Source: Streptomyces sp. NRRL F-2664
Lineage (GTDB): Bacteria; Actinomycetota; Actinomycetes; Streptomycetales; Streptomycetaceae
Direction of reading: 5' to 3'
Length of the DNA: 48,579 nt
Assembly (NCBI RefSeq): GCF_000719345.1
Contig: NZ_JOFX01000043.1
Location: forward strand, 1-48,579
Positions 1-48,579 of the stretch are shown in pieces (the stretch's first letter is position 1; each line of letters opens with the position of its first letter). The notes beneath the pieces were generated by a model. The model was not told the origin of the DNA. It saw only the letters and a list, made by a program, of their open reading frames with translations, and ran no database searches. The position numbers and the translations under genes are program-made.

Positions 1-101
1 GAAAAGCCCTGACGTACCCGGGCTCCCGCAATGCCGGCCCTGCCATCGTCACCAACGCCGAAGGCACCGCGATCTTCGCCGCCATCAACATCGACACGTA
101 G
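1..101 (+). CDS. 3' end of an unidentified protein
   Basis: An open frame enters from the left edge and ends in TAG at 99-101. The visible C-terminus reads KALTYPGSRNAGPAIVTNAE and then GTAIFAAINIDT, a glycine/alanine/isoleucine-rich beta-type tail. I do not recognise the family from about 32 residues. It is followed at once by a decayed transposase, so the gene may have lost its natural downstream region. The frame is continuous to the window edge, but the start lies outside. Confidence 0.5.
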   Translation, partial: KALTYPGSRNAGPAIVTNAEGTAIFAAINIDT

Positions 102-104
102 CAA

Positions 105-340
105 GGCGCGTCGACCGAAGGTCCTCACCACCCTGCTCGCGCAGGCCGACGCCGAAGATGACCTGTAGTGGGTCGTCGCGGTCGACTCCACGATCGTCCG
201 TGCCCGTCAGCACGCCGCCGGGGCCCGTCACAAGGGGCCCCGGGCGGCGAGCCGCCCGACCATGCCCTCGGACGCTCCCGCAGCGGACGGATGACCAAGA
301 TCCACCTCCTCGCGGACGGCCCACCTGCCGCTGAACGCGC
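105..340 (+). pseudogene. IS5-family transposase remnant (central part)
   Basis: The frame starting at 121 reads VLTTLLAQADAEDDL, then an in-frame TAG at 166-168, then WVVAVDSTIVRARQHAAGAR. This is the DWxVAVDST(x)RAHQHAAGA block around the first catalytic Asp of Streptomyces IS5-type DDE transposases. Near 240-250 the homology shifts frame and continues as GEPPDHALGRSRSGRMTKIH and LLADG, which corresponds to the family's GEPADHALGRSRGGLTTKIHLAADG. N- and C-terminal portions are absent. With a stop, a frameshift and both ends missing it cannot encode an active enzyme. Family assignment rests on recognised motifs only. Confidence 0.8.
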
Positions 341-344
341 AGGG

Positions 345-1331
345 TCATACGCGCGGAGGCGGGGGTTGCTGCAGCCAGCCGCGGATGGCGGCCTGGACGC
401 CGGCCTGGAAGCGGGTGTCCGCGTCGAGGTCGGCGAGCATCCGGGTGATGCGGCGCCGTGCGGTGTGCACATGGACGCCGAGGCGGCGCGCGATGGTCTC
501 GTCCTTCAAGCCGGAGGCGAGCATCCCGAGGAGTGCGCGCTGGTCCGCGGAGAGGGGGCCGCCGGGGCTGCCCACCGGGGTGGCCCGGGCCCACAGGGAT
601 TCGAACAGCGGGAGTGCGGCACGGTGCAGCAGCGAGTCCCCGATCACCAGGGCCGCCCCGTCGGTCCGGCCGTCGTCCGGCGGGGGCGGGGGCAATAAGC
701 AGGTGCGCCGGTCCACGAGGACCAGCCCCGTGGGCAGGGGCTGTCCGATCCGGGCCTGGAGTCCGAGGCGGGTGAGGGCGATCAGCTCGCCGGCCCGTCC
801 GGGGAAGTCCGTGCCGTGCCGGTCGGTGACGACCCGTACGGTGAGGCCGCGGGTCAGCAGCCGGCGGATCCGGTCCCCGAGGCCGCCCTCCACGGCCTCT
901 CCGCCGTCGAGTACGAGCACCTCCGACTCGGCGGCATCGAGCATGGCATCGAGGCGGGCCTCGACCGTTGCGGCGCCGGTGAGGACCTCCATGCCGGCCG
1001 GGGGGTCGGGCGGTAAGGCGGACGGCGGCGGCAGTTCGTGGGCCAGCCGGTCGGCGTAGGTGCGCAAGGACCTCAGGTCCGCGGACTCCCGGTGCAGGAG
1101 GGCCTGGCGCCGCCGGATGAGTACGCGCAGTACCTCGGCCGGGTCGGCGGCCGCGTCCACGGCCGGCGCGGGGGCCGGCGCGGCCGGTGCGGGGGCCGGC
1201 GCGGCCGGTGCGGGGGCCGGCGCGGCCGGTGCGGGGGCCGGCGCGGCCGGTGCGGGGGCCGTGTGGGCCGGCGACCTGGTGTCGTCCTCGGTGCGGGCCG
1301 GAGTCCGGTCGTGCGAGTCGGTCTCGATCAT
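345..1331 (-). CDS. LuxR-type (HTH) transcriptional regulator with a Pro/Ala repeat linker and a TTA codon
   Basis: The 328-residue protein is read from ATG at 1331; in-frame starts further upstream exist but lack a better ribosome site. After a short N-terminus comes a low-complexity Pro/Ala linker encoded by four perfect 21-bp repeats. Next is a middle domain (LDAMLDAAESEVLVLDGGE, LTRGLTVRVVTDRHG) resembling the PLD-like region of Streptomyces TrmB/LuxR-type regulators. A C-terminal LuxR helix-turn-helix follows (LSADQRALLGMLASG...ARRLGVHVHTARRRI). Codon 212 is TTA (plus-strand 696-698), which in Streptomyces needs the bldA tRNA, so translation may be limited to late growth. The gene is divergent from the M4 protease; it could regulate that gene or the nearby NRPS operon, but neither is shown. 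Confidence 0.8.
   Translation of the reverse strand: MIETDSHDRTPARTEDDTRSPAHTAPAPAAPAPAPAAPAPAPAAPAPAPAAPAPAPAVDAAADPAEVLRVLIRRRQALLHRESADLRSLRTYADRLAHELPPPSALPPDPPAGMEVLTGAATVEARLDAMLDAAESEVLVLDGGEAVEGGLGDRIRRLLTRGLTVRVVTDRHGTDFPGRAGELIALTRLGLQARIGQPLPTGLVLVDRRTCLLPPPPPDDGRTDGAALVIGDSLLHRAALPLFESLWARATPVGSPGGPLSADQRALLGMLASGLKDETIARRLGVHVHTARRRITRMLADLDADTRFQAGVQAAIRGWLQQPPPPRV
1170..1262. repeat. 21-bp perfect tandem repeat (four copies plus a partial)
   Basis: The units lie at 1170-1190, 1191-1211, 1212-1232 and 1233-1253 and are identical; a truncated copy follows to 1262. Because 21 is a multiple of three, each unit adds seven Pro/Ala residues to the linker of the LuxR-type regulator without shifting frame. 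Copy number is therefore likely to vary between strains. Confidence 0.9.
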
Positions 1332-1480
1332 GCCGGGGATTTTGACCGCCTTCACAGGGCCCCCACAACTGTGCATGGCCACTTCTGAGGGGGTCCCGGC
1401 TCTGGCCGCGAGCCACCTGCGGCGCTTGCATGGCGGCGACTCACAGCAACACATCAGGCACTCATGGTGGAGGAGACCCC

Positions 1481-4336
1481 TTGCCCAAGTTCAGCGCAGG
1501 TTCGTCGGCTCGGACCCCGGCCGGACCACGGATATGGCGGAAAGAACTCCGGTCCGCCGGAGGAATCGCGGTTCTGCTGGCCGCCGCAATGACCTTGCAG
1601 GCGTCGCCGGCGTGGGCCGCGGACCCCGGTCCCTCGCATGTCCTCCCCGGCCAGGACACCGCGACCCCGGTGCTCGTCGAGGGGCTGCGGGAGTCCGTGG
1701 ACGCCGAGGCCGCCCCGGCCGACGCGGCCCGCGGGCACCTCGCGGCCCACAAGAGCCGCTACCGGATCCCGCGTGCGGGCACCGACCTCGTCCCCCTGTC
1801 GGCGACGACCGCCGGCGCCAAGGACGAGACGGTCCGGTTGCAGCAGAAGCACCGCGGGGTCGACGTCCTGGGCGGCCAGTACGTCGTCCGCATGCAGAAG
1901 CAGGACGGCAAGCGGGTCGTCACCGGCACCTCGGGGCACTACTTCACCGCCCTGGACACCGACGTCACCCCGCAGGTCGCCGAGGACGTGGCGGTCCGCC
2001 GCGCGGTGGCCGCCACGGCCCGCCGGCTGGCGGCGACCCTCGACAAGCGCCGGGCGCCGCAGTCGGAGTCGGCTGGTCCGGCCGCCACCGGCATCACCGG
2101 CGAGGCCAGGGGGCTCGTCGTCCTGCCCAAGGGAGGCGGCGTCCTCGCCCACCGCGTCACCGTGCGCGGCACCGCGCCCGGTACCGGTGCGCCGGTCGTG
2201 GACGAAGTGTACGTGGACGCCCGGTCGGGATACCCGGCGCTCCAGTACAGCGCGCTGAAGACGCTTGCGGCCCCGGCGGCAGCCGCGCGGACCGCCGGCG
2301 CGGCCGCGGACGGCCCGACGGCGGACGGGCCGCCGCCGGCTCCCGCGAACCTGGTCCCGGAAACCGGCTCCGGTGCCCGGCTGGGCGGCGCCGCGGCCCC
2401 CCTGGACATCGCCTACGACCCGGCGGCCGGGCACTACCTCCTCGCGGACCCGGGCCGGATGCGCGCCACGTCCAAGAGCCTGCTGTCCACGTGGGACGCC
2501 CGAGGCAAATCGGTGTCGGAGACGTCGGGGAGGTGGCCCTCCGGCATCACGATGTTCTCCTCCCCGACCACCGCCTTCGGCGGGGCGGCGACCGACTCGG
2601 GAGCCGTGGACGCCCACTGGAACGCCGGGCAGGTCTACGACTTCTACAAGAAGAACTTCGGCCGCGACAGCCTCGACGGGAGCGGCGGAGCCGTCAACTC
2701 CCTGGTCGGCGTGACGTATTACGGCCTCCCCTACGCCAACGCGTTCTGGGACGGCACCAAGATGGTGTACGGCAACGGCGACGACGAGTTCAAGCCGATG
2801 TCGGCCGACACGGACGTCGTCGGCCACGAGATGACCCACGGCGTCATCGAGCACACCGCGAACCTGGTCTACGCCGGCCAGTCCGGCGCCCTCAACGAGG
2901 CCCTCGCCGACTACTTCGGCAACGCGATCGACGTCACCGCGAGCGGGACGCCGATGGGCGACCCGGCCGCCGGCCTGATCGGCGAGGACCTGTGCCGCAC
3001 CAAGGCCGCCGCCGACTGCGCGCTGCGCGACCTCAACGACGGCGCCACCACCTCGAAGAGCTTCCTCGGCGTGTCCTTCGCCACCGACAACGGCGGCGTG
3101 CACCTGAACTCGACGATCTTCTCCGGCGCGCTGTGGGACATGCGCGAGGACCTGGGCGGTGAACTGGCCGACAGGATCGTCTACAAGGCGGTCACCGAGT
3201 ACATGACTCCCATCGACGGGTTCACCGAGGCCCGGGGCGCGGTGCTCGCCGCGGCCAAGGCGCTGGGCGCGTCCTCCGCGCAGCAGAACACCGTCAAGCG
3301 CTCCTTCAACGCCCACGGCATCGTCCCCGGCTGGGAGCAGGCCCTCGGGGTCGACAGCGACACCCTCTTCGGCACCCTGAACACCACGGACTCCGGGGTG
3401 GGCGCGGGCGGCGGCTGGTGGGCGGCCTCGAAGTCCAACGACGACGGCTCCGAGCCCTACTCGGTCTACGCCGGCCGGCTGGACGGCAGGGGTGCGCCGA
3501 AGGTGGTCAGCCCCAACGACGGCCGCTACCACACGGCCCCGGCGACGGACGGCAGCACCGTGGTGTGGACGGCGTACGGCCCGACCTCGGTCGACGTGCT
3601 CGCCCGGCCGGTGGCGGGCGGCCCGGTCAAGACGCTCCACAGCTCGGCGACCGGGGTCGCCGGTCTGCGGGTGGAGAAGGGTACGGTCGTGTTCGAGGAG
3701 TACGACGTCCTCGGCGGCCGGCACGTCGGCTACAAGCGGCCCGCGGACAAGGCGCCGGTCTTCACCGACGGGAAGAAGTGGAACACGCTCACCGCTCTGC
3801 CCTCCATCAGCGGCAACAGGATCGCCTACGCCAAGCTGTACCCGCAGGGCGGCACCTACCGGCTGGGTGTGGAGGTCGTCGACCTGGCCACCGGCACGGC
3901 GGTCATGACCGAGCAGCTCGACGAGCCGGTGAGCCTCGGCCAGACCGGAATCAACGGCAAGAACGTCTTCTGGCTGGCCGACAGCGACGAGAACGACGGC
4001 GGACTGGTATCGGTGGTCAGCTCCGGGCTGGACGGCCGCGGCGCCTTCCTCGTCAGCAGCGAACGCAAGCCGGGTGCCTTCATGGCCTCCGACCTGACGG
4101 TCTCCCAGGACGCGCTGACCCTGGTCGCCCGGACGCCCGACACGCGGTACCGCAACGAGTCGCTGCCGAAGCTGTGGCAGCTGACCACCGACGGCTCCCG
4201 CCGGGAGCGGGTGTCCTGCAACCGCGGTGAGCAGAGCCACCCGGCGGCCGGCGCGGGCCGCCAGGTCGCCTGGCTGGACGCGACGACCGGCTCCACCGAC
4301 CTGGTGGTCCGGGAGCGGCCGGCCGGTACCTGCTGA
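1481..4336 (+). CDS. Secreted M4-family (thermolysin-like) metalloprotease with C-terminal propeller-like region
   Basis: TTG at 1481 is preferred as the start because GGAGGAG lies just upstream and it places a clean Sec signal peptide at the N-terminus (RRxx-free basic start, then GGIAVLLAAAMTLQASPAWA). The 951-residue product has an FTP-type propeptide around residues 100-150, then the catalytic domain. The zinc motif HEMTH is at 449-453, the third ligand Glu is in GALNEALADYF (Glu473, exactly the thermolysin spacing), and the catalytic His is in HLNSTIFSG (His541). From about residue 620 the chain continues with repeated beta-type stretches (GRLDGRGAPKVVSPNDGRYH), like a partial TolB/beta-propeller domain, unusual for compact M4 enzymes. 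It acts outside the cell. The gene converges on the NRPS operon. Confidence 0.93.
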   Translation: MPKFSAGSSARTPAGPRIWRKELRSAGGIAVLLAAAMTLQASPAWAADPGPSHVLPGQDTATPVLVEGLRESVDAEAAPADAARGHLAAHKSRYRIPRAGTDLVPLSATTAGAKDETVRLQQKHRGVDVLGGQYVVRMQKQDGKRVVTGTSGHYFTALDTDVTPQVAEDVAVRRAVAATARRLAATLDKRRAPQSESAGPAATGITGEARGLVVLPKGGGVLAHRVTVRGTAPGTGAPVVDEVYVDARSGYPALQYSALKTLAAPAAAARTAGAAADGPTADGPPPAPANLVPETGSGARLGGAAAPLDIAYDPAAGHYLLADPGRMRATSKSLLSTWDARGKSVSETSGRWPSGITMFSSPTTAFGGAATDSGAVDAHWNAGQVYDFYKKNFGRDSLDGSGGAVNSLVGVTYYGLPYANAFWDGTKMVYGNGDDEFKPMSADTDVVGHEMTHGVIEHTANLVYAGQSGALNEALADYFGNAIDVTASGTPMGDPAAGLIGEDLCRTKAAADCALRDLNDGATTSKSFLGVSFATDNGGVHLNSTIFSGALWDMREDLGGELADRIVYKAVTEYMTPIDGFTEARGAVLAAAKALGASSAQQNTVKRSFNAHGIVPGWEQALGVDSDTLFGTLNTTDSGVGAGGGWWAASKSNDDGSEPYSVYAGRLDGRGAPKVVSPNDGRYHTAPATDGSTVVWTAYGPTSVDVLARPVAGGPVKTLHSSATGVAGLRVEKGTVVFEEYDVLGGRHVGYKRPADKAPVFTDGKKWNTLTALPSISGNRIAYAKLYPQGGTYRLGVEVVDLATGTAVMTEQLDEPVSLGQTGINGKNVFWLADSDENDGGLVSVVSSGLDGRGAFLVSSERKPGAFMASDLTVSQDALTLVARTPDTRYRNESLPKLWQLTTDGSRRERVSCNRGEQSHPAAGAGRQVAWLDATTGSTDLVVRERPAGTC

Positions 4337-4350
4337 TCCGCACCGATGAG

Positions 4351-4385
4351 GGGCGGGGCCGGCGGCGCTGCCGCCGGCCCCGCCC
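4351..4385. terminator. Strong GC hairpin between convergent genes
   Basis: A perfect 16-bp stem (4351-4366 with 4370-4385) closes a three-base loop. It lies 14 bases after the M4 protease stop and 57 bases after the NRPS stop on the other strand, so it can serve both transcripts. There is no U-tract, as is common in Streptomyces. Confidence 0.8.
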
Positions 4386-4442
4386 GCACGCCGGGACGGC
4401 TCGCTCCGCGGGCCCCGGACGGCCGCCCGGGGACCTGCCGGG

Positions 4443-7412
4443 TCAGCCGCCGGGCTGCGCCATGGTGGTGATCATCTCGGCCAGTACGGTGCGGCGGTCC
4501 TCGCCGGGCAGGGGCCGCAGGGCGCGGGCCAGCCGGGCGCTGTCGTAGTGCCAGCGGTGATCGAGGTCCCGCGGCACCGTGCCGGTCTCGCGGAGGTCGG
4601 CGCGGGCACCGAGCAGCTCCGTGAGGTCGAGGGCCAAGTCGTGCCAGGACACGTGCCCGCTGCAGGCGTTGGCGACCCCGTGCACGGGCCGGTCGAGGCA
4701 CTCGGCCACCGCACGGGCGAGTGCGGCCGCGTGCACCCAGGCGGCTCCGTACCAGTCGTGTCCGCCGGTCCCGGGTCGGGGCAGTTCGATCGGCCGGCCC
4801 TCTCGAGCGGCCTGGTAGAGCGTGCCGATGGCGCCCCAGCGCAGCTGTTCGCGCAGCCGGTCGTGCGCACCCCAGACGATCGGCGACCGTACGGCGCTGG
4901 CGCCGCCGCGGCCCCGGGTCCCGGCGGCGCGCAGCACCAGGGCCTCGCAGTCGAGCTTGGCCCGACCGTAGGGGCTGACGGGCCCGTGGGGCGCCGACTC
5001 CTCGGCGACCCGGTCGGCCGGCGGATGCCCGTAGGCGTCGACGCTGCTGACGAAGACGAACGGGCCGCGCCGCCAGGCGTCGACCATGGCCTCCATCGCC
5101 GCCAGGTCCACGTCGTGCCGGGTGAAGGTACAGGCGGCGTGGACGACCGCGTCCGCCCGGGCGACGGCGTCCCGCAGCCCGGCCAGGTCGGTGAGGTCCC
5201 CCTCGATCACGTCGACGCCGTCGGCAGCGACGAGGTGGGCGGACTCCGGCCGGGCCAGGGCCAGCACGGGGCGGCCCCGCGCGGCCAGTTCGCGCACGAC
5301 GAACGCGCCGACACCGCCCGTCGCGCCCGTGACGAGCACCGTGCCGGGACGGAGGTCCCGGGAGCGGGGGGCCGGCCTGGGCACGGCCTTCGCCGCGCTC
5401 TGCCGTGCCGCCCGTTCGTCCAGGAGCGCGGTCAGCGCCCGGGGGGTGCGGGCCTGGAGCACGTCGAGCCCGGTGAGAGGCAGCCCGAGCTCCGCGCGCA
5501 GCCGTTCGGCGAGTTGCACGGCCTTCAGGGAGTGGCCGCCGAGGGCGAAGAAGTCCTCGTCGGGCGACGGACGGGGGCCGAGCACGGCGGCGAAGGCCCC
5601 GGTGACCGCCTGGGCCCGGCCGCCGGCTGCCGGGTCCGGCGCAGGCGGCGCGGGCGGCTGCCCGGGCAGCCGGGCCCGGTCGGCCGGTCCGGCGGCGGTG
5701 CGCGGCAGTGCGTCGAGCAGGGTGACCGCGGCCGGTACGGCCTCGGGTGCCAGCGTTCGGCGCAGCATGCCCAGGAGTTCGTGGCCGGAGGGGCCGGCGC
5801 TGTCCTTCAGGACGGCGTACGCCACAGTGGGCCCCTGCTCGGGCCGGACCACTGCCGCGTCCGCGACCAGCGGGTGGGCGAGCAGGGCCCGAGCGGCCGG
5901 ATGGCTGTCGCGGTGGTCCGGGGAACCGTGGTCCTCGTGCGGAGGGGCATCGTCCGGCCGGGCCGCAGGCAGCCCGTCCAGGGCGAGTGCCGGGTCGTCC
6001 GCCACGGCGTGCAGCAGGGCCGCGTAGTCCCGGGCGGCCGCCTCCGCGACGCTGTTGTCCAGGGCGGTCGCGTCGTACTGGACGAGTGCCCGCGGCCGGG
6101 CCGGGTCGCCCAGGGCCAGGCCGTACGACAGGGTGAACTTCGCGCCGTCGGAGGGCACATCGACGTACTCGGCCGATGTGCCCGGCAGCCGGAGCACGGT
6201 CGGCTCGCCGAGGACGTCGGAGGTGACGCGGACCAGCCCGGTGCCGTCCGAGCCGCGGGCCCCGGCGCCGAGGCGTTCGAGGACGAGGTCGAAGGGGATG
6301 TGCCGGTGCTGCTGGGCTTCGAGGAGGGCCGCCCTCACCCGGCGCAGCAGTTCGGTGAAGGACGGGGCACCGGAGAGGTCCACCCGTACGGGCAAGGTGT
6401 TGACGCACAGGCCCACCAGGCCGCGCATGGCGCTTCCGCTGCGGTGGGTGCCCGCCACGCCGATGACGAGGTCGTCGTCGCCGGTGAGGCGGTGCAGCGC
6501 GGCGAAGGCCGCGGTGAGCGAGACCGTGAACAGCGTGGCCTGCCGCTCGGCGCCCAGCGTCCGCAGCGCCTCGGGCACCGTGGCCGCGAGGGGGACGGTA
6601 CGGACGGCCGCGGATCGCACGGCGGTGGGCGGCGCGGGCGCCGCGGGCTGCGGCAGGCGCGGCGGTACGGCGTCGGCCAGCCGCTCGCTCCAGCGGTCCA
6701 GTTCCTCGGCCACGGCGGGCAGGGCGTCGTGCTCGCGCCGGGCGTACTCGGCGTACTGCGGCGGCGGGGCGAGGGGGCTCCTGGATGTGCCTCCGGTGGC
6801 CGCCGCGTACAGGTCGGCGAGTTCCCCGGCGACGGTCTCCAGCGAGGCGCCGTCCACGGCGATGTGGTGGAACGTCAGCAGCAGCGTGTGGTCCTGCGGG
6901 CCGTGGCGCAGGACGAGCGCCCGTACGGCGTCGCCGGCCGCGAGGTCGAACGGCCGGGCCGCCTCGCGGCGCAGCAGCCCCGCTGCCTGCGCCTCGCCGG
7001 TGTCGACGACGTGCACGGGGACGGTCCGCGGGGTGGGCAGCACCTGCTGGCGGGGCTCTCCGCCGTGCTCGGTGTAGCGGGTGCGCAGGATGGCGTGCCG
7101 GGCCACCAGCGAGGTGAGGGCGGTGGCGAACGCGGCCACGTCGAACGGGCCGCGGAGCCGGGTGGCGAACGGGACGTGGTACGAGTCCCCGGCGCCGCCG
7201 AGCCGTTCCATCAGCCACATGCGGCGCTGGGCGCGGGAGAGGGGCACGTCCTCGGACTGCGGCGCGGGAGTGTCCCGGCCCGGGTCCCCGACCGCCGCCG
7301 GGGACCCGGTGGTCGGGGCGCGCCCGGCCGTGCCGGCGCGGGCCCGGCGCAGCAGTTCCCGTTGGAGTTGCTGTCGCTGCTCGTGGGGCGCGGAGTCGGC
7401 GTCAGTGGACAT
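4443..7412 (-). CDS. NRPS terminal protein: C - degenerate A subdomain - PCP - SDR-like release domain
   Basis: The 989-residue protein begins with a full condensation domain (about 58-480; HHIAVDG near 182-188). No adenylation core follows. Residues about 510-590 resemble only the small C-terminal A subdomain (LLAHPLVADAAVVRPEQG, then PRTAAGPADR). The A10 motif that normally reads GKVDR is GPADR, so the catalytic lysine is missing. A carrier domain with LGGHSL (Ser near 628) comes next. The last 300 residues form an NAD(P)-binding short-chain-dehydrogenase fold (VTGATGGVG near 693, EGDLTDL, FVSSVDAYG, YGRAK with Tyr near 815). It is shorter than classical thioester-reductase domains. The start overlaps the preceding NRPS gene by 11 bases. 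Reductive or other SDR-type release of the peptide is inferred; an in-trans supply of the last amino acid would be needed. Confidence 0.88.
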   Translation of the reverse strand: MSTDADSAPHEQRQQLQRELLRRARAGTAGRAPTTGSPAAVGDPGRDTPAPQSEDVPLSRAQRRMWLMERLGGAGDSYHVPFATRLRGPFDVAAFATALTSLVARHAILRTRYTEHGGEPRQQVLPTPRTVPVHVVDTGEAQAAGLLRREAARPFDLAAGDAVRALVLRHGPQDHTLLLTFHHIAVDGASLETVAGELADLYAAATGGTSRSPLAPPPQYAEYARREHDALPAVAEELDRWSERLADAVPPRLPQPAAPAPPTAVRSAAVRTVPLAATVPEALRTLGAERQATLFTVSLTAAFAALHRLTGDDDLVIGVAGTHRSGSAMRGLVGLCVNTLPVRVDLSGAPSFTELLRRVRAALLEAQQHRHIPFDLVLERLGAGARGSDGTGLVRVTSDVLGEPTVLRLPGTSAEYVDVPSDGAKFTLSYGLALGDPARPRALVQYDATALDNSVAEAAARDYAALLHAVADDPALALDGLPAARPDDAPPHEDHGSPDHRDSHPAARALLAHPLVADAAVVRPEQGPTVAYAVLKDSAGPSGHELLGMLRRTLAPEAVPAAVTLLDALPRTAAGPADRARLPGQPPAPPAPDPAAGGRAQAVTGAFAAVLGPRPSPDEDFFALGGHSLKAVQLAERLRAELGLPLTGLDVLQARTPRALTALLDERAARQSAAKAVPRPAPRSRDLRPGTVLVTGATGGVGAFVVRELAARGRPVLALARPESAHLVAADGVDVIEGDLTDLAGLRDAVARADAVVHAACTFTRHDVDLAAMEAMVDAWRRGPFVFVSSVDAYGHPPADRVAEESAPHGPVSPYGRAKLDCEALVLRAAGTRGRGGASAVRSPIVWGAHDRLREQLRWGAIGTLYQAAREGRPIELPRPGTGGHDWYGAAWVHAAALARAVAECLDRPVHGVANACSGHVSWHDLALDLTELLGARADLRETGTVPRDLDHRWHYDSARLARALRPLPGEDRRTVLAEMITTMAQPGG

Positions 7413-9261
7413 CGCTGGGCTCCGGGGTGTCGGGGTGGAGGTCCGCGTGAGCGGCGAGGAGGACGCGTTCGACCAGCGCGGCCTGTGCGGCGACGGTCGG
7501 GGCGGCGAAGAATTCGGCGAGGGTGATCTCGACGCCCAGTTCCTCGCGCAGGTCCTCGGTGACGACGAGGGCGAGCAGGGAGTGCCCGCCGATCAGGAGG
7601 AACTCGGCGTCCGCGTGCGGGACGTCGGTGCCCAGTGCCCGGGCCCACACGTCGGCGACGGCCTGTTCCAGCGGGGTCATCGGCGGCGCCGACCCTTCGG
7701 CGGACCGGCCGTCGGCGCCGTGTGCGCGGGCGGTGAGCGCCCGCCGGTCCACCTTGCCGGCCGGGGTGAGGGGGAGCCGCTCCAGCACGGTGACCGCGTC
7801 GGGCACGAGGTGGGCGGGCAGGAACGCCGCGAGCCGCTCGCGCAGCGCGGAGCCGGAAGGTACGGGTCCGGGCGCGGGCACGACGAAGGCGACGAGGCGG
7901 GCCTCGGGGGTGCCGGCGCCGTCCACGGTGACGGCCGCGTCGTCCACGTCCGGCTGCTCGCGCAGGGCGTGTTCGACCTCGGCAGGTTCGATGCGGAAAC
8001 CGCGGACCTTCACCTGGTCGTCGTTGCGGCCGTGGAACTGCAGGACGCCGTCGGGGCGGAGGGAGACGACGTCGCCCGTACGGTAGAGCCGCCCGCCGTC
8101 GGCGGCCGGGTGCTCCACGAACCGTTCGGCGGTGAGTTCGGGCAGGCCGGTGTACCCGTGGGCGAGCCTGCTGCCGCCGATCCACAGTTCGCCCCGGTCG
8201 CCGTCGGCCACCGGGCGGCCGTCGGCGTCCAGGACGTGCGCCGTGGCGCCGCAGACGGGCCGGCCGATCGGTACGGGCCCCGCGCAGTCCCGCGCCGTGA
8301 CCCGGTGGGCGGTGGCGAAGGTGGTGGTCTCGGTCGGCCCGTAGCCGTTGACGAGTTCCAGCCAGGGGAAGGCGGTGAGCACCTCGCGGGCCTGGGCGGC
8401 GCCCATCGCCTCGCCGCCCACGACGACCGAGCGGAGCTGGGCGAAGACGCGGGAGCGGCGCGCGGCGAGCTGGTGGAAGAGCGCGGTGGTGAAGAACGCC
8501 ACGGTCACGCCGTGCCGTTCGACGTGCCGGGCGAGGTCCTCCAGGGTGGGCCGCTGCTCGGTGCACACGACGACGGCGGCGCCGTTGGCGAGCGCTGCCC
8601 AGACTTCGAACGTCGAGGCGTCGAAGGTCATGGGCGAGTGGAACAGGACGCGGTCGCGTCCGGTGACGGTGCCGTAGTCGGGTGCCGTGACCAGCTCGGC
8701 GACGGCGCGGTGCGGCACCAGGACGCCCTTGGGGCGGCCCGTCGAGCCGGAGGTGAACATGATGAACGCCGCGCTGTCCGGGTCGGACTCGTCGAGGGGA
8801 CGGCCGTTGGTGAGCGGCTCCTCGGGCAGGGCGAGGACGGGGCCGGCGGGCGCGGCCGCGTCCAGCAGCTTCGCGTCGCCGACGGTGAGCGTCACCTCGG
8901 CGTCGGCGATCATCGCGTCGGTCCGCGGGCGCGGCTGGGCCGGATCGAGCGGTACGCACACGGCTCCGGCCAGCCACAGCCCGAGCTGCGCGACGACCGT
9001 ACGGGACGAGCGGGCCGTCAGCAGCGCGACGCGGTCGCCGCGGGTCACGCCGTGTGCGCGCAGGCGCGCCGCGAGGGCGTGGCCGGCCTGCAGGAGGCTG
9101 CCGTAGGTGAGGGTGGTGTCGCCGTCGACGACGGCGAGGGCGTCGGGGGTGAGGGCGGCGTGCCGCGCGACGAGGGCGGGCAGGGCGGTGCCGTGCGCCG
9201 GGTCGGCGGGCCGGGGACCAGTCGTCCGGAGATCGGCCGGCTGCGGGATGGTGGTCGTCAT
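7402..9261 (-). CDS. NRPS A-PCP protein (predicted aliphatic amino acid)
   Basis: The 619-residue protein has a complete adenylation domain: FTSGSTGRPKG (A3), NGYGPTETT (A5), GELWIGG, YRTGD (A7), GRNDDQVKVRGFRIE (A8) and PAGKVDR (A10). A carrier domain with IGGHSL follows. Reading the specificity pocket by eye against PheA numbering gives D-A-F-A-V-G-G-T-F-K. That is close to the known valine signature D-A-F-W-I-G-G-T-F-K, with a smaller residue at position 278, so a valine-like or larger hydrophobic residue is plausible. There is no condensation domain; the partner must be the C domain of a neighbouring protein. The start lies one base from the stop of the preceding NRPS gene, and the end overlaps the next gene. 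Confidence 0.9.
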   Translation of the reverse strand: MTTTIPQPADLRTTGPRPADPAHGTALPALVARHAALTPDALAVVDGDTTLTYGSLLQAGHALAARLRAHGVTRGDRVALLTARSSRTVVAQLGLWLAGAVCVPLDPAQPRPRTDAMIADAEVTLTVGDAKLLDAAAPAGPVLALPEEPLTNGRPLDESDPDSAAFIMFTSGSTGRPKGVLVPHRAVAELVTAPDYGTVTGRDRVLFHSPMTFDASTFEVWAALANGAAVVVCTEQRPTLEDLARHVERHGVTVAFFTTALFHQLAARRSRVFAQLRSVVVGGEAMGAAQAREVLTAFPWLELVNGYGPTETTTFATAHRVTARDCAGPVPIGRPVCGATAHVLDADGRPVADGDRGELWIGGSRLAHGYTGLPELTAERFVEHPAADGGRLYRTGDVVSLRPDGVLQFHGRNDDQVKVRGFRIEPAEVEHALREQPDVDDAAVTVDGAGTPEARLVAFVVPAPGPVPSGSALRERLAAFLPAHLVPDAVTVLERLPLTPAGKVDRRALTARAHGADGRSAEGSAPPMTPLEQAVADVWARALGTDVPHADAEFLLIGGHSLLALVVTEDLREELGVEITLAEFFAAPTVAAQAALVERVLLAAHADLHPDTPEPSDVH

Positions 9262-9262
9262 G

Positions 9263-11179
9263 TCAGGCTCCTTCCGGCTGCCGGGTCAGGCGCTCGTCGA
9301 CGAGGGCGGCGAAGGTGCGCAGGTCGGTGCTGCGCAGCAGTTCCGGGGCGCGCAGGCGGACTCCGGTCTCGCGTTCGACGGTCGCCAGCAGCCGGGCCGC
9401 GATGATCGAAGTTCCGCCGGCGTCGGTGAAGTTGTCCCCGAGACCGGTACCGGGCCGGCCGAGGAGGTCGCGTACGGTCGCCAGCACCAGCCGTTCGGTG
9501 GCGGTGGCGGCGGTTTCGTGCCCGTCGGGCCCGGAGTCGCTCCCGCGGTCAGTGCGCGGCGGACCGGACTCCGGGACGTCGGCCGCCAGGGCGGCCCGGT
9601 CCACCTTGCCGTTGGCGTCGAGCGGGAAGCCGTCGACGAGCCGTACGGTGCCGGGGACGGCCTGCTCCGGCAGCCAGCCGCGGACGGCTTCGAGGAGCTC
9701 CCCGGCGGTCGGTGCGGCGGCGTCGGCGGGCCGCACGTGGGCGACGAGGCGGCCGTGGCCGGAGCTGTCGCGCAGCACGGTGACGACGGCGGTGCGCACC
9801 CGCGGGTCCTGCTCGAAGGCGGCTTCCACTTCGGCGGGTTCGATGCGTACGCCGCTGATCTTCACCTGGTCGTCGAGGCGGCCGAGGAAGTCCATGCTGC
9901 CGTCCGGGTTCATCCGTACCCGGTCACCGGTGCGGTAGAGGCGGTCGACGGACGGCAGGGCCGGCTCCGTGGGCGGCGGGGTGAACCGGCGGGCGGTGAG
10001 TTCGGGGTCGAGGTAGCCGAGTGCCAGGCAGTGTCCGCCGACGCGCAGTTCACCGTCCTGGCCGCGCGGGACGGGGCGGCCGGCGTCGTCGGTGACCACG
10101 AGGGTGACGCCGGGCAGGGCGCTGCCGATGGGCGGCGGGGCAGGGTCGCCGGAGTCCGCGTCGGTGGCGCGCATGGTGTGGGTGGTGGTGACGACGGTGG
10201 CCTCGGCGGGCCCGTAGGCGTTGTGGACGGTGGCGGTGACGTCCGTGCCGGGGCGGCGGCGCATGCGGTCGCCGCCGACGACGAGGTGCCGCAGCTGCAG
10301 GTCCTGGGGCCAGGGCCGGTCCAGGAGGGGCTCGACGGTGGGAGTGGCCGCCACGGCGTGGGTCAGGGCGCAGTCGCGCCACCAGTCGGTGAGGACGTTC
10401 GAGTCCCACCGGGTGTCGTCCGGTGCCGGGACGAGGGCGGCTCCCGAGGTGAGGCCGGCCCACAGCTCCAGCAGGTGCGGGTCGAACGCGACGCCGATGA
10501 GCAGGGACTGGCGGTCGCCCGGTGCCAGGCCGGTCTCGGCCCGGTACCAGTCCAGGGCGACGGAGAGGGATGCCTCGGCGACGGCGACCGCCTTGGGGCG
10601 GCCGGTGGAACCGGAGGTGAGGACGGCGTACAGGGCGCCGTCGGGTGCGCGCCGGGTGCCGCGGGCGGTGTCGGTGAAGGCCGCCACGACCGTGGCCGGG
10701 GCGTTCACGCCGTCGGTGGGCAGGGGAACGGGAAGGTGCTCGCCGACGCGGTGCGCCGCGGGCAGGACACCGGGGTCGCCGATGAGGCAGGCGACGTCGA
10801 GGTCCTCGGTCACGGCCTGGGTGCGGCGTTCGCCGGGGCGGGGCCCCAGCGGCAGGTAGACGGCGCCCAGCCGGGCCAGCGCGACGGCGGTCACGACCAG
10901 GGCGGTGGAACGGTCGAGGCAGACACCGACCAGGTCGCCGGGGCGGACGCGCTCGCCCAGGGCGGCGGCGACCTGCTGGGCCGCCGCGTCGAGGTCCCGG
11001 AACGTGCGGACGTGGTCGCGGTCGATCACGGCGGGCGCCTGCGGGGTGCGCAGGACCCAGTCCTCGAAACGGGCCAGCACGCTGGTCGGTTCGGCGGCGG
11101 GGCCGTGGGCGACGCTCGGCAGGGTGTCGGCGTCGGGCGGCAGGGCGGGCATGACGGGGGCGGCCTGGGACAGGGTCAT
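9263..11179 (-). CDS. NRPS A-PCP protein (substrate unclear)
   Basis: ATG at 11179 shares one base with the TGA of the upstream gene (TGATG), indicating translational coupling. The 638-residue product carries an adenylation domain (LTSGSTGRPKA, NAYGPAEAT, GELRVGG, YRTGDRV, GRLDDQVKISGVRIEPAE, NGKVDR) and a carrier domain with DAGGTSI, in which the phosphopantetheine serine is kept although HS is replaced by TS. The pocket residues appear to be D-P-L-(P or T)-V-G-A-V-V-K. I do not recognise this signature, so no substrate is assigned. Like the next protein it has no condensation domain. Two consecutive A-PCP proteins without C domains are unusual for a linear assembly line. Confidence 0.9.
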   Translation of the reverse strand: MTLSQAAPVMPALPPDADTLPSVAHGPAAEPTSVLARFEDWVLRTPQAPAVIDRDHVRTFRDLDAAAQQVAAALGERVRPGDLVGVCLDRSTALVVTAVALARLGAVYLPLGPRPGERRTQAVTEDLDVACLIGDPGVLPAAHRVGEHLPVPLPTDGVNAPATVVAAFTDTARGTRRAPDGALYAVLTSGSTGRPKAVAVAEASLSVALDWYRAETGLAPGDRQSLLIGVAFDPHLLELWAGLTSGAALVPAPDDTRWDSNVLTDWWRDCALTHAVAATPTVEPLLDRPWPQDLQLRHLVVGGDRMRRRPGTDVTATVHNAYGPAEATVVTTTHTMRATDADSGDPAPPPIGSALPGVTLVVTDDAGRPVPRGQDGELRVGGHCLALGYLDPELTARRFTPPPTEPALPSVDRLYRTGDRVRMNPDGSMDFLGRLDDQVKISGVRIEPAEVEAAFEQDPRVRTAVVTVLRDSSGHGRLVAHVRPADAAAPTAGELLEAVRGWLPEQAVPGTVRLVDGFPLDANGKVDRAALAADVPESGPPRTDRGSDSGPDGHETAATATERLVLATVRDLLGRPGTGLGDNFTDAGGTSIIAARLLATVERETGVRLRAPELLRSTDLRTFAALVDERLTRQPEGA

Positions 11180-14100
11180 CACGACTCCGTGGAGAGGGCG
11201 GTGGGGTGGGCGGTCGCGGCGAGGGCTTCGGCCTGGTCGGCGAGGACGGGGTTGCGGAAGAGCACCCGCAGGGGCGGGCGGGTGCCCAGCCGGGGCTCCA
11301 GCCAGGCGGCCAGCTCGGCGGCCAGCAGGGAGTGGCCCCCGCTGTGGAAGAAGTGGGAACGGGCGTCGAACCGGCTGTGGCCGAGCACCTTGCTCCAGCC
11401 CTCGCGGAGCAGCGCCGTCATCGGGTCGTCGGGCGCGCCGGTGGCAGCGGGCCCGACCTCTTGGCTGGTTCCGGTTCCGGTTCCGGCAGTGCCGCCGCCG
11501 GAGCCGGTGTCGCCGGTGTCGCCGCCGGCCTCGGTGTCGAGTGCGGCCGCGCGGCGGGCCAGGGCCGTACGGTCGGGCTTGCCGCCCGCCAGGGTCGGCA
11601 TGGCGTCCAGTGAGGCCCACCGGGCGGGCACGAGCGGCCCGGGCAGGCGGTGGCCCAGCTCGGTGTGGAGCGCCTTCTCGTCGAAGTCGGCTCCGTCGGC
11701 GCCCTGTTCGAGGAAGCCGACGAGCCGGGGCCCTCCGGGGCCCTCCCGGTCGAGTACGACGGCGCAGGACCGGCCGCCCAGCACCGCGGACGCCGCGGCC
11801 TCGATCTCCTCCAGCTCGATGCGGTGGCCGCGCAGCTTGACCTGGTTGTCGCGCCGCCCCAGGAAGTACAGCAGGCCGTCCAGGCCGCGGTATCCGAGGT
11901 CGCCGGTGAGGTAGACCCGTTCTCCGCCGAGAGCGGCGGGGGTGACGAACCGGGCGGCGGTGACCTCTTCGTTGCCCGCGTAGCCCTGGGCGAGGCCGGG
12001 CCCGGCAATGGCGAGTTCGCCGACCGCGCCGGGGGGCAGCGGGCGGTGGTGGGCGTCGAGCACGTGGATCCGCTCGCCCGGGAGTTCGGTGCCCAGGGGG
12101 ATCTCGGCGCCCTCGGCGAGGGCGTCGCGGGCGATCTCGTGGACGGTCGAGCTGATCGCGGCCTCGGTGACGCCGTAGGCGTTGAGGACAGTGGCGTCGG
12201 TGTCGGCGAGGACGCCGCGCAGCGCCTGCGCCGGGAGGCGCTCCCCGCCGAGGACCAGGAGCCTGGGCGCCCAGCTGCCGTCGCGCAGGGCGGGACGCAG
12301 GTCCTCGCGGGTGGCGAGGAAGTAGCTGGTGGGCAGGTTGGCGACGGTGACCCGGGCGGAGGCCAGGAGCTCGGTGAGTTCCGCGCCCGTGGGCACCTCG
12401 TGCTCGGGCAGTACCAGGCACGCCCCGGCGTACAGGGTGGGCAGCACTTCCTCCAGTGCCACGTCGAAGGACGGCTGCGCGAACATCAGGACCCGGTCGG
12501 AGGTGATGAGGCCGAACCGGTCGGCGGTCGCCGTGATGTGGTGCACGAGGGCGCCGGGGCCCACGGCGACCGGCTTGGGCGTGCCGGTGGAGCCGGAGGT
12601 GTGGATGACGTACGCGGTGTCGGCGAGGACGGCGCCGTCACGGGCCGGGGGCAGTACGGGGGCGTCGATCCGGGCGGTCGGCAGGTCGCCCGGGAGGGCC
12701 GGGGTGGCGTCGCAGGTGAGGACGAGGGCCGGGGCGAGCCGCTCCAGCAGCAGGGCGAGCCGGGCCGGCGGATCGGACGGGGACAGCGGGGTGTGCACGG
12801 CGCCGGTCCGCAGACAGGCGAGCAGGGCGACGACGGAGTCCGTCCCCCGGGGCAGGACCGCCGCCACGGGCCGGCCCGGCGTCACTCCGGCGGCCTTCAG
12901 GCGCTCGGCGAGCGAGGCGACGCGCTCGTCGAGTTCGCCGTAGGTCAGCCGGCGGGCGCCGCACAACAGGGCGGGCAGCGAGGGGTCGTGGTGGCCCACG
13001 GGGTCCAGCGGATCACGGCCGGCCGGGACGGGTACGGGCTCGGCGGCCGGTTCCACCGCGGCCGGAGCGAGATCGGCCAGCGGCGACCCGGGGCTGTCGA
13101 GGTAGGCGCGCAGCAGGTCCAGGAAGCGGCCGGAGAGCAGCCGGGCGACGTCCTCGCCCAGCAGGTCGGCGTCGTAGTCCCAGACGAGCGTCATGCCGGG
13201 TGCGCCGTGGCGGGTGGTGACACCGCGCCGGTCGTCCGGGAGGAGCACCACGTCGAGGTCGAAGCGGGTGGTGCCGGTGTTGAAGCCCTCGAAGAGGGTG
13301 ATGTCCAGACCGGGTACGTCCATCTCGGGCAGCGGCGCGTCGTGGGCGCTGAACATGACGGAGAAGAGCGGGTTGTCGGCACCGGAGGTGTGCATGCCGA
13401 GGGCCCGGGTCAGCTCCTGGACGGGTACGTCCTGGTGCGGCAGGGCGCGGATGAGGGTGTCGGTGACCTCGTCCATGGTGTCCTGGGCGGGCAGGGCGGC
13501 GTCCAGGGCGAGCGGCAGCGGGATGGTGTTGACGAACATGCCCACGGCGTCCTCGTAGCCGAGGGGGCGGTTGCCGACAGCGGTGCCGATGACCATGCGG
13601 GAGCGGCCGCTGTGGCGGCGCAGGAGCTCCGCGAAGAGGCCGAGGAGCGTGGAGAAGGGCGTCAGGCCGCGGGTGCGGGCGTGTGTGCGCAGGCGTTCGG
13701 CGAGGTCGGCGCCGATGGTCTGGCGCAGCTGTCCGCCGTGGTGCTTGCGCCGGGCGCCCGGGCGGGTCACGCCGGGCAGCGGCATGTCGTGCTGGAGGTC
13801 GCGCAGTTCGGTGCGCCAGAAGTCGAGCGATGCGGGGGCGTACCCGGCCTCGGCCCGCTCCCGGACGTGGTCGGCGTAGGAGGATGCGGGCGACAGCTCC
13901 AGGGGCTCGCCGAGGACGTGGGCGCGGTAGACGCGGAAGACGTCGTCGAGCAGGATCGCGAAGGAGTGGCCGTCGTGGATGAGGTGGTGCTCGACGTGGA
14001 CCAGCCGGTGGTGGTGCTCGGCCAGCCGGACGAGCGTCCAGCGGATCAGCGGCGCCTCGAAGGTGTCGAGCGGTGTCTCGGCCTCGGTGCGCAGGAGGCC

Positions 14101-14385
14101 GGCGAACGCCGCCTCGGGGTCGTCCGCCGTGCTGAGGTCGACGGTGTGCAGCCGCGGTGTGCAGTGCTCGGCGACCTGCTGCTCCGGTACGGAGCCGGTG
14201 GTGGCGACGAGGTGCAGGCGCAGGCCGGGATGGCGCGCCAGGGTGGCGGCGAGTCCGCGGTGGAGGGCCTCGGGGTCGAGCGTGCCCCACAGGTCGAGTG
14301 AGGCGGTGAAGTTGTAGGCGCGACTGCCGGGCTGCATCTGCTCGTGCAGCCAGACGATCTCCTGCGAGGAGGAGAGGGGGAGCAT
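11179..14385 (-). CDS. NRPS C-A-PCP module (predicted basic amino acid)
   Basis: The 1068-residue protein has a condensation domain (SSSQEIVWLHEQ at the start; active site HHLIHDG). Its adenylation domain carries IHTSGSTGTPKP, NAYGVTEAA with Val in place of the usual Pro, GELAIAG, YLTGD, GRRDNQVKLRGHRIE and GGKPDR. A Gly/Thr-rich linker leads to a carrier domain (HSGGHSL). The pocket reads D-V-E-S-V-G-A-I-S-K. The Glu at position 239 and overall similarity to the known Lys signature D-A-E-S-I-G-S-V-C-K suggest a lysine- or ornithine-like basic substrate. The start ATG at 14385 follows CAGGGA. It is the first gene of the tightly coupled four-gene NRPS block; 487 bases separate it from the free C protein upstream. 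Confidence 0.9.
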   Translation of the reverse strand: MLPLSSSQEIVWLHEQMQPGSRAYNFTASLDLWGTLDPEALHRGLAATLARHPGLRLHLVATTGSVPEQQVAEHCTPRLHTVDLSTADDPEAAFAGLLRTEAETPLDTFEAPLIRWTLVRLAEHHHRLVHVEHHLIHDGHSFAILLDDVFRVYRAHVLGEPLELSPASSYADHVRERAEAGYAPASLDFWRTELRDLQHDMPLPGVTRPGARRKHHGGQLRQTIGADLAERLRTHARTRGLTPFSTLLGLFAELLRRHSGRSRMVIGTAVGNRPLGYEDAVGMFVNTIPLPLALDAALPAQDTMDEVTDTLIRALPHQDVPVQELTRALGMHTSGADNPLFSVMFSAHDAPLPEMDVPGLDITLFEGFNTGTTRFDLDVVLLPDDRRGVTTRHGAPGMTLVWDYDADLLGEDVARLLSGRFLDLLRAYLDSPGSPLADLAPAAVEPAAEPVPVPAGRDPLDPVGHHDPSLPALLCGARRLTYGELDERVASLAERLKAAGVTPGRPVAAVLPRGTDSVVALLACLRTGAVHTPLSPSDPPARLALLLERLAPALVLTCDATPALPGDLPTARIDAPVLPPARDGAVLADTAYVIHTSGSTGTPKPVAVGPGALVHHITATADRFGLITSDRVLMFAQPSFDVALEEVLPTLYAGACLVLPEHEVPTGAELTELLASARVTVANLPTSYFLATREDLRPALRDGSWAPRLLVLGGERLPAQALRGVLADTDATVLNAYGVTEAAISSTVHEIARDALAEGAEIPLGTELPGERIHVLDAHHRPLPPGAVGELAIAGPGLAQGYAGNEEVTAARFVTPAALGGERVYLTGDLGYRGLDGLLYFLGRRDNQVKLRGHRIELEEIEAAASAVLGGRSCAVVLDREGPGGPRLVGFLEQGADGADFDEKALHTELGHRLPGPLVPARWASLDAMPTLAGGKPDRTALARRAAALDTEAGGDTGDTGSGGGTAGTGTGTSQEVGPAATGAPDDPMTALLREGWSKVLGHSRFDARSHFFHSGGHSLLAAELAAWLEPRLGTRPPLRVLFRNPVLADQAEALAATAHPTALSTES

Positions 14386-14872
14386 GGGCGATCCCTGAGG
14401 TTGTCGGGTCGGTTTCCGGTGCCGGTCACGGTCGTGTCCGGCGGTGGTGCGGGCGGCTTCGCGGGTCGCGCGGTGCCGGTGCCCTGCGGGGCGTGCGGGG
14501 GGCGTGCTGTGCTGTGGGGGGATGCTCGGGGGCGCGGCCCGGCGGTGTGGGCGCGCGCTGGGGTGCCGGGCGGGGTCCCGGGGCCGGCGGGGGGGGCCGG
14601 GGCGGCATGGGGGGCCGGGTCGGCGTGGGGGCCGGGGTGCGGAAGTCGCTGTTTCGGCGTGGGCCGGATGTTGCGTGGGGGCCGGTTGGGCCCACTGCGC
14701 GGCGGGTCACCGCCCCGGCACGCCGGAAGCCCGGGCGGTGTGGCCCGTGGACCGAGGGGCGGAGGCCGGTGTCGACGCGGAGGGGCGGCGTCGACGCCGA
14801 GGCCCGGTGTCCGGCGGCGGGCGGCGGACGGCCGCAACGCGGTACGCCGCCGTCCTGCCGGGCGGGCTTGCG
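14386..14872. other. G-rich non-coding spacer inside the NRPS gene set
   Basis: I see no credible gene here: open frames on both strands are low-complexity Pro/Arg or Gly/Arg translations. The plus strand holds many runs of four to eight G, densest at about 14571-14638, so the strand opposite to the NRPS mRNA could form G-quadruplexes. A spacer of this size contrasts with the zero- to one-base junctions further down the operon and could hold an internal promoter. Confidence 0.5.
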
Positions 14873-16189
14873 CTACGTCGCGGGCAGCCCCCGGGGGCGC
14901 AGCGCGTGGGTGAGGGCGGCGAAGGCCCGGTGCGCCGTCTCGTCGTCGAGGACGGCGCGGTCCCACACCATCCGCAGGCGGAGCTCCGCCCCCTGGGTGA
15001 CGGAGACGGCGAAGGGGCCGCGGACGGGTCTGCCGTCGACGTGTACCTCCCGTCCCTCGACACCGGCCAGGACCAGGGGCGGTCGACGGCTGTCGTCGTC
15101 CACGGTCAGGAGTCCGTCGAGGCCGCCGCTCCAGCCCCCTCCGGCGGCTCGGGCCGCGGTCACGACCGCGTCGAACGGTACGTCGGCCCGGTCCAGGTCG
15201 TCCCACCAGGCGTCGGCCGTCGCCTCGGAGCCGGGGCCGCGGCCGGTGTCGGCGGGGAAGACGAGGGTGTTGAGGAAGCAGCCGACGACGGGCTCCGCCT
15301 CCGCGGGTCGGCCGCCCCAGGGGTAGCCGAGTGGAACCGCCCGGTCCGGGCCGTACAGCTCCCGGGCTGCGGAGCGGCAGGCGTCGAGCAGTTCGGGGAA
15401 GGAGACGCCGCCGTCGTGGGCGGGCAGCCGGGCCTGCGCCGCGCCGGTGGGGTGTGCACCGTGGGGCAACCGCGCCGGAAGGGGTGCCGGAGCGTGCGTG
15501 TGCACCGAGCGCAGTCGCTGGGCCCAGTAGGCGGCCGCCTCGGGTGTCTCCGCTCGTTCCTCGGCGGCGAGTTGGCGCAGGACGGCGTCCCGGTAGGCGG
15601 CGAGTTCGGCGGTCGTCTCCGCCGCTGCCGCGTGGGGGTCGGTGGCGTCCTCTCCGTAGGCGGCTCCGAGTTCGTCGACGATCCGTGCCAGCGATCGGCC
15701 GTCGCAGACGGCGTGGTCCAGGGCGACGGCGAGGACGTCCTCGTCGCGCTGCACGTCAGGGACGAGGAAGAGGCGCATCGGCGGACCCTGCGGCTCCCAG
15801 GCCGCCAGCGCGCGTCGGAGCGTGTCGGCGGGCTGTTCGCCCGGGGTGGGGGCGGGCCGGGTCAACGTGGCGTCGGGAGTGTCCGGGTCGTTCGGGGCGC
15901 CGGGGTCGGGGACGCGCAGGAGGGGGGTGCCCCGCACGATCTCGGGCCGCGAACGCAGCGCGGTGTGCCGGGCTGCGAGCCGGTGGGCCGCTGACCGCAG
16001 GCGTTCGGGGTCGATGGTGCCGGACGGGAACGCGAAGAACATGGGGACCACGTCGGGGCGACCGGACGGGTCCAGGGAACGCACCAGCATGAAGCGGCGC
16101 TGGGCTCCGGTGACGGGCAGCAGGGTGTCGGGGTGGTCGGCGGCGAGCCGCCGGTGGCGGGACAGGTACTGGCTGGTGATGCTGAGCAC
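14873..16189 (-). CDS. Free-standing condensation-domain protein
   Basis: GTG at 16189 is supported by GAGGA seven bases upstream. The 438-residue product is a single condensation-type fold: LPVTGAQRRFMLVRSLDP near the N-terminus, the active-site motif DHAVCDG, and a late motif YPWGGRPAEAEPVVGCFLNT that matches the family's GR..E...VG.FvNT signature. The first His of HHxxxDG is Asp, but the second, catalytic His is kept. It could acylate the first residue, join units between the C-less A-PCP proteins, or act in release. It sits 69 bases after the MFS exporter gene on the same strand and is probably co-transcribed with it. Confidence 0.85.
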   Translation of the reverse strand: MLSITSQYLSRHRRLAADHPDTLLPVTGAQRRFMLVRSLDPSGRPDVVPMFFAFPSGTIDPERLRSAAHRLAARHTALRSRPEIVRGTPLLRVPDPGAPNDPDTPDATLTRPAPTPGEQPADTLRRALAAWEPQGPPMRLFLVPDVQRDEDVLAVALDHAVCDGRSLARIVDELGAAYGEDATDPHAAAAETTAELAAYRDAVLRQLAAEERAETPEAAAYWAQRLRSVHTHAPAPLPARLPHGAHPTGAAQARLPAHDGGVSFPELLDACRSAARELYGPDRAVPLGYPWGGRPAEAEPVVGCFLNTLVFPADTGRGPGSEATADAWWDDLDRADVPFDAVVTAARAAGGGWSGGLDGLLTVDDDSRRPPLVLAGVEGREVHVDGRPVRGPFAVSVTQGAELRLRMVWDRAVLDDETAHRAFAALTHALRPRGLPAT

Positions 16190-16258
16190 GGGGTCCTCAT
16201 TCGTCGTGGCCGCGGCGGCGGCCGCGCGCGACGGTGTGGTCGGTGGCGCGGGTGAGGT

Positions 16259-17650
16259 TCAGCGGGTGGATGCGGGGGCCGGGCTTTCGCCGTCGTCGGC
16301 GCGGGCCGTGGCCTGCGCGGTGCGGTCGGTGCCGTCGGTGCCGGGGGTGCCGTCCGTGGCGCCCGCACCGTCCGGGCCGCCGCCCTCCTGTGGACCGGGC
16401 AGGTCCCGCATCCGGCGCAGCGGGGAGAGGAGCAGCGGCAGGGGTACGGCGATGATGCCGGCGGCGCACCAGGCGAGCGCCGCGCGTGACCCGTAGGTCT
16501 GGGCGAGGGCTCCGCCGATGAGCGCGCCGAGCGGCAGGGTGCCCCACATCAGGAAGCGCAGGGTGGCGTTCATCCGGCCCAGCAGGCGGGGCGGGCACAT
16601 CGACTGGCGGAAGCTGACCTGCGCGACGTTGTAGACGACGGCGCCGAAGGAGACGACCGCGGATCCGGTGGCGAAGAGGACCGCCCCGGTGAGGCCGTGC
16701 CCGGACAGGGGCCAGGCCAGTGCGAAGGGGCCGGTGACCAGGAGGGACAGGAGGATGACCCGTGCCTGCCCCAGCCGGGCGGCGAGGCGGCCCGCGCAGA
16801 GTGCGCCGAGGAGGCCGCCGACGGCCGACGCGGACAGCACCAGCCCGAGCCCGCCGGCCCCCAGGCCGACGGTGCGGACGAGGTGCACGGTCTGGGTGGC
16901 CATCAGGACGGCCGTGCAGAGGTTGGCGAGGCCGGTGGTGAGGGCGATGACGCGGAGCAGCGGATGGCCGAAGACGAAGCGGACGCCCTCGCCGATCTCC
17001 TTGCGGAGCGAGGTTCCGGCCGCGGCGGGCCCGGGTGCCTCCTCGGTCCGCCCGACACGTTGCAGGAACAGCGCGGAGAGCAGGTAGCCGACGGCGTCGA
17101 CGACGACCGCGAACTGCGCGCCGACGAGCTGGACGAGCCCGCCGCCGATGCCGGGCCCGGTGACGTGGGCGGTGGAACGGACCGTCTCCAGTGCGCCGTT
17201 GCCCGCGACGAGCTGGTCGCGGGGCAGGATCTGCGGCAGGTAGCTCTGGTGCGCGACGTCGAAGAACACGGTGGCCACACCGGTGACGAGGGCGACGGCG
17301 TAGAGCTGGACCATGGTCAGGACGTCGGCGAGGGCGGCCGCGGGAATGCTCGCCATGGCGGCGGCGCGCACCAGGTCCGCGCGGATCATCAGGGGCCGCT
17401 TGCGCAAGCGGTCGGTGAGTGCGCCGGCGGGCAGCCCGACGAGCAGGAAGGCGGCGGTCTCCGCGGCGGTGAGCAGCCCCACCTGGAAGGCGGGGGCGTC
17501 GAGTTCGAGGACGGCCACCAGGGGCAGCGCCACCAGAGTCACCTGGGCGCCGAACTGTCCGGTGGCGGCTCCCGCGAGCAGCAGTCGGAAGTCACGCAAG
17601 CGCAGGGGGCCACCGGTGCCACCGGGAGCGGCGCGGTTTGTGTCGGACAT
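16259..17650 (-). CDS. MFS exporter of the NRPS cluster
   Basis: The 463-residue protein has about twelve hydrophobic segments and the MFS loop motif AGALTDRLRKRPLMI after the second. It resembles the EntS/MFS_3-type exporters that often accompany siderophore or peptide clusters. ATG at 17650 is chosen because GGTGA lies about eleven bases upstream; GTG at 17665 is an alternative. The C-terminal 50 residues are a Gly/Thr/Asp-rich cytoplasmic tail. As the first gene of the leftward operon it most likely exports the NRPS product and may give self-resistance. A short inverted repeat (GTGAA-5-TTCAC, 17651-17665) overlaps the start region. Confidence 0.88.
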   Translation of the reverse strand: MSDTNRAAPGGTGGPLRLRDFRLLLAGAATGQFGAQVTLVALPLVAVLELDAPAFQVGLLTAAETAAFLLVGLPAGALTDRLRKRPLMIRADLVRAAAMASIPAAALADVLTMVQLYAVALVTGVATVFFDVAHQSYLPQILPRDQLVAGNGALETVRSTAHVTGPGIGGGLVQLVGAQFAVVVDAVGYLLSALFLQRVGRTEEAPGPAAAGTSLRKEIGEGVRFVFGHPLLRVIALTTGLANLCTAVLMATQTVHLVRTVGLGAGGLGLVLSASAVGGLLGALCAGRLAARLGQARVILLSLLVTGPFALAWPLSGHGLTGAVLFATGSAVVSFGAVVYNVAQVSFRQSMCPPRLLGRMNATLRFLMWGTLPLGALIGGALAQTYGSRAALAWCAAGIIAVPLPLLLSPLRRMRDLPGPQEGGGPDGAGATDGTPGTDGTDRTAQATARADDGESPAPASTR

Positions 17651-17665
17651 GTGAACGACATTCAC

Positions 17666-18162
17666 CGATTAATCGCGCAACAGTCAAAGCAAACCTGTCA
17701 GTTTCGGTCTTGTTTTGCGGCTCCACGGACACGGCTCGGGAAATCCTTCGCGCTACCCGGGGTACCGGCACGTAAATTCCAGGTCGGCTCCACGGCGGTG
17801 GGAGGCGAGTGGGCCAAGGGGGGTCAGGGGTGCGCCAGGGGTGGACGAGGAGGTGAAGCGGCGACCCTTACCCTGAGTAACTGATTCCATCCTGGCCGAA
17901 AAGGCTCATCCGTGATCATGTTCCTGCGGAAGCTTTCATTCCGTCCGCTATGCGGGCAGCGCCGCCCTGGACCGCCCCCGTCAGTGGGGCCGGCACCCGG
18001 AAGCGGCCGCCCGCTCCGCCCCCGCCGCAGCGGCACGGTGCGGGCGCCGCGCCGACGCCGTCCCGGGCGAGGCCGCGCCGGCTCGTCGGGGCAGGCACCG
18101 GCCCCAGCGCGGCCAGGGGGTCGCGCAGGCCCGCCGCAGCAGAAGCGGAACCTGGTATGGAC
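17666..18162. other. Intergenic region between divergent MFS and protease genes
   Basis: No gene is supported. The stretch next to the MFS gene is unusually AT-rich for this genome (ATTAATCGCGCAACAGTCAA and onward), as expected for a promoter region of the leftward operon. The remainder is GC-rich without conserved coding pattern. Confidence 0.5.
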
Positions 18163-18216
18163 CTGACAAATAATGGTCCGCTAGCGTAGCGCCCGACATC
18201 TCTGAGAGCGCTCTCA
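18163..18216 (+). promoter_or_regulatory. Predicted promoter and LacI-type operator of the S1 protease gene
   Basis: CTGACA (18163-18168) and TAGCGC (18187-18192) are spaced by 18 bases like a Streptomyces housekeeping promoter. The perfect 14-bp palindrome TGAGAGCGCTCTCA at 18203-18216 would overlap the transcription start. Its AGCGCT centre is typical of LacI-family operators and differs from the CebR site TGGGAGCGCTCCCA by one base in each half. Repression by a sugar-responsive LacI regulator is inferred; no such regulator gene is in the window. Confidence 0.6.
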
Positions 18217-18247
18217 AGCGTTCGATCCCCCCACACCAGGAGGTCTC

Positions 18248-19414
18248 GTGCCCCACACCACCCCCTTACGGGCCGCCGTCGCCGCCCTGCTCCTGACCGT
18301 CGGCCTGGGCGCCGCCCACACCGGCGCGGCGAGTGCCGTCCCGCTCGCGGAACCCGCCGCGGCATCGTCCGCCCCAGCGCCGTCCGCCTCGGCCGGACTG
18401 CTCGACGCGATGCGCCGGGACCTCGGGCTCACCGCTTCCCAGGCCGAGGAACGGCTGAGCGCAGAAAAGGCCGCCGCGGCCCTGGAGAAGACCGCACGGC
18501 AGGCCGCGGGTGGTGCATACGGCGGCTCCTGGTACGAGCCGTCCACCGGCCGGCTCGTCGTCGCGGTGACCGACCGCGCGGAGGAGTCCGCGGTGCGGGC
18601 ACTGGGCGCCGACACCCGCCTCGTCCGGCACAGCGCCGCCGCGCTGGACCGCGCCAAAGCCCGCCTGGACACCCTGGGCGCACCCCCCGGGGTGGCCGGT
18701 TGGCACGTCGACCCGCGGACCAACAGCGTCGTCGTCACAGTCGTACGTACCGAGCAGGAAGCCCCCGCCGTACGGGCGTTCGTCGAGCGGGCCCGGGCCG
18801 GCGGCCCCGTCACCGTCGCCGAGACGGCGCAGGCGCCCCGTACGTACGCAGCGGGCACGGTCGGCGGCGACCCGTACTACACCGGCAACGTGCGCTGTTC
18901 GATCGGCTTCTCCGTGCACGGCGGCTTCGTGACGGCCGGGCACTGCGGACAGGCGGGGGCCGCCGTGCGCGGCTGGGACGGGTCCGCGATGGGCACCTTC
19001 CGGGGATCCTCGTTCCCCGGCGACGACTACGCGTACGTCGGCATCCACAGCGGCTGGTGGACCGTACCGGTGGTGCTCGGCTGGGGCACCATCCCCGACC
19101 AGCTGGTACGCGGCTCCGCCGAGGCACCCGTGGGCGCCTCGATCTGCCGGTCGGGGTCCACGACGCACTGGCACTGCGGCACCGTCCTCGCCAAGAACGA
19201 GACCGTCAACTACAGCCAGGGCGCCGTCCACCAGATGACGAAGACCAGCGTCTGCGCCCAGGGAGGCGACTCCGGCGGCTCGTTCCTCAGCGGGGACCAG
19301 GCCCAGGGCGTCACCTCCGGCGGCTGGGGCAACTGCTCGTCCGGCGGCCAGACGTGGTTTCAGCCGATCAACGAGATCCTCGGCCGCTACGGCCTGACGC
19401 TGCACACCGCCTGA
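18248..19414 (+). CDS. Secreted streptogrisin-like (S1 family) serine protease
   Basis: GTG at 18248 follows CAGGAGGTCTC. The 388-residue product has a Sec signal peptide (about 1-30), a long propeptide of the alpha-lytic/streptogrisin type (SGLLDAMRRDLGLTASQAEE at its start) and a mature domain beginning near TVGGDPYYTGN. The catalytic triad is visible: His232 in TAGHC, Asp260 in GDDYAYV and Ser342 in GGDSGGS. Paired cysteines match streptogrisins. Codon 7 is TTA (18266-18268), so synthesis probably depends on bldA. The protease is autoprocessed after export in this family. It is followed by a hairpin and then by a beta-glucanase gene, suggesting a set of extracellular hydrolases. Confidence 0.95.
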   Translation: MPHTTPLRAAVAALLLTVGLGAAHTGAASAVPLAEPAAASSAPAPSASAGLLDAMRRDLGLTASQAEERLSAEKAAAALEKTARQAAGGAYGGSWYEPSTGRLVVAVTDRAEESAVRALGADTRLVRHSAAALDRAKARLDTLGAPPGVAGWHVDPRTNSVVVTVVRTEQEAPAVRAFVERARAGGPVTVAETAQAPRTYAAGTVGGDPYYTGNVRCSIGFSVHGGFVTAGHCGQAGAAVRGWDGSAMGTFRGSSFPGDDYAYVGIHSGWWTVPVVLGWGTIPDQLVRGSAEAPVGASICRSGSTTHWHCGTVLAKNETVNYSQGAVHQMTKTSVCAQGGDSGGSFLSGDQAQGVTSGGWGNCSSGGQTWFQPINEILGRYGLTLHTA

Positions 19415-19445
19415 CCCTGCACCCGCCTAAGGTCGATGCCATTCC

Positions 19446-19478
19446 AGGTCCTTCCGGGCGCGAGCACCCGGAAGGCCT
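19446..19478 (+). terminator. Hairpin after the S1 protease gene
   Basis: CCTTCCGGG (19450-19458) pairs perfectly with CCCGGAAGG (19467-19475) around an eight-base loop. AGG/CCT outer pairs extend the stem across a one-base bulge. It begins 32 bases after the protease stop and probably separates it from the glucanase gene. Confidence 0.7.
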
Positions 19479-19586
19479 GAGGCTCCGATGCACACACCTC
19501 TGCATCACGCGCGCTCTCCCCCCTCCTGTCGTTCTTCACGGCTCGCCCGGCCCACCCCTCCCCCTCCCCCACCCGGACAAGGAAAC

Positions 19587-20852
19587 ATGCCCATGGCTGC
19601 TGCTCATCGCGCACGCCGCCGCTCTCTCGGCGGAGTGGTGCTCCTCGTGACCACCGCCCTGGTCGCGGCGGTGCTCATGTCCTTCACCCGCTCGGTCGCC
19701 CCGCCCGCCGGCGCAGCAGTTCTCGCGCAGACCTGGTCCGACGAGTTCGACGGCCCGGCCGGCCGCGCCCCCGACGCCGCCAAGTGGACGCTGGAGACCG
19801 GCGGTTCGGGCTTCGGCAACCACGAGCTGCAGTACTACACCAACAGCACCTCGAACGCCGCGCTCGACGGCCAGGGCAACCTCGTCATCACCGCGCGGAA
19901 GAACACCGACGCCGGCCTGGGCTGCTGGTACGGGCAGTGCCAGTACACCTCGGCCCGGCTGAACACGGCCAAGACCTTCACCCAGGCATACGGCCGCTTC
20001 GAAGCCCGCATCAAGATCCCGCGCGGCCAGGGCATCTGGCCCGCCTTCTGGATGCTCGGCAACGACCTCGGCAGCGTGGGCTGGCCCCACAGCGGCGAGA
20101 TCGACATCATGGAGAACATCGGCCGCGAACCCAACACTGTGCACGGTACGGTGCACGGCCCCGGCTATTCCGGAGCGGGCGGCCTCGGCGCCGCGTACCA
20201 CCTGCCCGGCGGTCGTGCCTTCGCCGACGACTTCCACGTCTTCGCCGTCGACTGGAGCCCGAACTCCCTCGTCTGGTCGGTGGACGGCACCACGTACAAG
20301 ACCCTCACACCGGCCGACACCGGCGGCAACAAGTGGGTCTTCGACCACCCGTTCTTCGTCATCCTCAACCTGGCGGTCGGTGGGGACTGGCCCGGCAGCC
20401 CGGACGCCTCCACGTCCTTCCCGCAGACGATGACCGTCGACTACGTCCGCGCTACCGCCGCCGACACCCCCGCCGCACGCCCGATCCGCGGCATCGGCGG
20501 CATGTGCGTCGACGTCGCCGGCGGCTCCGACGCCGACCGCACCCCCATCCAACTGCACGACTGCACCGGCAACGCGGCCCAGCAGTGGACCATCGGGGCC
20601 GACGGCACCGTCCGCGCCCTCGGCAAGTGCCTGGACGTCGCCGGCGGCTCCACCACCGACGGCGCCGTCGTCCAGCTCTACACCTGCAACGGCACCAACG
20701 CCCAGAAGTGGACCTACACCGCCGCCCGTGACCTCACCAACACCGGTGCGGGCAAGTGCCTGGACGCCAAGGGCAACTCCTCCGCCGACGGCACCCGGTT
20801 GCAGACCTGGACCTGCACCGGCGCCGCCAACCAGAAGTGGACGCTCGGCTGA
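19587..20852 (+). CDS. Secreted GH16 beta-glucanase with C-terminal ricin-type lectin domain
   Basis: ATG at 19587 follows AAGGA and opens with a basic stretch and a hydrophobic signal (VVLLVTTALVAAVLMSF). The 421-residue enzyme has a GH16 domain starting at TWSDEFDG. The catalytic signature GEIDIMENIG supplies nucleophile Glu171, assisting Asp173 and acid/base Glu176, the arrangement of endo-beta-1,3-glucanases (laminarinases). From about residue 295 a CBM13/ricin-B domain follows, with repeated CLDVAGG and QKWT motifs (CVDVAGGSD, CLDVAGGST, CLDAKGNSS). It would bind and cut beta-glucans, for example of fungal walls, outside the cell. It may be regulated on its own, as the preceding hairpin suggests. 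Confidence 0.95.
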   Translation: MPMAAAHRARRRSLGGVVLLVTTALVAAVLMSFTRSVAPPAGAAVLAQTWSDEFDGPAGRAPDAAKWTLETGGSGFGNHELQYYTNSTSNAALDGQGNLVITARKNTDAGLGCWYGQCQYTSARLNTAKTFTQAYGRFEARIKIPRGQGIWPAFWMLGNDLGSVGWPHSGEIDIMENIGREPNTVHGTVHGPGYSGAGGLGAAYHLPGGRAFADDFHVFAVDWSPNSLVWSVDGTTYKTLTPADTGGNKWVFDHPFFVILNLAVGGDWPGSPDASTSFPQTMTVDYVRATAADTPAARPIRGIGGMCVDVAGGSDADRTPIQLHDCTGNAAQQWTIGADGTVRALGKCLDVAGGSTTDGAVVQLYTCNGTNAQKWTYTAARDLTNTGAGKCLDAKGNSSADGTRLQTWTCTGAANQKWTLG

Positions 20853-21006
20853 CCCACCGGCCGGACCCGGCTGATCTCCGCCCGCGGCCAGGACGGTGGC
20901 AGCGATGCGGCGCAACACGGACGTGTTCGCCACCGCCGTCGGCCGTACGCGGCTCACTGCCTTACGGCGCTGTGCCCGACCCATCAGGCCCCCGCATCGA
21001 AGGGCA

Positions 21007-24000
21007 TCACGCCTTCCTTTCCGGCCGTGCCGCACCTGTCCGCGCCCAGGCGCGGGTGAACCGCTCGTGCGCGGGTGCCGGGACCGCAGCGGGGGCTTCT
21101 GCCGGGGCGGCGGGTTTGGGGCGCGGGGCCTTCGCGGCGGTCAGCTCCTTGCGGACGGTGCGGTGGTGATCGATGGACCAGGAGTTCCAGCGGCGGACGG
21201 TGCGGTCGGCCGGGCGGTCGAGAGCGTGCAGCTGGAGCTGGAGGGCGGCCGCGTCCCGGCTGACACCGAGAGCCGCCGCCACTTCGTCCACCAGGTCCGG
21301 GACGCTGAACAGCGGGTTGGTCTCGTACTGGCCGGGGGGAACGGGGGTAGTGGCGGACCGGTCGGCCAGCCTGCGCAGAGCGGTGAGCAGGTCGGCGGGC
21401 AGGTCCGTGAGCCCGTCGAGCAGGACGCGGGCACCCTGCGCCGCAGGGTCTCCCACCGGGCGCTCGGCGAGAGCCCAGGCGACAGCGGTGGCGGCGGCCT
21501 GCATGCCGTCGGCCTTCAGAGGTTCCTGGAGGCGGCCGGTGAGCAGGGCCGTGGCCCAGATCTCCGGGAGTCCGTGGTCCGCGGCGAGGGCAGCGGCATG
21601 GCTGCCGTCATCGGTGTACGGGCCGGCGCCGAGCAGCCGGCTCCAGGCCACGGCCATGCGTTGCGCGGCCGCGGTCATCCCGCCGGGGGCCCAGAGCTCC
21701 GCCGGGTCGCCGGGCAGAGCGGCGGCGAGCACGGTGCGCCGACCGGCCGGCCCGAGCCGCCGCTGGAACTCGTCGTACGCGTGGAGCGTGTTCTGGTCGG
21801 CCCTGTACGGCTTGGAGCGGACCAGCTTGCGGTGCGCGCCGTAGTCGTCGCTGCCGGCGAAACCGTCGAGGACCAGGGCGGCGATCGGGCGCGGCACCCC
21901 GGTGCGCCAGCGGAACAGGTCCACGGCCTCCTCGGGCACCGGCAGCGGGCCCTGTCCGGCGAGCAGGGCCAGCAGGCGGGGAAGCCGGCTGGTGTCATCG
22001 GCGGCGACGGTGTGCGTGGCGCACTCCTCGGCATCGTCGGGCACCGGATCGGCGGCTCGCTGGAGGAAGGGGGCGAGGCCGCTGCGCTCCGGGCCGGAGG
22101 CCACGGCGAAACCGTCCGCTCGCAGTGCGGCGATCCGCTGCTCCGGGGCCCGGCCGGTCCGCCAGGAACTCTCGGCCTCCGCGAACGGCTGCCGGCTCCA
22201 TACCCCGAGCAGTGCCGCGAGCGCCTGGCGGTGCTCGTCGGGGGTGGCCGCGACGACGGTCCGCCAGGCCACGGCATCGATCCGGCCGGTCAGCACCGCC
22301 CACTCGGCAGGCGGCGCGGGCAGGGCGAGGACCCGCACCTCGTCGTCGATATCGCCGCGCAGGTACCGGCCGTCGGCGGCGACCGAGGTGAGGAGAGCGG
22401 GTTGTGGCTGCGGCTGCCGTTGCTCGTAGCCGCGCAGCTGGGGCAGCAGGCCGTGGAGGGCCGGGACGAGCCGGCTGTCCGGCGCGGGGTCGGGCAGATC
22501 GACGACCGGCCCGGCCCGCATGACGGCGACCCGGTGGGACAACTCCTTGCGGCGGCGCAGTACGTCGGCGGCAAGCCGGACGGCGCGGTCGACGCCCTCC
22601 CGGACCCGCGGGTCGGTCACTCCCGGCAGGGCGTGCCCGGTGCCCTGGTGCAGCAGCTCGCGCACCGCGCTGTCCGTGACCGTCCGCAGGACATGGGACG
22701 AGGGTGCGTCGCGCGGGGTCAGGAAGTGCCAGAAGGCAGGTGGCGGCACCGGCCCGGCCAGTTCGCCCAGGGTGGCCCGGCTCCGGGTCCTGTCGCGGCT
22801 GCCGGGGAAGCCCTGGACCTGCCAGAGCAACGAGTTGTCGCCGGCGGCATGGCAGCGGATGGTCGTTCCTCCAGCAAGGACGGCGTCCTCACCGCCGAGC
22901 GGCAGGGCGAGGATTCCCCACGGGCGCCGACCCCAGTTGTTGCTGCGGTAGGAGGCGGTGCGGCCGTCGATGCACTCCAGCACGAACTCGCGGGGCGAGG
23001 GACCCCCGTACGGGGTGCGGTATTCGACCCGGCAGCCGGTGAGCGTCCCGTCCTGGCCCAGCGGGGAGGGCGGAGCGCCGGGCGGCAGTGCGGCGAGGAT
23101 GCGGTGGTCGGGAAAGGGCTTCATGCCGGGCGGGGACCGGTCGGGGTCGTGGAAGGCGGGCAGGGTGCGGTCGGCGGTGGGAACGCCGGTGGCCGGGTCG
23201 AGGCGGTTCCAGCCGCTACGGTCTTCGCTGAACACCTCGGTGCTCCAGAAGTCGTGGCCGTCGTACATCTGGTAGTCGCGGTGGCCGATGCCCTCACGGC
23301 CGCCGGCCCGCAGGACGCGCTCGCCGTCGAACCGGCCGCCACCGTCCGGGGTTTCGAACTGGTAGCCGAGGCCGCCCTGGATGCTGCCGCCGTAGGGGCG
23401 CAGTCCGTACGTCTCCTCCGGTTCGAACCTCTCGCCCGGGTGGTCGGACCAGTAGGCGGTGGTACCGGGGTTCCCCTGGTGCTGCTCATTCCAGGCGACG
23501 AGGAACTGGCCGCCGACCCAGTGCACGGTGTGGCCGCGTGCGCCGTCGGGCAGCTCCAAGGTGTGGTCGGCGCGCAGCCCGGCGTGGTCGACGGCGAGGG
23601 CGCGGGTCTCGCCGTACACGGTGAGTACCGGCCAGGTGCAGGTGACGTGCACGGTTCCGTCGGGCCGGAACGCGGCGAGGGCCTGGTCCAGGGCGGGCCA
23701 GCCCAGCTCCTCCGGAAGCCCGGCCCGCAGGGAGCGGGCCAGCGGGCCGGTGAGGTCGAGTGCGTCGAGGGCCTCCTCGATGCCGTCCAGCGCGATGGCG
23801 GTGGGCCGGTCGAGGAGGCCGTGCAGCTCGTCGACGGCCTCGTCGGCGGCGGCGAGCCCCCCGCCGCGCAGGGCGTCGAGCAGCTTCTCGACGCGGGCGT
23901 GCACCTCGGCCGTGATGCCCGGATTGTGCGGGAGCCGGCTGATCGCAGTGCCGCTGATCGCAGCGCCGCCCCAGGTGCGGAGGCCTGCGTGCACGGTGCC

Positions 24001-25131
24001 TTCCAGCCGGGGGCCGAACACCGGATCGGCGGCGAGTGCCTTGAGGTCGCGCTGGGAGTGCTCACCCCAGAACTCCAGGCGGATCGCGGCACCGGGGTCG
24101 TGGACGGGTATGCCTTCGGCGAGGCAGAGGTCGAGGAGGTCGGCGTCCAGATGCGGCCACCGGTAGCGGTCCTCGTGCAGGTGGACCGGAGTGCTGTGCG
24201 CGCGCAGCAGCGGCGCGAACCGGCGCACCAGGTCGAAGAGTTCCGCAGGCATGGGCTGGCGGGTCACTCCCCCGCCGCTGACCGTGCGGTGCGAGTATCC
24301 GGCGGCGTACCGGCGCAGCCAGTCGCCGAGGCCGCCCTCCGGGGTGATCCGCCCGGCCGCGGCCGCGTCGGCGGCACCGCACGCGATGAGCAGCCGCAGC
24401 CATGCGGCCGCGTCGTTCTTCGACTCGGGAAACAGGTCGAGGAGGGCGGTGGCCTGCTCGTCGGCGGGCGGGTGGTCACCGAGCAGGCCGGCTGCCGCGT
24501 CGAGCAGCCGGTCGGGGACGGCCTTGCCGCGGGCCGCGGCCAGCACCCCGCCCAGCACCCGGGCCTCCTCCTCGCTGCCTAGCCCGGCCGCGCGGGCCGA
24601 GTCCCTGATGCGGCGGGCCAGATCGGCGGGAAGCTCGCCGGGGGATGCCGCCCAGGCGTTCAGCAGGCGGACGAACTCGTGGTGCGCGTCGTCCGGTTCG
24701 AGCACGCCGGCCAACCAGGCCGGCGCTCCGCTGAGTTCGCTGGCGGGCAGGGCGCCGAAGCGGGCGAACAGCAGCTGATTGGCCCGCCGCCAGTCGGGAT
24801 CGACCGGCAGGGCGTGGGTGCGTTCGGCGGTGCGGGCCTGCGTGTAGGCGCGGGCGGCGGAGCGGCGGTGCGTCTCCAGCATCCAGTGACCGATGGTGTC
24901 CCAGAACCAGGGCAGGTGGGCGGCCGGCAGGCCCCGGGCCAGGCGCTCCGCGTCGTCCACGAACCGGCCGGGCTTCTCCCAGGCCCGGTGCCGGCTGCTG
25001 CCCGCCCGTTCCAGCGTGTCGCGGGCGGCGGCTTCGACGCCCGGTCCCTGGGTACGTGCCCAGTCGGCGTACGTCTCGGAGATGCGGTGATTGGCGGGGA
25101 GCGGGACGGGAGCTCCGGTGCTGCTGGTCAT
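21007..25131 (-). CDS. Very large protein of unknown function (1374 residues)
   Basis: ATG at 25131 opens a single long frame with strong high-GC codon bias over its whole length, so the gene is real. There is no signal peptide or membrane segment; the protein should be cytoplasmic. The N-terminal 350 residues are alanine-rich and helical (YTQARTAERTHALPVD, DLARRIRDSARAAGL). A central region of about 350 residues is rich in Gly, Trp, Tyr and Asp (YWSDHPGERFEPEETYG, YQMYDGHDFWSTEVF, GCRVEYRTPYGG), like beta-propeller blades. The C-terminal part is again helical with a Pro/Ala tail (PAAPAEAPAAVPAPA). I do not recognise the family. Its neighbours (secreted glucanase and cyclophilin, both oppositely oriented) give no functional clue. 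Confidence 0.8.
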   Translation of the reverse strand: MTSSTGAPVPLPANHRISETYADWARTQGPGVEAAARDTLERAGSSRHRAWEKPGRFVDDAERLARGLPAAHLPWFWDTIGHWMLETHRRSAARAYTQARTAERTHALPVDPDWRRANQLLFARFGALPASELSGAPAWLAGVLEPDDAHHEFVRLLNAWAASPGELPADLARRIRDSARAAGLGSEEEARVLGGVLAAARGKAVPDRLLDAAAGLLGDHPPADEQATALLDLFPESKNDAAAWLRLLIACGAADAAAAGRITPEGGLGDWLRRYAAGYSHRTVSGGGVTRQPMPAELFDLVRRFAPLLRAHSTPVHLHEDRYRWPHLDADLLDLCLAEGIPVHDPGAAIRLEFWGEHSQRDLKALAADPVFGPRLEGTVHAGLRTWGGAAISGTAISRLPHNPGITAEVHARVEKLLDALRGGGLAAADEAVDELHGLLDRPTAIALDGIEEALDALDLTGPLARSLRAGLPEELGWPALDQALAAFRPDGTVHVTCTWPVLTVYGETRALAVDHAGLRADHTLELPDGARGHTVHWVGGQFLVAWNEQHQGNPGTTAYWSDHPGERFEPEETYGLRPYGGSIQGGLGYQFETPDGGGRFDGERVLRAGGREGIGHRDYQMYDGHDFWSTEVFSEDRSGWNRLDPATGVPTADRTLPAFHDPDRSPPGMKPFPDHRILAALPPGAPPSPLGQDGTLTGCRVEYRTPYGGPSPREFVLECIDGRTASYRSNNWGRRPWGILALPLGGEDAVLAGGTTIRCHAAGDNSLLWQVQGFPGSRDRTRSRATLGELAGPVPPPAFWHFLTPRDAPSSHVLRTVTDSAVRELLHQGTGHALPGVTDPRVREGVDRAVRLAADVLRRRKELSHRVAVMRAGPVVDLPDPAPDSRLVPALHGLLPQLRGYEQRQPQPQPALLTSVAADGRYLRGDIDDEVRVLALPAPPAEWAVLTGRIDAVAWRTVVAATPDEHRQALAALLGVWSRQPFAEAESSWRTGRAPEQRIAALRADGFAVASGPERSGLAPFLQRAADPVPDDAEECATHTVAADDTSRLPRLLALLAGQGPLPVPEEAVDLFRWRTGVPRPIAALVLDGFAGSDDYGAHRKLVRSKPYRADQNTLHAYDEFQRRLGPAGRRTVLAAALPGDPAELWAPGGMTAAAQRMAVAWSRLLGAGPYTDDGSHAAALAADHGLPEIWATALLTGRLQEPLKADGMQAAATAVAWALAERPVGDPAAQGARVLLDGLTDLPADLLTALRRLADRSATTPVPPGQYETNPLFSVPDLVDEVAAALGVSRDAAALQLQLHALDRPADRTVRRWNSWSIDHHRTVRKELTAAKAPRPKPAAPAEAPAAVPAPAHERFTRAWARTGAARPERKA

Positions 25132-25386
25132 ACGTGTGATCTTGCCAGGCGGCTCTGACAGCGGGCGCGGGGGCAGTGGGTCCGGGGATCCGGGGCTCTG
25201 GGGCTCCGGGGCTCCGGGGCGTCAGGAAGGATCCGCCAGGCCGGCCGAAGGGCCGGCCGTGCCACTGGAGGGCAGGGATTTCGGTCAGACCGCGTCGGCC
25301 TCCTGCCGTTGACATTCCCGCCGGGCAGGCCACGCCCTAGACTTCGACCGCTCCAGAACCTGGCGATCATCAGGAGGGCGCGCAAG

Positions 25387-26112
25387 ATGAACCGCGCACT
25401 GTTCAGTGCATTCGCGGCCGTGACGTTGGTCGTGTCCGGGGGAAGTGCCGCCACGGCTTCCGACGGCGTTCCGCCGCGCACCACGCACGGCCCGTGCCAG
25501 TACACACAGACCCCGGACGAACCGGCCGCGCGCCCTGTTCCACTGCCGCCCGACCCGCGGCGCACCCCCAGCCGTGGCACCGTCGACATGGCTGTTCCGA
25601 CCAGCCAGGGCCCGCTCCCGCTGCGTTTGGACCGGGCCAAGGCGCCGTGCACGGTCCAGAGTTTCCTGCACCTGGCACGGCACGGTTTCTACGACCGAAC
25701 GGTGTGCCACCGCCTGACGGCGTATCCGACGCTGAAGGTCCTGCAGTGCGGCGACCCGACCGGTACCGGTGGGGGAGGACCCGGATACAAGTACAAGGAC
25801 GAGCTGCCGGTGGACTTGCCACCCGCACCGACCGATCCGACCGGCGCGCGCCGCCTGTACGGGCGCGGCCTGCTGGCGATGGCCAACGCCGGTCCGGGCA
25901 CGAACGGCTCACAATTCTTCGTCGTCTACGGCGACTCCGCACTGCGACCGAACTACACGGTGTTCGGCACAGTCGGCCCCGAGGGCCTGGCGACCCTCGA
26001 CAAAACCGCCGCCGGAGGAATCGAGCCGACCGCGGAGAACCCGGCACCGGTCGACGGCACACCTGTGCTACGGACCGAGCTGCTCCGCGTCCGGCAGTCC
26101 AGCCGGCATTGA
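25387..26112 (+). CDS. Exported cyclophilin-type peptidyl-prolyl isomerase
   Basis: ATG at 25387 is preceded by GGAGG at about ten bases. The 241-residue protein has a short Sec signal (ALFSAFAAVTLVVSGGSAATA) without a lipobox and a Pro/Arg-rich linker. A cyclophilin domain follows: APCTVQSFLHLARHGFYD, CHRLTAYP, and the most conserved block GLLAMANAGPGTNGSQFFVV, ending with FGTV and LDKTAAGG. Such enzymes catalyse cis-trans isomerisation of prolyl bonds; here it would help fold exported proteins outside the membrane. The many secreted hydrolases nearby are possible clients, which is only an inference. Confidence 0.92.
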   Translation: MNRALFSAFAAVTLVVSGGSAATASDGVPPRTTHGPCQYTQTPDEPAARPVPLPPDPRRTPSRGTVDMAVPTSQGPLPLRLDRAKAPCTVQSFLHLARHGFYDRTVCHRLTAYPTLKVLQCGDPTGTGGGGPGYKYKDELPVDLPPAPTDPTGARRLYGRGLLAMANAGPGTNGSQFFVVYGDSALRPNYTVFGTVGPEGLATLDKTAAGGIEPTAENPAPVDGTPVLRTELLRVRQSSRH

Positions 26113-26209
26113 CGCACCCGCGGCCCGAGCCGGCTGCTGCGGCCGCACCGCCTGCCGTCTCTGGACCGCACAGCGCCCCTCGGCCCTTCGGACCGGCATC
26201 AAGGTGAGA

Positions 26210-26232
26210 CCCCCGGCGCACAGTGCCGGGGG
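26210..26232 (+). terminator. Hairpin after the cyclophilin gene
   Basis: CCCCCGGC (26210-26217) and GCCGGGGG (26225-26232) form a perfect eight-base-pair stem with a seven-base loop, followed by CTCTTCATTCC. It is about 100 bases after the cyclophilin stop. The rest of 26113-26447 shows no gene. Confidence 0.65.
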
Positions 26233-26447
26233 CTCTTCATTCCGGGGCCGAAGGCGGGGGGCAAACGGGGCAGCGGGTACGGTGGGAAGTCCCTGCATGT
26301 GCCAGTCTCCTCGCGCCCGGCGGCGCCAGTGGTGGGCGTCCGCGCCGGCGGAACCGCTGGGGGAGGTGCGCTGGGCGGCCATCGGCGAACGTGGTTGCGA
26401 CCAGCACACAAGTGCGTCCGAGACCAGCCCGCAGGCATGGGGGGCTC

Positions 26448-27161
26448 TCACTCCGCGGCAGCATTGAGGAGAATCTGCGCCAGCTCGCACGGCTGGGAGA
26501 ACATCGGCCAATGGCCGGTGTCCATGGTGACCAGCCGCCAGCGCTTGCTGTTCAGCAGGTCGGCCACAACTTCGTCGGGCTCGGCGTCGTCAGGCTCGGC
26601 CCCCGGCATCACGCACAGGATGTACGTCGCCGGAAGTTCACCGAGCGGCCCCGCCAGCACAGCGGGCTCGGTCAGCGTGGCACCTGGGTGAGGCGTCGAG
26701 CCACGCACAAGGCGTGCGATCTGCTCATCGGTGAGACCTTCGCCGTCGTAATGAGCGGCTGGCGCGAGCGGCCAGAACCCTCCGTTGTCGGCGATCGATG
26801 CCTCCACTGCCGCCCCGCCGTCCGGCCAGGCGGAGACGAACGACTCGCCGTCGGTCGGAACACTTGAGTCGACGAATACCACGCGGGCCAGTCGGTCACC
26901 GATCCGCTCCGCGGCCTGCCCGACCGGGATGCCCGAGTAGCTGTGACCCACCAGCACTACATCATGCAGATCCTGGCGTTCCACCTCGGCAACGATGTCC
27001 TGGACGTGAGTCGCTTGCCCCGCCGGTACACCCCGCCTGTCAGCAAGACCGGACAGCGTCAACGGATAGACGCCGTGGCCGGCCGCGCGCAGATACGGCA
27101 CCACCTCGTCCCACGCCCACGCCCCGAGCCGTGCACCTGCAACCAGCACGAAATTCACCAT
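26448..27161 (-). CDS. Alpha/beta-fold hydrolase
   Basis: The 237-residue protein is a compact alpha/beta hydrolase of the hydroxynitrile-lyase/esterase-like group (MVNFVLVAGARLGAWAWDEV start, oxyanion region near residues 8-16). The nucleophile elbow is GHSYSG with Ser74. The catalytic His is His217 in MDTGHWPMFSQP, and the acid is probably an Asp in the PGAEPDD region. There is no signal peptide, so it acts inside the cell on a small ester or similar substrate that cannot be named. Immediately upstream on the same strand lies a DNA-ligase remnant, so the gene's original 5' context is disrupted. Confidence 0.88.
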   Translation of the reverse strand: MVNFVLVAGARLGAWAWDEVVPYLRAAGHGVYPLTLSGLADRRGVPAGQATHVQDIVAEVERQDLHDVVLVGHSYSGIPVGQAAERIGDRLARVVFVDSSVPTDGESFVSAWPDGGAAVEASIADNGGFWPLAPAAHYDGEGLTDEQIARLVRGSTPHPGATLTEPAVLAGPLGELPATYILCVMPGAEPDDAEPDEVVADLLNSKRWRLVTMDTGHWPMFSQPCELAQILLNAAAE

Positions 27162-27170
27162 GCCCGCACC

Positions 27171-27345
27171 GTAGCCGGGCAGCCGGACAACCGCTGCAAC
27201 GCCTCGGACAGGCTCGGCCTCTCTGTCCCAGACGACGACTTCGCCGTCGAGGACCAGGCGGCCGCCAGGGGGCCCCGGTGTTGAAGACTAGCGCCCGGTG
27301 ACCGTCCAGCCTCTGCTTGTACACCGCCTCCGACAGCGTGGCGGC
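27171..27345 (-). pseudogene. Fragment of an ATP-dependent DNA ligase gene
   Basis: On the minus strand one frame reads LSEAVYKQRLDGHRALVF, which matches the nucleotidyl-transferase motif I region (KxDGxRA; here RLDGHRA, so the AMP-accepting lysine position is changed). After a shift of frame the next segment reads RLVLDGEVVVWDREAEP, the ligase motif III block (LDGELVVWD). The stretch between the two motifs is mostly deleted, and the rest of the enzyme is gone. It must be a relic of a LigD-type or stand-alone ATP ligase common in Streptomyces. Confidence 0.7.
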
Positions 27346-27494
27346 CGGCCGCCTGCGCCGGCATCGACTCCACCGGGCGATCGCAGCGTCACAGGGCCTC
27401 CCTCACCGGTCGCCCCTCTTCCAGGATGGGCGCATCAGGCGGAAGCGGCCCCAGAATCGTGCGGACATGCGCGACAGCCCGCCGGGGGCCGAGT

Positions 27495-28619
27495 TCAGTC
27501 CAGCGGTGGCCAGGGACCGGCGAGCAACCGTTCGGCTTCAGTGACGATCGCTTGCTCGCGTGTTCTGCGCCCGATGGCGCCCCATTCGTTGTACGCGTCG
27601 ACCTTGTCGACAAGCGGCTGAAGAGACTGGGGCCTGGCCAATGCGCTCCAGCCCTCGTACGTGATCACGTCACCGCCGGCTCCGGGGGCCAGACTCCCGT
27701 TCACGATCAGCCGGAGCCACCAGCGCACGAGCTCCCAGCGTGCCGCCTCCCCCGGGATATCGGTGTCATCGCCGGGAAGGCCCTCGGGCAGACCGAGTTC
27801 GCCCAGTACTTGGTCGAAGAGCGCCTCGGCGCTCTCATGCTCCGTGCGCGATAGGCCGGCGAGGAGCGGAAGCGACTCCGTCTCGACGCCGAGAACCAGT
27901 GCCGTAAGCCCTGCTTCGATCAGTTGGTGCGTGTGGTGCTGTCGGCCGATCAGGCGCTCCAGAGCCAGCATCCCCAGGTACTCGATCGCCTCCTGAGCAC
28001 TGGTGGCGTAAGGGGTGTGCGGCGTCGGCGCGGTGACGTCGATGCCGGGGCCGCCGTTGACGAAGTAGGACCAGAAACCGACAGTCGCGTGGGCGGGGAG
28101 ACTGCTCGCGCGGCCGGTGAACTCGTGCCGTACGTAGTCGGAGAGGTCGTTCCCGTAGATGATGATGTCGGTCTGGTGGACGGACAACACGGGGTGCCCG
28201 CATTCGCCTGCTGTGCCAGGCAGGTAGCGGTGGCTGTAGAGGGGGACCAGCTGCGGCACGGTCGCCAACTCGCACCGCGCGATCTGCAGCGCATCGGATG
28301 TCTCTGCGGGCCTCGGACTCCAGGCGGGGTGCCAGAAGTTGTTGTGTTGGACGTCGAAGAGCACACCTTCGACCGGTTGGGCGAGCCGCTCGGCCAGGTC
28401 CTCGGGGTCGCCGTTGCGCCAGTCGGGCCAGCTTCGTGACCCGTACGGGAGCCCGGCGGCGAGGAAGACCCTGTGGTCCGCCGAGAAGGTGAAGCCGAAC
28501 GGTGCCTCGACCGCGTCGAGTTCCCGCTCGCTGAGGCCCGGCCCGATCTCGGCTCGGAGCATGCGCTGAAGATCCCTGGCGGTTTCCAGGGTCAGCGGAG
28601 GGGGCGACTGCGCAGTCAT
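27495..28619 (-). CDS. SMI1/KNR4 (SUKH)-like protein
   Basis: ATG at 28619 starts a 374-residue protein. Residues about 25-60 (GLSERELDAVEAPFGFTFSADHRVFLAAGLPYG) match the opening of SUKH-fold proteins, where an acidic helix is followed by a hydrophobic turn. Next come WRNGDPEDLAERLAQPVEG, LFDVQHNNFWHPAW and VPLYSHRYLP, typical of the same group, and a longer helical C-terminus. SUKH proteins in bacteria are often immunity proteins against toxin domains, but many are of unknown role. No toxin gene is visible beside it, so function stays open. It has no signal peptide. Confidence 0.82.
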   Translation of the reverse strand: MTAQSPPPLTLETARDLQRMLRAEIGPGLSERELDAVEAPFGFTFSADHRVFLAAGLPYGSRSWPDWRNGDPEDLAERLAQPVEGVLFDVQHNNFWHPAWSPRPAETSDALQIARCELATVPQLVPLYSHRYLPGTAGECGHPVLSVHQTDIIIYGNDLSDYVRHEFTGRASSLPAHATVGFWSYFVNGGPGIDVTAPTPHTPYATSAQEAIEYLGMLALERLIGRQHHTHQLIEAGLTALVLGVETESLPLLAGLSRTEHESAEALFDQVLGELGLPEGLPGDDTDIPGEAARWELVRWWLRLIVNGSLAPGAGGDVITYEGWSALARPQSLQPLVDKVDAYNEWGAIGRRTREQAIVTEAERLLAGPWPPLD

Positions 28620-29200
28620 CCCGGCAGCATAGTGACCGGTACGACCGCCAATGTCACGAGGCTGTCCAAGCCCAGGTCGGACGCTTCTGCGTCCACGAAT
28701 CCCCCGAGCGCTCAGCCGATCACCTTCCCGAGAGAAGGCGTCAGTTCGGGCGACCACCATGGGAGGGCACCCTGGAGAACCCTACGAGGAACGGCGGAGT
28801 CAGCGGCGCACCGAAGGACGGGACCCGCGTTCCAGAAGCTGCCCAAGGCCGGCACCATGGCGGCTGCGGCCCGCTTCATCAACGGCCACACCCCGTGCGA
28901 CCCCGTCAGCCCCAAGCCCGAGGACGGCGGGCCGAGCTCGGGCCCCGATACCAAGTTCGGACCGGCCTACTCCGGGACCGAAACCGGATACCGCGGCCGG
29001 CGCAGCATCGCCACCATGGTTCTGATCGCGGACCCCAAACCCTTCCAGAGCAAGTGCCCCGTGCCGGGATCGGGCCAGGATGCTGCCTGGCGCATCCTGT
29101 GCCGCCGTCCTGGGACGCACCCGGCCGGACGCCTTGCGCCTCCTCGCCGAACCTCACACCTTGCGGGGCCTCCGATCGAGCACTCCGGGTCCCCCCCGGC
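28620..29200. other. Non-coding stretch, probably degraded
   Basis: I find no gene with a recognisable family, start and ribosome site on either strand. Short open frames give disordered, Pro/Arg/Gly-rich translations. Remnants of other genes follow directly, so this is likely decayed sequence. Confidence 0.4.
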
Positions 29201-29234
29201 CTGAATGAGCTGCGGCCGGGCCAGGGAGTAGGCC

Positions 29235-29510
29235 CCGCCGCGTGCTGGGCGACTGCGGCGCATCCCCGGCGCTGGTGCCGGACGGTGGTCAGCGAACTCG
29301 TCGCCTTCGCGATCCGGCACGCGGGGCGTCACCGGCTTCGACATCCACCACCGGCCCGGCCGGATCACCATCGAAGGGGTCCGACCGCTCCCTGCGCCGC
29401 CCCCTACGCGGCCGCACGCGCCGAACTCCCCCGGCCACTTCGGATGGCGCCTGGTCAAGGCCCTTGCGCCCACGGTTCATCCGCTTCCGCCGCGGCGGGA
29501 AACCATCAAC
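29235..29510 (+). pseudogene. Remnant of an RsbW-like ATP-binding (anti-sigma type) gene
   Basis: One plus frame reads RTVVSELVAFAIRHAG, corresponding to the N-box VSELVTNAIRHA of the many Streptomyces HATPase_c_2 regulators. After a one-base shift the text continues VTGFDIHHRPGRITIEG and later GHFGWRLVKALA, which resembles the GGRGLRLVRALA motif near the end of these proteins. The G-box region DxG is lost in the frameshifted part. Weak but consistent in order and direction. Confidence 0.45.
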
Positions 29511-29520
29511 CCGGCCAGGG

Positions 29521-29856
29521 TCAGCAGCAGCCCTTCTCCGCGGCATCCACGCAGCTCTTGTCCGCCTCGACCGCGAGCACGGCGGTGCGCAGGTCGTCCA
29601 GCGCGTGCCCGAGCCGCTCGTGGGCCAGCTCGTAGCGGGTCCGCCGGCCCTGGGGAACGGCCACGACCAGGCCGCAGTCGCGCAGGCACGCCAGATGGTT
29701 CGACAGCCGGGTGCGGGAGACGCCGAGCGCCTCGGCGAGGTCGGACGGGTAGGCCGGTGCCTCGCGCAGGGCGAGCAGCAGCCGGCAGCGGATCGGATCG
29801 GCCAGCGCCCGGCCGAACCGGGTCAGGACATCGAGCTCGGTGGCGAGGGTCGGCAT
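29521..29856 (-). CDS. CmtR-like ArsR-family metal-sensing repressor
   Basis: The 111-residue protein is a winged-helix ArsR/SmtB repressor (DPIRCRLLLALREAPAYP, then recognition helix VSRTRLSNHLACLRDCGLV). Cys57 and Cys61 in LACLRDC fall at the same positions as the Cd/Pb ligands of Mycobacterium tuberculosis CmtR, and Cys101 in the tail (DKSCVD) matches its third ligand Cys102. The tail ends in GCC. Metal binding should release it from DNA. It is divergent from the DUF3703 gene with only 59 bases between; the expected efflux transporter is not in the window. Confidence 0.92.
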   Translation of the reverse strand: MPTLATELDVLTRFGRALADPIRCRLLLALREAPAYPSDLAEALGVSRTRLSNHLACLRDCGLVVAVPQGRRTRYELAHERLGHALDDLRTAVLAVEADKSCVDAAEKGCC

Positions 29857-29915
29857 GGACAGAACGATACACGGATGCTTGAATCCACGGGATCCTGAAC
29901 AGTTGGAGGTCTGCC

Positions 29916-30284
29916 TTGCCCCGCGTGCCGATGTCCCTGGCCCTGCATGCCGCGTTCACCGCCGAGATGGCCTCCGCTCGCGCGCCGGGGCCGATGAGGG
30001 AGCGGTGGCGGGCCGCGGAGCGGGCCCACATCCTGTCCCAGCCCTGGCCGATGGCCCACACCCGGACCCACGCAGTGATGGTCCGCCTCGCCGTTCGGGA
30101 CCGGGACCTGCGGGAAGTCCTCGGCCAGCTCGTGCGCATGGTGGTGGCCGGACCCGGTTCGGCGGCGGGCAAGTACCCGGACGGCAACACCGGCCGCACC
30201 CGGGCCGGACTCACCACGCCGATGCCGATCCCCGACGACTTGGCCGCGCTCCTCGCCGGGGCCGGGATCGACCTGCGTCCGTGA
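29916..30284 (+). CDS. DUF3703 family protein
   Basis: TTG at 29916 is supported by GGAGG seven bases upstream. The 122-residue protein carries the family features: an N-terminal helix with AAFTAEMASAR, AERAHILSQPWPMAHTRTH, then REVLGQLVRMVVAGPGSAAG, PDGNTGRT and PMPIPDDL. The function of DUF3703 is not established; members are often encoded next to CmtR/ArsR sensors and cation-efflux genes, and the several His residues suit metal contact. The divergent CmtR-like gene shares its promoter region, so induction by Cd, Pb or Zn is likely. Confidence 0.82.
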   Translation: MPRVPMSLALHAAFTAEMASARAPGPMRERWRAAERAHILSQPWPMAHTRTHAVMVRLAVRDRDLREVLGQLVRMVVAGPGSAAGKYPDGNTGRTRAGLTTPMPIPDDLAALLAGAGIDLRP

Positions 30285-30330
30285 GCAGGGTGAGCGCCGG
30301 CTGTCACCGGGTCGAGCAGATTGGTCAATC

Positions 30331-30525
30331 CTGGCCGACCAGGCCTACTCACCCCGAGTGATCCGCCAGGCGTACAGGCAGCGCAACACCGTCGAACGCT
30401 GCATCAACCGCCTGAAGCAGTGGGGGGTATCGCCACCCGCTACGAACGGACCGCACCATCCACCTGTCCGGGCTCTCCGTCGCCGGCGTCTTTCTTCGGT
30501 CTGCCAGGCCCGCGACTCAGGAGCA
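30331..30525 (+). pseudogene. IS5-family transposase remnant (C-terminal part)
   Basis: The first frame reads LADQAYSPRVIRQAYRQRNT and VERCINRLKQW, the conserved C-terminal block (YRQRNTVERCINRLKQ) with the catalytic Glu. About 25 residues that normally lie between ADKAYSSRAIR and YRQRNT are missing. Frameshifts follow, and the rest of the domain can be read as IATRYERTA and then TIHLSGLSVAGVFLRSAR. No complete element or terminal repeat is visible. Confidence 0.85.
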
Positions 30526-30996
30526 GGAGCGAACAGCATCGACGAAGCGGCCCAGGGCTGCCCTCTTCTTTCTCGGCGGCTCGAAAGCCGCCCGATTCCT
30601 CCGGGGGCGAGATCCCGGGCAGGGAGCGACGAGCACAGGAGGATCATGTCCAGTTCCGAGACGGAGTCCCGTGGGCCGGGCGGCGCTGCGGCGCTGTGGC
30701 GCACGAGCGGGGAGCCGCGGCGAGCGGGCCGTTCGACCGGACCACTCCCGTGGGTGCTGCCCGGTAGTCCCGGCACTGTGTGCGTTGTCCAGAAGCCTTC
30801 CGGTGCAACCCCCACGGAGTAGATCGACCAAGTCGCGCCGCCCGGGAGGGCCTGGCCGAGCTCGCATCAGGGAGCTTTCCCGTGACGGCTCGTGCCAGGC
30901 CGTGCTGTCGGCGCAGCACCTCGTCCGGGATCCGCCGGCCCGACGGACGGTTCGCGTTGCGCTCCGTCGACGGCGGCGTCGGCCGACCGGTGTTGC
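30526..30996. other. Non-coding stretch after the transposase remnant
   Basis: No gene is supported; the open frames on both strands are Arg/Pro-rich and lack conserved blocks. The only clear structure is a perfect seven-base-pair hairpin with a CGAA loop at 30575-30592, which could be a terminator left from an earlier gene. Confidence 0.45.
30575..30592. terminator. Short perfect hairpin with CGAA loop
   Basis: GGCGGCT (30575-30581) pairs with AGCCGCC (30586-30592) around CGAA, a stable tetraloop. No gene ends next to it apart from the transposase remnant. Confidence 0.4.
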
Positions 30997-31395
30997 TCAG
31001 TCCTGCGTGGAGATGCAGAAGGGGTGGCCCGCGGGGTCCAGCAAGACCCTCCGCTGATCGGGGTGCGGTTGGACGGAGGGTTCCAAGGCGCCCAGTGCCA
31101 GCATCCGCGCGTGGGCGGCGTCCAGATCGTCGACGCCCAGTTCCATGTGCGCCTGCTTGCCCTGGGACGGGTCCGGCCAGGTCGGACGCCGGTAGTCGGC
31201 CACCCGGATGAAGCCCAGTCCGGGGGTCCCGTCGCGGCCGAGCAGGATGAAGTCGTCGCTGGAGTGGATGACGGGCAAGCCGAGCGCGGTGCCGTAGAAG
31301 CGGGCCAGCTCGGCGGGGTCGGGGCAGTCGAAGTCTACGGACAGCAGGCGGATCGCGGGTCCGGATGTGGGTTCGGATGTGGGTTCGGTACTCAT
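30997..31395 (-). CDS. VOC (glyoxalase/bleomycin-resistance fold) family protein
   Basis: The 132-residue protein has the paired beta-alpha-beta-beta-beta pattern of the vicinal-oxygen-chelate superfamily: IRLLSVDFDCPDPAELARFY, LGLPVIHSS, HMELGVDDLDAAHARMLALG, VLLDPAGHPFC. Likely metal ligands are the His of HMELGV and residues on the last strand. Many Streptomyces paralogues of this length exist with unknown substrates, so no reaction is assigned. It is divergent from the WYL regulator with a perfect inverted repeat between, so it is the probable target of that regulator. Confidence 0.9.
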   Translation of the reverse strand: MSTEPTSEPTSGPAIRLLSVDFDCPDPAELARFYGTALGLPVIHSSDDFILLGRDGTPGLGFIRVADYRRPTWPDPSQGKQAHMELGVDDLDAAHARMLALGALEPSVQPHPDQRRVLLDPAGHPFCISTQD

Positions 31396-31414
31396 GGGGA
31401 GGACGCTAGGACGG

Positions 31415-31439
31415 GACCAGGACAGGTCCGGTCCTGGTC
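31415..31439. promoter_or_regulatory. Perfect inverted repeat between VOC and WYL genes (candidate operator)
   Basis: GACCAGGAC (31415-31423) and GTCCTGGTC (31431-31439) are perfect complements separated by seven bases, in the 63-base gap between two divergent starts. Size, symmetry and position fit the binding site of the adjacent HTH-WYL regulator. Confidence 0.65.
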
Positions 31440-31458
31440 ATGGGGAACACTTCGGGAT

Positions 31459-32457
31459 GTGATCAGCACCTCTGCCCGACTGCTGCGACTGGTCTCGCTG
31501 CTGTCCACTCGACCGACGTGGACCTGCCGCGAGCTGGCCGAGCGAATGGCGGTCACCGACCGCACGGTCCGGCGGGACATCGCCCGGCTGCGGGAACTCG
31601 GCTACGGGATCGAGTCCGACCCCGGTCCGTGGGGCGGCTACCGCCTCGGCGGTGGCACTCGGGTGCCACCGCTGATACTCGACGACGAGGAGGCGCTTGC
31701 CGTGGCCGTCGCGCTGCGAGAGGCCGCGCTCAGCGGCGTCTTGGGCAGCGACCAGGCCGCGCTGTCGGCGCTGTTGAAACTTCGGCAGGTCCTACCGCCC
31801 CGGATCGCGGACCGGCTGAGGGACATGGATGCGACCTTCGTCCACACCCCCAGGCCCGAAGGACATCAGGTCCCGCCCGGCGTGCTGCCGGATCTGGCCG
31901 CCGCCTGCCGCCGTGGCGAGCGCACCCGCCTTTCGTACCGGGACCACGCGGGGAAGGCCACTGTCCGGGACATCGACCCCTACCGCCTGGTACACACAGG
32001 CCGCCGCTGGTACTTCGTCGCCCGGGACGTGGCCAAGGAGCAGTGGCGGACATTCCGGGCCGACCGGGTGGTACGGGTAGAGCCGACCGGACACACCGTC
32101 GAACTCGTCGACCCGCCCGACCCGGCGCTCTTCGTCTCTCGATCCACCGCGGGCGTGGTGTACCCGCTCTACGTCACAGTTCGGCTGGCGCGCCCCATGG
32201 ACCAGGCGCTCCGGCTGGTCCCGCCCACGATCGGCACCCATCACCCGGACGGCCCCGATGCCACCATCGTCGAAATCGGCGGCAACGACACCGACCAGCT
32301 CGTCACATACCTCCTCAGCCTCGGCACCACGCTGCGGGTCCTGTCACCGGACCGCGTACGGGAGGCGCTGCTGCGCCGTACCCGAGACCTGTTCGAGGAC
32401 AACGGGGGCGGTCAGGCCCTCAGCGGTGGAGTGGACCACTGCGCCGGCCAACCTTGA
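31459..32457 (+). CDS. YafY-type HTH/WYL transcriptional regulator
   Basis: GTG at 31459 starts a 332-residue protein. The N-terminal HTH_11 domain reads ISTSARLLRLVSLLSTRPTW and CRELAERMAVTDRTVRRDIA. The middle is the WYL domain (RTRLSYRDHAGKATVRDIDP, YRLVHTGRRWYFVARD, WRTFRADRVVRVE); its core tripeptide here is RWYFVA, the usual form. A WCX-type C-terminal extension follows (VYPLYVTVRLARPMDQAL). WYL proteins bind small ligands or nucleic acids and control neighbouring genes. The divergent VOC gene and the shared palindrome suggest autoregulation and control of that enzyme. The DHFR-like gene 226 bases downstream may also belong to the regulon. Confidence 0.92.
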   Translation: MISTSARLLRLVSLLSTRPTWTCRELAERMAVTDRTVRRDIARLRELGYGIESDPGPWGGYRLGGGTRVPPLILDDEEALAVAVALREAALSGVLGSDQAALSALLKLRQVLPPRIADRLRDMDATFVHTPRPEGHQVPPGVLPDLAAACRRGERTRLSYRDHAGKATVRDIDPYRLVHTGRRWYFVARDVAKEQWRTFRADRVVRVEPTGHTVELVDPPDPALFVSRSTAGVVYPLYVTVRLARPMDQALRLVPPTIGTHHPDGPDATIVEIGGNDTDQLVTYLLSLGTTLRVLSPDRVREALLRRTRDLFEDNGGGQALSGGVDHCAGQP

Positions 32458-32683
32458 TCATTCGGCGGACAACCGCCCCTACCGCTGTCCACCGAGGCCG
32501 ATCAGAGCCTACTGGCGCGCCAGCGTGCGAGCGCGGCCCGGAAGCCGCAGCTGGTGCCCAAAGGTGACGGGACGGTGCTCGCGTCGTCGGCCGGATGCCA
32601 TGATCGCTCTGCGGCCCGCCTCGCACGCCATCCGTGCTGCCCCGGGCCGCACCCGACAGCAGGACCGACGAAAGGGACCCGGC

Positions 32684-33280
32684 ATGCGCAGACTCGTCTA
32701 CTACATCGCCACCACCCTCGATGGCTTCATCGCAGGCCCGGACGGCGGGGACCCCACCGGTCCGAACGGCTTCTGGCCCATACCGGGGGACTACATACAG
32801 CACCTCGTGGCCGAGTACCCGGAGACGCTGCCCGTCCAGGCGCGGCAGGCACTGTCCGTCACAGCGGAGGGCACGCACTTCGACACGGTGCTGGAAGGCC
32901 GGCACAGCTACGAGATCGGTCTTGCGGCCGGTATCCCCGACGCCTACCCGCACCTGCGTCACCTGGTATTTTCCCGGACCCTGACCGAGAGCCCGGACCC
33001 GGCCGTCGAATTGGTCTCCGACGACCCGGTGGCGACCGTGCGGGAACTCAAGCAGCAGGACGGCAAGGACATCTGGCTGCTCGGCGGCGCCCAGCTTGCG
33101 AGCTCACTGTATGCCGAGATCGACACGCTGATCGTCAAGGTCGGACCGCTGACCATCGGCAACGGAATCCCGCTGTTCTCCCACAAGGCCGCCTTCGACC
33201 CGCGTACCTGGGCACTCGCAGACCACACCGTCCTCAAGAGCGGCGCGGTCTTCCTCACCTATACGCGCGTCAGCAGCTGA
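32684..33280 (+). CDS. Dihydrofolate-reductase-like family protein
   Basis: The 198-residue protein belongs to the RibD-C/DHFR-like group (YYIATTLDGFIAGPDGG at the start, DTVLEGRHSYEIG, LVFSRTL, DIWLLGGAQLASSL, ADHTVLKSGAVFLTYTR). The GGAQLA loop contacts NADPH in the family. Members reduce unknown small molecules; true DHFR activity should not be assumed because the folate-site residues of FolA are not evident. The start ATG at 32684 follows GAAAGGGACCC. It lies downstream of the WYL regulator on the same strand and may be co-regulated. Confidence 0.88.
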   Translation: MRRLVYYIATTLDGFIAGPDGGDPTGPNGFWPIPGDYIQHLVAEYPETLPVQARQALSVTAEGTHFDTVLEGRHSYEIGLAAGIPDAYPHLRHLVFSRTLTESPDPAVELVSDDPVATVRELKQQDGKDIWLLGGAQLASSLYAEIDTLIVKVGPLTIGNGIPLFSHKAAFDPRTWALADHTVLKSGAVFLTYTRVSS

Positions 33281-33295
33281 GCGCTCAGGGCGCGA

Positions 33296-33346
33296 GGCGC
33301 CTGTGTGGAGCCGGGCGCGGACGCGCTCAGGAGTCACACAGGCGCC
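33296..33346. terminator. Perfect 12-bp hairpin between convergent genes
   Basis: GGCGCCTGTGTG (33296-33307) pairs with CACACAGGCGCC (33335-33346) around a 27-base GC-rich loop. It starts 15 bases after the DHFR-like stop and lies before the 3' end of the kinase gene on the other strand. The rest of 33281-33510 has no gene. Confidence 0.65.
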
Positions 33347-33510
33347 GCCGTGGCCGCTTGCCAGGGCGCGGGAAGCAGGTGAGGGTTCCGCGGTCCCGCA
33401 CGCGGATACGCTCCGTCGGGTCTACGAGGCTGCCTGACACAAGCAGTCGGGGATGCACAGCAGTTCCTCGTATTGGTGCGCTTCCGGGGGGCTCCCGGAG
33501 GGGCGGTGGA

Positions 33511-34836
33511 TCACCGCCCCTTGCCCTTCCTGCCCTTGGCCTTTCCGGGGATCTCCTCCGCCTTCGCCGCCCCAGGAGCCTTCGAAGGGTGTTCTGCGAC
33601 CTGCAGCACCGAAGAGGGACCGGTGGGCTTCTGGAGGTCCTCTGGAGTCGAGGGCGCTGCGGCCGGCGACTGCGGGGTGGACGTCACGGCTGCGGGAAGC
33701 GGGGGCGCGGGCGTCCCTGCTGGTGAAGACCCTGTCGGGGCTGTCACCTCGGAGTTCTTCGAGGCCTCGGGCTGCTCGTGCGTGGGAGCGGTGGCGGGTG
33801 GGTTGTTGCCCGCTTGCATGCCCCCCATCACCAGCACGCACGTGCCCGCGAGGCTCGTCGCCGCGAGGGTCCACCAGAGCGGACGGCGCCCTCGGGCAGC
33901 CCCGCCCGGATCGGTCGTTGGCACGGCAGCAGCGGCGGCAGGCGAGAAGGGGGAGCGGTGGGTGGTGGTGCCGTGGGGCGTGGCGCCGACTGGGGTGCGG
34001 CGTCGCGGTGCCTTCGCCATGTCCTGCAGGCATTGGTGGACTGCGGCAGCGTCGGGGCGGGCCGCAGGCTCATAGTCGGTCATCCGTGCGAGCAGGCGGG
34101 CGAGGTCTTCCGGCAGTCCTTCGGGTATGTGGGGCCGGCGCAGGAGGTGGGCGGTGCCGATCTCCATCGGAGTCCCCTGGTACTCGCGCCGGCCGGTGAG
34201 GGCCTCCAGGAGAGTCACTCCCAGGGCGTAGATGTCGCTGGCCGTACTCGCGCCTTCGCCCAGGAACTGTTCCGGGGCCATGTAGGCGACGGTGCCGACG
34301 AGGGTGTCGGGCGCGCTGCGGGTGCGCTCGTGGACGGTCCGTGACAGCCCGAAGTCGGCCAGGTGGGGCGAGCCCTCCTCGCCGAGGAGAATGTTGGAGG
34401 GTTTCACGTCGTGATGGATGACGCCGTGGGCGTGCACGTGGTCGAGGGCTGAGGAGATGTCGGCGCCGATCCGCATCACCTGGACGGGTCCCAGGGGGCC
34501 CGCGTCCATGCGGGTGCGCAAGGTGACGCCGCGGATCAACTCCGTGACCATGAAAGCGCCTTGGCCGTGTCGGCCGGCGTCGAAAACGGTGACGAGAGCG
34601 GGATGGGAGAGACGGGCCAGCGTGCGGGCCTCGTCGCAGAAGCGGTCGGCGGTGACCGTGTCCGTGCCTGCGCGGAACACCTTGACGGCCACCTCGCGGC
34701 CCAGTACCTCGTCGACACCGTGGAACACGTCCGCCGTGCCGCCCGACCCCAGGGGGCCCTGGAGCCGATAACGGCCGCCCAGGACGGTGTCGCGTAGAGG
34801 CGGTACTCCGTACTCCGGGCCGGACAGGGCCGTCAT
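33511..34836 (-). CDS. Membrane-anchored Ser/Thr protein kinase with HHD catalytic loop
   Basis: The 441-residue protein has an N-terminal Hanks-type kinase domain: G-loop LGSGGTADV, ATP-binding Lys52 in VAVKVF, catalytic loop IHHDVKPSN with Asp143, DFG at 161-163 and GTVAYMAPEQF. The usual HRD motif is HHD (His142 replaces Arg), so it is a non-RD type that may not need activation-loop phosphorylation. A single membrane segment (LWWTLAATSLAGTCVLVMGG) precedes a Pro/Ala/Ser-rich extracellular tail of about 95 residues ending in a basic KGRKGKGR. No PASTA repeats are present. It should sense something outside the cell and phosphorylate cytoplasmic targets; targets are unknown. Confidence 0.93.
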   Translation of the reverse strand: MTALSGPEYGVPPLRDTVLGGRYRLQGPLGSGGTADVFHGVDEVLGREVAVKVFRAGTDTVTADRFCDEARTLARLSHPALVTVFDAGRHGQGAFMVTELIRGVTLRTRMDAGPLGPVQVMRIGADISSALDHVHAHGVIHHDVKPSNILLGEEGSPHLADFGLSRTVHERTRSAPDTLVGTVAYMAPEQFLGEGASTASDIYALGVTLLEALTGRREYQGTPMEIGTAHLLRRPHIPEGLPEDLARLLARMTDYEPAARPDAAAVHQCLQDMAKAPRRRTPVGATPHGTTTHRSPFSPAAAAAVPTTDPGGAARGRRPLWWTLAATSLAGTCVLVMGGMQAGNNPPATAPTHEQPEASKNSEVTAPTGSSPAGTPAPPLPAAVTSTPQSPAAAPSTPEDLQKPTGPSSVLQVAEHPSKAPGAAKAEEIPGKAKGRKGKGR

Positions 34837-35172
34837 GGGTCCTCCTCCACTCGCGAACAGTAACGCGCGCCTACCCCTCGGAAGTCGCGCTACTCACCGG
34901 GTTCCGGGAGGGGGGCCGACGCCTCTCGGCCGCCGAACGCCGGGGCAGGCTCGCCGTGCCCGACGCCGGCAGCGCGGCGGCACCGGGCACATCGTGCGCA
35001 GGCCGGACCTGCGCAGGACCCGCCGCCGACCGTCGGGCGGGAAGCGGCGAAGCCGGGGCGCCCGTAGGACGTCCCGGCTTCGCCGTCGACGGCGAGGAAA
35101 GCGGGGGGACTAGTTCAGTGGAGTGGTGAGAAGGAAGTCCGCCCATGGCCTCGCCGGGGCCAACGGTAGCAG
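34837..35172. other. Intergenic region upstream of the kinase gene
   Basis: No gene is supported. It contains the terminator hairpin of the TerD-related gene and the palindrome CGCCGTCGACGGCG (35081-35094), plus the presumed kinase promoter near 34860. Confidence 0.5.
35046..35084 (-). terminator. Hairpin downstream of the TerD-related gene
   Basis: GGCGAAGCCGGG (35046-35057) is perfectly complementary to CCCGGCTTCGCC (35073-35084) across a 15-base loop. It lies about 90 bases after the stop of the leftward gene and upstream of the kinase gene. Confidence 0.6.
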
Positions 35173-37359
35173 TCAGGCCGGGATCAGCGCGCGCAGGTTT
35201 TCCGGGGTGATCACCACTGACTGCGGGTGCAGTCCTTCCGGGCGCTCCAGGCCGATGTACGTGACCGGCCCGTTCGGGAGCTGCGTACCGTCCCACCACG
35301 TGGTGGCCGTGGCCCGGCCGGCCATCAGGCCGACCAGGTGCCGGACCGTCAGCTGTTCGCGTTCGACGATGCCGCGCACCAGGGTGGCGACCGACACCCT
35401 GTTCCCCTCGACCCGGTTGGCGCTCGGGCTGCCCTTCAAGTACAGGTGCAGCCACTTGGCGCGCCACCTGCCGTCGTCCCCGCGCAGGAACACCAGGGGC
35501 AGGGCGACCCGGCCCGTCCCCCGCATCTGCGACTTCATGCGGACCGTCCGCGGCTCGAAGGGGCGGCCCTGCTGATCGGCGTCGCGCAGCATGAAGCCGA
35601 AGAACGACTCGGCGACCTCCTCGAAGCCCTCCCCGGAGAAGATGTTGACCTGCGGAACGATGAAGTCGCCGCGTACGGCGTCCAGGCGCAGGTTGATGAA
35701 CTCCGAGGCGCCGTCGGGCGCCGGGGCGTCGGTGATGTCGCCCGAGTGTTCGCCTTCGAGGTCCCGCAGGGCCGTGTACGACAGCCAGGTCAGCGTTTCG
35801 TACGACCCGTCCAGCAGGAGCGCGGACAGGTCGAAGTCGGTGCTGCGCTGCGTCTGCCGCCAGTGGACGAAGAACCGCAGCAGCTCCCCGTCGACCGGGG
35901 AGAGGGAGCCGCGGGGAAGTACGCCGAACCCGGCGGCCGTCGCCTTGCCGCTGAGCGGCAGTGCGACGTCCAGGACGGCGGGGTCGACCAGCAGGTGCCC
36001 CGGCTCCGGGAGCCGGCGCCGCGTCTCGGCGTCCAGGGCCGCGACGAGGCGCTTGGTCTCGGGCTCCGGAACGGGCGGGCGGGTGTCCGCGCTGACCCAG
36101 GCGCGGCCGCCGCGGTTGACGAAGAAGCGGCGCGGGCGCGGTACCTGCTCCCGGGTGCGGTTGTGGAAGTGTTCGCGTACCGACAGCAGGACCCGGCCGG
36201 AGACCTGCGGAGCCGCTGCCTCGGCGGCGGCCGTGACCGCGTCCCGTTCCACCTGCCCGGGGCAGACGCGCAGCAGCCGGTCCAGGGAGCGCAGAAGCTT
36301 GCCCGGGGCGGCGGACGCCAGCAGCAGTGCCGCGCCCGTGACGTCGTCGGCACCGAGCAGTTCCTCGACGCAGCTGTCGAGGGTCCGGGCCTCCTTATCG
36401 CCGCGGGCGACGGCGAAGACGTCGGCGGCGTGCGGCCAGTGCGGGTACTCGTGCGGGTGGAGGCGCTCGCCGAGGCGCTTGAACGCCTCGCGGTGCGCGG
36501 TGACGTCGGCGAGCTTGGCGGGGGACGCGGCGACGACCGCGTCGAGGCCGGCGAGGAGGGCGCGGCGGACCGGCCGGGGCAGCGACCGGAAGCGGGTCGG
36601 TTCGGCGAGGGTCACGTCGCCGTCGGACAGGGCGCAGGCCAGGCGCAGGGCGTCGGTGACGGTGTCCAGCAGGAGGTCCGCGCCGCGGTCGAGGCGGGCG
36701 CGGTTGACGACGGCACGGTTCTCCCGGACCGGGATCTGCGCGGGCTGGGGGCCGTCGGCGCAGTGCCCGGCGAGCACCGCGAGGTCGCGCACGTCCTCCT
36801 CGCCCAGCGGCGTGGCACTGCCTGCCAGGGCCAGGTAGAGGGCGGTGGCCTCGGCTTCGGGGGTGCCGCCCGCGTGCAGGACCGTCATGCGGTCGCCGAC
36901 GGCGGCGATCAGCTCGTCGTGCGCGGTGAGCATCTCTGCGTACGTGTGCTGGTAGTCGCCGTACGTCGGGAGGGTCAGCAGGTCGATGACACCGGACCGG
37001 AGCTGGTCGAGGGTGCCGGCCCGGGAGGCGTCGCTGTCGAGCGCCTCGCGGATGCACTGGATCCAGAAGTCGAGGGTGTCCGGCACGTTGGCGGGGAAGT
37101 CGACGAAGTAGGCGTTGTGCTGGACGTGGTCACCGACCATCGCGCGGACGGTGTCGAGCGTGCGTTGCGCGGTGTCGAGGACGGTCTCCTCGGCCAGGCC
37201 CGAGAGGCGCTCCAACAGGTCCCCCGAGAGCTTGAAGCCCACGGACATCAGCGCTGCGTCGAACTGCCGCGCCGCGGCGCCGCCTTGCCCGGCCGGCCCG
37301 GAGGGGGCGGGGAGGTGGTGGGTGTGTCGGAGCACCAGGGATTCGAGAGGGTGGGCCAT
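35173..37359 (-). CDS. TerD-related protein (SCO0854/MXAN_6230-like)
   Basis: ATG at 37359 (MAHPLESLVLRH) is preferred; an upstream in-frame start would add 17 unconvincing residues. The 728-residue protein has a long helical N-terminal part (FDAALMSVGFKLSGDLLERL, VQHNAYFVDFPANVPDTLDFW) and a middle block with RRFFVNRGGRAWVSADTRPP. Its C-terminal region is TerD-like: STDFDLSALLLDGSYE, HSGDITDAPAPDGASEFINL, VPQVNIFSGEGFEE and FGFMLRDADQQG. TerD-like domains bind calcium in tellurite/stress systems. The combination recalls the SCO0854/MXAN_6230 family; I do not see RING-type cysteines here. No other ter genes are in the window, so its role is unknown. Confidence 0.75.
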   Translation of the reverse strand: MAHPLESLVLRHTHHLPAPSGPAGQGGAAARQFDAALMSVGFKLSGDLLERLSGLAEETVLDTAQRTLDTVRAMVGDHVQHNAYFVDFPANVPDTLDFWIQCIREALDSDASRAGTLDQLRSGVIDLLTLPTYGDYQHTYAEMLTAHDELIAAVGDRMTVLHAGGTPEAEATALYLALAGSATPLGEEDVRDLAVLAGHCADGPQPAQIPVRENRAVVNRARLDRGADLLLDTVTDALRLACALSDGDVTLAEPTRFRSLPRPVRRALLAGLDAVVAASPAKLADVTAHREAFKRLGERLHPHEYPHWPHAADVFAVARGDKEARTLDSCVEELLGADDVTGAALLLASAAPGKLLRSLDRLLRVCPGQVERDAVTAAAEAAAPQVSGRVLLSVREHFHNRTREQVPRPRRFFVNRGGRAWVSADTRPPVPEPETKRLVAALDAETRRRLPEPGHLLVDPAVLDVALPLSGKATAAGFGVLPRGSLSPVDGELLRFFVHWRQTQRSTDFDLSALLLDGSYETLTWLSYTALRDLEGEHSGDITDAPAPDGASEFINLRLDAVRGDFIVPQVNIFSGEGFEEVAESFFGFMLRDADQQGRPFEPRTVRMKSQMRGTGRVALPLVFLRGDDGRWRAKWLHLYLKGSPSANRVEGNRVSVATLVRGIVEREQLTVRHLVGLMAGRATATTWWDGTQLPNGPVTYIGLERPEGLHPQSVVITPENLRALIPA

Positions 37360-37439
37360 CCGGGCATGCTCCCAGACCGCCCGAGCACCCGCACTCGCGT
37401 TTTCGAACACCTGGGTCGCGGCCCGACGCCGACGCCCGT

Positions 37440-37906
37440 GTACGCGCCCCCTGGGGGCCCGGCTGGTTGGCGAGCGACGGTCCGAGAGCCGCCGGCGCTG
37501 CCTTGGTGACGGTGCAACCGATCTGCCCGGGTTGCGCGATCCGGGTGGCCGCGGAGCCCGTGTTGACGACCGTCAGCAGCCGCTCGAACTCGTCCTCGGT
37601 GAGCTGTCCGATCGAACTGACGGAATGGATCCCCGCGTTGTTGACCAGGATGTCCAGGCCGTCCGCGCCGTCGTCCGCCAGCCCGGCGATGAGCTTCTGG
37701 AACAGCCGGTCCACGGGCGCCGCCCTCGCCGAAGCGGGCCTGCACCGCGAACGCCCGGCCGCCGGCTTCGCAGATCCGCGCCACGGTTTCCGCAGCGGCC
37801 GAGTCGTTGCCGCCGTGGTGGACTGCCACCGGCGCTCCCTCGGCGGCGAGCCGCCCCGCCCTGTCGCCTCCGGGGACCGCGTCAGCGTCCGCGGCTGCCG
37901 TGCCCC
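37440..37906 (-). pseudogene. Decayed short-chain dehydrogenase/reductase gene
   Basis: On the minus strand AEGAPVAVHHGGNDSAAAET and ICEAGGRAFAVQARF match the first half of an SDR after the cofactor loop, whose TGxxxGIG motif is deleted. A frameshift near 37715 leads to DILVNNAGIHSVSSIGQLTE and DEFERLLTVVN. Then the catalytic Ser region is deleted, and the text resumes with ATRIAQPGQIGCTVTKAAPA, in which the YxxxK tyrosine is Cys. The C-terminus is lost. Multiple independent lesions make this a clear pseudogene. Confidence 0.85.
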
Positions 37907-37973
37907 CTCCCGCTGATCCGCGTGACCTGGCACCGGGCGGCGCGGGAGGGCCCCGGACCGCCGGACTCCTCGG

Positions 37974-38531
37974 TCAGAAGGTCCAGCGCGTGTGGCTGTA
38001 GACACCGTCGTCGCGCCCGAAGCCGTACGCCGTGGTCGGGGACACCGCGAACACCACCGCGTGACCCTGCCGGAACGCGTCGCCGATGCCGTGGAAGGTG
38101 CCCTCCGGAGAGGTGATGTGGGCGCCGTACTTCGCCTCGTACGCCGTGATCACCTCCTCCACCGCGGCCGGGTCGCGGACCTGCTGCGCCCTGCCCTCGA
38201 CCACGAGGTCGAGCCCTTCGGTGAGCGAGTTCCCGCCCGTGGTCAGGGCGCAGTGGGCGTCGTGGGCCAGGTTCCTGGCCTTCTGCTCCTCCGGGCCGGT
38301 GGAGAAGTACATCACCCCGTCGTGCCAGGCCGCGATCACCGGGGTGACGTGCAGGCGCCCGTCGGGACGGACCGTGGACAGCCAGAAGATCTCGGCGGCG
38401 TCCAGCTGCCGACGTGCCTGTGCCCAGTCGGTGGCGGTGACGTCGGCGGCCCCGGGGCGCGGGTTGAGCGCGGAGCTGTAGCGGGCGTCGAGTTCGGTGC
38501 GGGGATGCTGCGCGGAACCCTCGGTCGGCAT
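37974..38531 (-). CDS. Pyridoxamine 5'-phosphate oxidase-fold protein
   Basis: The 185-residue protein has the split-barrel flavin/F420-binding pattern: AEIFWLSTVRPDGRLHVTPV, GVMYFSTGPEEQKARNLAHD, CALTTGGNSLTEGLDLVVEG, and a C-terminal strand AVSPTTAYGFGRDDGVYSHTRW. This fits the PPOX-type family, several members of which use F420 in actinobacteria. The exact substrate cannot be given. ATG at 38531 follows GAAGGAGG. It lies downstream of the MatB-like gene on the same strand (90 bases apart) and may be read with it. Confidence 0.88.
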   Translation of the reverse strand: MPTEGSAQHPRTELDARYSSALNPRPGAADVTATDWAQARRQLDAAEIFWLSTVRPDGRLHVTPVIAAWHDGVMYFSTGPEEQKARNLAHDAHCALTTGGNSLTEGLDLVVEGRAQQVRDPAAVEEVITAYEAKYGAHITSPEGTFHGIGDAFRQGHAVVFAVSPTTAYGFGRDDGVYSHTRWTF

Positions 38532-38621
38532 CGTGGACCTCCTTCGCGGGGAACGAGCCCGTGCATCCTCGCGCGCGGGCGTGCCCGCAGGCCCCGTACG
38601 CGGCCGCCGGCGGGCCGGGGG

Positions 38622-40007
38622 TCACCCGGCCGGTCGCGTCGGAGGTGTCAGGGGCGCCTCGGGGGTGGCGCCGTCGAGGAGGAGGCGCTTTTGCGGTTTG
38701 CCCATCGCGTTGCGCGGGATCGCTTCGACGAAGCGGACCTCGCGGGGGCGCTTGTGGACCGAGAGGTGCGCGGCCACGAAGTCGGTGAGCTCGGCCCCGG
38801 CGACTCCCTCGGCGACGACGAAGGCGACGATCCGCTGGCCGAGATCGGCGTCGGGGACGCCGACGACGGCGGCCTCCCGGACCCGGGGGTGGTCCAGCAG
38901 CGCGTTCTCCACCTCGCCCGCCCCGATCCGGTAGCCGCCCGACTTGATCATGTCGGTGGAGGCGCGGCCCACGATCCGGTGCACGCCGTCCTGCTCGTCG
39001 ACGGCCGCGATGTCGCCGGTGCGGAACCAGCCGTCCTGCGTATACGCGGCGGCCGTCGCCTCGGGCCGGCCCAGATAGCCGGAGAAGAGGGTGGGCCCGG
39101 TCAGTTGCAGTTCGCCGATGTCGGCGCCGTCCTCCGCCGCGACACGGGTGCTGATGCCCGGCAGCGGGGTGCCGACCGTACCCGGGCGGAGGTCGCCGCC
39201 GGCCCGGCCGCTCACGGTGATCAGCGTCTCCGTCATGCCGTACCGCTCGACAATGCGGTGTCCGCTCGCCCGCTCGATGTCCCGGAAGACCGGGGCGGGC
39301 AGAGCAGCGCTGCCCGACACCAGGAGCCGGGCCCCCGACAGGGCGGCCGCGGCGTCCGGTTCCCGGGCGATGCGCGACCACACGGTGGGTACGCCGAAGT
39401 ACAGGCTTCCGCCCGCGGCAGCGTAGGCCTCGGGCGTCGGCCTGCCGGTGTGTACCAGGCGGCTGCCGGTGCGCAGCGCCCCGAGGACCCCGAGGACGAG
39501 TCCGTGCACGTGGAACAGCGGCAGTCCGTGGACCAGCGTGTCCTCGGCGCTCCACTGCCAGGCCTCGGCGAGCGCGTCCAGGTCGGCACTGATCGCCGCG
39601 CCGCTGAGGACCACGCCCTTGGGGGCGCCGGTGGTACCGGAGGTGTACAGGATCAGCGCGGGGTGGTCGGCGGCCGTGGAGGTGGCGGGGGTCCGGTCCG
39701 AGCGGCGCGCGAAGTCGACGTCGAGGAGGCGGGCGCCGGAGTCGCGCAGGATGTGTCCGCGCTCGGCAGGACCGGCGTCCGGCGGCAGCGGGACGCAGGG
39801 CACGCCGGCGAGCAGCCCGCCGACCACGGCGGCCACGGTCTCCAGCGAGGCGGTTGCGGTGACCGCGAACGCCGGCGTCCCCGAGTCGGCGAGGTCGGCG
39901 GCCACGTGGCGGGCGGCCCCCAGGAGTTCCTCGTAGGAGGCGGTGCGGCCGGCGACGGTGACGGCGTCCGCGCGGTCCCCGTGGACACCGGTGAGGGCGG
40001 TCAGCAT
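38622..40007 (-). CDS. matB: Malonyl-CoA (methylmalonyl-CoA) synthetase, MatB-like
   Basis: The 461-residue enzyme belongs to the ANL superfamily: ILYTSGTTGAPKGVV (P-loop), ERYGMTETL, GWFRTGD, GRASTDMIKSGGYRIGAGEV and the catalytic Lys in NAMGKPQKR. The segments LDALAEAWQWSAEDTLVHGL, PLFHVHGLVLGVLG and LLVSGSAALP match Streptomyces MatB closely, which joins malonate or methylmalonate to CoA with ATP. It would supply extender units for polyketide or fatty acid synthesis in the cytoplasm. ATG at 40007 is the conserved start. The adjacent MatA/MatC genes of the rhizobial operon are absent. Another acyl-CoA ligase specificity is possible but less likely. Confidence 0.83.
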   Translation of the reverse strand: MLTALTGVHGDRADAVTVAGRTASYEELLGAARHVAADLADSGTPAFAVTATASLETVAAVVGGLLAGVPCVPLPPDAGPAERGHILRDSGARLLDVDFARRSDRTPATSTAADHPALILYTSGTTGAPKGVVLSGAAISADLDALAEAWQWSAEDTLVHGLPLFHVHGLVLGVLGALRTGSRLVHTGRPTPEAYAAAGGSLYFGVPTVWSRIAREPDAAAALSGARLLVSGSAALPAPVFRDIERASGHRIVERYGMTETLITVSGRAGGDLRPGTVGTPLPGISTRVAAEDGADIGELQLTGPTLFSGYLGRPEATAAAYTQDGWFRTGDIAAVDEQDGVHRIVGRASTDMIKSGGYRIGAGEVENALLDHPRVREAAVVGVPDADLGQRIVAFVVAEGVAGAELTDFVAAHLSVHKRPREVRFVEAIPRNAMGKPQKRLLLDGATPEAPLTPPTRPAG

Positions 40008-40152
40008 GGCGGGCGACTCCGTTCGGCGGGATGGTGTGCGGTCCGGCGGCCAGCGTACGCGGCTCCGACCGGGCCGCCGCACCCTATGATCACCGGGACC
40101 GGACCGTTCGAAGGACAGTCCGCGACCTGGTGTCGATCGGGGGGAACCACCT

Positions 40153-40641
40153 GTGGAAACGGCGCGGTTGGCGGCGACGATCGCCGCGACGATCACCATC
40201 GGCTGGATGAGCGGCCTCTTCTACGGCTTCGCCGTGTCCGTGATGCCCGGACTGCGGGTGGCCGCCGACCGCACGGCCGTCGAGACCATGCAGCGGATCA
40301 ACGCGGCCATCCTCAACGGCTGGTTCCTGCTGGGCTACGTGGGCGGCCTCGTCTTCGCCGCGGCCGCCGTGGTCCTGCACGCCGTCGGGAGCGGCGGCCG
40401 GGACGCGCTGTGGCCGCTGGCCGGCGCGCTCGTGGCGTACCTGGCGGCGATGGGCGTGACGGCCGGGATCAACATCCCGCTGAACAACGCGCTGGACCGG
40501 GCCGGCCCGGTCGATCGCATCGGTGACCCGGCGGCGGTGCGCCGTGCCTTCGAAGCACCCTGGGTACGCGCCAACGTGTGGCGGGCCGTGCTGTGCACGG
40601 TCGCCCTCGGACTCCTCGCCTGGGCCCTGGTCCTGCACTGA
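40153..40641 (+). CDS. DUF1772 (anthrone oxygenase-like) membrane protein
   Basis: GTG at 40153 starts a 162-residue protein with four hydrophobic segments (TIAATITIGWMSGLFYGFAV, GWFLLGYVGGLVFAAAAVVL, LAGALVAYLAAMGVTAGI, VLCTVALGLLAWALVL). The stretch GINIPLNNALD with a nearby WVRANVWR is the conserved signature of DUF1772/anthrone oxygenase family proteins. Some members oxidise anthrones in polyketide pathways; most bacterial ones are uncharacterised. It is divergent from the MatB-like gene and followed by an MFS exporter, but no polyketide synthase is in view. Confidence 0.85.
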   Translation: METARLAATIAATITIGWMSGLFYGFAVSVMPGLRVAADRTAVETMQRINAAILNGWFLLGYVGGLVFAAAAVVLHAVGSGGRDALWPLAGALVAYLAAMGVTAGINIPLNNALDRAGPVDRIGDPAAVRRAFEAPWVRANVWRAVLCTVALGLLAWALVLH

Positions 40642-40825
40642 GGGCGGCAGTCGGACTCCGGCAGGCGGCAACTGCCGGGACCGACCCCGGGTGCCGCCGG
40701 TCCGGACTGCGCGGCGGCGGGGGCCGTTCCACAATGGGGGCAGGAGATGCGTACCGGTCGGCGGTCGGCCGCCCCGTAGGGGTCGCGCGGCCGTGTCGGG
40801 CTCCGTCGGCGAGAGGAACGCCCCC

Positions 40826-42268
40826 ATGCGCGCTGAGTCTTCGCCGGCCGCGCGCCGGAAAGGGGCCTTCGTCGCGGTCGCACTGGCGCTGTTCTGCATC
40901 CAGCTCGACTTCTTCGCGCTCAACCTCGCCGTCCCCGGCATCTGCGCGGAGCTGGGCGTCACGGTGTCGGCCGCCCAGTGGACCCTCTCCGCGTACATGC
41001 TGGCCATCGGGTGCTTCTTCATCGTCGGCGGCCGGGTCGGCGACGTATTCGGCCGTCGGGGCACGCTGCTCGCGGGAACGGCCCTGTTCGCGGCCGGCTC
41101 CGCGGCCTGCGCGCTGGCTCCCGGCCTCGGCCCGCTGGTGGCGGGCCGGGTCGCGCAGGGGGTGGGCGCGGCCTTCGTCTTCCCGGTGTCCGTGTCCGTG
41201 ATCACCAACACCTTTCCCGAGCGGACCCGCGCCGGGGCGCTGGGCGCGGTGTTCGGCGTCGCCAACATCGGGACGGCTCTCGGGCCCTTCGTGGGCGGGG
41301 GGTTCACCGAGGGTCCCGGTTGGCGGTGGATCTTCTGGATGATGGCGCCGCTGAGCCTCCTCTCCCTGCTGATCGCCCTCGTGTACGTACCGGACTCGCG
41401 CGACGCGTCGGCGCCGCGGCAGCTCGACCTGCTCGGATGCGCCCTGATCGTGTGCTCGCTGGCGGCCCTGACACTGGCCGTGGAGCGCGGGGACGCCTGG
41501 GGCTGGGAGAGCGCCCGTACGCTCGGCTGCTTCGCCGGGGCCGTGGCGGCCGGCGCGCTGTTCCTCGTACGGGAGCGGTACGCCCGGCACCCGCTGGTCG
41601 ATTTGCGGCTGTTCCGCAACGTCCCGTACGTCCTGGTCACCGGCATGGGCTCGCTCACGAACATGGGCTACGGCGTCACCGTCTTCCTCGCCACGCTCTA
41701 CCTCCAGGACGTACGGGGGCTCTCGCCGCTCGTGGCGGGCACGGTGTTCCTCGCGCCCGCCCTGCTGGTGGCGCTGAGCGGGCCCCTGGGCGCACGGCTG
41801 GCGCGGCACATGCAGGCGACGGCGGTGATGGCGCTGGCCGGGGCGGTCGCGGGGACGGGGATGTACGCGCTGGGCGGGGTCGACTCCTGGTGGCTGTACG
41901 TGCCGGTGTTCGCGTGGTGCGGCCTTGGCCTGGGGCTGGGTTGGACCTTCTCCAGCGTGGCGACGCAGCAGGTCGTCGCGCCGTCGAGGGCCGGCGAGGC
42001 GTCGGGCGTGCTGCTGACGTTCCTGGTCACGCTGGGCGCGATCGCCCTGGCGGGGACGGCGGCGGCGATCTCGGCGATGACCCCGCAGCGACCGCCCGAG
42101 GAGGCCTACGACGTGGTCCTGCGCCTCGGCGGGGCGGTCATCGCCGCGGCGGCGGTGGCCGTCATGGCCGTGCGGCACCGGCTGGTGACGCTGGGCCGGG
42201 TCCCGCCGCTGTCGATGCGGGCGGCCGAGGGGGCGGTGGGCGGCCCAAAGGGCGGGCGGCGGACGTGA
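40826..42268 (+). CDS. DHA2-type MFS drug exporter
   Basis: ATG at 40826 is preceded by GAGAGGAA. The 480-residue protein has about fourteen hydrophobic segments. It starts with FVAVALALFCIQLDFFALNL, in which an acidic residue lies in the first segment as in EmrB/QacA exporters (D1 motif usually LDxTIVNVAL; here LDFFALNLAVP). The loop GGRVGDVFGRRGTLLAG is the MFS A-motif, and GAVFGVANIGTALGPFVGG is the motif C typical of antiporters. It probably expels a toxic compound with proton influx; the substrate is unknown. It runs in the same direction as the DUF1772 gene, 184 bases downstream. Confidence 0.92.
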   Translation: MRAESSPAARRKGAFVAVALALFCIQLDFFALNLAVPGICAELGVTVSAAQWTLSAYMLAIGCFFIVGGRVGDVFGRRGTLLAGTALFAAGSAACALAPGLGPLVAGRVAQGVGAAFVFPVSVSVITNTFPERTRAGALGAVFGVANIGTALGPFVGGGFTEGPGWRWIFWMMAPLSLLSLLIALVYVPDSRDASAPRQLDLLGCALIVCSLAALTLAVERGDAWGWESARTLGCFAGAVAAGALFLVRERYARHPLVDLRLFRNVPYVLVTGMGSLTNMGYGVTVFLATLYLQDVRGLSPLVAGTVFLAPALLVALSGPLGARLARHMQATAVMALAGAVAGTGMYALGGVDSWWLYVPVFAWCGLGLGLGWTFSSVATQQVVAPSRAGEASGVLLTFLVTLGAIALAGTAAAISAMTPQRPPEEAYDVVLRLGGAVIAAAAVAVMAVRHRLVTLGRVPPLSMRAAEGAVGGPKGGRRT

Positions 42269-42386
42269 ATTCGGGTTCCGCAGGGCGTTGTCGGGCACAG
42301 GGCGGGCAGGCGCGCTACATGACGACACAACGCAAGCAGACACGCCGACAGCGGATCGACGCGTTCGGGGAACGGAGGCTACCGCG

Positions 42387-42518
42387 ATGATCGCGAGTAC
42401 CGGTGCCAGTGCCCATGCCAGTGCCAGCGTCGTGGACGCCCCCGTCTGGGTCCACCTGGCCGTCATGGCGGCCGCGATCCTGATCCTGTTCTACAACCTG
42501 GTCAGGCAGGGCCGTTGA
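42387..42518 (+). CDS. 43-residue single-span membrane protein
   Basis: GGAGG at 42374-42378 places ATG 42387 at ideal spacing. The peptide is a short Ala/Ser-rich head and one membrane helix (WVHLAVMAAAILILFYNLV) ending in RQGR. I do not recognise the family. A perfect 14-bp terminator stem begins 22 bases after the stop, so it is a small separate transcription unit or the end of the exporter unit. Confidence 0.7.
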   Translation: MIASTGASAHASASVVDAPVWVHLAVMAAAILILFYNLVRQGR

Positions 42519-42539
42519 GCCACAGCGGGGGACGTGGCG

Positions 42540-42571
42540 AGGCCTGTCCGGTCGGATGACCGGACAGGCCT
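42540..42571. terminator. Perfect 14-bp bidirectional terminator
   Basis: The arms 42540-42553 and 42558-42571 are fully complementary and close a GGAT loop. It sits between two convergent small membrane-protein genes and can end both. Confidence 0.9.
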
Positions 42572-42590
42572 GATTCGGACACTTCCGGGT

Positions 42591-42746
42591 TTACCAGTAG
42601 TGGCGGCGGCCACCGACCGCGTGCCCGGCCGTTCCCATGATCCACAGCGCCGCACCCACCACGAGCAGGATGACCCCGAGGGTCCACAGGATGGACACCC
42701 CGGTCAGCAGACCGATGAGCAGGAGGATCAAACCGACGGCAATCAT
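42591..42746 (-). CDS. DUF6131-type small membrane protein
   Basis: ATG at 42746 follows GAGGT. The 51-residue protein has two hydrophobic helices (MIAVGLILLLIGLLTGVSIL, TLGVILLVVGAALWIMG) and the typical ending GHAVGGRRHYW of this Streptomyces family. Function is unknown; relatives lie beside general-stress genes. It is divergent from the CsbD-like gene. Confidence 0.85.
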   Translation of the reverse strand: MIAVGLILLLIGLLTGVSILWTLGVILLVVGAALWIMGTAGHAVGGRRHYW

Positions 42747-43003
42747 GACTACCTCGTTCTCGTTGGAGTATCGGCGGACCGGTTGGGTCCGCCGTGGCGC
42801 TTCACAGGCCGTGTGCCCCCTCACGCCGTCTTTATCTGTGCCGGTACGCGATCCGCCGCAATGGATTGGAAGCCGTCCTGCCGGGCACAGGCGCAGGGCC
42901 CGCCGGACGGTCCACCGCGCGTTGCGGAGCACTCCTGGCCGACGCATGGTGGGCAGTGCATTCCCCTCACCCGAGACTCGAGTCACTCAAGGAGTACCTC
43001 GTC

Positions 43004-43183
43004 ATGAGCAAGGCAAAGGGCAAGGCCAAGCAGGTCAAGGGCAAGCTCAAGGAGACCGCGGGCAACGCGATGGACGACAAGCGCATGCAGGCGGAGGGCA
43101 CCGCCGAACAGATGGCCGGCAAGGCCGATCAGACGGCCTCGGAGACCGCCGACCGGGCGAAGAAGGGCATGCGCAGGTCCTGA
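43004..43183 (+). CDS. CsbD-like general stress protein
   Basis: ATG at 43004 follows AAGGAG. The 59-residue, Lys/Ala-rich hydrophilic protein reads KGKAKQVKGKLKETAGNAM and continues with QAEGTAEQMAGKADQ, the pattern of CsbD proteins. These accumulate under sigma-B-type stress control; their molecular role is not known. A strong hairpin follows 25 bases after the stop, so it is monocistronic. Confidence 0.93.
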   Translation: MSKAKGKAKQVKGKLKETAGNAMDDKRMQAEGTAEQMAGKADQTASETADRAKKGMRRS

Positions 43184-43208
43184 CCTGCGTGCCTAACCGC
43201 GGCAGACC

Positions 43209-43253
43209 GAGGAGGGGCCGGACCCGTCGGCATGACGGGTCCGGCCCCTCCTC
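43209..43253 (+). terminator. 20-bp stem terminator after the CsbD-like gene
   Basis: Arms 43209-43228 and 43234-43253 are perfectly complementary around the loop GGCAT. It is one of the strongest hairpins in the window. Confidence 0.9.
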
Positions 43254-43342
43254 CGCTCCTGCGACACCCCGACGGCGCAACCCGGTGCCCCGGTCGCGCG
43301 GACTGCAACATGGCCGGTACATGTCTGGCGCCCGTCCGCAAC

Positions 43343-43356
43343 GGAAAATGTTTTCC
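43343..43356. promoter_or_regulatory. AT-rich palindrome upstream of the amidohydrolase gene
   Basis: GGAAAATGTTTTCC is a 6-2-6 inverted repeat (GGAAAA/TTTTCC), striking in this GC-rich DNA. It lies about 125 bases before the amidohydrolase start. It resembles Fur/Zur-type boxes such as TGAAAATGATTTTCA but lacks the central base of the 7-1-7 arrangement, so the regulator is uncertain. Confidence 0.4.
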
Positions 43357-43481
43357 GCTGCCGCCCATCGCGGAGCCGTTCGCCGGGAATGCTGCGTGTG
43401 ATCCCCCGCTCCCGGCCGACGCCCCGTCACGGCGCCGCCCGGGCGGGCCTTCCGTTTCGCGCTCTCGGGAGGTACCACGCC

Positions 43482-44912
43482 ATGCAGTCCACCTCCACCC
43501 CCTCCGCGGCCCCCGGTCGACGCGACCTCCTCGCCGGTCTCGGTCTGGCCGCCGCCGCACCCCTCCTGCTCGGCAGCACGGCCCGCTCCGCGTCCCCGCA
43601 GGACCCGTCCGGCCGACCCGCGCCGAACGGCGGGGCGGTCCTGCTCCGCGGGGCGTCCCTCGTCCTCACCATGGACCGGGCCGCCGGCAGCGGCGGCCCC
43701 CTCGGAGCGCTGGAGAACGCCGACGTCCTGATGCGCAGCGGCGCCGTCGCGGCCGTCGGGCCGTCCCTCCCGCGGCCGCCCGGCACCCGGGTGGTGGAGG
43801 CCGCGGGCAAAGTGGTGATGCCGGGCTTCGTGGACACCCACACCCACCTCTGGCAGGCGGCGATCCGGGGCGGCTGTACGGACCGCGACCTGTTCGGCTG
43901 GTTCGCCGGGTGTACCCACCCCCAACGCGGACGGCTGACGCCCGAGGCCGTGCACAGCCTCGTACGGCTCGCCGCACTCGACGCCGTCCAGTCCGGCGTC
44001 ACCACGCTGGTCGACTGGGTGGACATCTTCGCGTTCGACCTCGTCGAAAGCTACCTGCGGGCCCTGGCCGGTACCGGGGTGCGCTTCACCTACGCCATGT
44101 ACCCGCCACGGCCCGACGGGGTGCTGGTCGCGAAGGTGAAGAAGGAACTCGTCGACCCGGTGCCCCTCGGTTCCTTCCAGGTGGCCACGCACGCGGCGCG
44201 GTCCGTCCAGGACCTCAACCGGGCCCACTGGGAGCTCGCCCGCGACCTGGGCGTCATGCTCAACTCCCACGTGCTGGAACGCCCCGAACAGCGCGCGGAC
44301 GACCCTGTCGGGGTCCTCGCCGACATCGGCGCGCTGGGTCCCCGGCTGCTGATCAACCACGCCGTGCACCTCACCGACGCCGAGATCGCCCGCTTGGCCG
44401 AGCACGACGTGAGGGCGGCCCACTGCCCGCTGAGCAACATGCGGCTGGCGTCCGGCATCATGCGGCTGTCCGAGTGCGCACGGCGCGGCGTCAAGGTGGG
44501 GCTCGGCCTGGACGGCGGCACCAACGACAGCTCGGACTTCTACGCGCTGATGAAGACGGCGGTCGGCCTGCAGCGCGTCCGTGCGACGGACGCCGGGGTC
44601 TTCCCGCAAGTGGCGGACGTCCTGCGGATGGCCACGCTGGGCGGGGCGGAAGCGCTGGGCATCGCCGACCGGGTGGGCTCCCTGACGCCCGGCAAGCGGG
44701 CCGACGTCGTGGTGGTCGATCCGGCCGCCCTGAACTTCGCACCGCGCTTCGACTGGGTCGGCCAGCTCGTCTTCAACGGCCGTCCCGAGAACGTCGACGC
44801 GGTGTTCGTCGACGGCCGTGCGCTCAAGCTCGACGGCCGGCTGGTCGGCATCGACACCGACCGCGTCGTCCGGGACGCGGAAGCGGCTGCCGCCCGCCTG
44901 CGCCGCTCCTAG
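43482..44912 (+). CDS. Tat-exported amidohydrolase (AtzB/8-oxoguanine deaminase-like)
   Basis: ATG at 43482 follows GGGAGGT. The 476-residue protein begins with a twin-arginine signal (GRRDLLAGLGLAAAAPLLLG). It continues as a metal-dependent amidohydrolase: AAGKVVMPGFVDTHTHLWQ with ligands His120 and His122, LNSHVLERPEQR, LLINHAVHL, HCPLSNMRLASG, and LGLDGGTNDSSD with the catalytic Asp, followed by TLGGAEALGIADRVGSLTPG. This subgroup deaminates or hydrolyses N-heterocycles (guanine analogues, triazines); the substrate is not known. Export is unusual for the family and suggests use of an extracellular substrate. The TAG stop lies in the CTAG at the border of a MITE-like element. Confidence 0.88.
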   Translation: MQSTSTPSAAPGRRDLLAGLGLAAAAPLLLGSTARSASPQDPSGRPAPNGGAVLLRGASLVLTMDRAAGSGGPLGALENADVLMRSGAVAAVGPSLPRPPGTRVVEAAGKVVMPGFVDTHTHLWQAAIRGGCTDRDLFGWFAGCTHPQRGRLTPEAVHSLVRLAALDAVQSGVTTLVDWVDIFAFDLVESYLRALAGTGVRFTYAMYPPRPDGVLVAKVKKELVDPVPLGSFQVATHAARSVQDLNRAHWELARDLGVMLNSHVLERPEQRADDPVGVLADIGALGPRLLINHAVHLTDAEIARLAEHDVRAAHCPLSNMRLASGIMRLSECARRGVKVGLGLDGGTNDSSDFYALMKTAVGLQRVRATDAGVFPQVADVLRMATLGGAEALGIADRVGSLTPGKRADVVVVDPAALNFAPRFDWVGQLVFNGRPENVDAVFVDGRALKLDGRLVGIDTDRVVRDAEAAAARLRRS

Positions 44913-45077
44913 GGGGTGTTGCGAAAGTCCTGTGCGGTGCCCGCGGTGTCCGGTGCGTGCTCTCGGCGTGCCGGGCGAAGGCCCTCGTACGGGGCGTACT
45001 CGGGGCTACGGCCGGTGCGGCGAGCGTGCGTGCCGGGCGCCGTGGGCGCCGTGCGGGACCTTCGCACCACCCCCTAG
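44909..45077. mobile_element. MITE-like element with 18-bp terminal inverted repeats and CTAG target duplication
   Basis: The left end reads GGGGTGTTGCGAAAGTCC (44913-44930) and the right end, on the other strand, GGGGTGGTGCGAAGGTCC (45056-45073): 16 of 18 bases match. CTAG flanks both sides (44909-44912, 45074-45077) as a direct duplication. The 161-bp interior has no gene. Size, ends and the CTAG duplication fit a non-autonomous element moved by an IS5-group transposase. It sits between two convergent genes. Confidence 0.75.
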
Positions 45078-45409
45078 CTCCGCCGGGACGCAGGACGCTG
45101 CTCCTGGTCCCGGTGGTTCCTGCGGGCCGTGAGCTGGCCCTGGACGTAGGCGTCGGCGTCCGGGCTGTAGGGGCCGCCGTGGTCGAAGAGCAGATCGGTG
45201 ATGCGGCGCCACTCCGCCACCTCGGCGCGGGTGCCGGGGTCCGCCGCGTCGACGTCGCCCGCGGCGTCCTCGGCGGCCTCCAGTGCCTGCGCCGTGCGGT
45301 GGTGCGTCATGCCCGTCGCCCGTCGGCGCACCCGGTCGCGGGCCGCGCGTTCCTCAGGGGTCGGTTCGTGCGGCGCGTTCGGTTCGTCCGCCGCGGTGTC
45401 CTGGCTCAT
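45074..45409 (-). CDS. Small acidic protein of unknown function
   Basis: ATG at 45409 starts a 111-residue hydrophilic protein: a disordered acidic head (MSQDTAADEPNAPHEPTPEE), a basic helix (RAARDRVRRRATGMTHHRTA) and an Ala/Asp-rich helix. It ends with TDLLFDHGGPYSPDADAYVQ and an Arg/His-rich tail. I do not recognise the family; no membrane segment or cysteine is present. Its TAG stop is inside the CTAG at the right border of the MITE-like element. Confidence 0.75.
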   Translation of the reverse strand: MSQDTAADEPNAPHEPTPEERAARDRVRRRATGMTHHRTAQALEAAEDAAGDVDAADPGTRAEVAEWRRITDLLFDHGGPYSPDADAYVQGQLTARRNHRDQEQRPASRRS

Positions 45410-45655
45410 GCGCGGTACGCCTTTCGTGTTGGGCCCTTCCGGCCTCCTGGTCCCTCTTCCCCTACCCGCGGCGGTCCGTTCCATCTGCGCCCGTACGGTG
45501 CGGCCGGGCGCGGCCGGGGCAGCGGCGGCAACGCGGGTGAGCAGTCGCCGACCTGACGCCGCGACGGCCGCGCCGGGGCACGTCTCCCCCACCGAGACGC
45601 ACGTGTCCAGGATGCGGGCGGACCCTTGCCGAGGCGGCCACCTTCGGCGAGCATT
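45410..45655. other. Intergenic region left of the sulfur locus
   Basis: No gene is supported between 45410 and the operator at 45656, nor between that operator and the start at 45918. A 25-codon open frame (45851-45927) overlaps the flavoenzyme start but shows no leader-peptide motif. Confidence 0.45.
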
Positions 45656-45672
45656 CCTATCAATCCAGTAGG
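45656..45672 (+). promoter_or_regulatory. 17-bp inverted repeat, copy A (candidate Rrf2 operator)
   Basis: CCTATCAATCCAGTAGG has CCTA/TAGG arms and is followed by GAAAG. The same pattern, CCTAYCARYCSRGTAGG, recurs at 47884. It lies 245 bases before the flavoenzyme start. Confidence 0.65.
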
Positions 45673-45917
45673 GAAAGCGGGGTCGGGTGCCCTCCGGTTG
45701 ACGTGCGTCGTCACCGGTGCCGAACGGCAGCCGTACCGTGCCGCCGCACTCCGAACACCCCGTCCCCCCTCACGACCGGTCCACCGTGCTTACCGAACCG
45801 CGCCCGGCAACCGGCCGAGGCCACCCGACACCGTTCCGGAGCAGCCCAGATGACCACCGCCGTCCCCGATGGCCCCGCCGTCCGCCCCACCGCCGCACCG
45901 CTCCCCGGCGCCCCGGC

Positions 45918-47138
45918 ATGTCGGTGACGTCCGTGCCGACGCCACCGGGCGCAGGCGGCACGGCACAGCGGCCGGGCGACGTGCGCCGCGCGCTCCTGCG
46001 CACCGCCCGGGACGTGGCGGACGACCTCGCCGCGGACGCCATAGCCCGTGAGCAGGCAGGCCGGCCGCCCACCGACGAGCGGACCCGGCTGCGCGAGGCC
46101 GGGCTGCTCGCGGCGCTCACCCCGCCGGCGCCCGGCCGCGGCACGGACTGGCGTACCGGATGCGCCGTCATACGGGAGGTCGCCGCCGCGGACAGCTCCG
46201 TGGGGGACGTGCTCGCGCGCCACTACGTCCACACCTGGAGCGGCCGCTTCTACGCGCGTGACCACGAGGCCGCCGTGCTCGAAGAGGCGTCGGTGCGCGA
46301 ACAGTGGCTGTGGACCGGGGCCGTACGCCCGCCCGCGCCCGAGGAAGACGGGCGCGAGCCGGACCTCGCACTGCGGCCGCGCAACACCGGCTACGTTCTG
46401 GACGGGCAGCGCGCCGTGGATACCGCGGTGGCCGTGGCGGACCAGATCGTGCTGGACGCCGTCTGCGCCGTGACCGGCGACGTCCTGGTGGTCCGGATCC
46501 CTCCGCGGGCGCGGGGCGTGCACGTGGAGGCAGCCCCCGACCGCCTCGGCCAGCGCGCCGCCGGCGCGGGCGAAGTCGTCCTGGACGGGGTCACCGTGGC
46601 GTCCGGCCAGGTGCTGGGCCGTCGCCCGCACGACGAGGAGTCGACGGCGCCCTTCACCGCGCTGGCCGAGCCGACGCTCCGGCTCGCCCTGTGCCACGTG
46701 GCCCTCGGCATCGTCGAGGGCGCACTCACCGAGGCACGTGACCTCAGCAGGGGCGGGCGGGCGCACCGGCTGCCCGGCGAGGACCCGGACCTCCTGCTCA
46801 CCTACGGCGAACTGGCCTCCGCCGCCCATACGGCCATCGCCGTGGTCGACCGGGCGACCGAGGCGCTGGCGCGCGCTCTCGAGGCGGGGGCCCACCTCGA
46901 CACCGAGGAGCCCGCGCGGGTCGCGGCCCTCGCGGCCACGGCGGAGACCGTGACGTCCCGGGTGGCCCTGCACATCACCACGCGGGTGCTGGAGCTCGCC
47001 GACGCGCCCGGCCTGGACCGCTTCTGGCGCAACGCGCGCGTCCTGACGGCCCACCGCCCGGCGGCGCACCGCCTGCGCTCCATCGGCGAGCACTACCTCA
47101 ACGGCTCGCACCGGGCGGTGGCGGCGGCCTTCCACTGA
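45918..47138 (+). CDS. Acyl-CoA-dehydrogenase-like flavoenzyme (SfnB/DszC type, sulfur acquisition)
   Basis: The start ATG at 45918 gives a 406-residue protein of the acyl-CoA dehydrogenase fold. It has an N-terminal helical domain (TARDVADDLAADAIAREQAG, LREAGLLAALTPP), REVAAADSSVGDVLARHY, a middle beta domain (GYVLDGQRAVDTAVAVADQI) and C-terminal helices (VALGIVEGALTEARDLSRGG; ending WRNARVLTAHRPAAHRLRSI). It resembles SfnB/DszC-type monooxygenases that use reduced flavin to open carbon-sulfur compounds, rather than CoA-ester dehydrogenases. Its neighbours, an Rrf2 regulator and a sulfonate-type ABC binding protein, and the shared operator motif support a role in sulfur scavenging. The specific substrate is unknown. 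Confidence 0.82.
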   Translation: MSVTSVPTPPGAGGTAQRPGDVRRALLRTARDVADDLAADAIAREQAGRPPTDERTRLREAGLLAALTPPAPGRGTDWRTGCAVIREVAAADSSVGDVLARHYVHTWSGRFYARDHEAAVLEEASVREQWLWTGAVRPPAPEEDGREPDLALRPRNTGYVLDGQRAVDTAVAVADQIVLDAVCAVTGDVLVVRIPPRARGVHVEAAPDRLGQRAAGAGEVVLDGVTVASGQVLGRRPHDEESTAPFTALAEPTLRLALCHVALGIVEGALTEARDLSRGGRAHRLPGEDPDLLLTYGELASAAHTAIAVVDRATEALARALEAGAHLDTEEPARVAALAATAETVTSRVALHITTRVLELADAPGLDRFWRNARVLTAHRPAAHRLRSIGEHYLNGSHRAVAAAFH

Positions 47139-47261
47139 CGTGCATGCGGCCCGACAGGGGCGGCCGCGCCGCCGCCCGGGGGCGGACCCTCCGTACCGCC
47201 GGGCCGTGCGCCTGCCCGGTGGTCGCCGCTCACCGGCGGGACGCGGACCGGAGCCGTACGG

Positions 47262-47276
47262 GATAATGTGCGCATG
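47262..47276 (+). promoter_or_regulatory. Probable -10 of a leaderless Rrf2 transcript
   Basis: GATAAT (47262-47267) sits seven bases before ATG 47274, placing the transcription start on the start codon. No ribosome site precedes it. The -35 is weak. Confidence 0.4.
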
Positions 47277-47732
47277 CGGATCTCAGCCAGGGCGGACTAC
47301 GCGGTACGGGCCGCACTGCAGCTCGCGGCGTCCCAGGACGACGGGCCCGTGAAGGCCGAAGCCATCGCGGACGCGCAGGACATCCCGCACAAGTTCCTCG
47401 AGGGCATCCTCAACGACATGCGCCGCGGCGGCCTCGTCCTCAGCCAGCGGGGCGGCAACGGCGGTTACCGGTTGGCCAAGCCCGCCGACTCCATCAGCAT
47501 CGCGGACGTCATCCGCGTCGTCGACGGGCCCCTGGTCTCGGTGCGGGGCGTCCGTCCGCCGGACCTGTCGTACACCGGGCCCGCCGAGTCGCTGCTCCCC
47601 CTGTGGATCGCCCTGCGGTCCAACGTGCGCGAGATCCTCGAAGGAGTGACGCTGGCCGACGTCGCGGCCTCTGCGCTCCCGGCCGAGGTGTCGGCGTTGA
47701 CCCGCGTTCCGGACGCCTGGACCAATCCCTGA
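47274..47732 (+). CDS. Rrf2-family transcriptional regulator without cysteines
   Basis: ATG at 47274 gives the canonical Rrf2 start MRISARADYAVRAALQLA; GTG two codons upstream is possible. The 152-residue protein continues with AIADAQDIPHKFLEGILNDM, the recognition helix region, and VLSQRGGNGGYRLAKPADSI, the wing. It has no cysteine at all, so it cannot hold the Fe-S cluster of IscR or NsrR and is closer in type to CymR, which senses sulfur status through protein partners. Its position between two genes preceded by the same inverted repeat makes it the likely binder of that site. Probably leaderless mRNA. Confidence 0.92.
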   Translation: MRISARADYAVRAALQLAASQDDGPVKAEAIADAQDIPHKFLEGILNDMRRGGLVLSQRGGNGGYRLAKPADSISIADVIRVVDGPLVSVRGVRPPDLSYTGPAESLLPLWIALRSNVREILEGVTLADVAASALPAEVSALTRVPDAWTNP

Positions 47733-47883
47733 CGCGTACGGGCCCCGGGCACCGCGAGCCGCACGACCCGGCCGAGGCCTCTTTCCCGGGGGAGCCCCTC
47801 ATCTGCGCTTTCTCACGCCGTAAGACAGCTGTGTCCAGAATGCGGTCAACCTCTTGGGGCGGATGCCGTCGTCTGCCACTATG
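47733..47883. other. Intergenic region after the Rrf2 gene
   Basis: No gene is seen. The right part holds the promoter of the leader/ABC unit next to operator copy B. Confidence 0.4.
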
Positions 47884-47900
47884 CCTACCAGCCGGGTAGG
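47884..47900 (+). promoter_or_regulatory. 17-bp inverted repeat, copy B (candidate Rrf2 operator)
   Basis: CCTACCAGCCGGGTAGG has perfect CCTACC/GGTAGG arms, followed by AAAAG. It matches copy A at 13 of 17 positions and lies 35 bases before the leader peptide start, so it probably overlaps the promoter. Confidence 0.7.
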
Positions 47901-47934
47901 AAAAGTAGGAATGACAGGGGTGAGGTGACCGACC

Positions 47935-48036
47935 ATGCGCACGCCGCATCACGCAGGTCCGCCCCTGCCCCGTCTCACCACCCGCCGGCACATCGACCTG
48001 GCCCGTACGTCCAGCGCCATCTGTCAGCCCGTCTGA
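47935..48036 (+). CDS. Short leader peptide (RRHIDL type) of the sulfonate transporter unit
   Basis: ATG at 47935 is preceded by GAGGTGA. The 33-residue peptide ends TTRRHIDLARTSSAIC-QPV. The block RRHIDLxRxSSAIC is recognisable from the putative leader peptides that precede sulfur-assimilation and sulfonate-uptake genes in Streptomyces. The single Cys codon near the end, with a structured 300-base downstream region before the transporter gene, suggests cysteine-responsive attenuation. Mechanism is inferred, not shown. It is too short and basic to be an enzyme. Confidence 0.8.
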   Translation: MRTPHHAGPPLPRLTTRRHIDLARTSSAICQPV

Positions 48037-48340
48037 CGCACTGCCCGCAGTCCGCTCCGCTCGCCCTCCTCCTGCCGGACGGCTGATCCCGGGCCGACCT
48101 CCCCTGCCCCCCCTGCCGTCGCGCTCCGCGTGTGCCGTAGGGGCAGTCCGGGCCTCGGTCCCCCTGGCCTCGGCGACACCATGCCGATCCGCTTCCGCGT
48201 CGACGCCGTGTTCCCACCACCCGCCGCCCGCAGGTGCCGCGCTTGCCGGCGGCCCCGCGCCGCGCGTCGCCGGCACCTGCTCCCCGGCTCTCTCCGACTT
48301 CGGCTTCCCCGAACACACCCACCCGTGAAAGGACACCTCC
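48037..48340 (+). other. Leader region between the leader peptide and the ABC gene
   Basis: This 304-base stretch has no credible gene. It holds a long-range stem (48230-48239 with 48271-48280) and a C-rich, probably unstructured left part, as expected for an attenuator-type 5' leader. Confidence 0.5.
48230..48280 (+). promoter_or_regulatory. Hairpin in the leader mRNA (possible attenuator)
   Basis: GCAGGTGCCG (48230-48239) and CGGCACCTGC (48271-48280) pair perfectly over ten bases; the 31-base interior is GC-rich and can fold further. It ends 60 bases before the transporter start. It could be a terminator or a ribosome-access switch. Confidence 0.45.
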
Positions 48341-48579
48341 GTGTCTGCCGCAAGACCGCTCATCACCCTGCGCGCCATCGCCCTCACCGCGACCCTCCCC
48401 CTTCTCCTGACGGCCTGCGGCTACGGATCCGAGGCGAAGAAGGAAGACGACAAGACCAACGTCGCGGCCGCCGAAGGCAAGAAGCTGTCGGCGTCCGAGG
48501 TCCGGATCGGGTACTTCCCGAACCTGACGCACGCCACCGCGCTGGTGGGCCTGCAGGAGGGCCTGATCCAGAAGGAGCT
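48341..48579 (+). CDS. ABC transporter substrate-binding lipoprotein, sulfonate/taurine type (5' part)
   Basis: GTG at 48341 follows GAAAGGACA. The visible 79 residues begin with a lipoprotein signal ([17 protein letters not shown], lipobox LTAC), then a charged linker. They enter the periplasmic-type fold at [20 protein letters not shown] with GLIQKE, the characteristic start of SsuA/TauA/NrtA-like binding proteins. It would be anchored outside the membrane and deliver sulfonates or related compounds to a permease and ATPase encoded beyond the window edge. The flavoenzyme, Rrf2 gene, leader peptide and operator copies support a sulfur role. Nitrate or riboflavin-precursor binding relatives cannot be excluded from this fragment. 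Confidence 0.85.

Follow-up and report, generated by a model that had tools for sequence, protein, structure and literature searches.

Peptide aldehydes are protease inhibitors of antiviral interest, and synthetases of the antipain/chymostatin/omicsynin type are an already known system, with both their architecture and their release step in print. Li et al. 2026 (PMC12783407), in the text available, give the omn cluster of Streptomyces sp. 1647 five NRPS genes that carry three A domains between them, and name the deimino-antipain and chymostatin clusters as its homologues. The terminal protein of omn, OmnF, ends in an R domain that is an extended SDR of about 300 residues, short and distinct from known R domains, and in-frame deletion with complementation identified this domain as the source of the C-terminal aldehyde. 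With SNAC substrates OmnF gave trace aldehyde only in vitro (data not shown in that report), and the direct enzymology is therefore weak. The domain is also reported there to lack the C-terminal helix-turn-helix substrate element, and its AlphaFold3 model to resemble MxaA R in architecture (rmsd 3.053 Å over 302 residues).

The window analysed here, a stretch of 48,579 nucleotides from Streptomyces sp. NRRL F-2664, contains a cluster of this type. Judged from the published description of omn, the two clusters share a set of five discrete NRPS genes, a total of three A domains and, at the end of the terminal protein, an R domain that is a short extended SDR. The terminal genes are similar in size (2970 bp in the window; omnF was amplified as a 2847-bp fragment), and omn includes further genes, namely omnR, omnG and omnC, the last for an Arg cyclase, according to the available text (PMC12783407). 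The chymostatin cluster of S. rimosus, represented by a strain of the species (L042), has the same gene order as the window, with a terminal protein 53% identical. Streptomyces noursei B-3066 (L027), which we take to be a deimino-antipain/antipain producer, shares all five genes, identically ordered, at 61-73% identity, and has an identical code in the counterpart of the 9263-11179 A-PCP protein and an A remnant in the terminal protein; its Arg-type A code is DVENVGAVT, two positions away from the DVENVGAIS of the window. The deimino-antipain/antipain cluster (anp) was reportedly described by Maxson et al. in 2016.

Published accounts tie such clusters to products. S. rimosus has been assigned chymostatins from one of them (PMC9045324, in the text available), and antipain and MAPI were putatively identified in Streptomyces sp. 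LN699, whose cluster was matched to the MIBiG antipain entry (PMC11212599, likewise). The LN699 terminal protein (P0097) is 77% identical to that of the window over 84% of the query, and its deposited sequence stops within the SDR. Close homologues also occur in S. nojiriensis and S. yangpuensis, whose clusters are given only 66% antiSMASH similarity to deimino-antipain in the text available. Orthology to clusters of strains reported as producers is present, through LN699 and through synteny with S. rimosus L042 and with the presumed producer L027. On anatomy, conservation, signature motifs and orthology, we conclude that the terminal protein very probably closes, as its last module, a ureido tetrapeptide aldehyde synthetase of the antipain/MAPI type.

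The cluster and its terminal protein

The gene for the terminal protein, intact in frame, comes last in a row of minus-strand genes that runs MFS transporter, stand-alone C, C-A-PCP, A-PCP, A-PCP, terminal protein (Table 1); the five discrete NRPS proteins together hold three A domains, three C domains and four carriers. An earlier note, made from the letters of this DNA alone, had read the terminal protein as C, a small piece of A, PCP and an SDR of about 300 residues, giving no strand, and Pfam bears out that order on the minus-strand gene: Condensation (221.5 bits, residues 53-381), AMP-binding_C (37.8 bits against a cut-off of 24.5, residues 509-575, profile positions 5-75 of 76), PP-binding (50.2 bits, residues 602-664) and Epimerase (PF01370, 75.6 bits, residues 692-912). 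The AMP-binding core (PF00501) was absent from the Pfam matches of this protein up to E = 10. Its A portion comprises only the last 75 or so residues of an A domain, and the A10 region reads LPRTAAGPADR, the change from GKVDR that the note had pointed out, so that the catalytic lysine is lost. Both marks of a functional A domain, the AMP-binding core and the A10 lysine, are therefore lacking, and the carrier needs loading in trans, as had been proposed; the two A-PCP proteins without a C domain that the note had mentioned are also there, upstream.

Table 1. Features of the cluster in the window (residue numbers refer to the terminal protein)
Feature	Position	Strand	Details
Terminal NRPS protein, C-(A remnant)-PCP-SDR, putative reductase	4443..7412	-	989 aa; from Pfam domains and homologues
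Condensation domain	5952..7256	-	residues 53-487; motif FHHIAVDG
Small A subdomain remnant	5658..5900	-	residues 505-585; GKVDR changed to GPADR
PCP	5409..5621	-	residues 598-668; Ser628 of GGHSL at 5529-5531
Extended SDR (predicted reductive release) domain	4458..5348	-	residues 689-985; TGATGGVG, SS, YxxxKxxxE
A-PCP protein	7402..9261	-	code DAFFVGGTF; predicted position 3; no C domain
A-PCP protein	9263..11179	-	code DPLVVGAVV; predicted position 1, possible trans donor for position 4; no C domain
C-A-PCP protein	11179..14385	-	C motif EHHLIHDG (ureido-forming signature); code DVENVGAIS; predicted position 2
Stand-alone condensation domain	14873..16189	-	motif DHAVCDG
MFS transporter	16259..17665	-	whole or partial match upstream in 63 of 67 fully syntenic loci

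The arrangement is widely kept. A genome scan returned 143 relatives, the best 80 of which were retained and make up 73 loci, some of them ending at contig ends. In 67 of these 73, all five NRPS genes keep the order and strand seen in the window; the full order is not shown by L012, L016, L043, L063, L072 and L073. A protein search, which scored the 7996 candidates sharing most words, gave at least 804 homologues of the terminal protein. Among the best 120 of these 804, the window's protein included, all have Condensation, PP-binding and Epimerase matches, 106 (counted by eye) also have AMP-binding_C, and every named organism is a Streptomyces. Versions of the terminal protein reduced to PCP and SDR, without C or A remnant, were also seen (L073:9734-11206, P0144, P0145, P0147 and P0148); in L073, from Streptomyces shenzhenensis, the PCP-SDR gene precedes the other NRPS genes.

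The terminal SDR domain and the release step

The end domain has the TGxxGxxG and YxxxKxxxE motifs and the Rossmann fold of an extended SDR. In an alignment of 74 sequences (the window protein and the 73 loci), the glycine-rich motif TGATGGVG (695-702), S789/S790 and Y815xxxK819xxxE823 are invariant, as are Ser628 of the PCP and R721, which follows beta-2 of the SDR; the earlier note had singled out the glycine motif and YxxxK. The invariant R721 suggests that the SDR would prefer NADPH. Structure prediction, one of the checks the note had suggested, gave a Rossmann-fold extended SDR, with an AF2 pLDDT of 96 from an alignment of 71 sequences and 47 from the single sequence; viewed alone, the model ends in one helix (289-301).

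A standard thioester reductase, as captured by sequence models, is ruled out by scores far below the cut-offs: NAD_binding_4 reached 13.7 bits on the end domain, below its Pfam cut-off of 20.1; TIGR01746 reached 27.4 bits against 213.35, with its best stretch at residues 7-40; and the match to MxaA R was limited to residues 7-30 (E 0.0043). As the note had it, the domain is an extended SDR that does not reach the length of classical thioester reductases. Its likeness to the classical NRPS/PKS enzymes lies in a terminal position after a PCP, an NAD(P)H-dependent extended SDR and, as predicted, aldehyde release.

The top NCBIfam matches of the end domain were HpnA- and OleD-type SDRs, all far under their cut-offs, as the thioester-reductase models were, and fold rankings placed UDP-sugar epimerases first, with cinnamoyl-CoA reductase (CCR) close behind; no standard R domain appeared in the best 50 fold matches listed, which excludes nothing. 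Taken at face value, these rankings would suit an epimerase- or ketoreductase-like domain that tailors the carrier-bound peptide, with release left to hydrolysis or to another enzyme. We regard this as very unlikely, given that no thioesterase match was listed for any of the five NRPS proteins and that CCR is itself a compact extended SDR able to reduce thioesters. (CCR, compared here as 5tqm and 4r1s, differs in being a plant enzyme with a free CoA substrate, and is 19-20% identical to the end domain.) Deletion of the OmnF domain, moreover, is reported to have changed aldehydes to acids (PMC12783407, in the text available).

Aldehyde release by the terminal SDR is thus the best reading, by analogy with the OmnF homologue from which the deletion evidence comes, and among the outcomes the earlier note had allowed (aldehyde, alcohol or altered terminus) it is the one we favour. 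A four-electron reduction with a peptide alcohol as the main product might be suspected from the alcohols of the omicsynin A series and the reduced antipain and MAPI reported from such strains, as far as the available texts go. This outcome is nevertheless very improbable: the available text of the OmnF study states that chymostatin aldehyde was not further reduced in vitro (data not shown there), and its authors suspect a reductase encoded outside the cluster (PMC12783407).

The mechanism sketched in the earlier note is close to the published one. Its suggestion that the release step may be unusual did not survive: architecture and release had already been published, and of 200 Streptomycetaceae genomes sampled, among them that of the window, 39 have the SDR domain at E <= 1e-60. 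The terminal module can be regarded as a compact natural example of trans loading combined with aldehyde release, and represents no new enzyme class. Free-standing SDRs with 37-38% identity to the release domain were also found (P0150 from Scytonema sp. UIC 10036, P0152 and P0153); these may be discrete peptide reductases.

The adenylation remnant

By HMM slices of the family alignment, the A remnant was detected in 56 of the 73 loci (74.5 to 132.2 bits), with 97-163 residues separating C from PCP. Fifteen loci (L058-L072) are free of it, the PCP following C after just 21-56 residues, and two (L056 and L073) could not be scored as they have no C domain in frame. A-core models are 384 (PF00501) and 409 (TIGR01733) positions long, so the spacing is too short for a core in all 71 scorable loci of the 73. 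Loss of the A core through a frameshift, an assembly error or recent pseudogenisation is already refuted by these comparative data, and we give it practically no chance: the frame is intact, the same remnant recurs across the 56 loci, C runs directly into PCP in the other 15, and the remnant has dN/dS below 1 in every comparison made.

Those comparisons (Nei-Gojobori) set the window against 12 hand-chosen loci of the 73. The remnant gave dN/dS of 0.24-0.67, below 1 in 12 of 12, against 0.30-0.54 for C, 0.15-0.51 for PCP and 0.13-0.28 for the SDR; it was lower than C in six loci and higher in six, and higher than the SDR in all 12. The linker before the remnant gave 0.43-1.89 in the 10 loci where the ratio, resting on 9-17 codons, was defined, two being undefined. 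From these rates, the remnant, where kept, appears to be under purifying selection, its constraint being about that of the C domain and weaker than that of the SDR. This pattern argues against simple decay. That other relatives lack the remnant shows it to be dispensable in a terminal protein of this kind.

On the tree, which contains long branches (L072, L073 and P0150), the state of the remnant requires two changes, which may be losses or gains; only one of the two is forced by strongly supported branches. By BLASTP the remnant is 40-41% identical over 62-76 residues to the two A-PCP proteins of its own cluster, and less alike to the C-A-PCP protein (34%, gapped). The conservation of a dead A piece in part of the family is a point of mild interest. 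The piece might be an A_C module that, although catalytically dead, still works by docking a trans-acting A domain or by holding the PCP, in place of cis loading, the sister group managing without it; we offer this tentatively and consider it rather unlikely. Conservation in one group of relatives and absence from another make a simple docking test possible. No published account of the remnant was found in the literature searched, and earlier antipain/omicsynin papers may discuss it; what is new here is the lack of room for an A core in the scored relatives, the remnant-free loci, the constraint on the remnant and the position of the SDR far under the thioester-reductase models.

Predicted product and surroundings of the cluster

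Substrate codes were extracted by hand, with the GrsA numbering. We take DPLVVGAVV to be aromatic (Phe-like), DVENVGAIS basic (Arg-like) and DAFFVGGTF Val/Ile-like. An EHHXXHDG-type motif is kept in 70 of the 71 C-A-PCP sequences scored, the window's among them; the exception, in L072, is a match of only 32% that was not counted as an orthologue. According to Yu and van der Donk (PMC11212132, in the text available), the motif appears, on current examples, to be both necessary and sufficient for a ureido link to form.

A product of the form Phe-CO-Arg-Val-X-al, where X is Phe or Arg, agrees with the count of four carriers, three A domains and three C domains. One type of residue would be incorporated twice, which explains how the last module can dispense with its own A domain. 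The product predicted from these sequences is Phe-CO-Arg-Val-phenylalaninal or -argininal (MAPI/antipain). Phe would be loaded by the aromatic-type A-PCP protein (9263-11179); Arg would be loaded by the C-A-PCP protein and coupled to Phe via urea; Val from the other A-PCP protein would be added by the stand-alone C domain; and the last residue, loaded in trans onto the terminal PCP by the aromatic- or Arg-type A domain, would be added by the terminal C domain. The short extended SDR would then carry out a single two-electron reduction of the thioester with NAD(P)H, setting the peptide aldehyde free. We infer the order of the second to fourth steps as well as the identity of the trans donor, which would be the aromatic-type A-PCP protein for phenylalaninal and the Arg-type A domain of the C-A-PCP protein for argininal. 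The proposal that an A-PCP protein without a C domain loads the last residue therefore stands as to trans loading; the donor may be the C-A-PCP protein instead.

An acyl-CoA-dehydrogenase-like gene, presumably the Arg cyclase for capreomycidine, adjoins the C-A-PCP gene in 22 of the 73 loci (between L036 and L073), including 13 of the 15 remnant-free ones; no paper linking it to that role was found in the literature search. Its presence requires one change on the tree (L016, L043, L063 and L072 uncounted), and the L073 copy is 67-71% identical to the other 21. The S. rimosus locus L042 has the gene; the window, by contrast, has no match to it at E <= 1e-5, and the best match of the L059 copy in the window's own genome is only 40% identical. 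A capreomycidine-containing product is rejected on these grounds, and with the presumed cyclase gene absent the window cluster should use plain Arg.

PADLOC gave no match. Elsewhere in the window, a 1374-residue ORF (21007-25131, minus strand) is coding-like in its GC3 (0.91) and without match in Pfam and NCBIfam searches, and the gene at 35173-37410 (minus strand) resembles the MXAN_6230/SCO0854 RING-domain family (352 bits, under the cut-off of 600). The predicted protease-inhibitor cluster is itself flanked by proteases: a streptogrisin-like secreted protease with an alpha-lytic prodomain and a GGDSGG motif (18248-19414, plus strand) on one side, and a thermolysin-like M4 peptidase (1430-4336, plus strand) on the other. 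M4 homologues are found close to the cluster in L001 (92%) as well, and in L063, L064 and L066 (58-59%).
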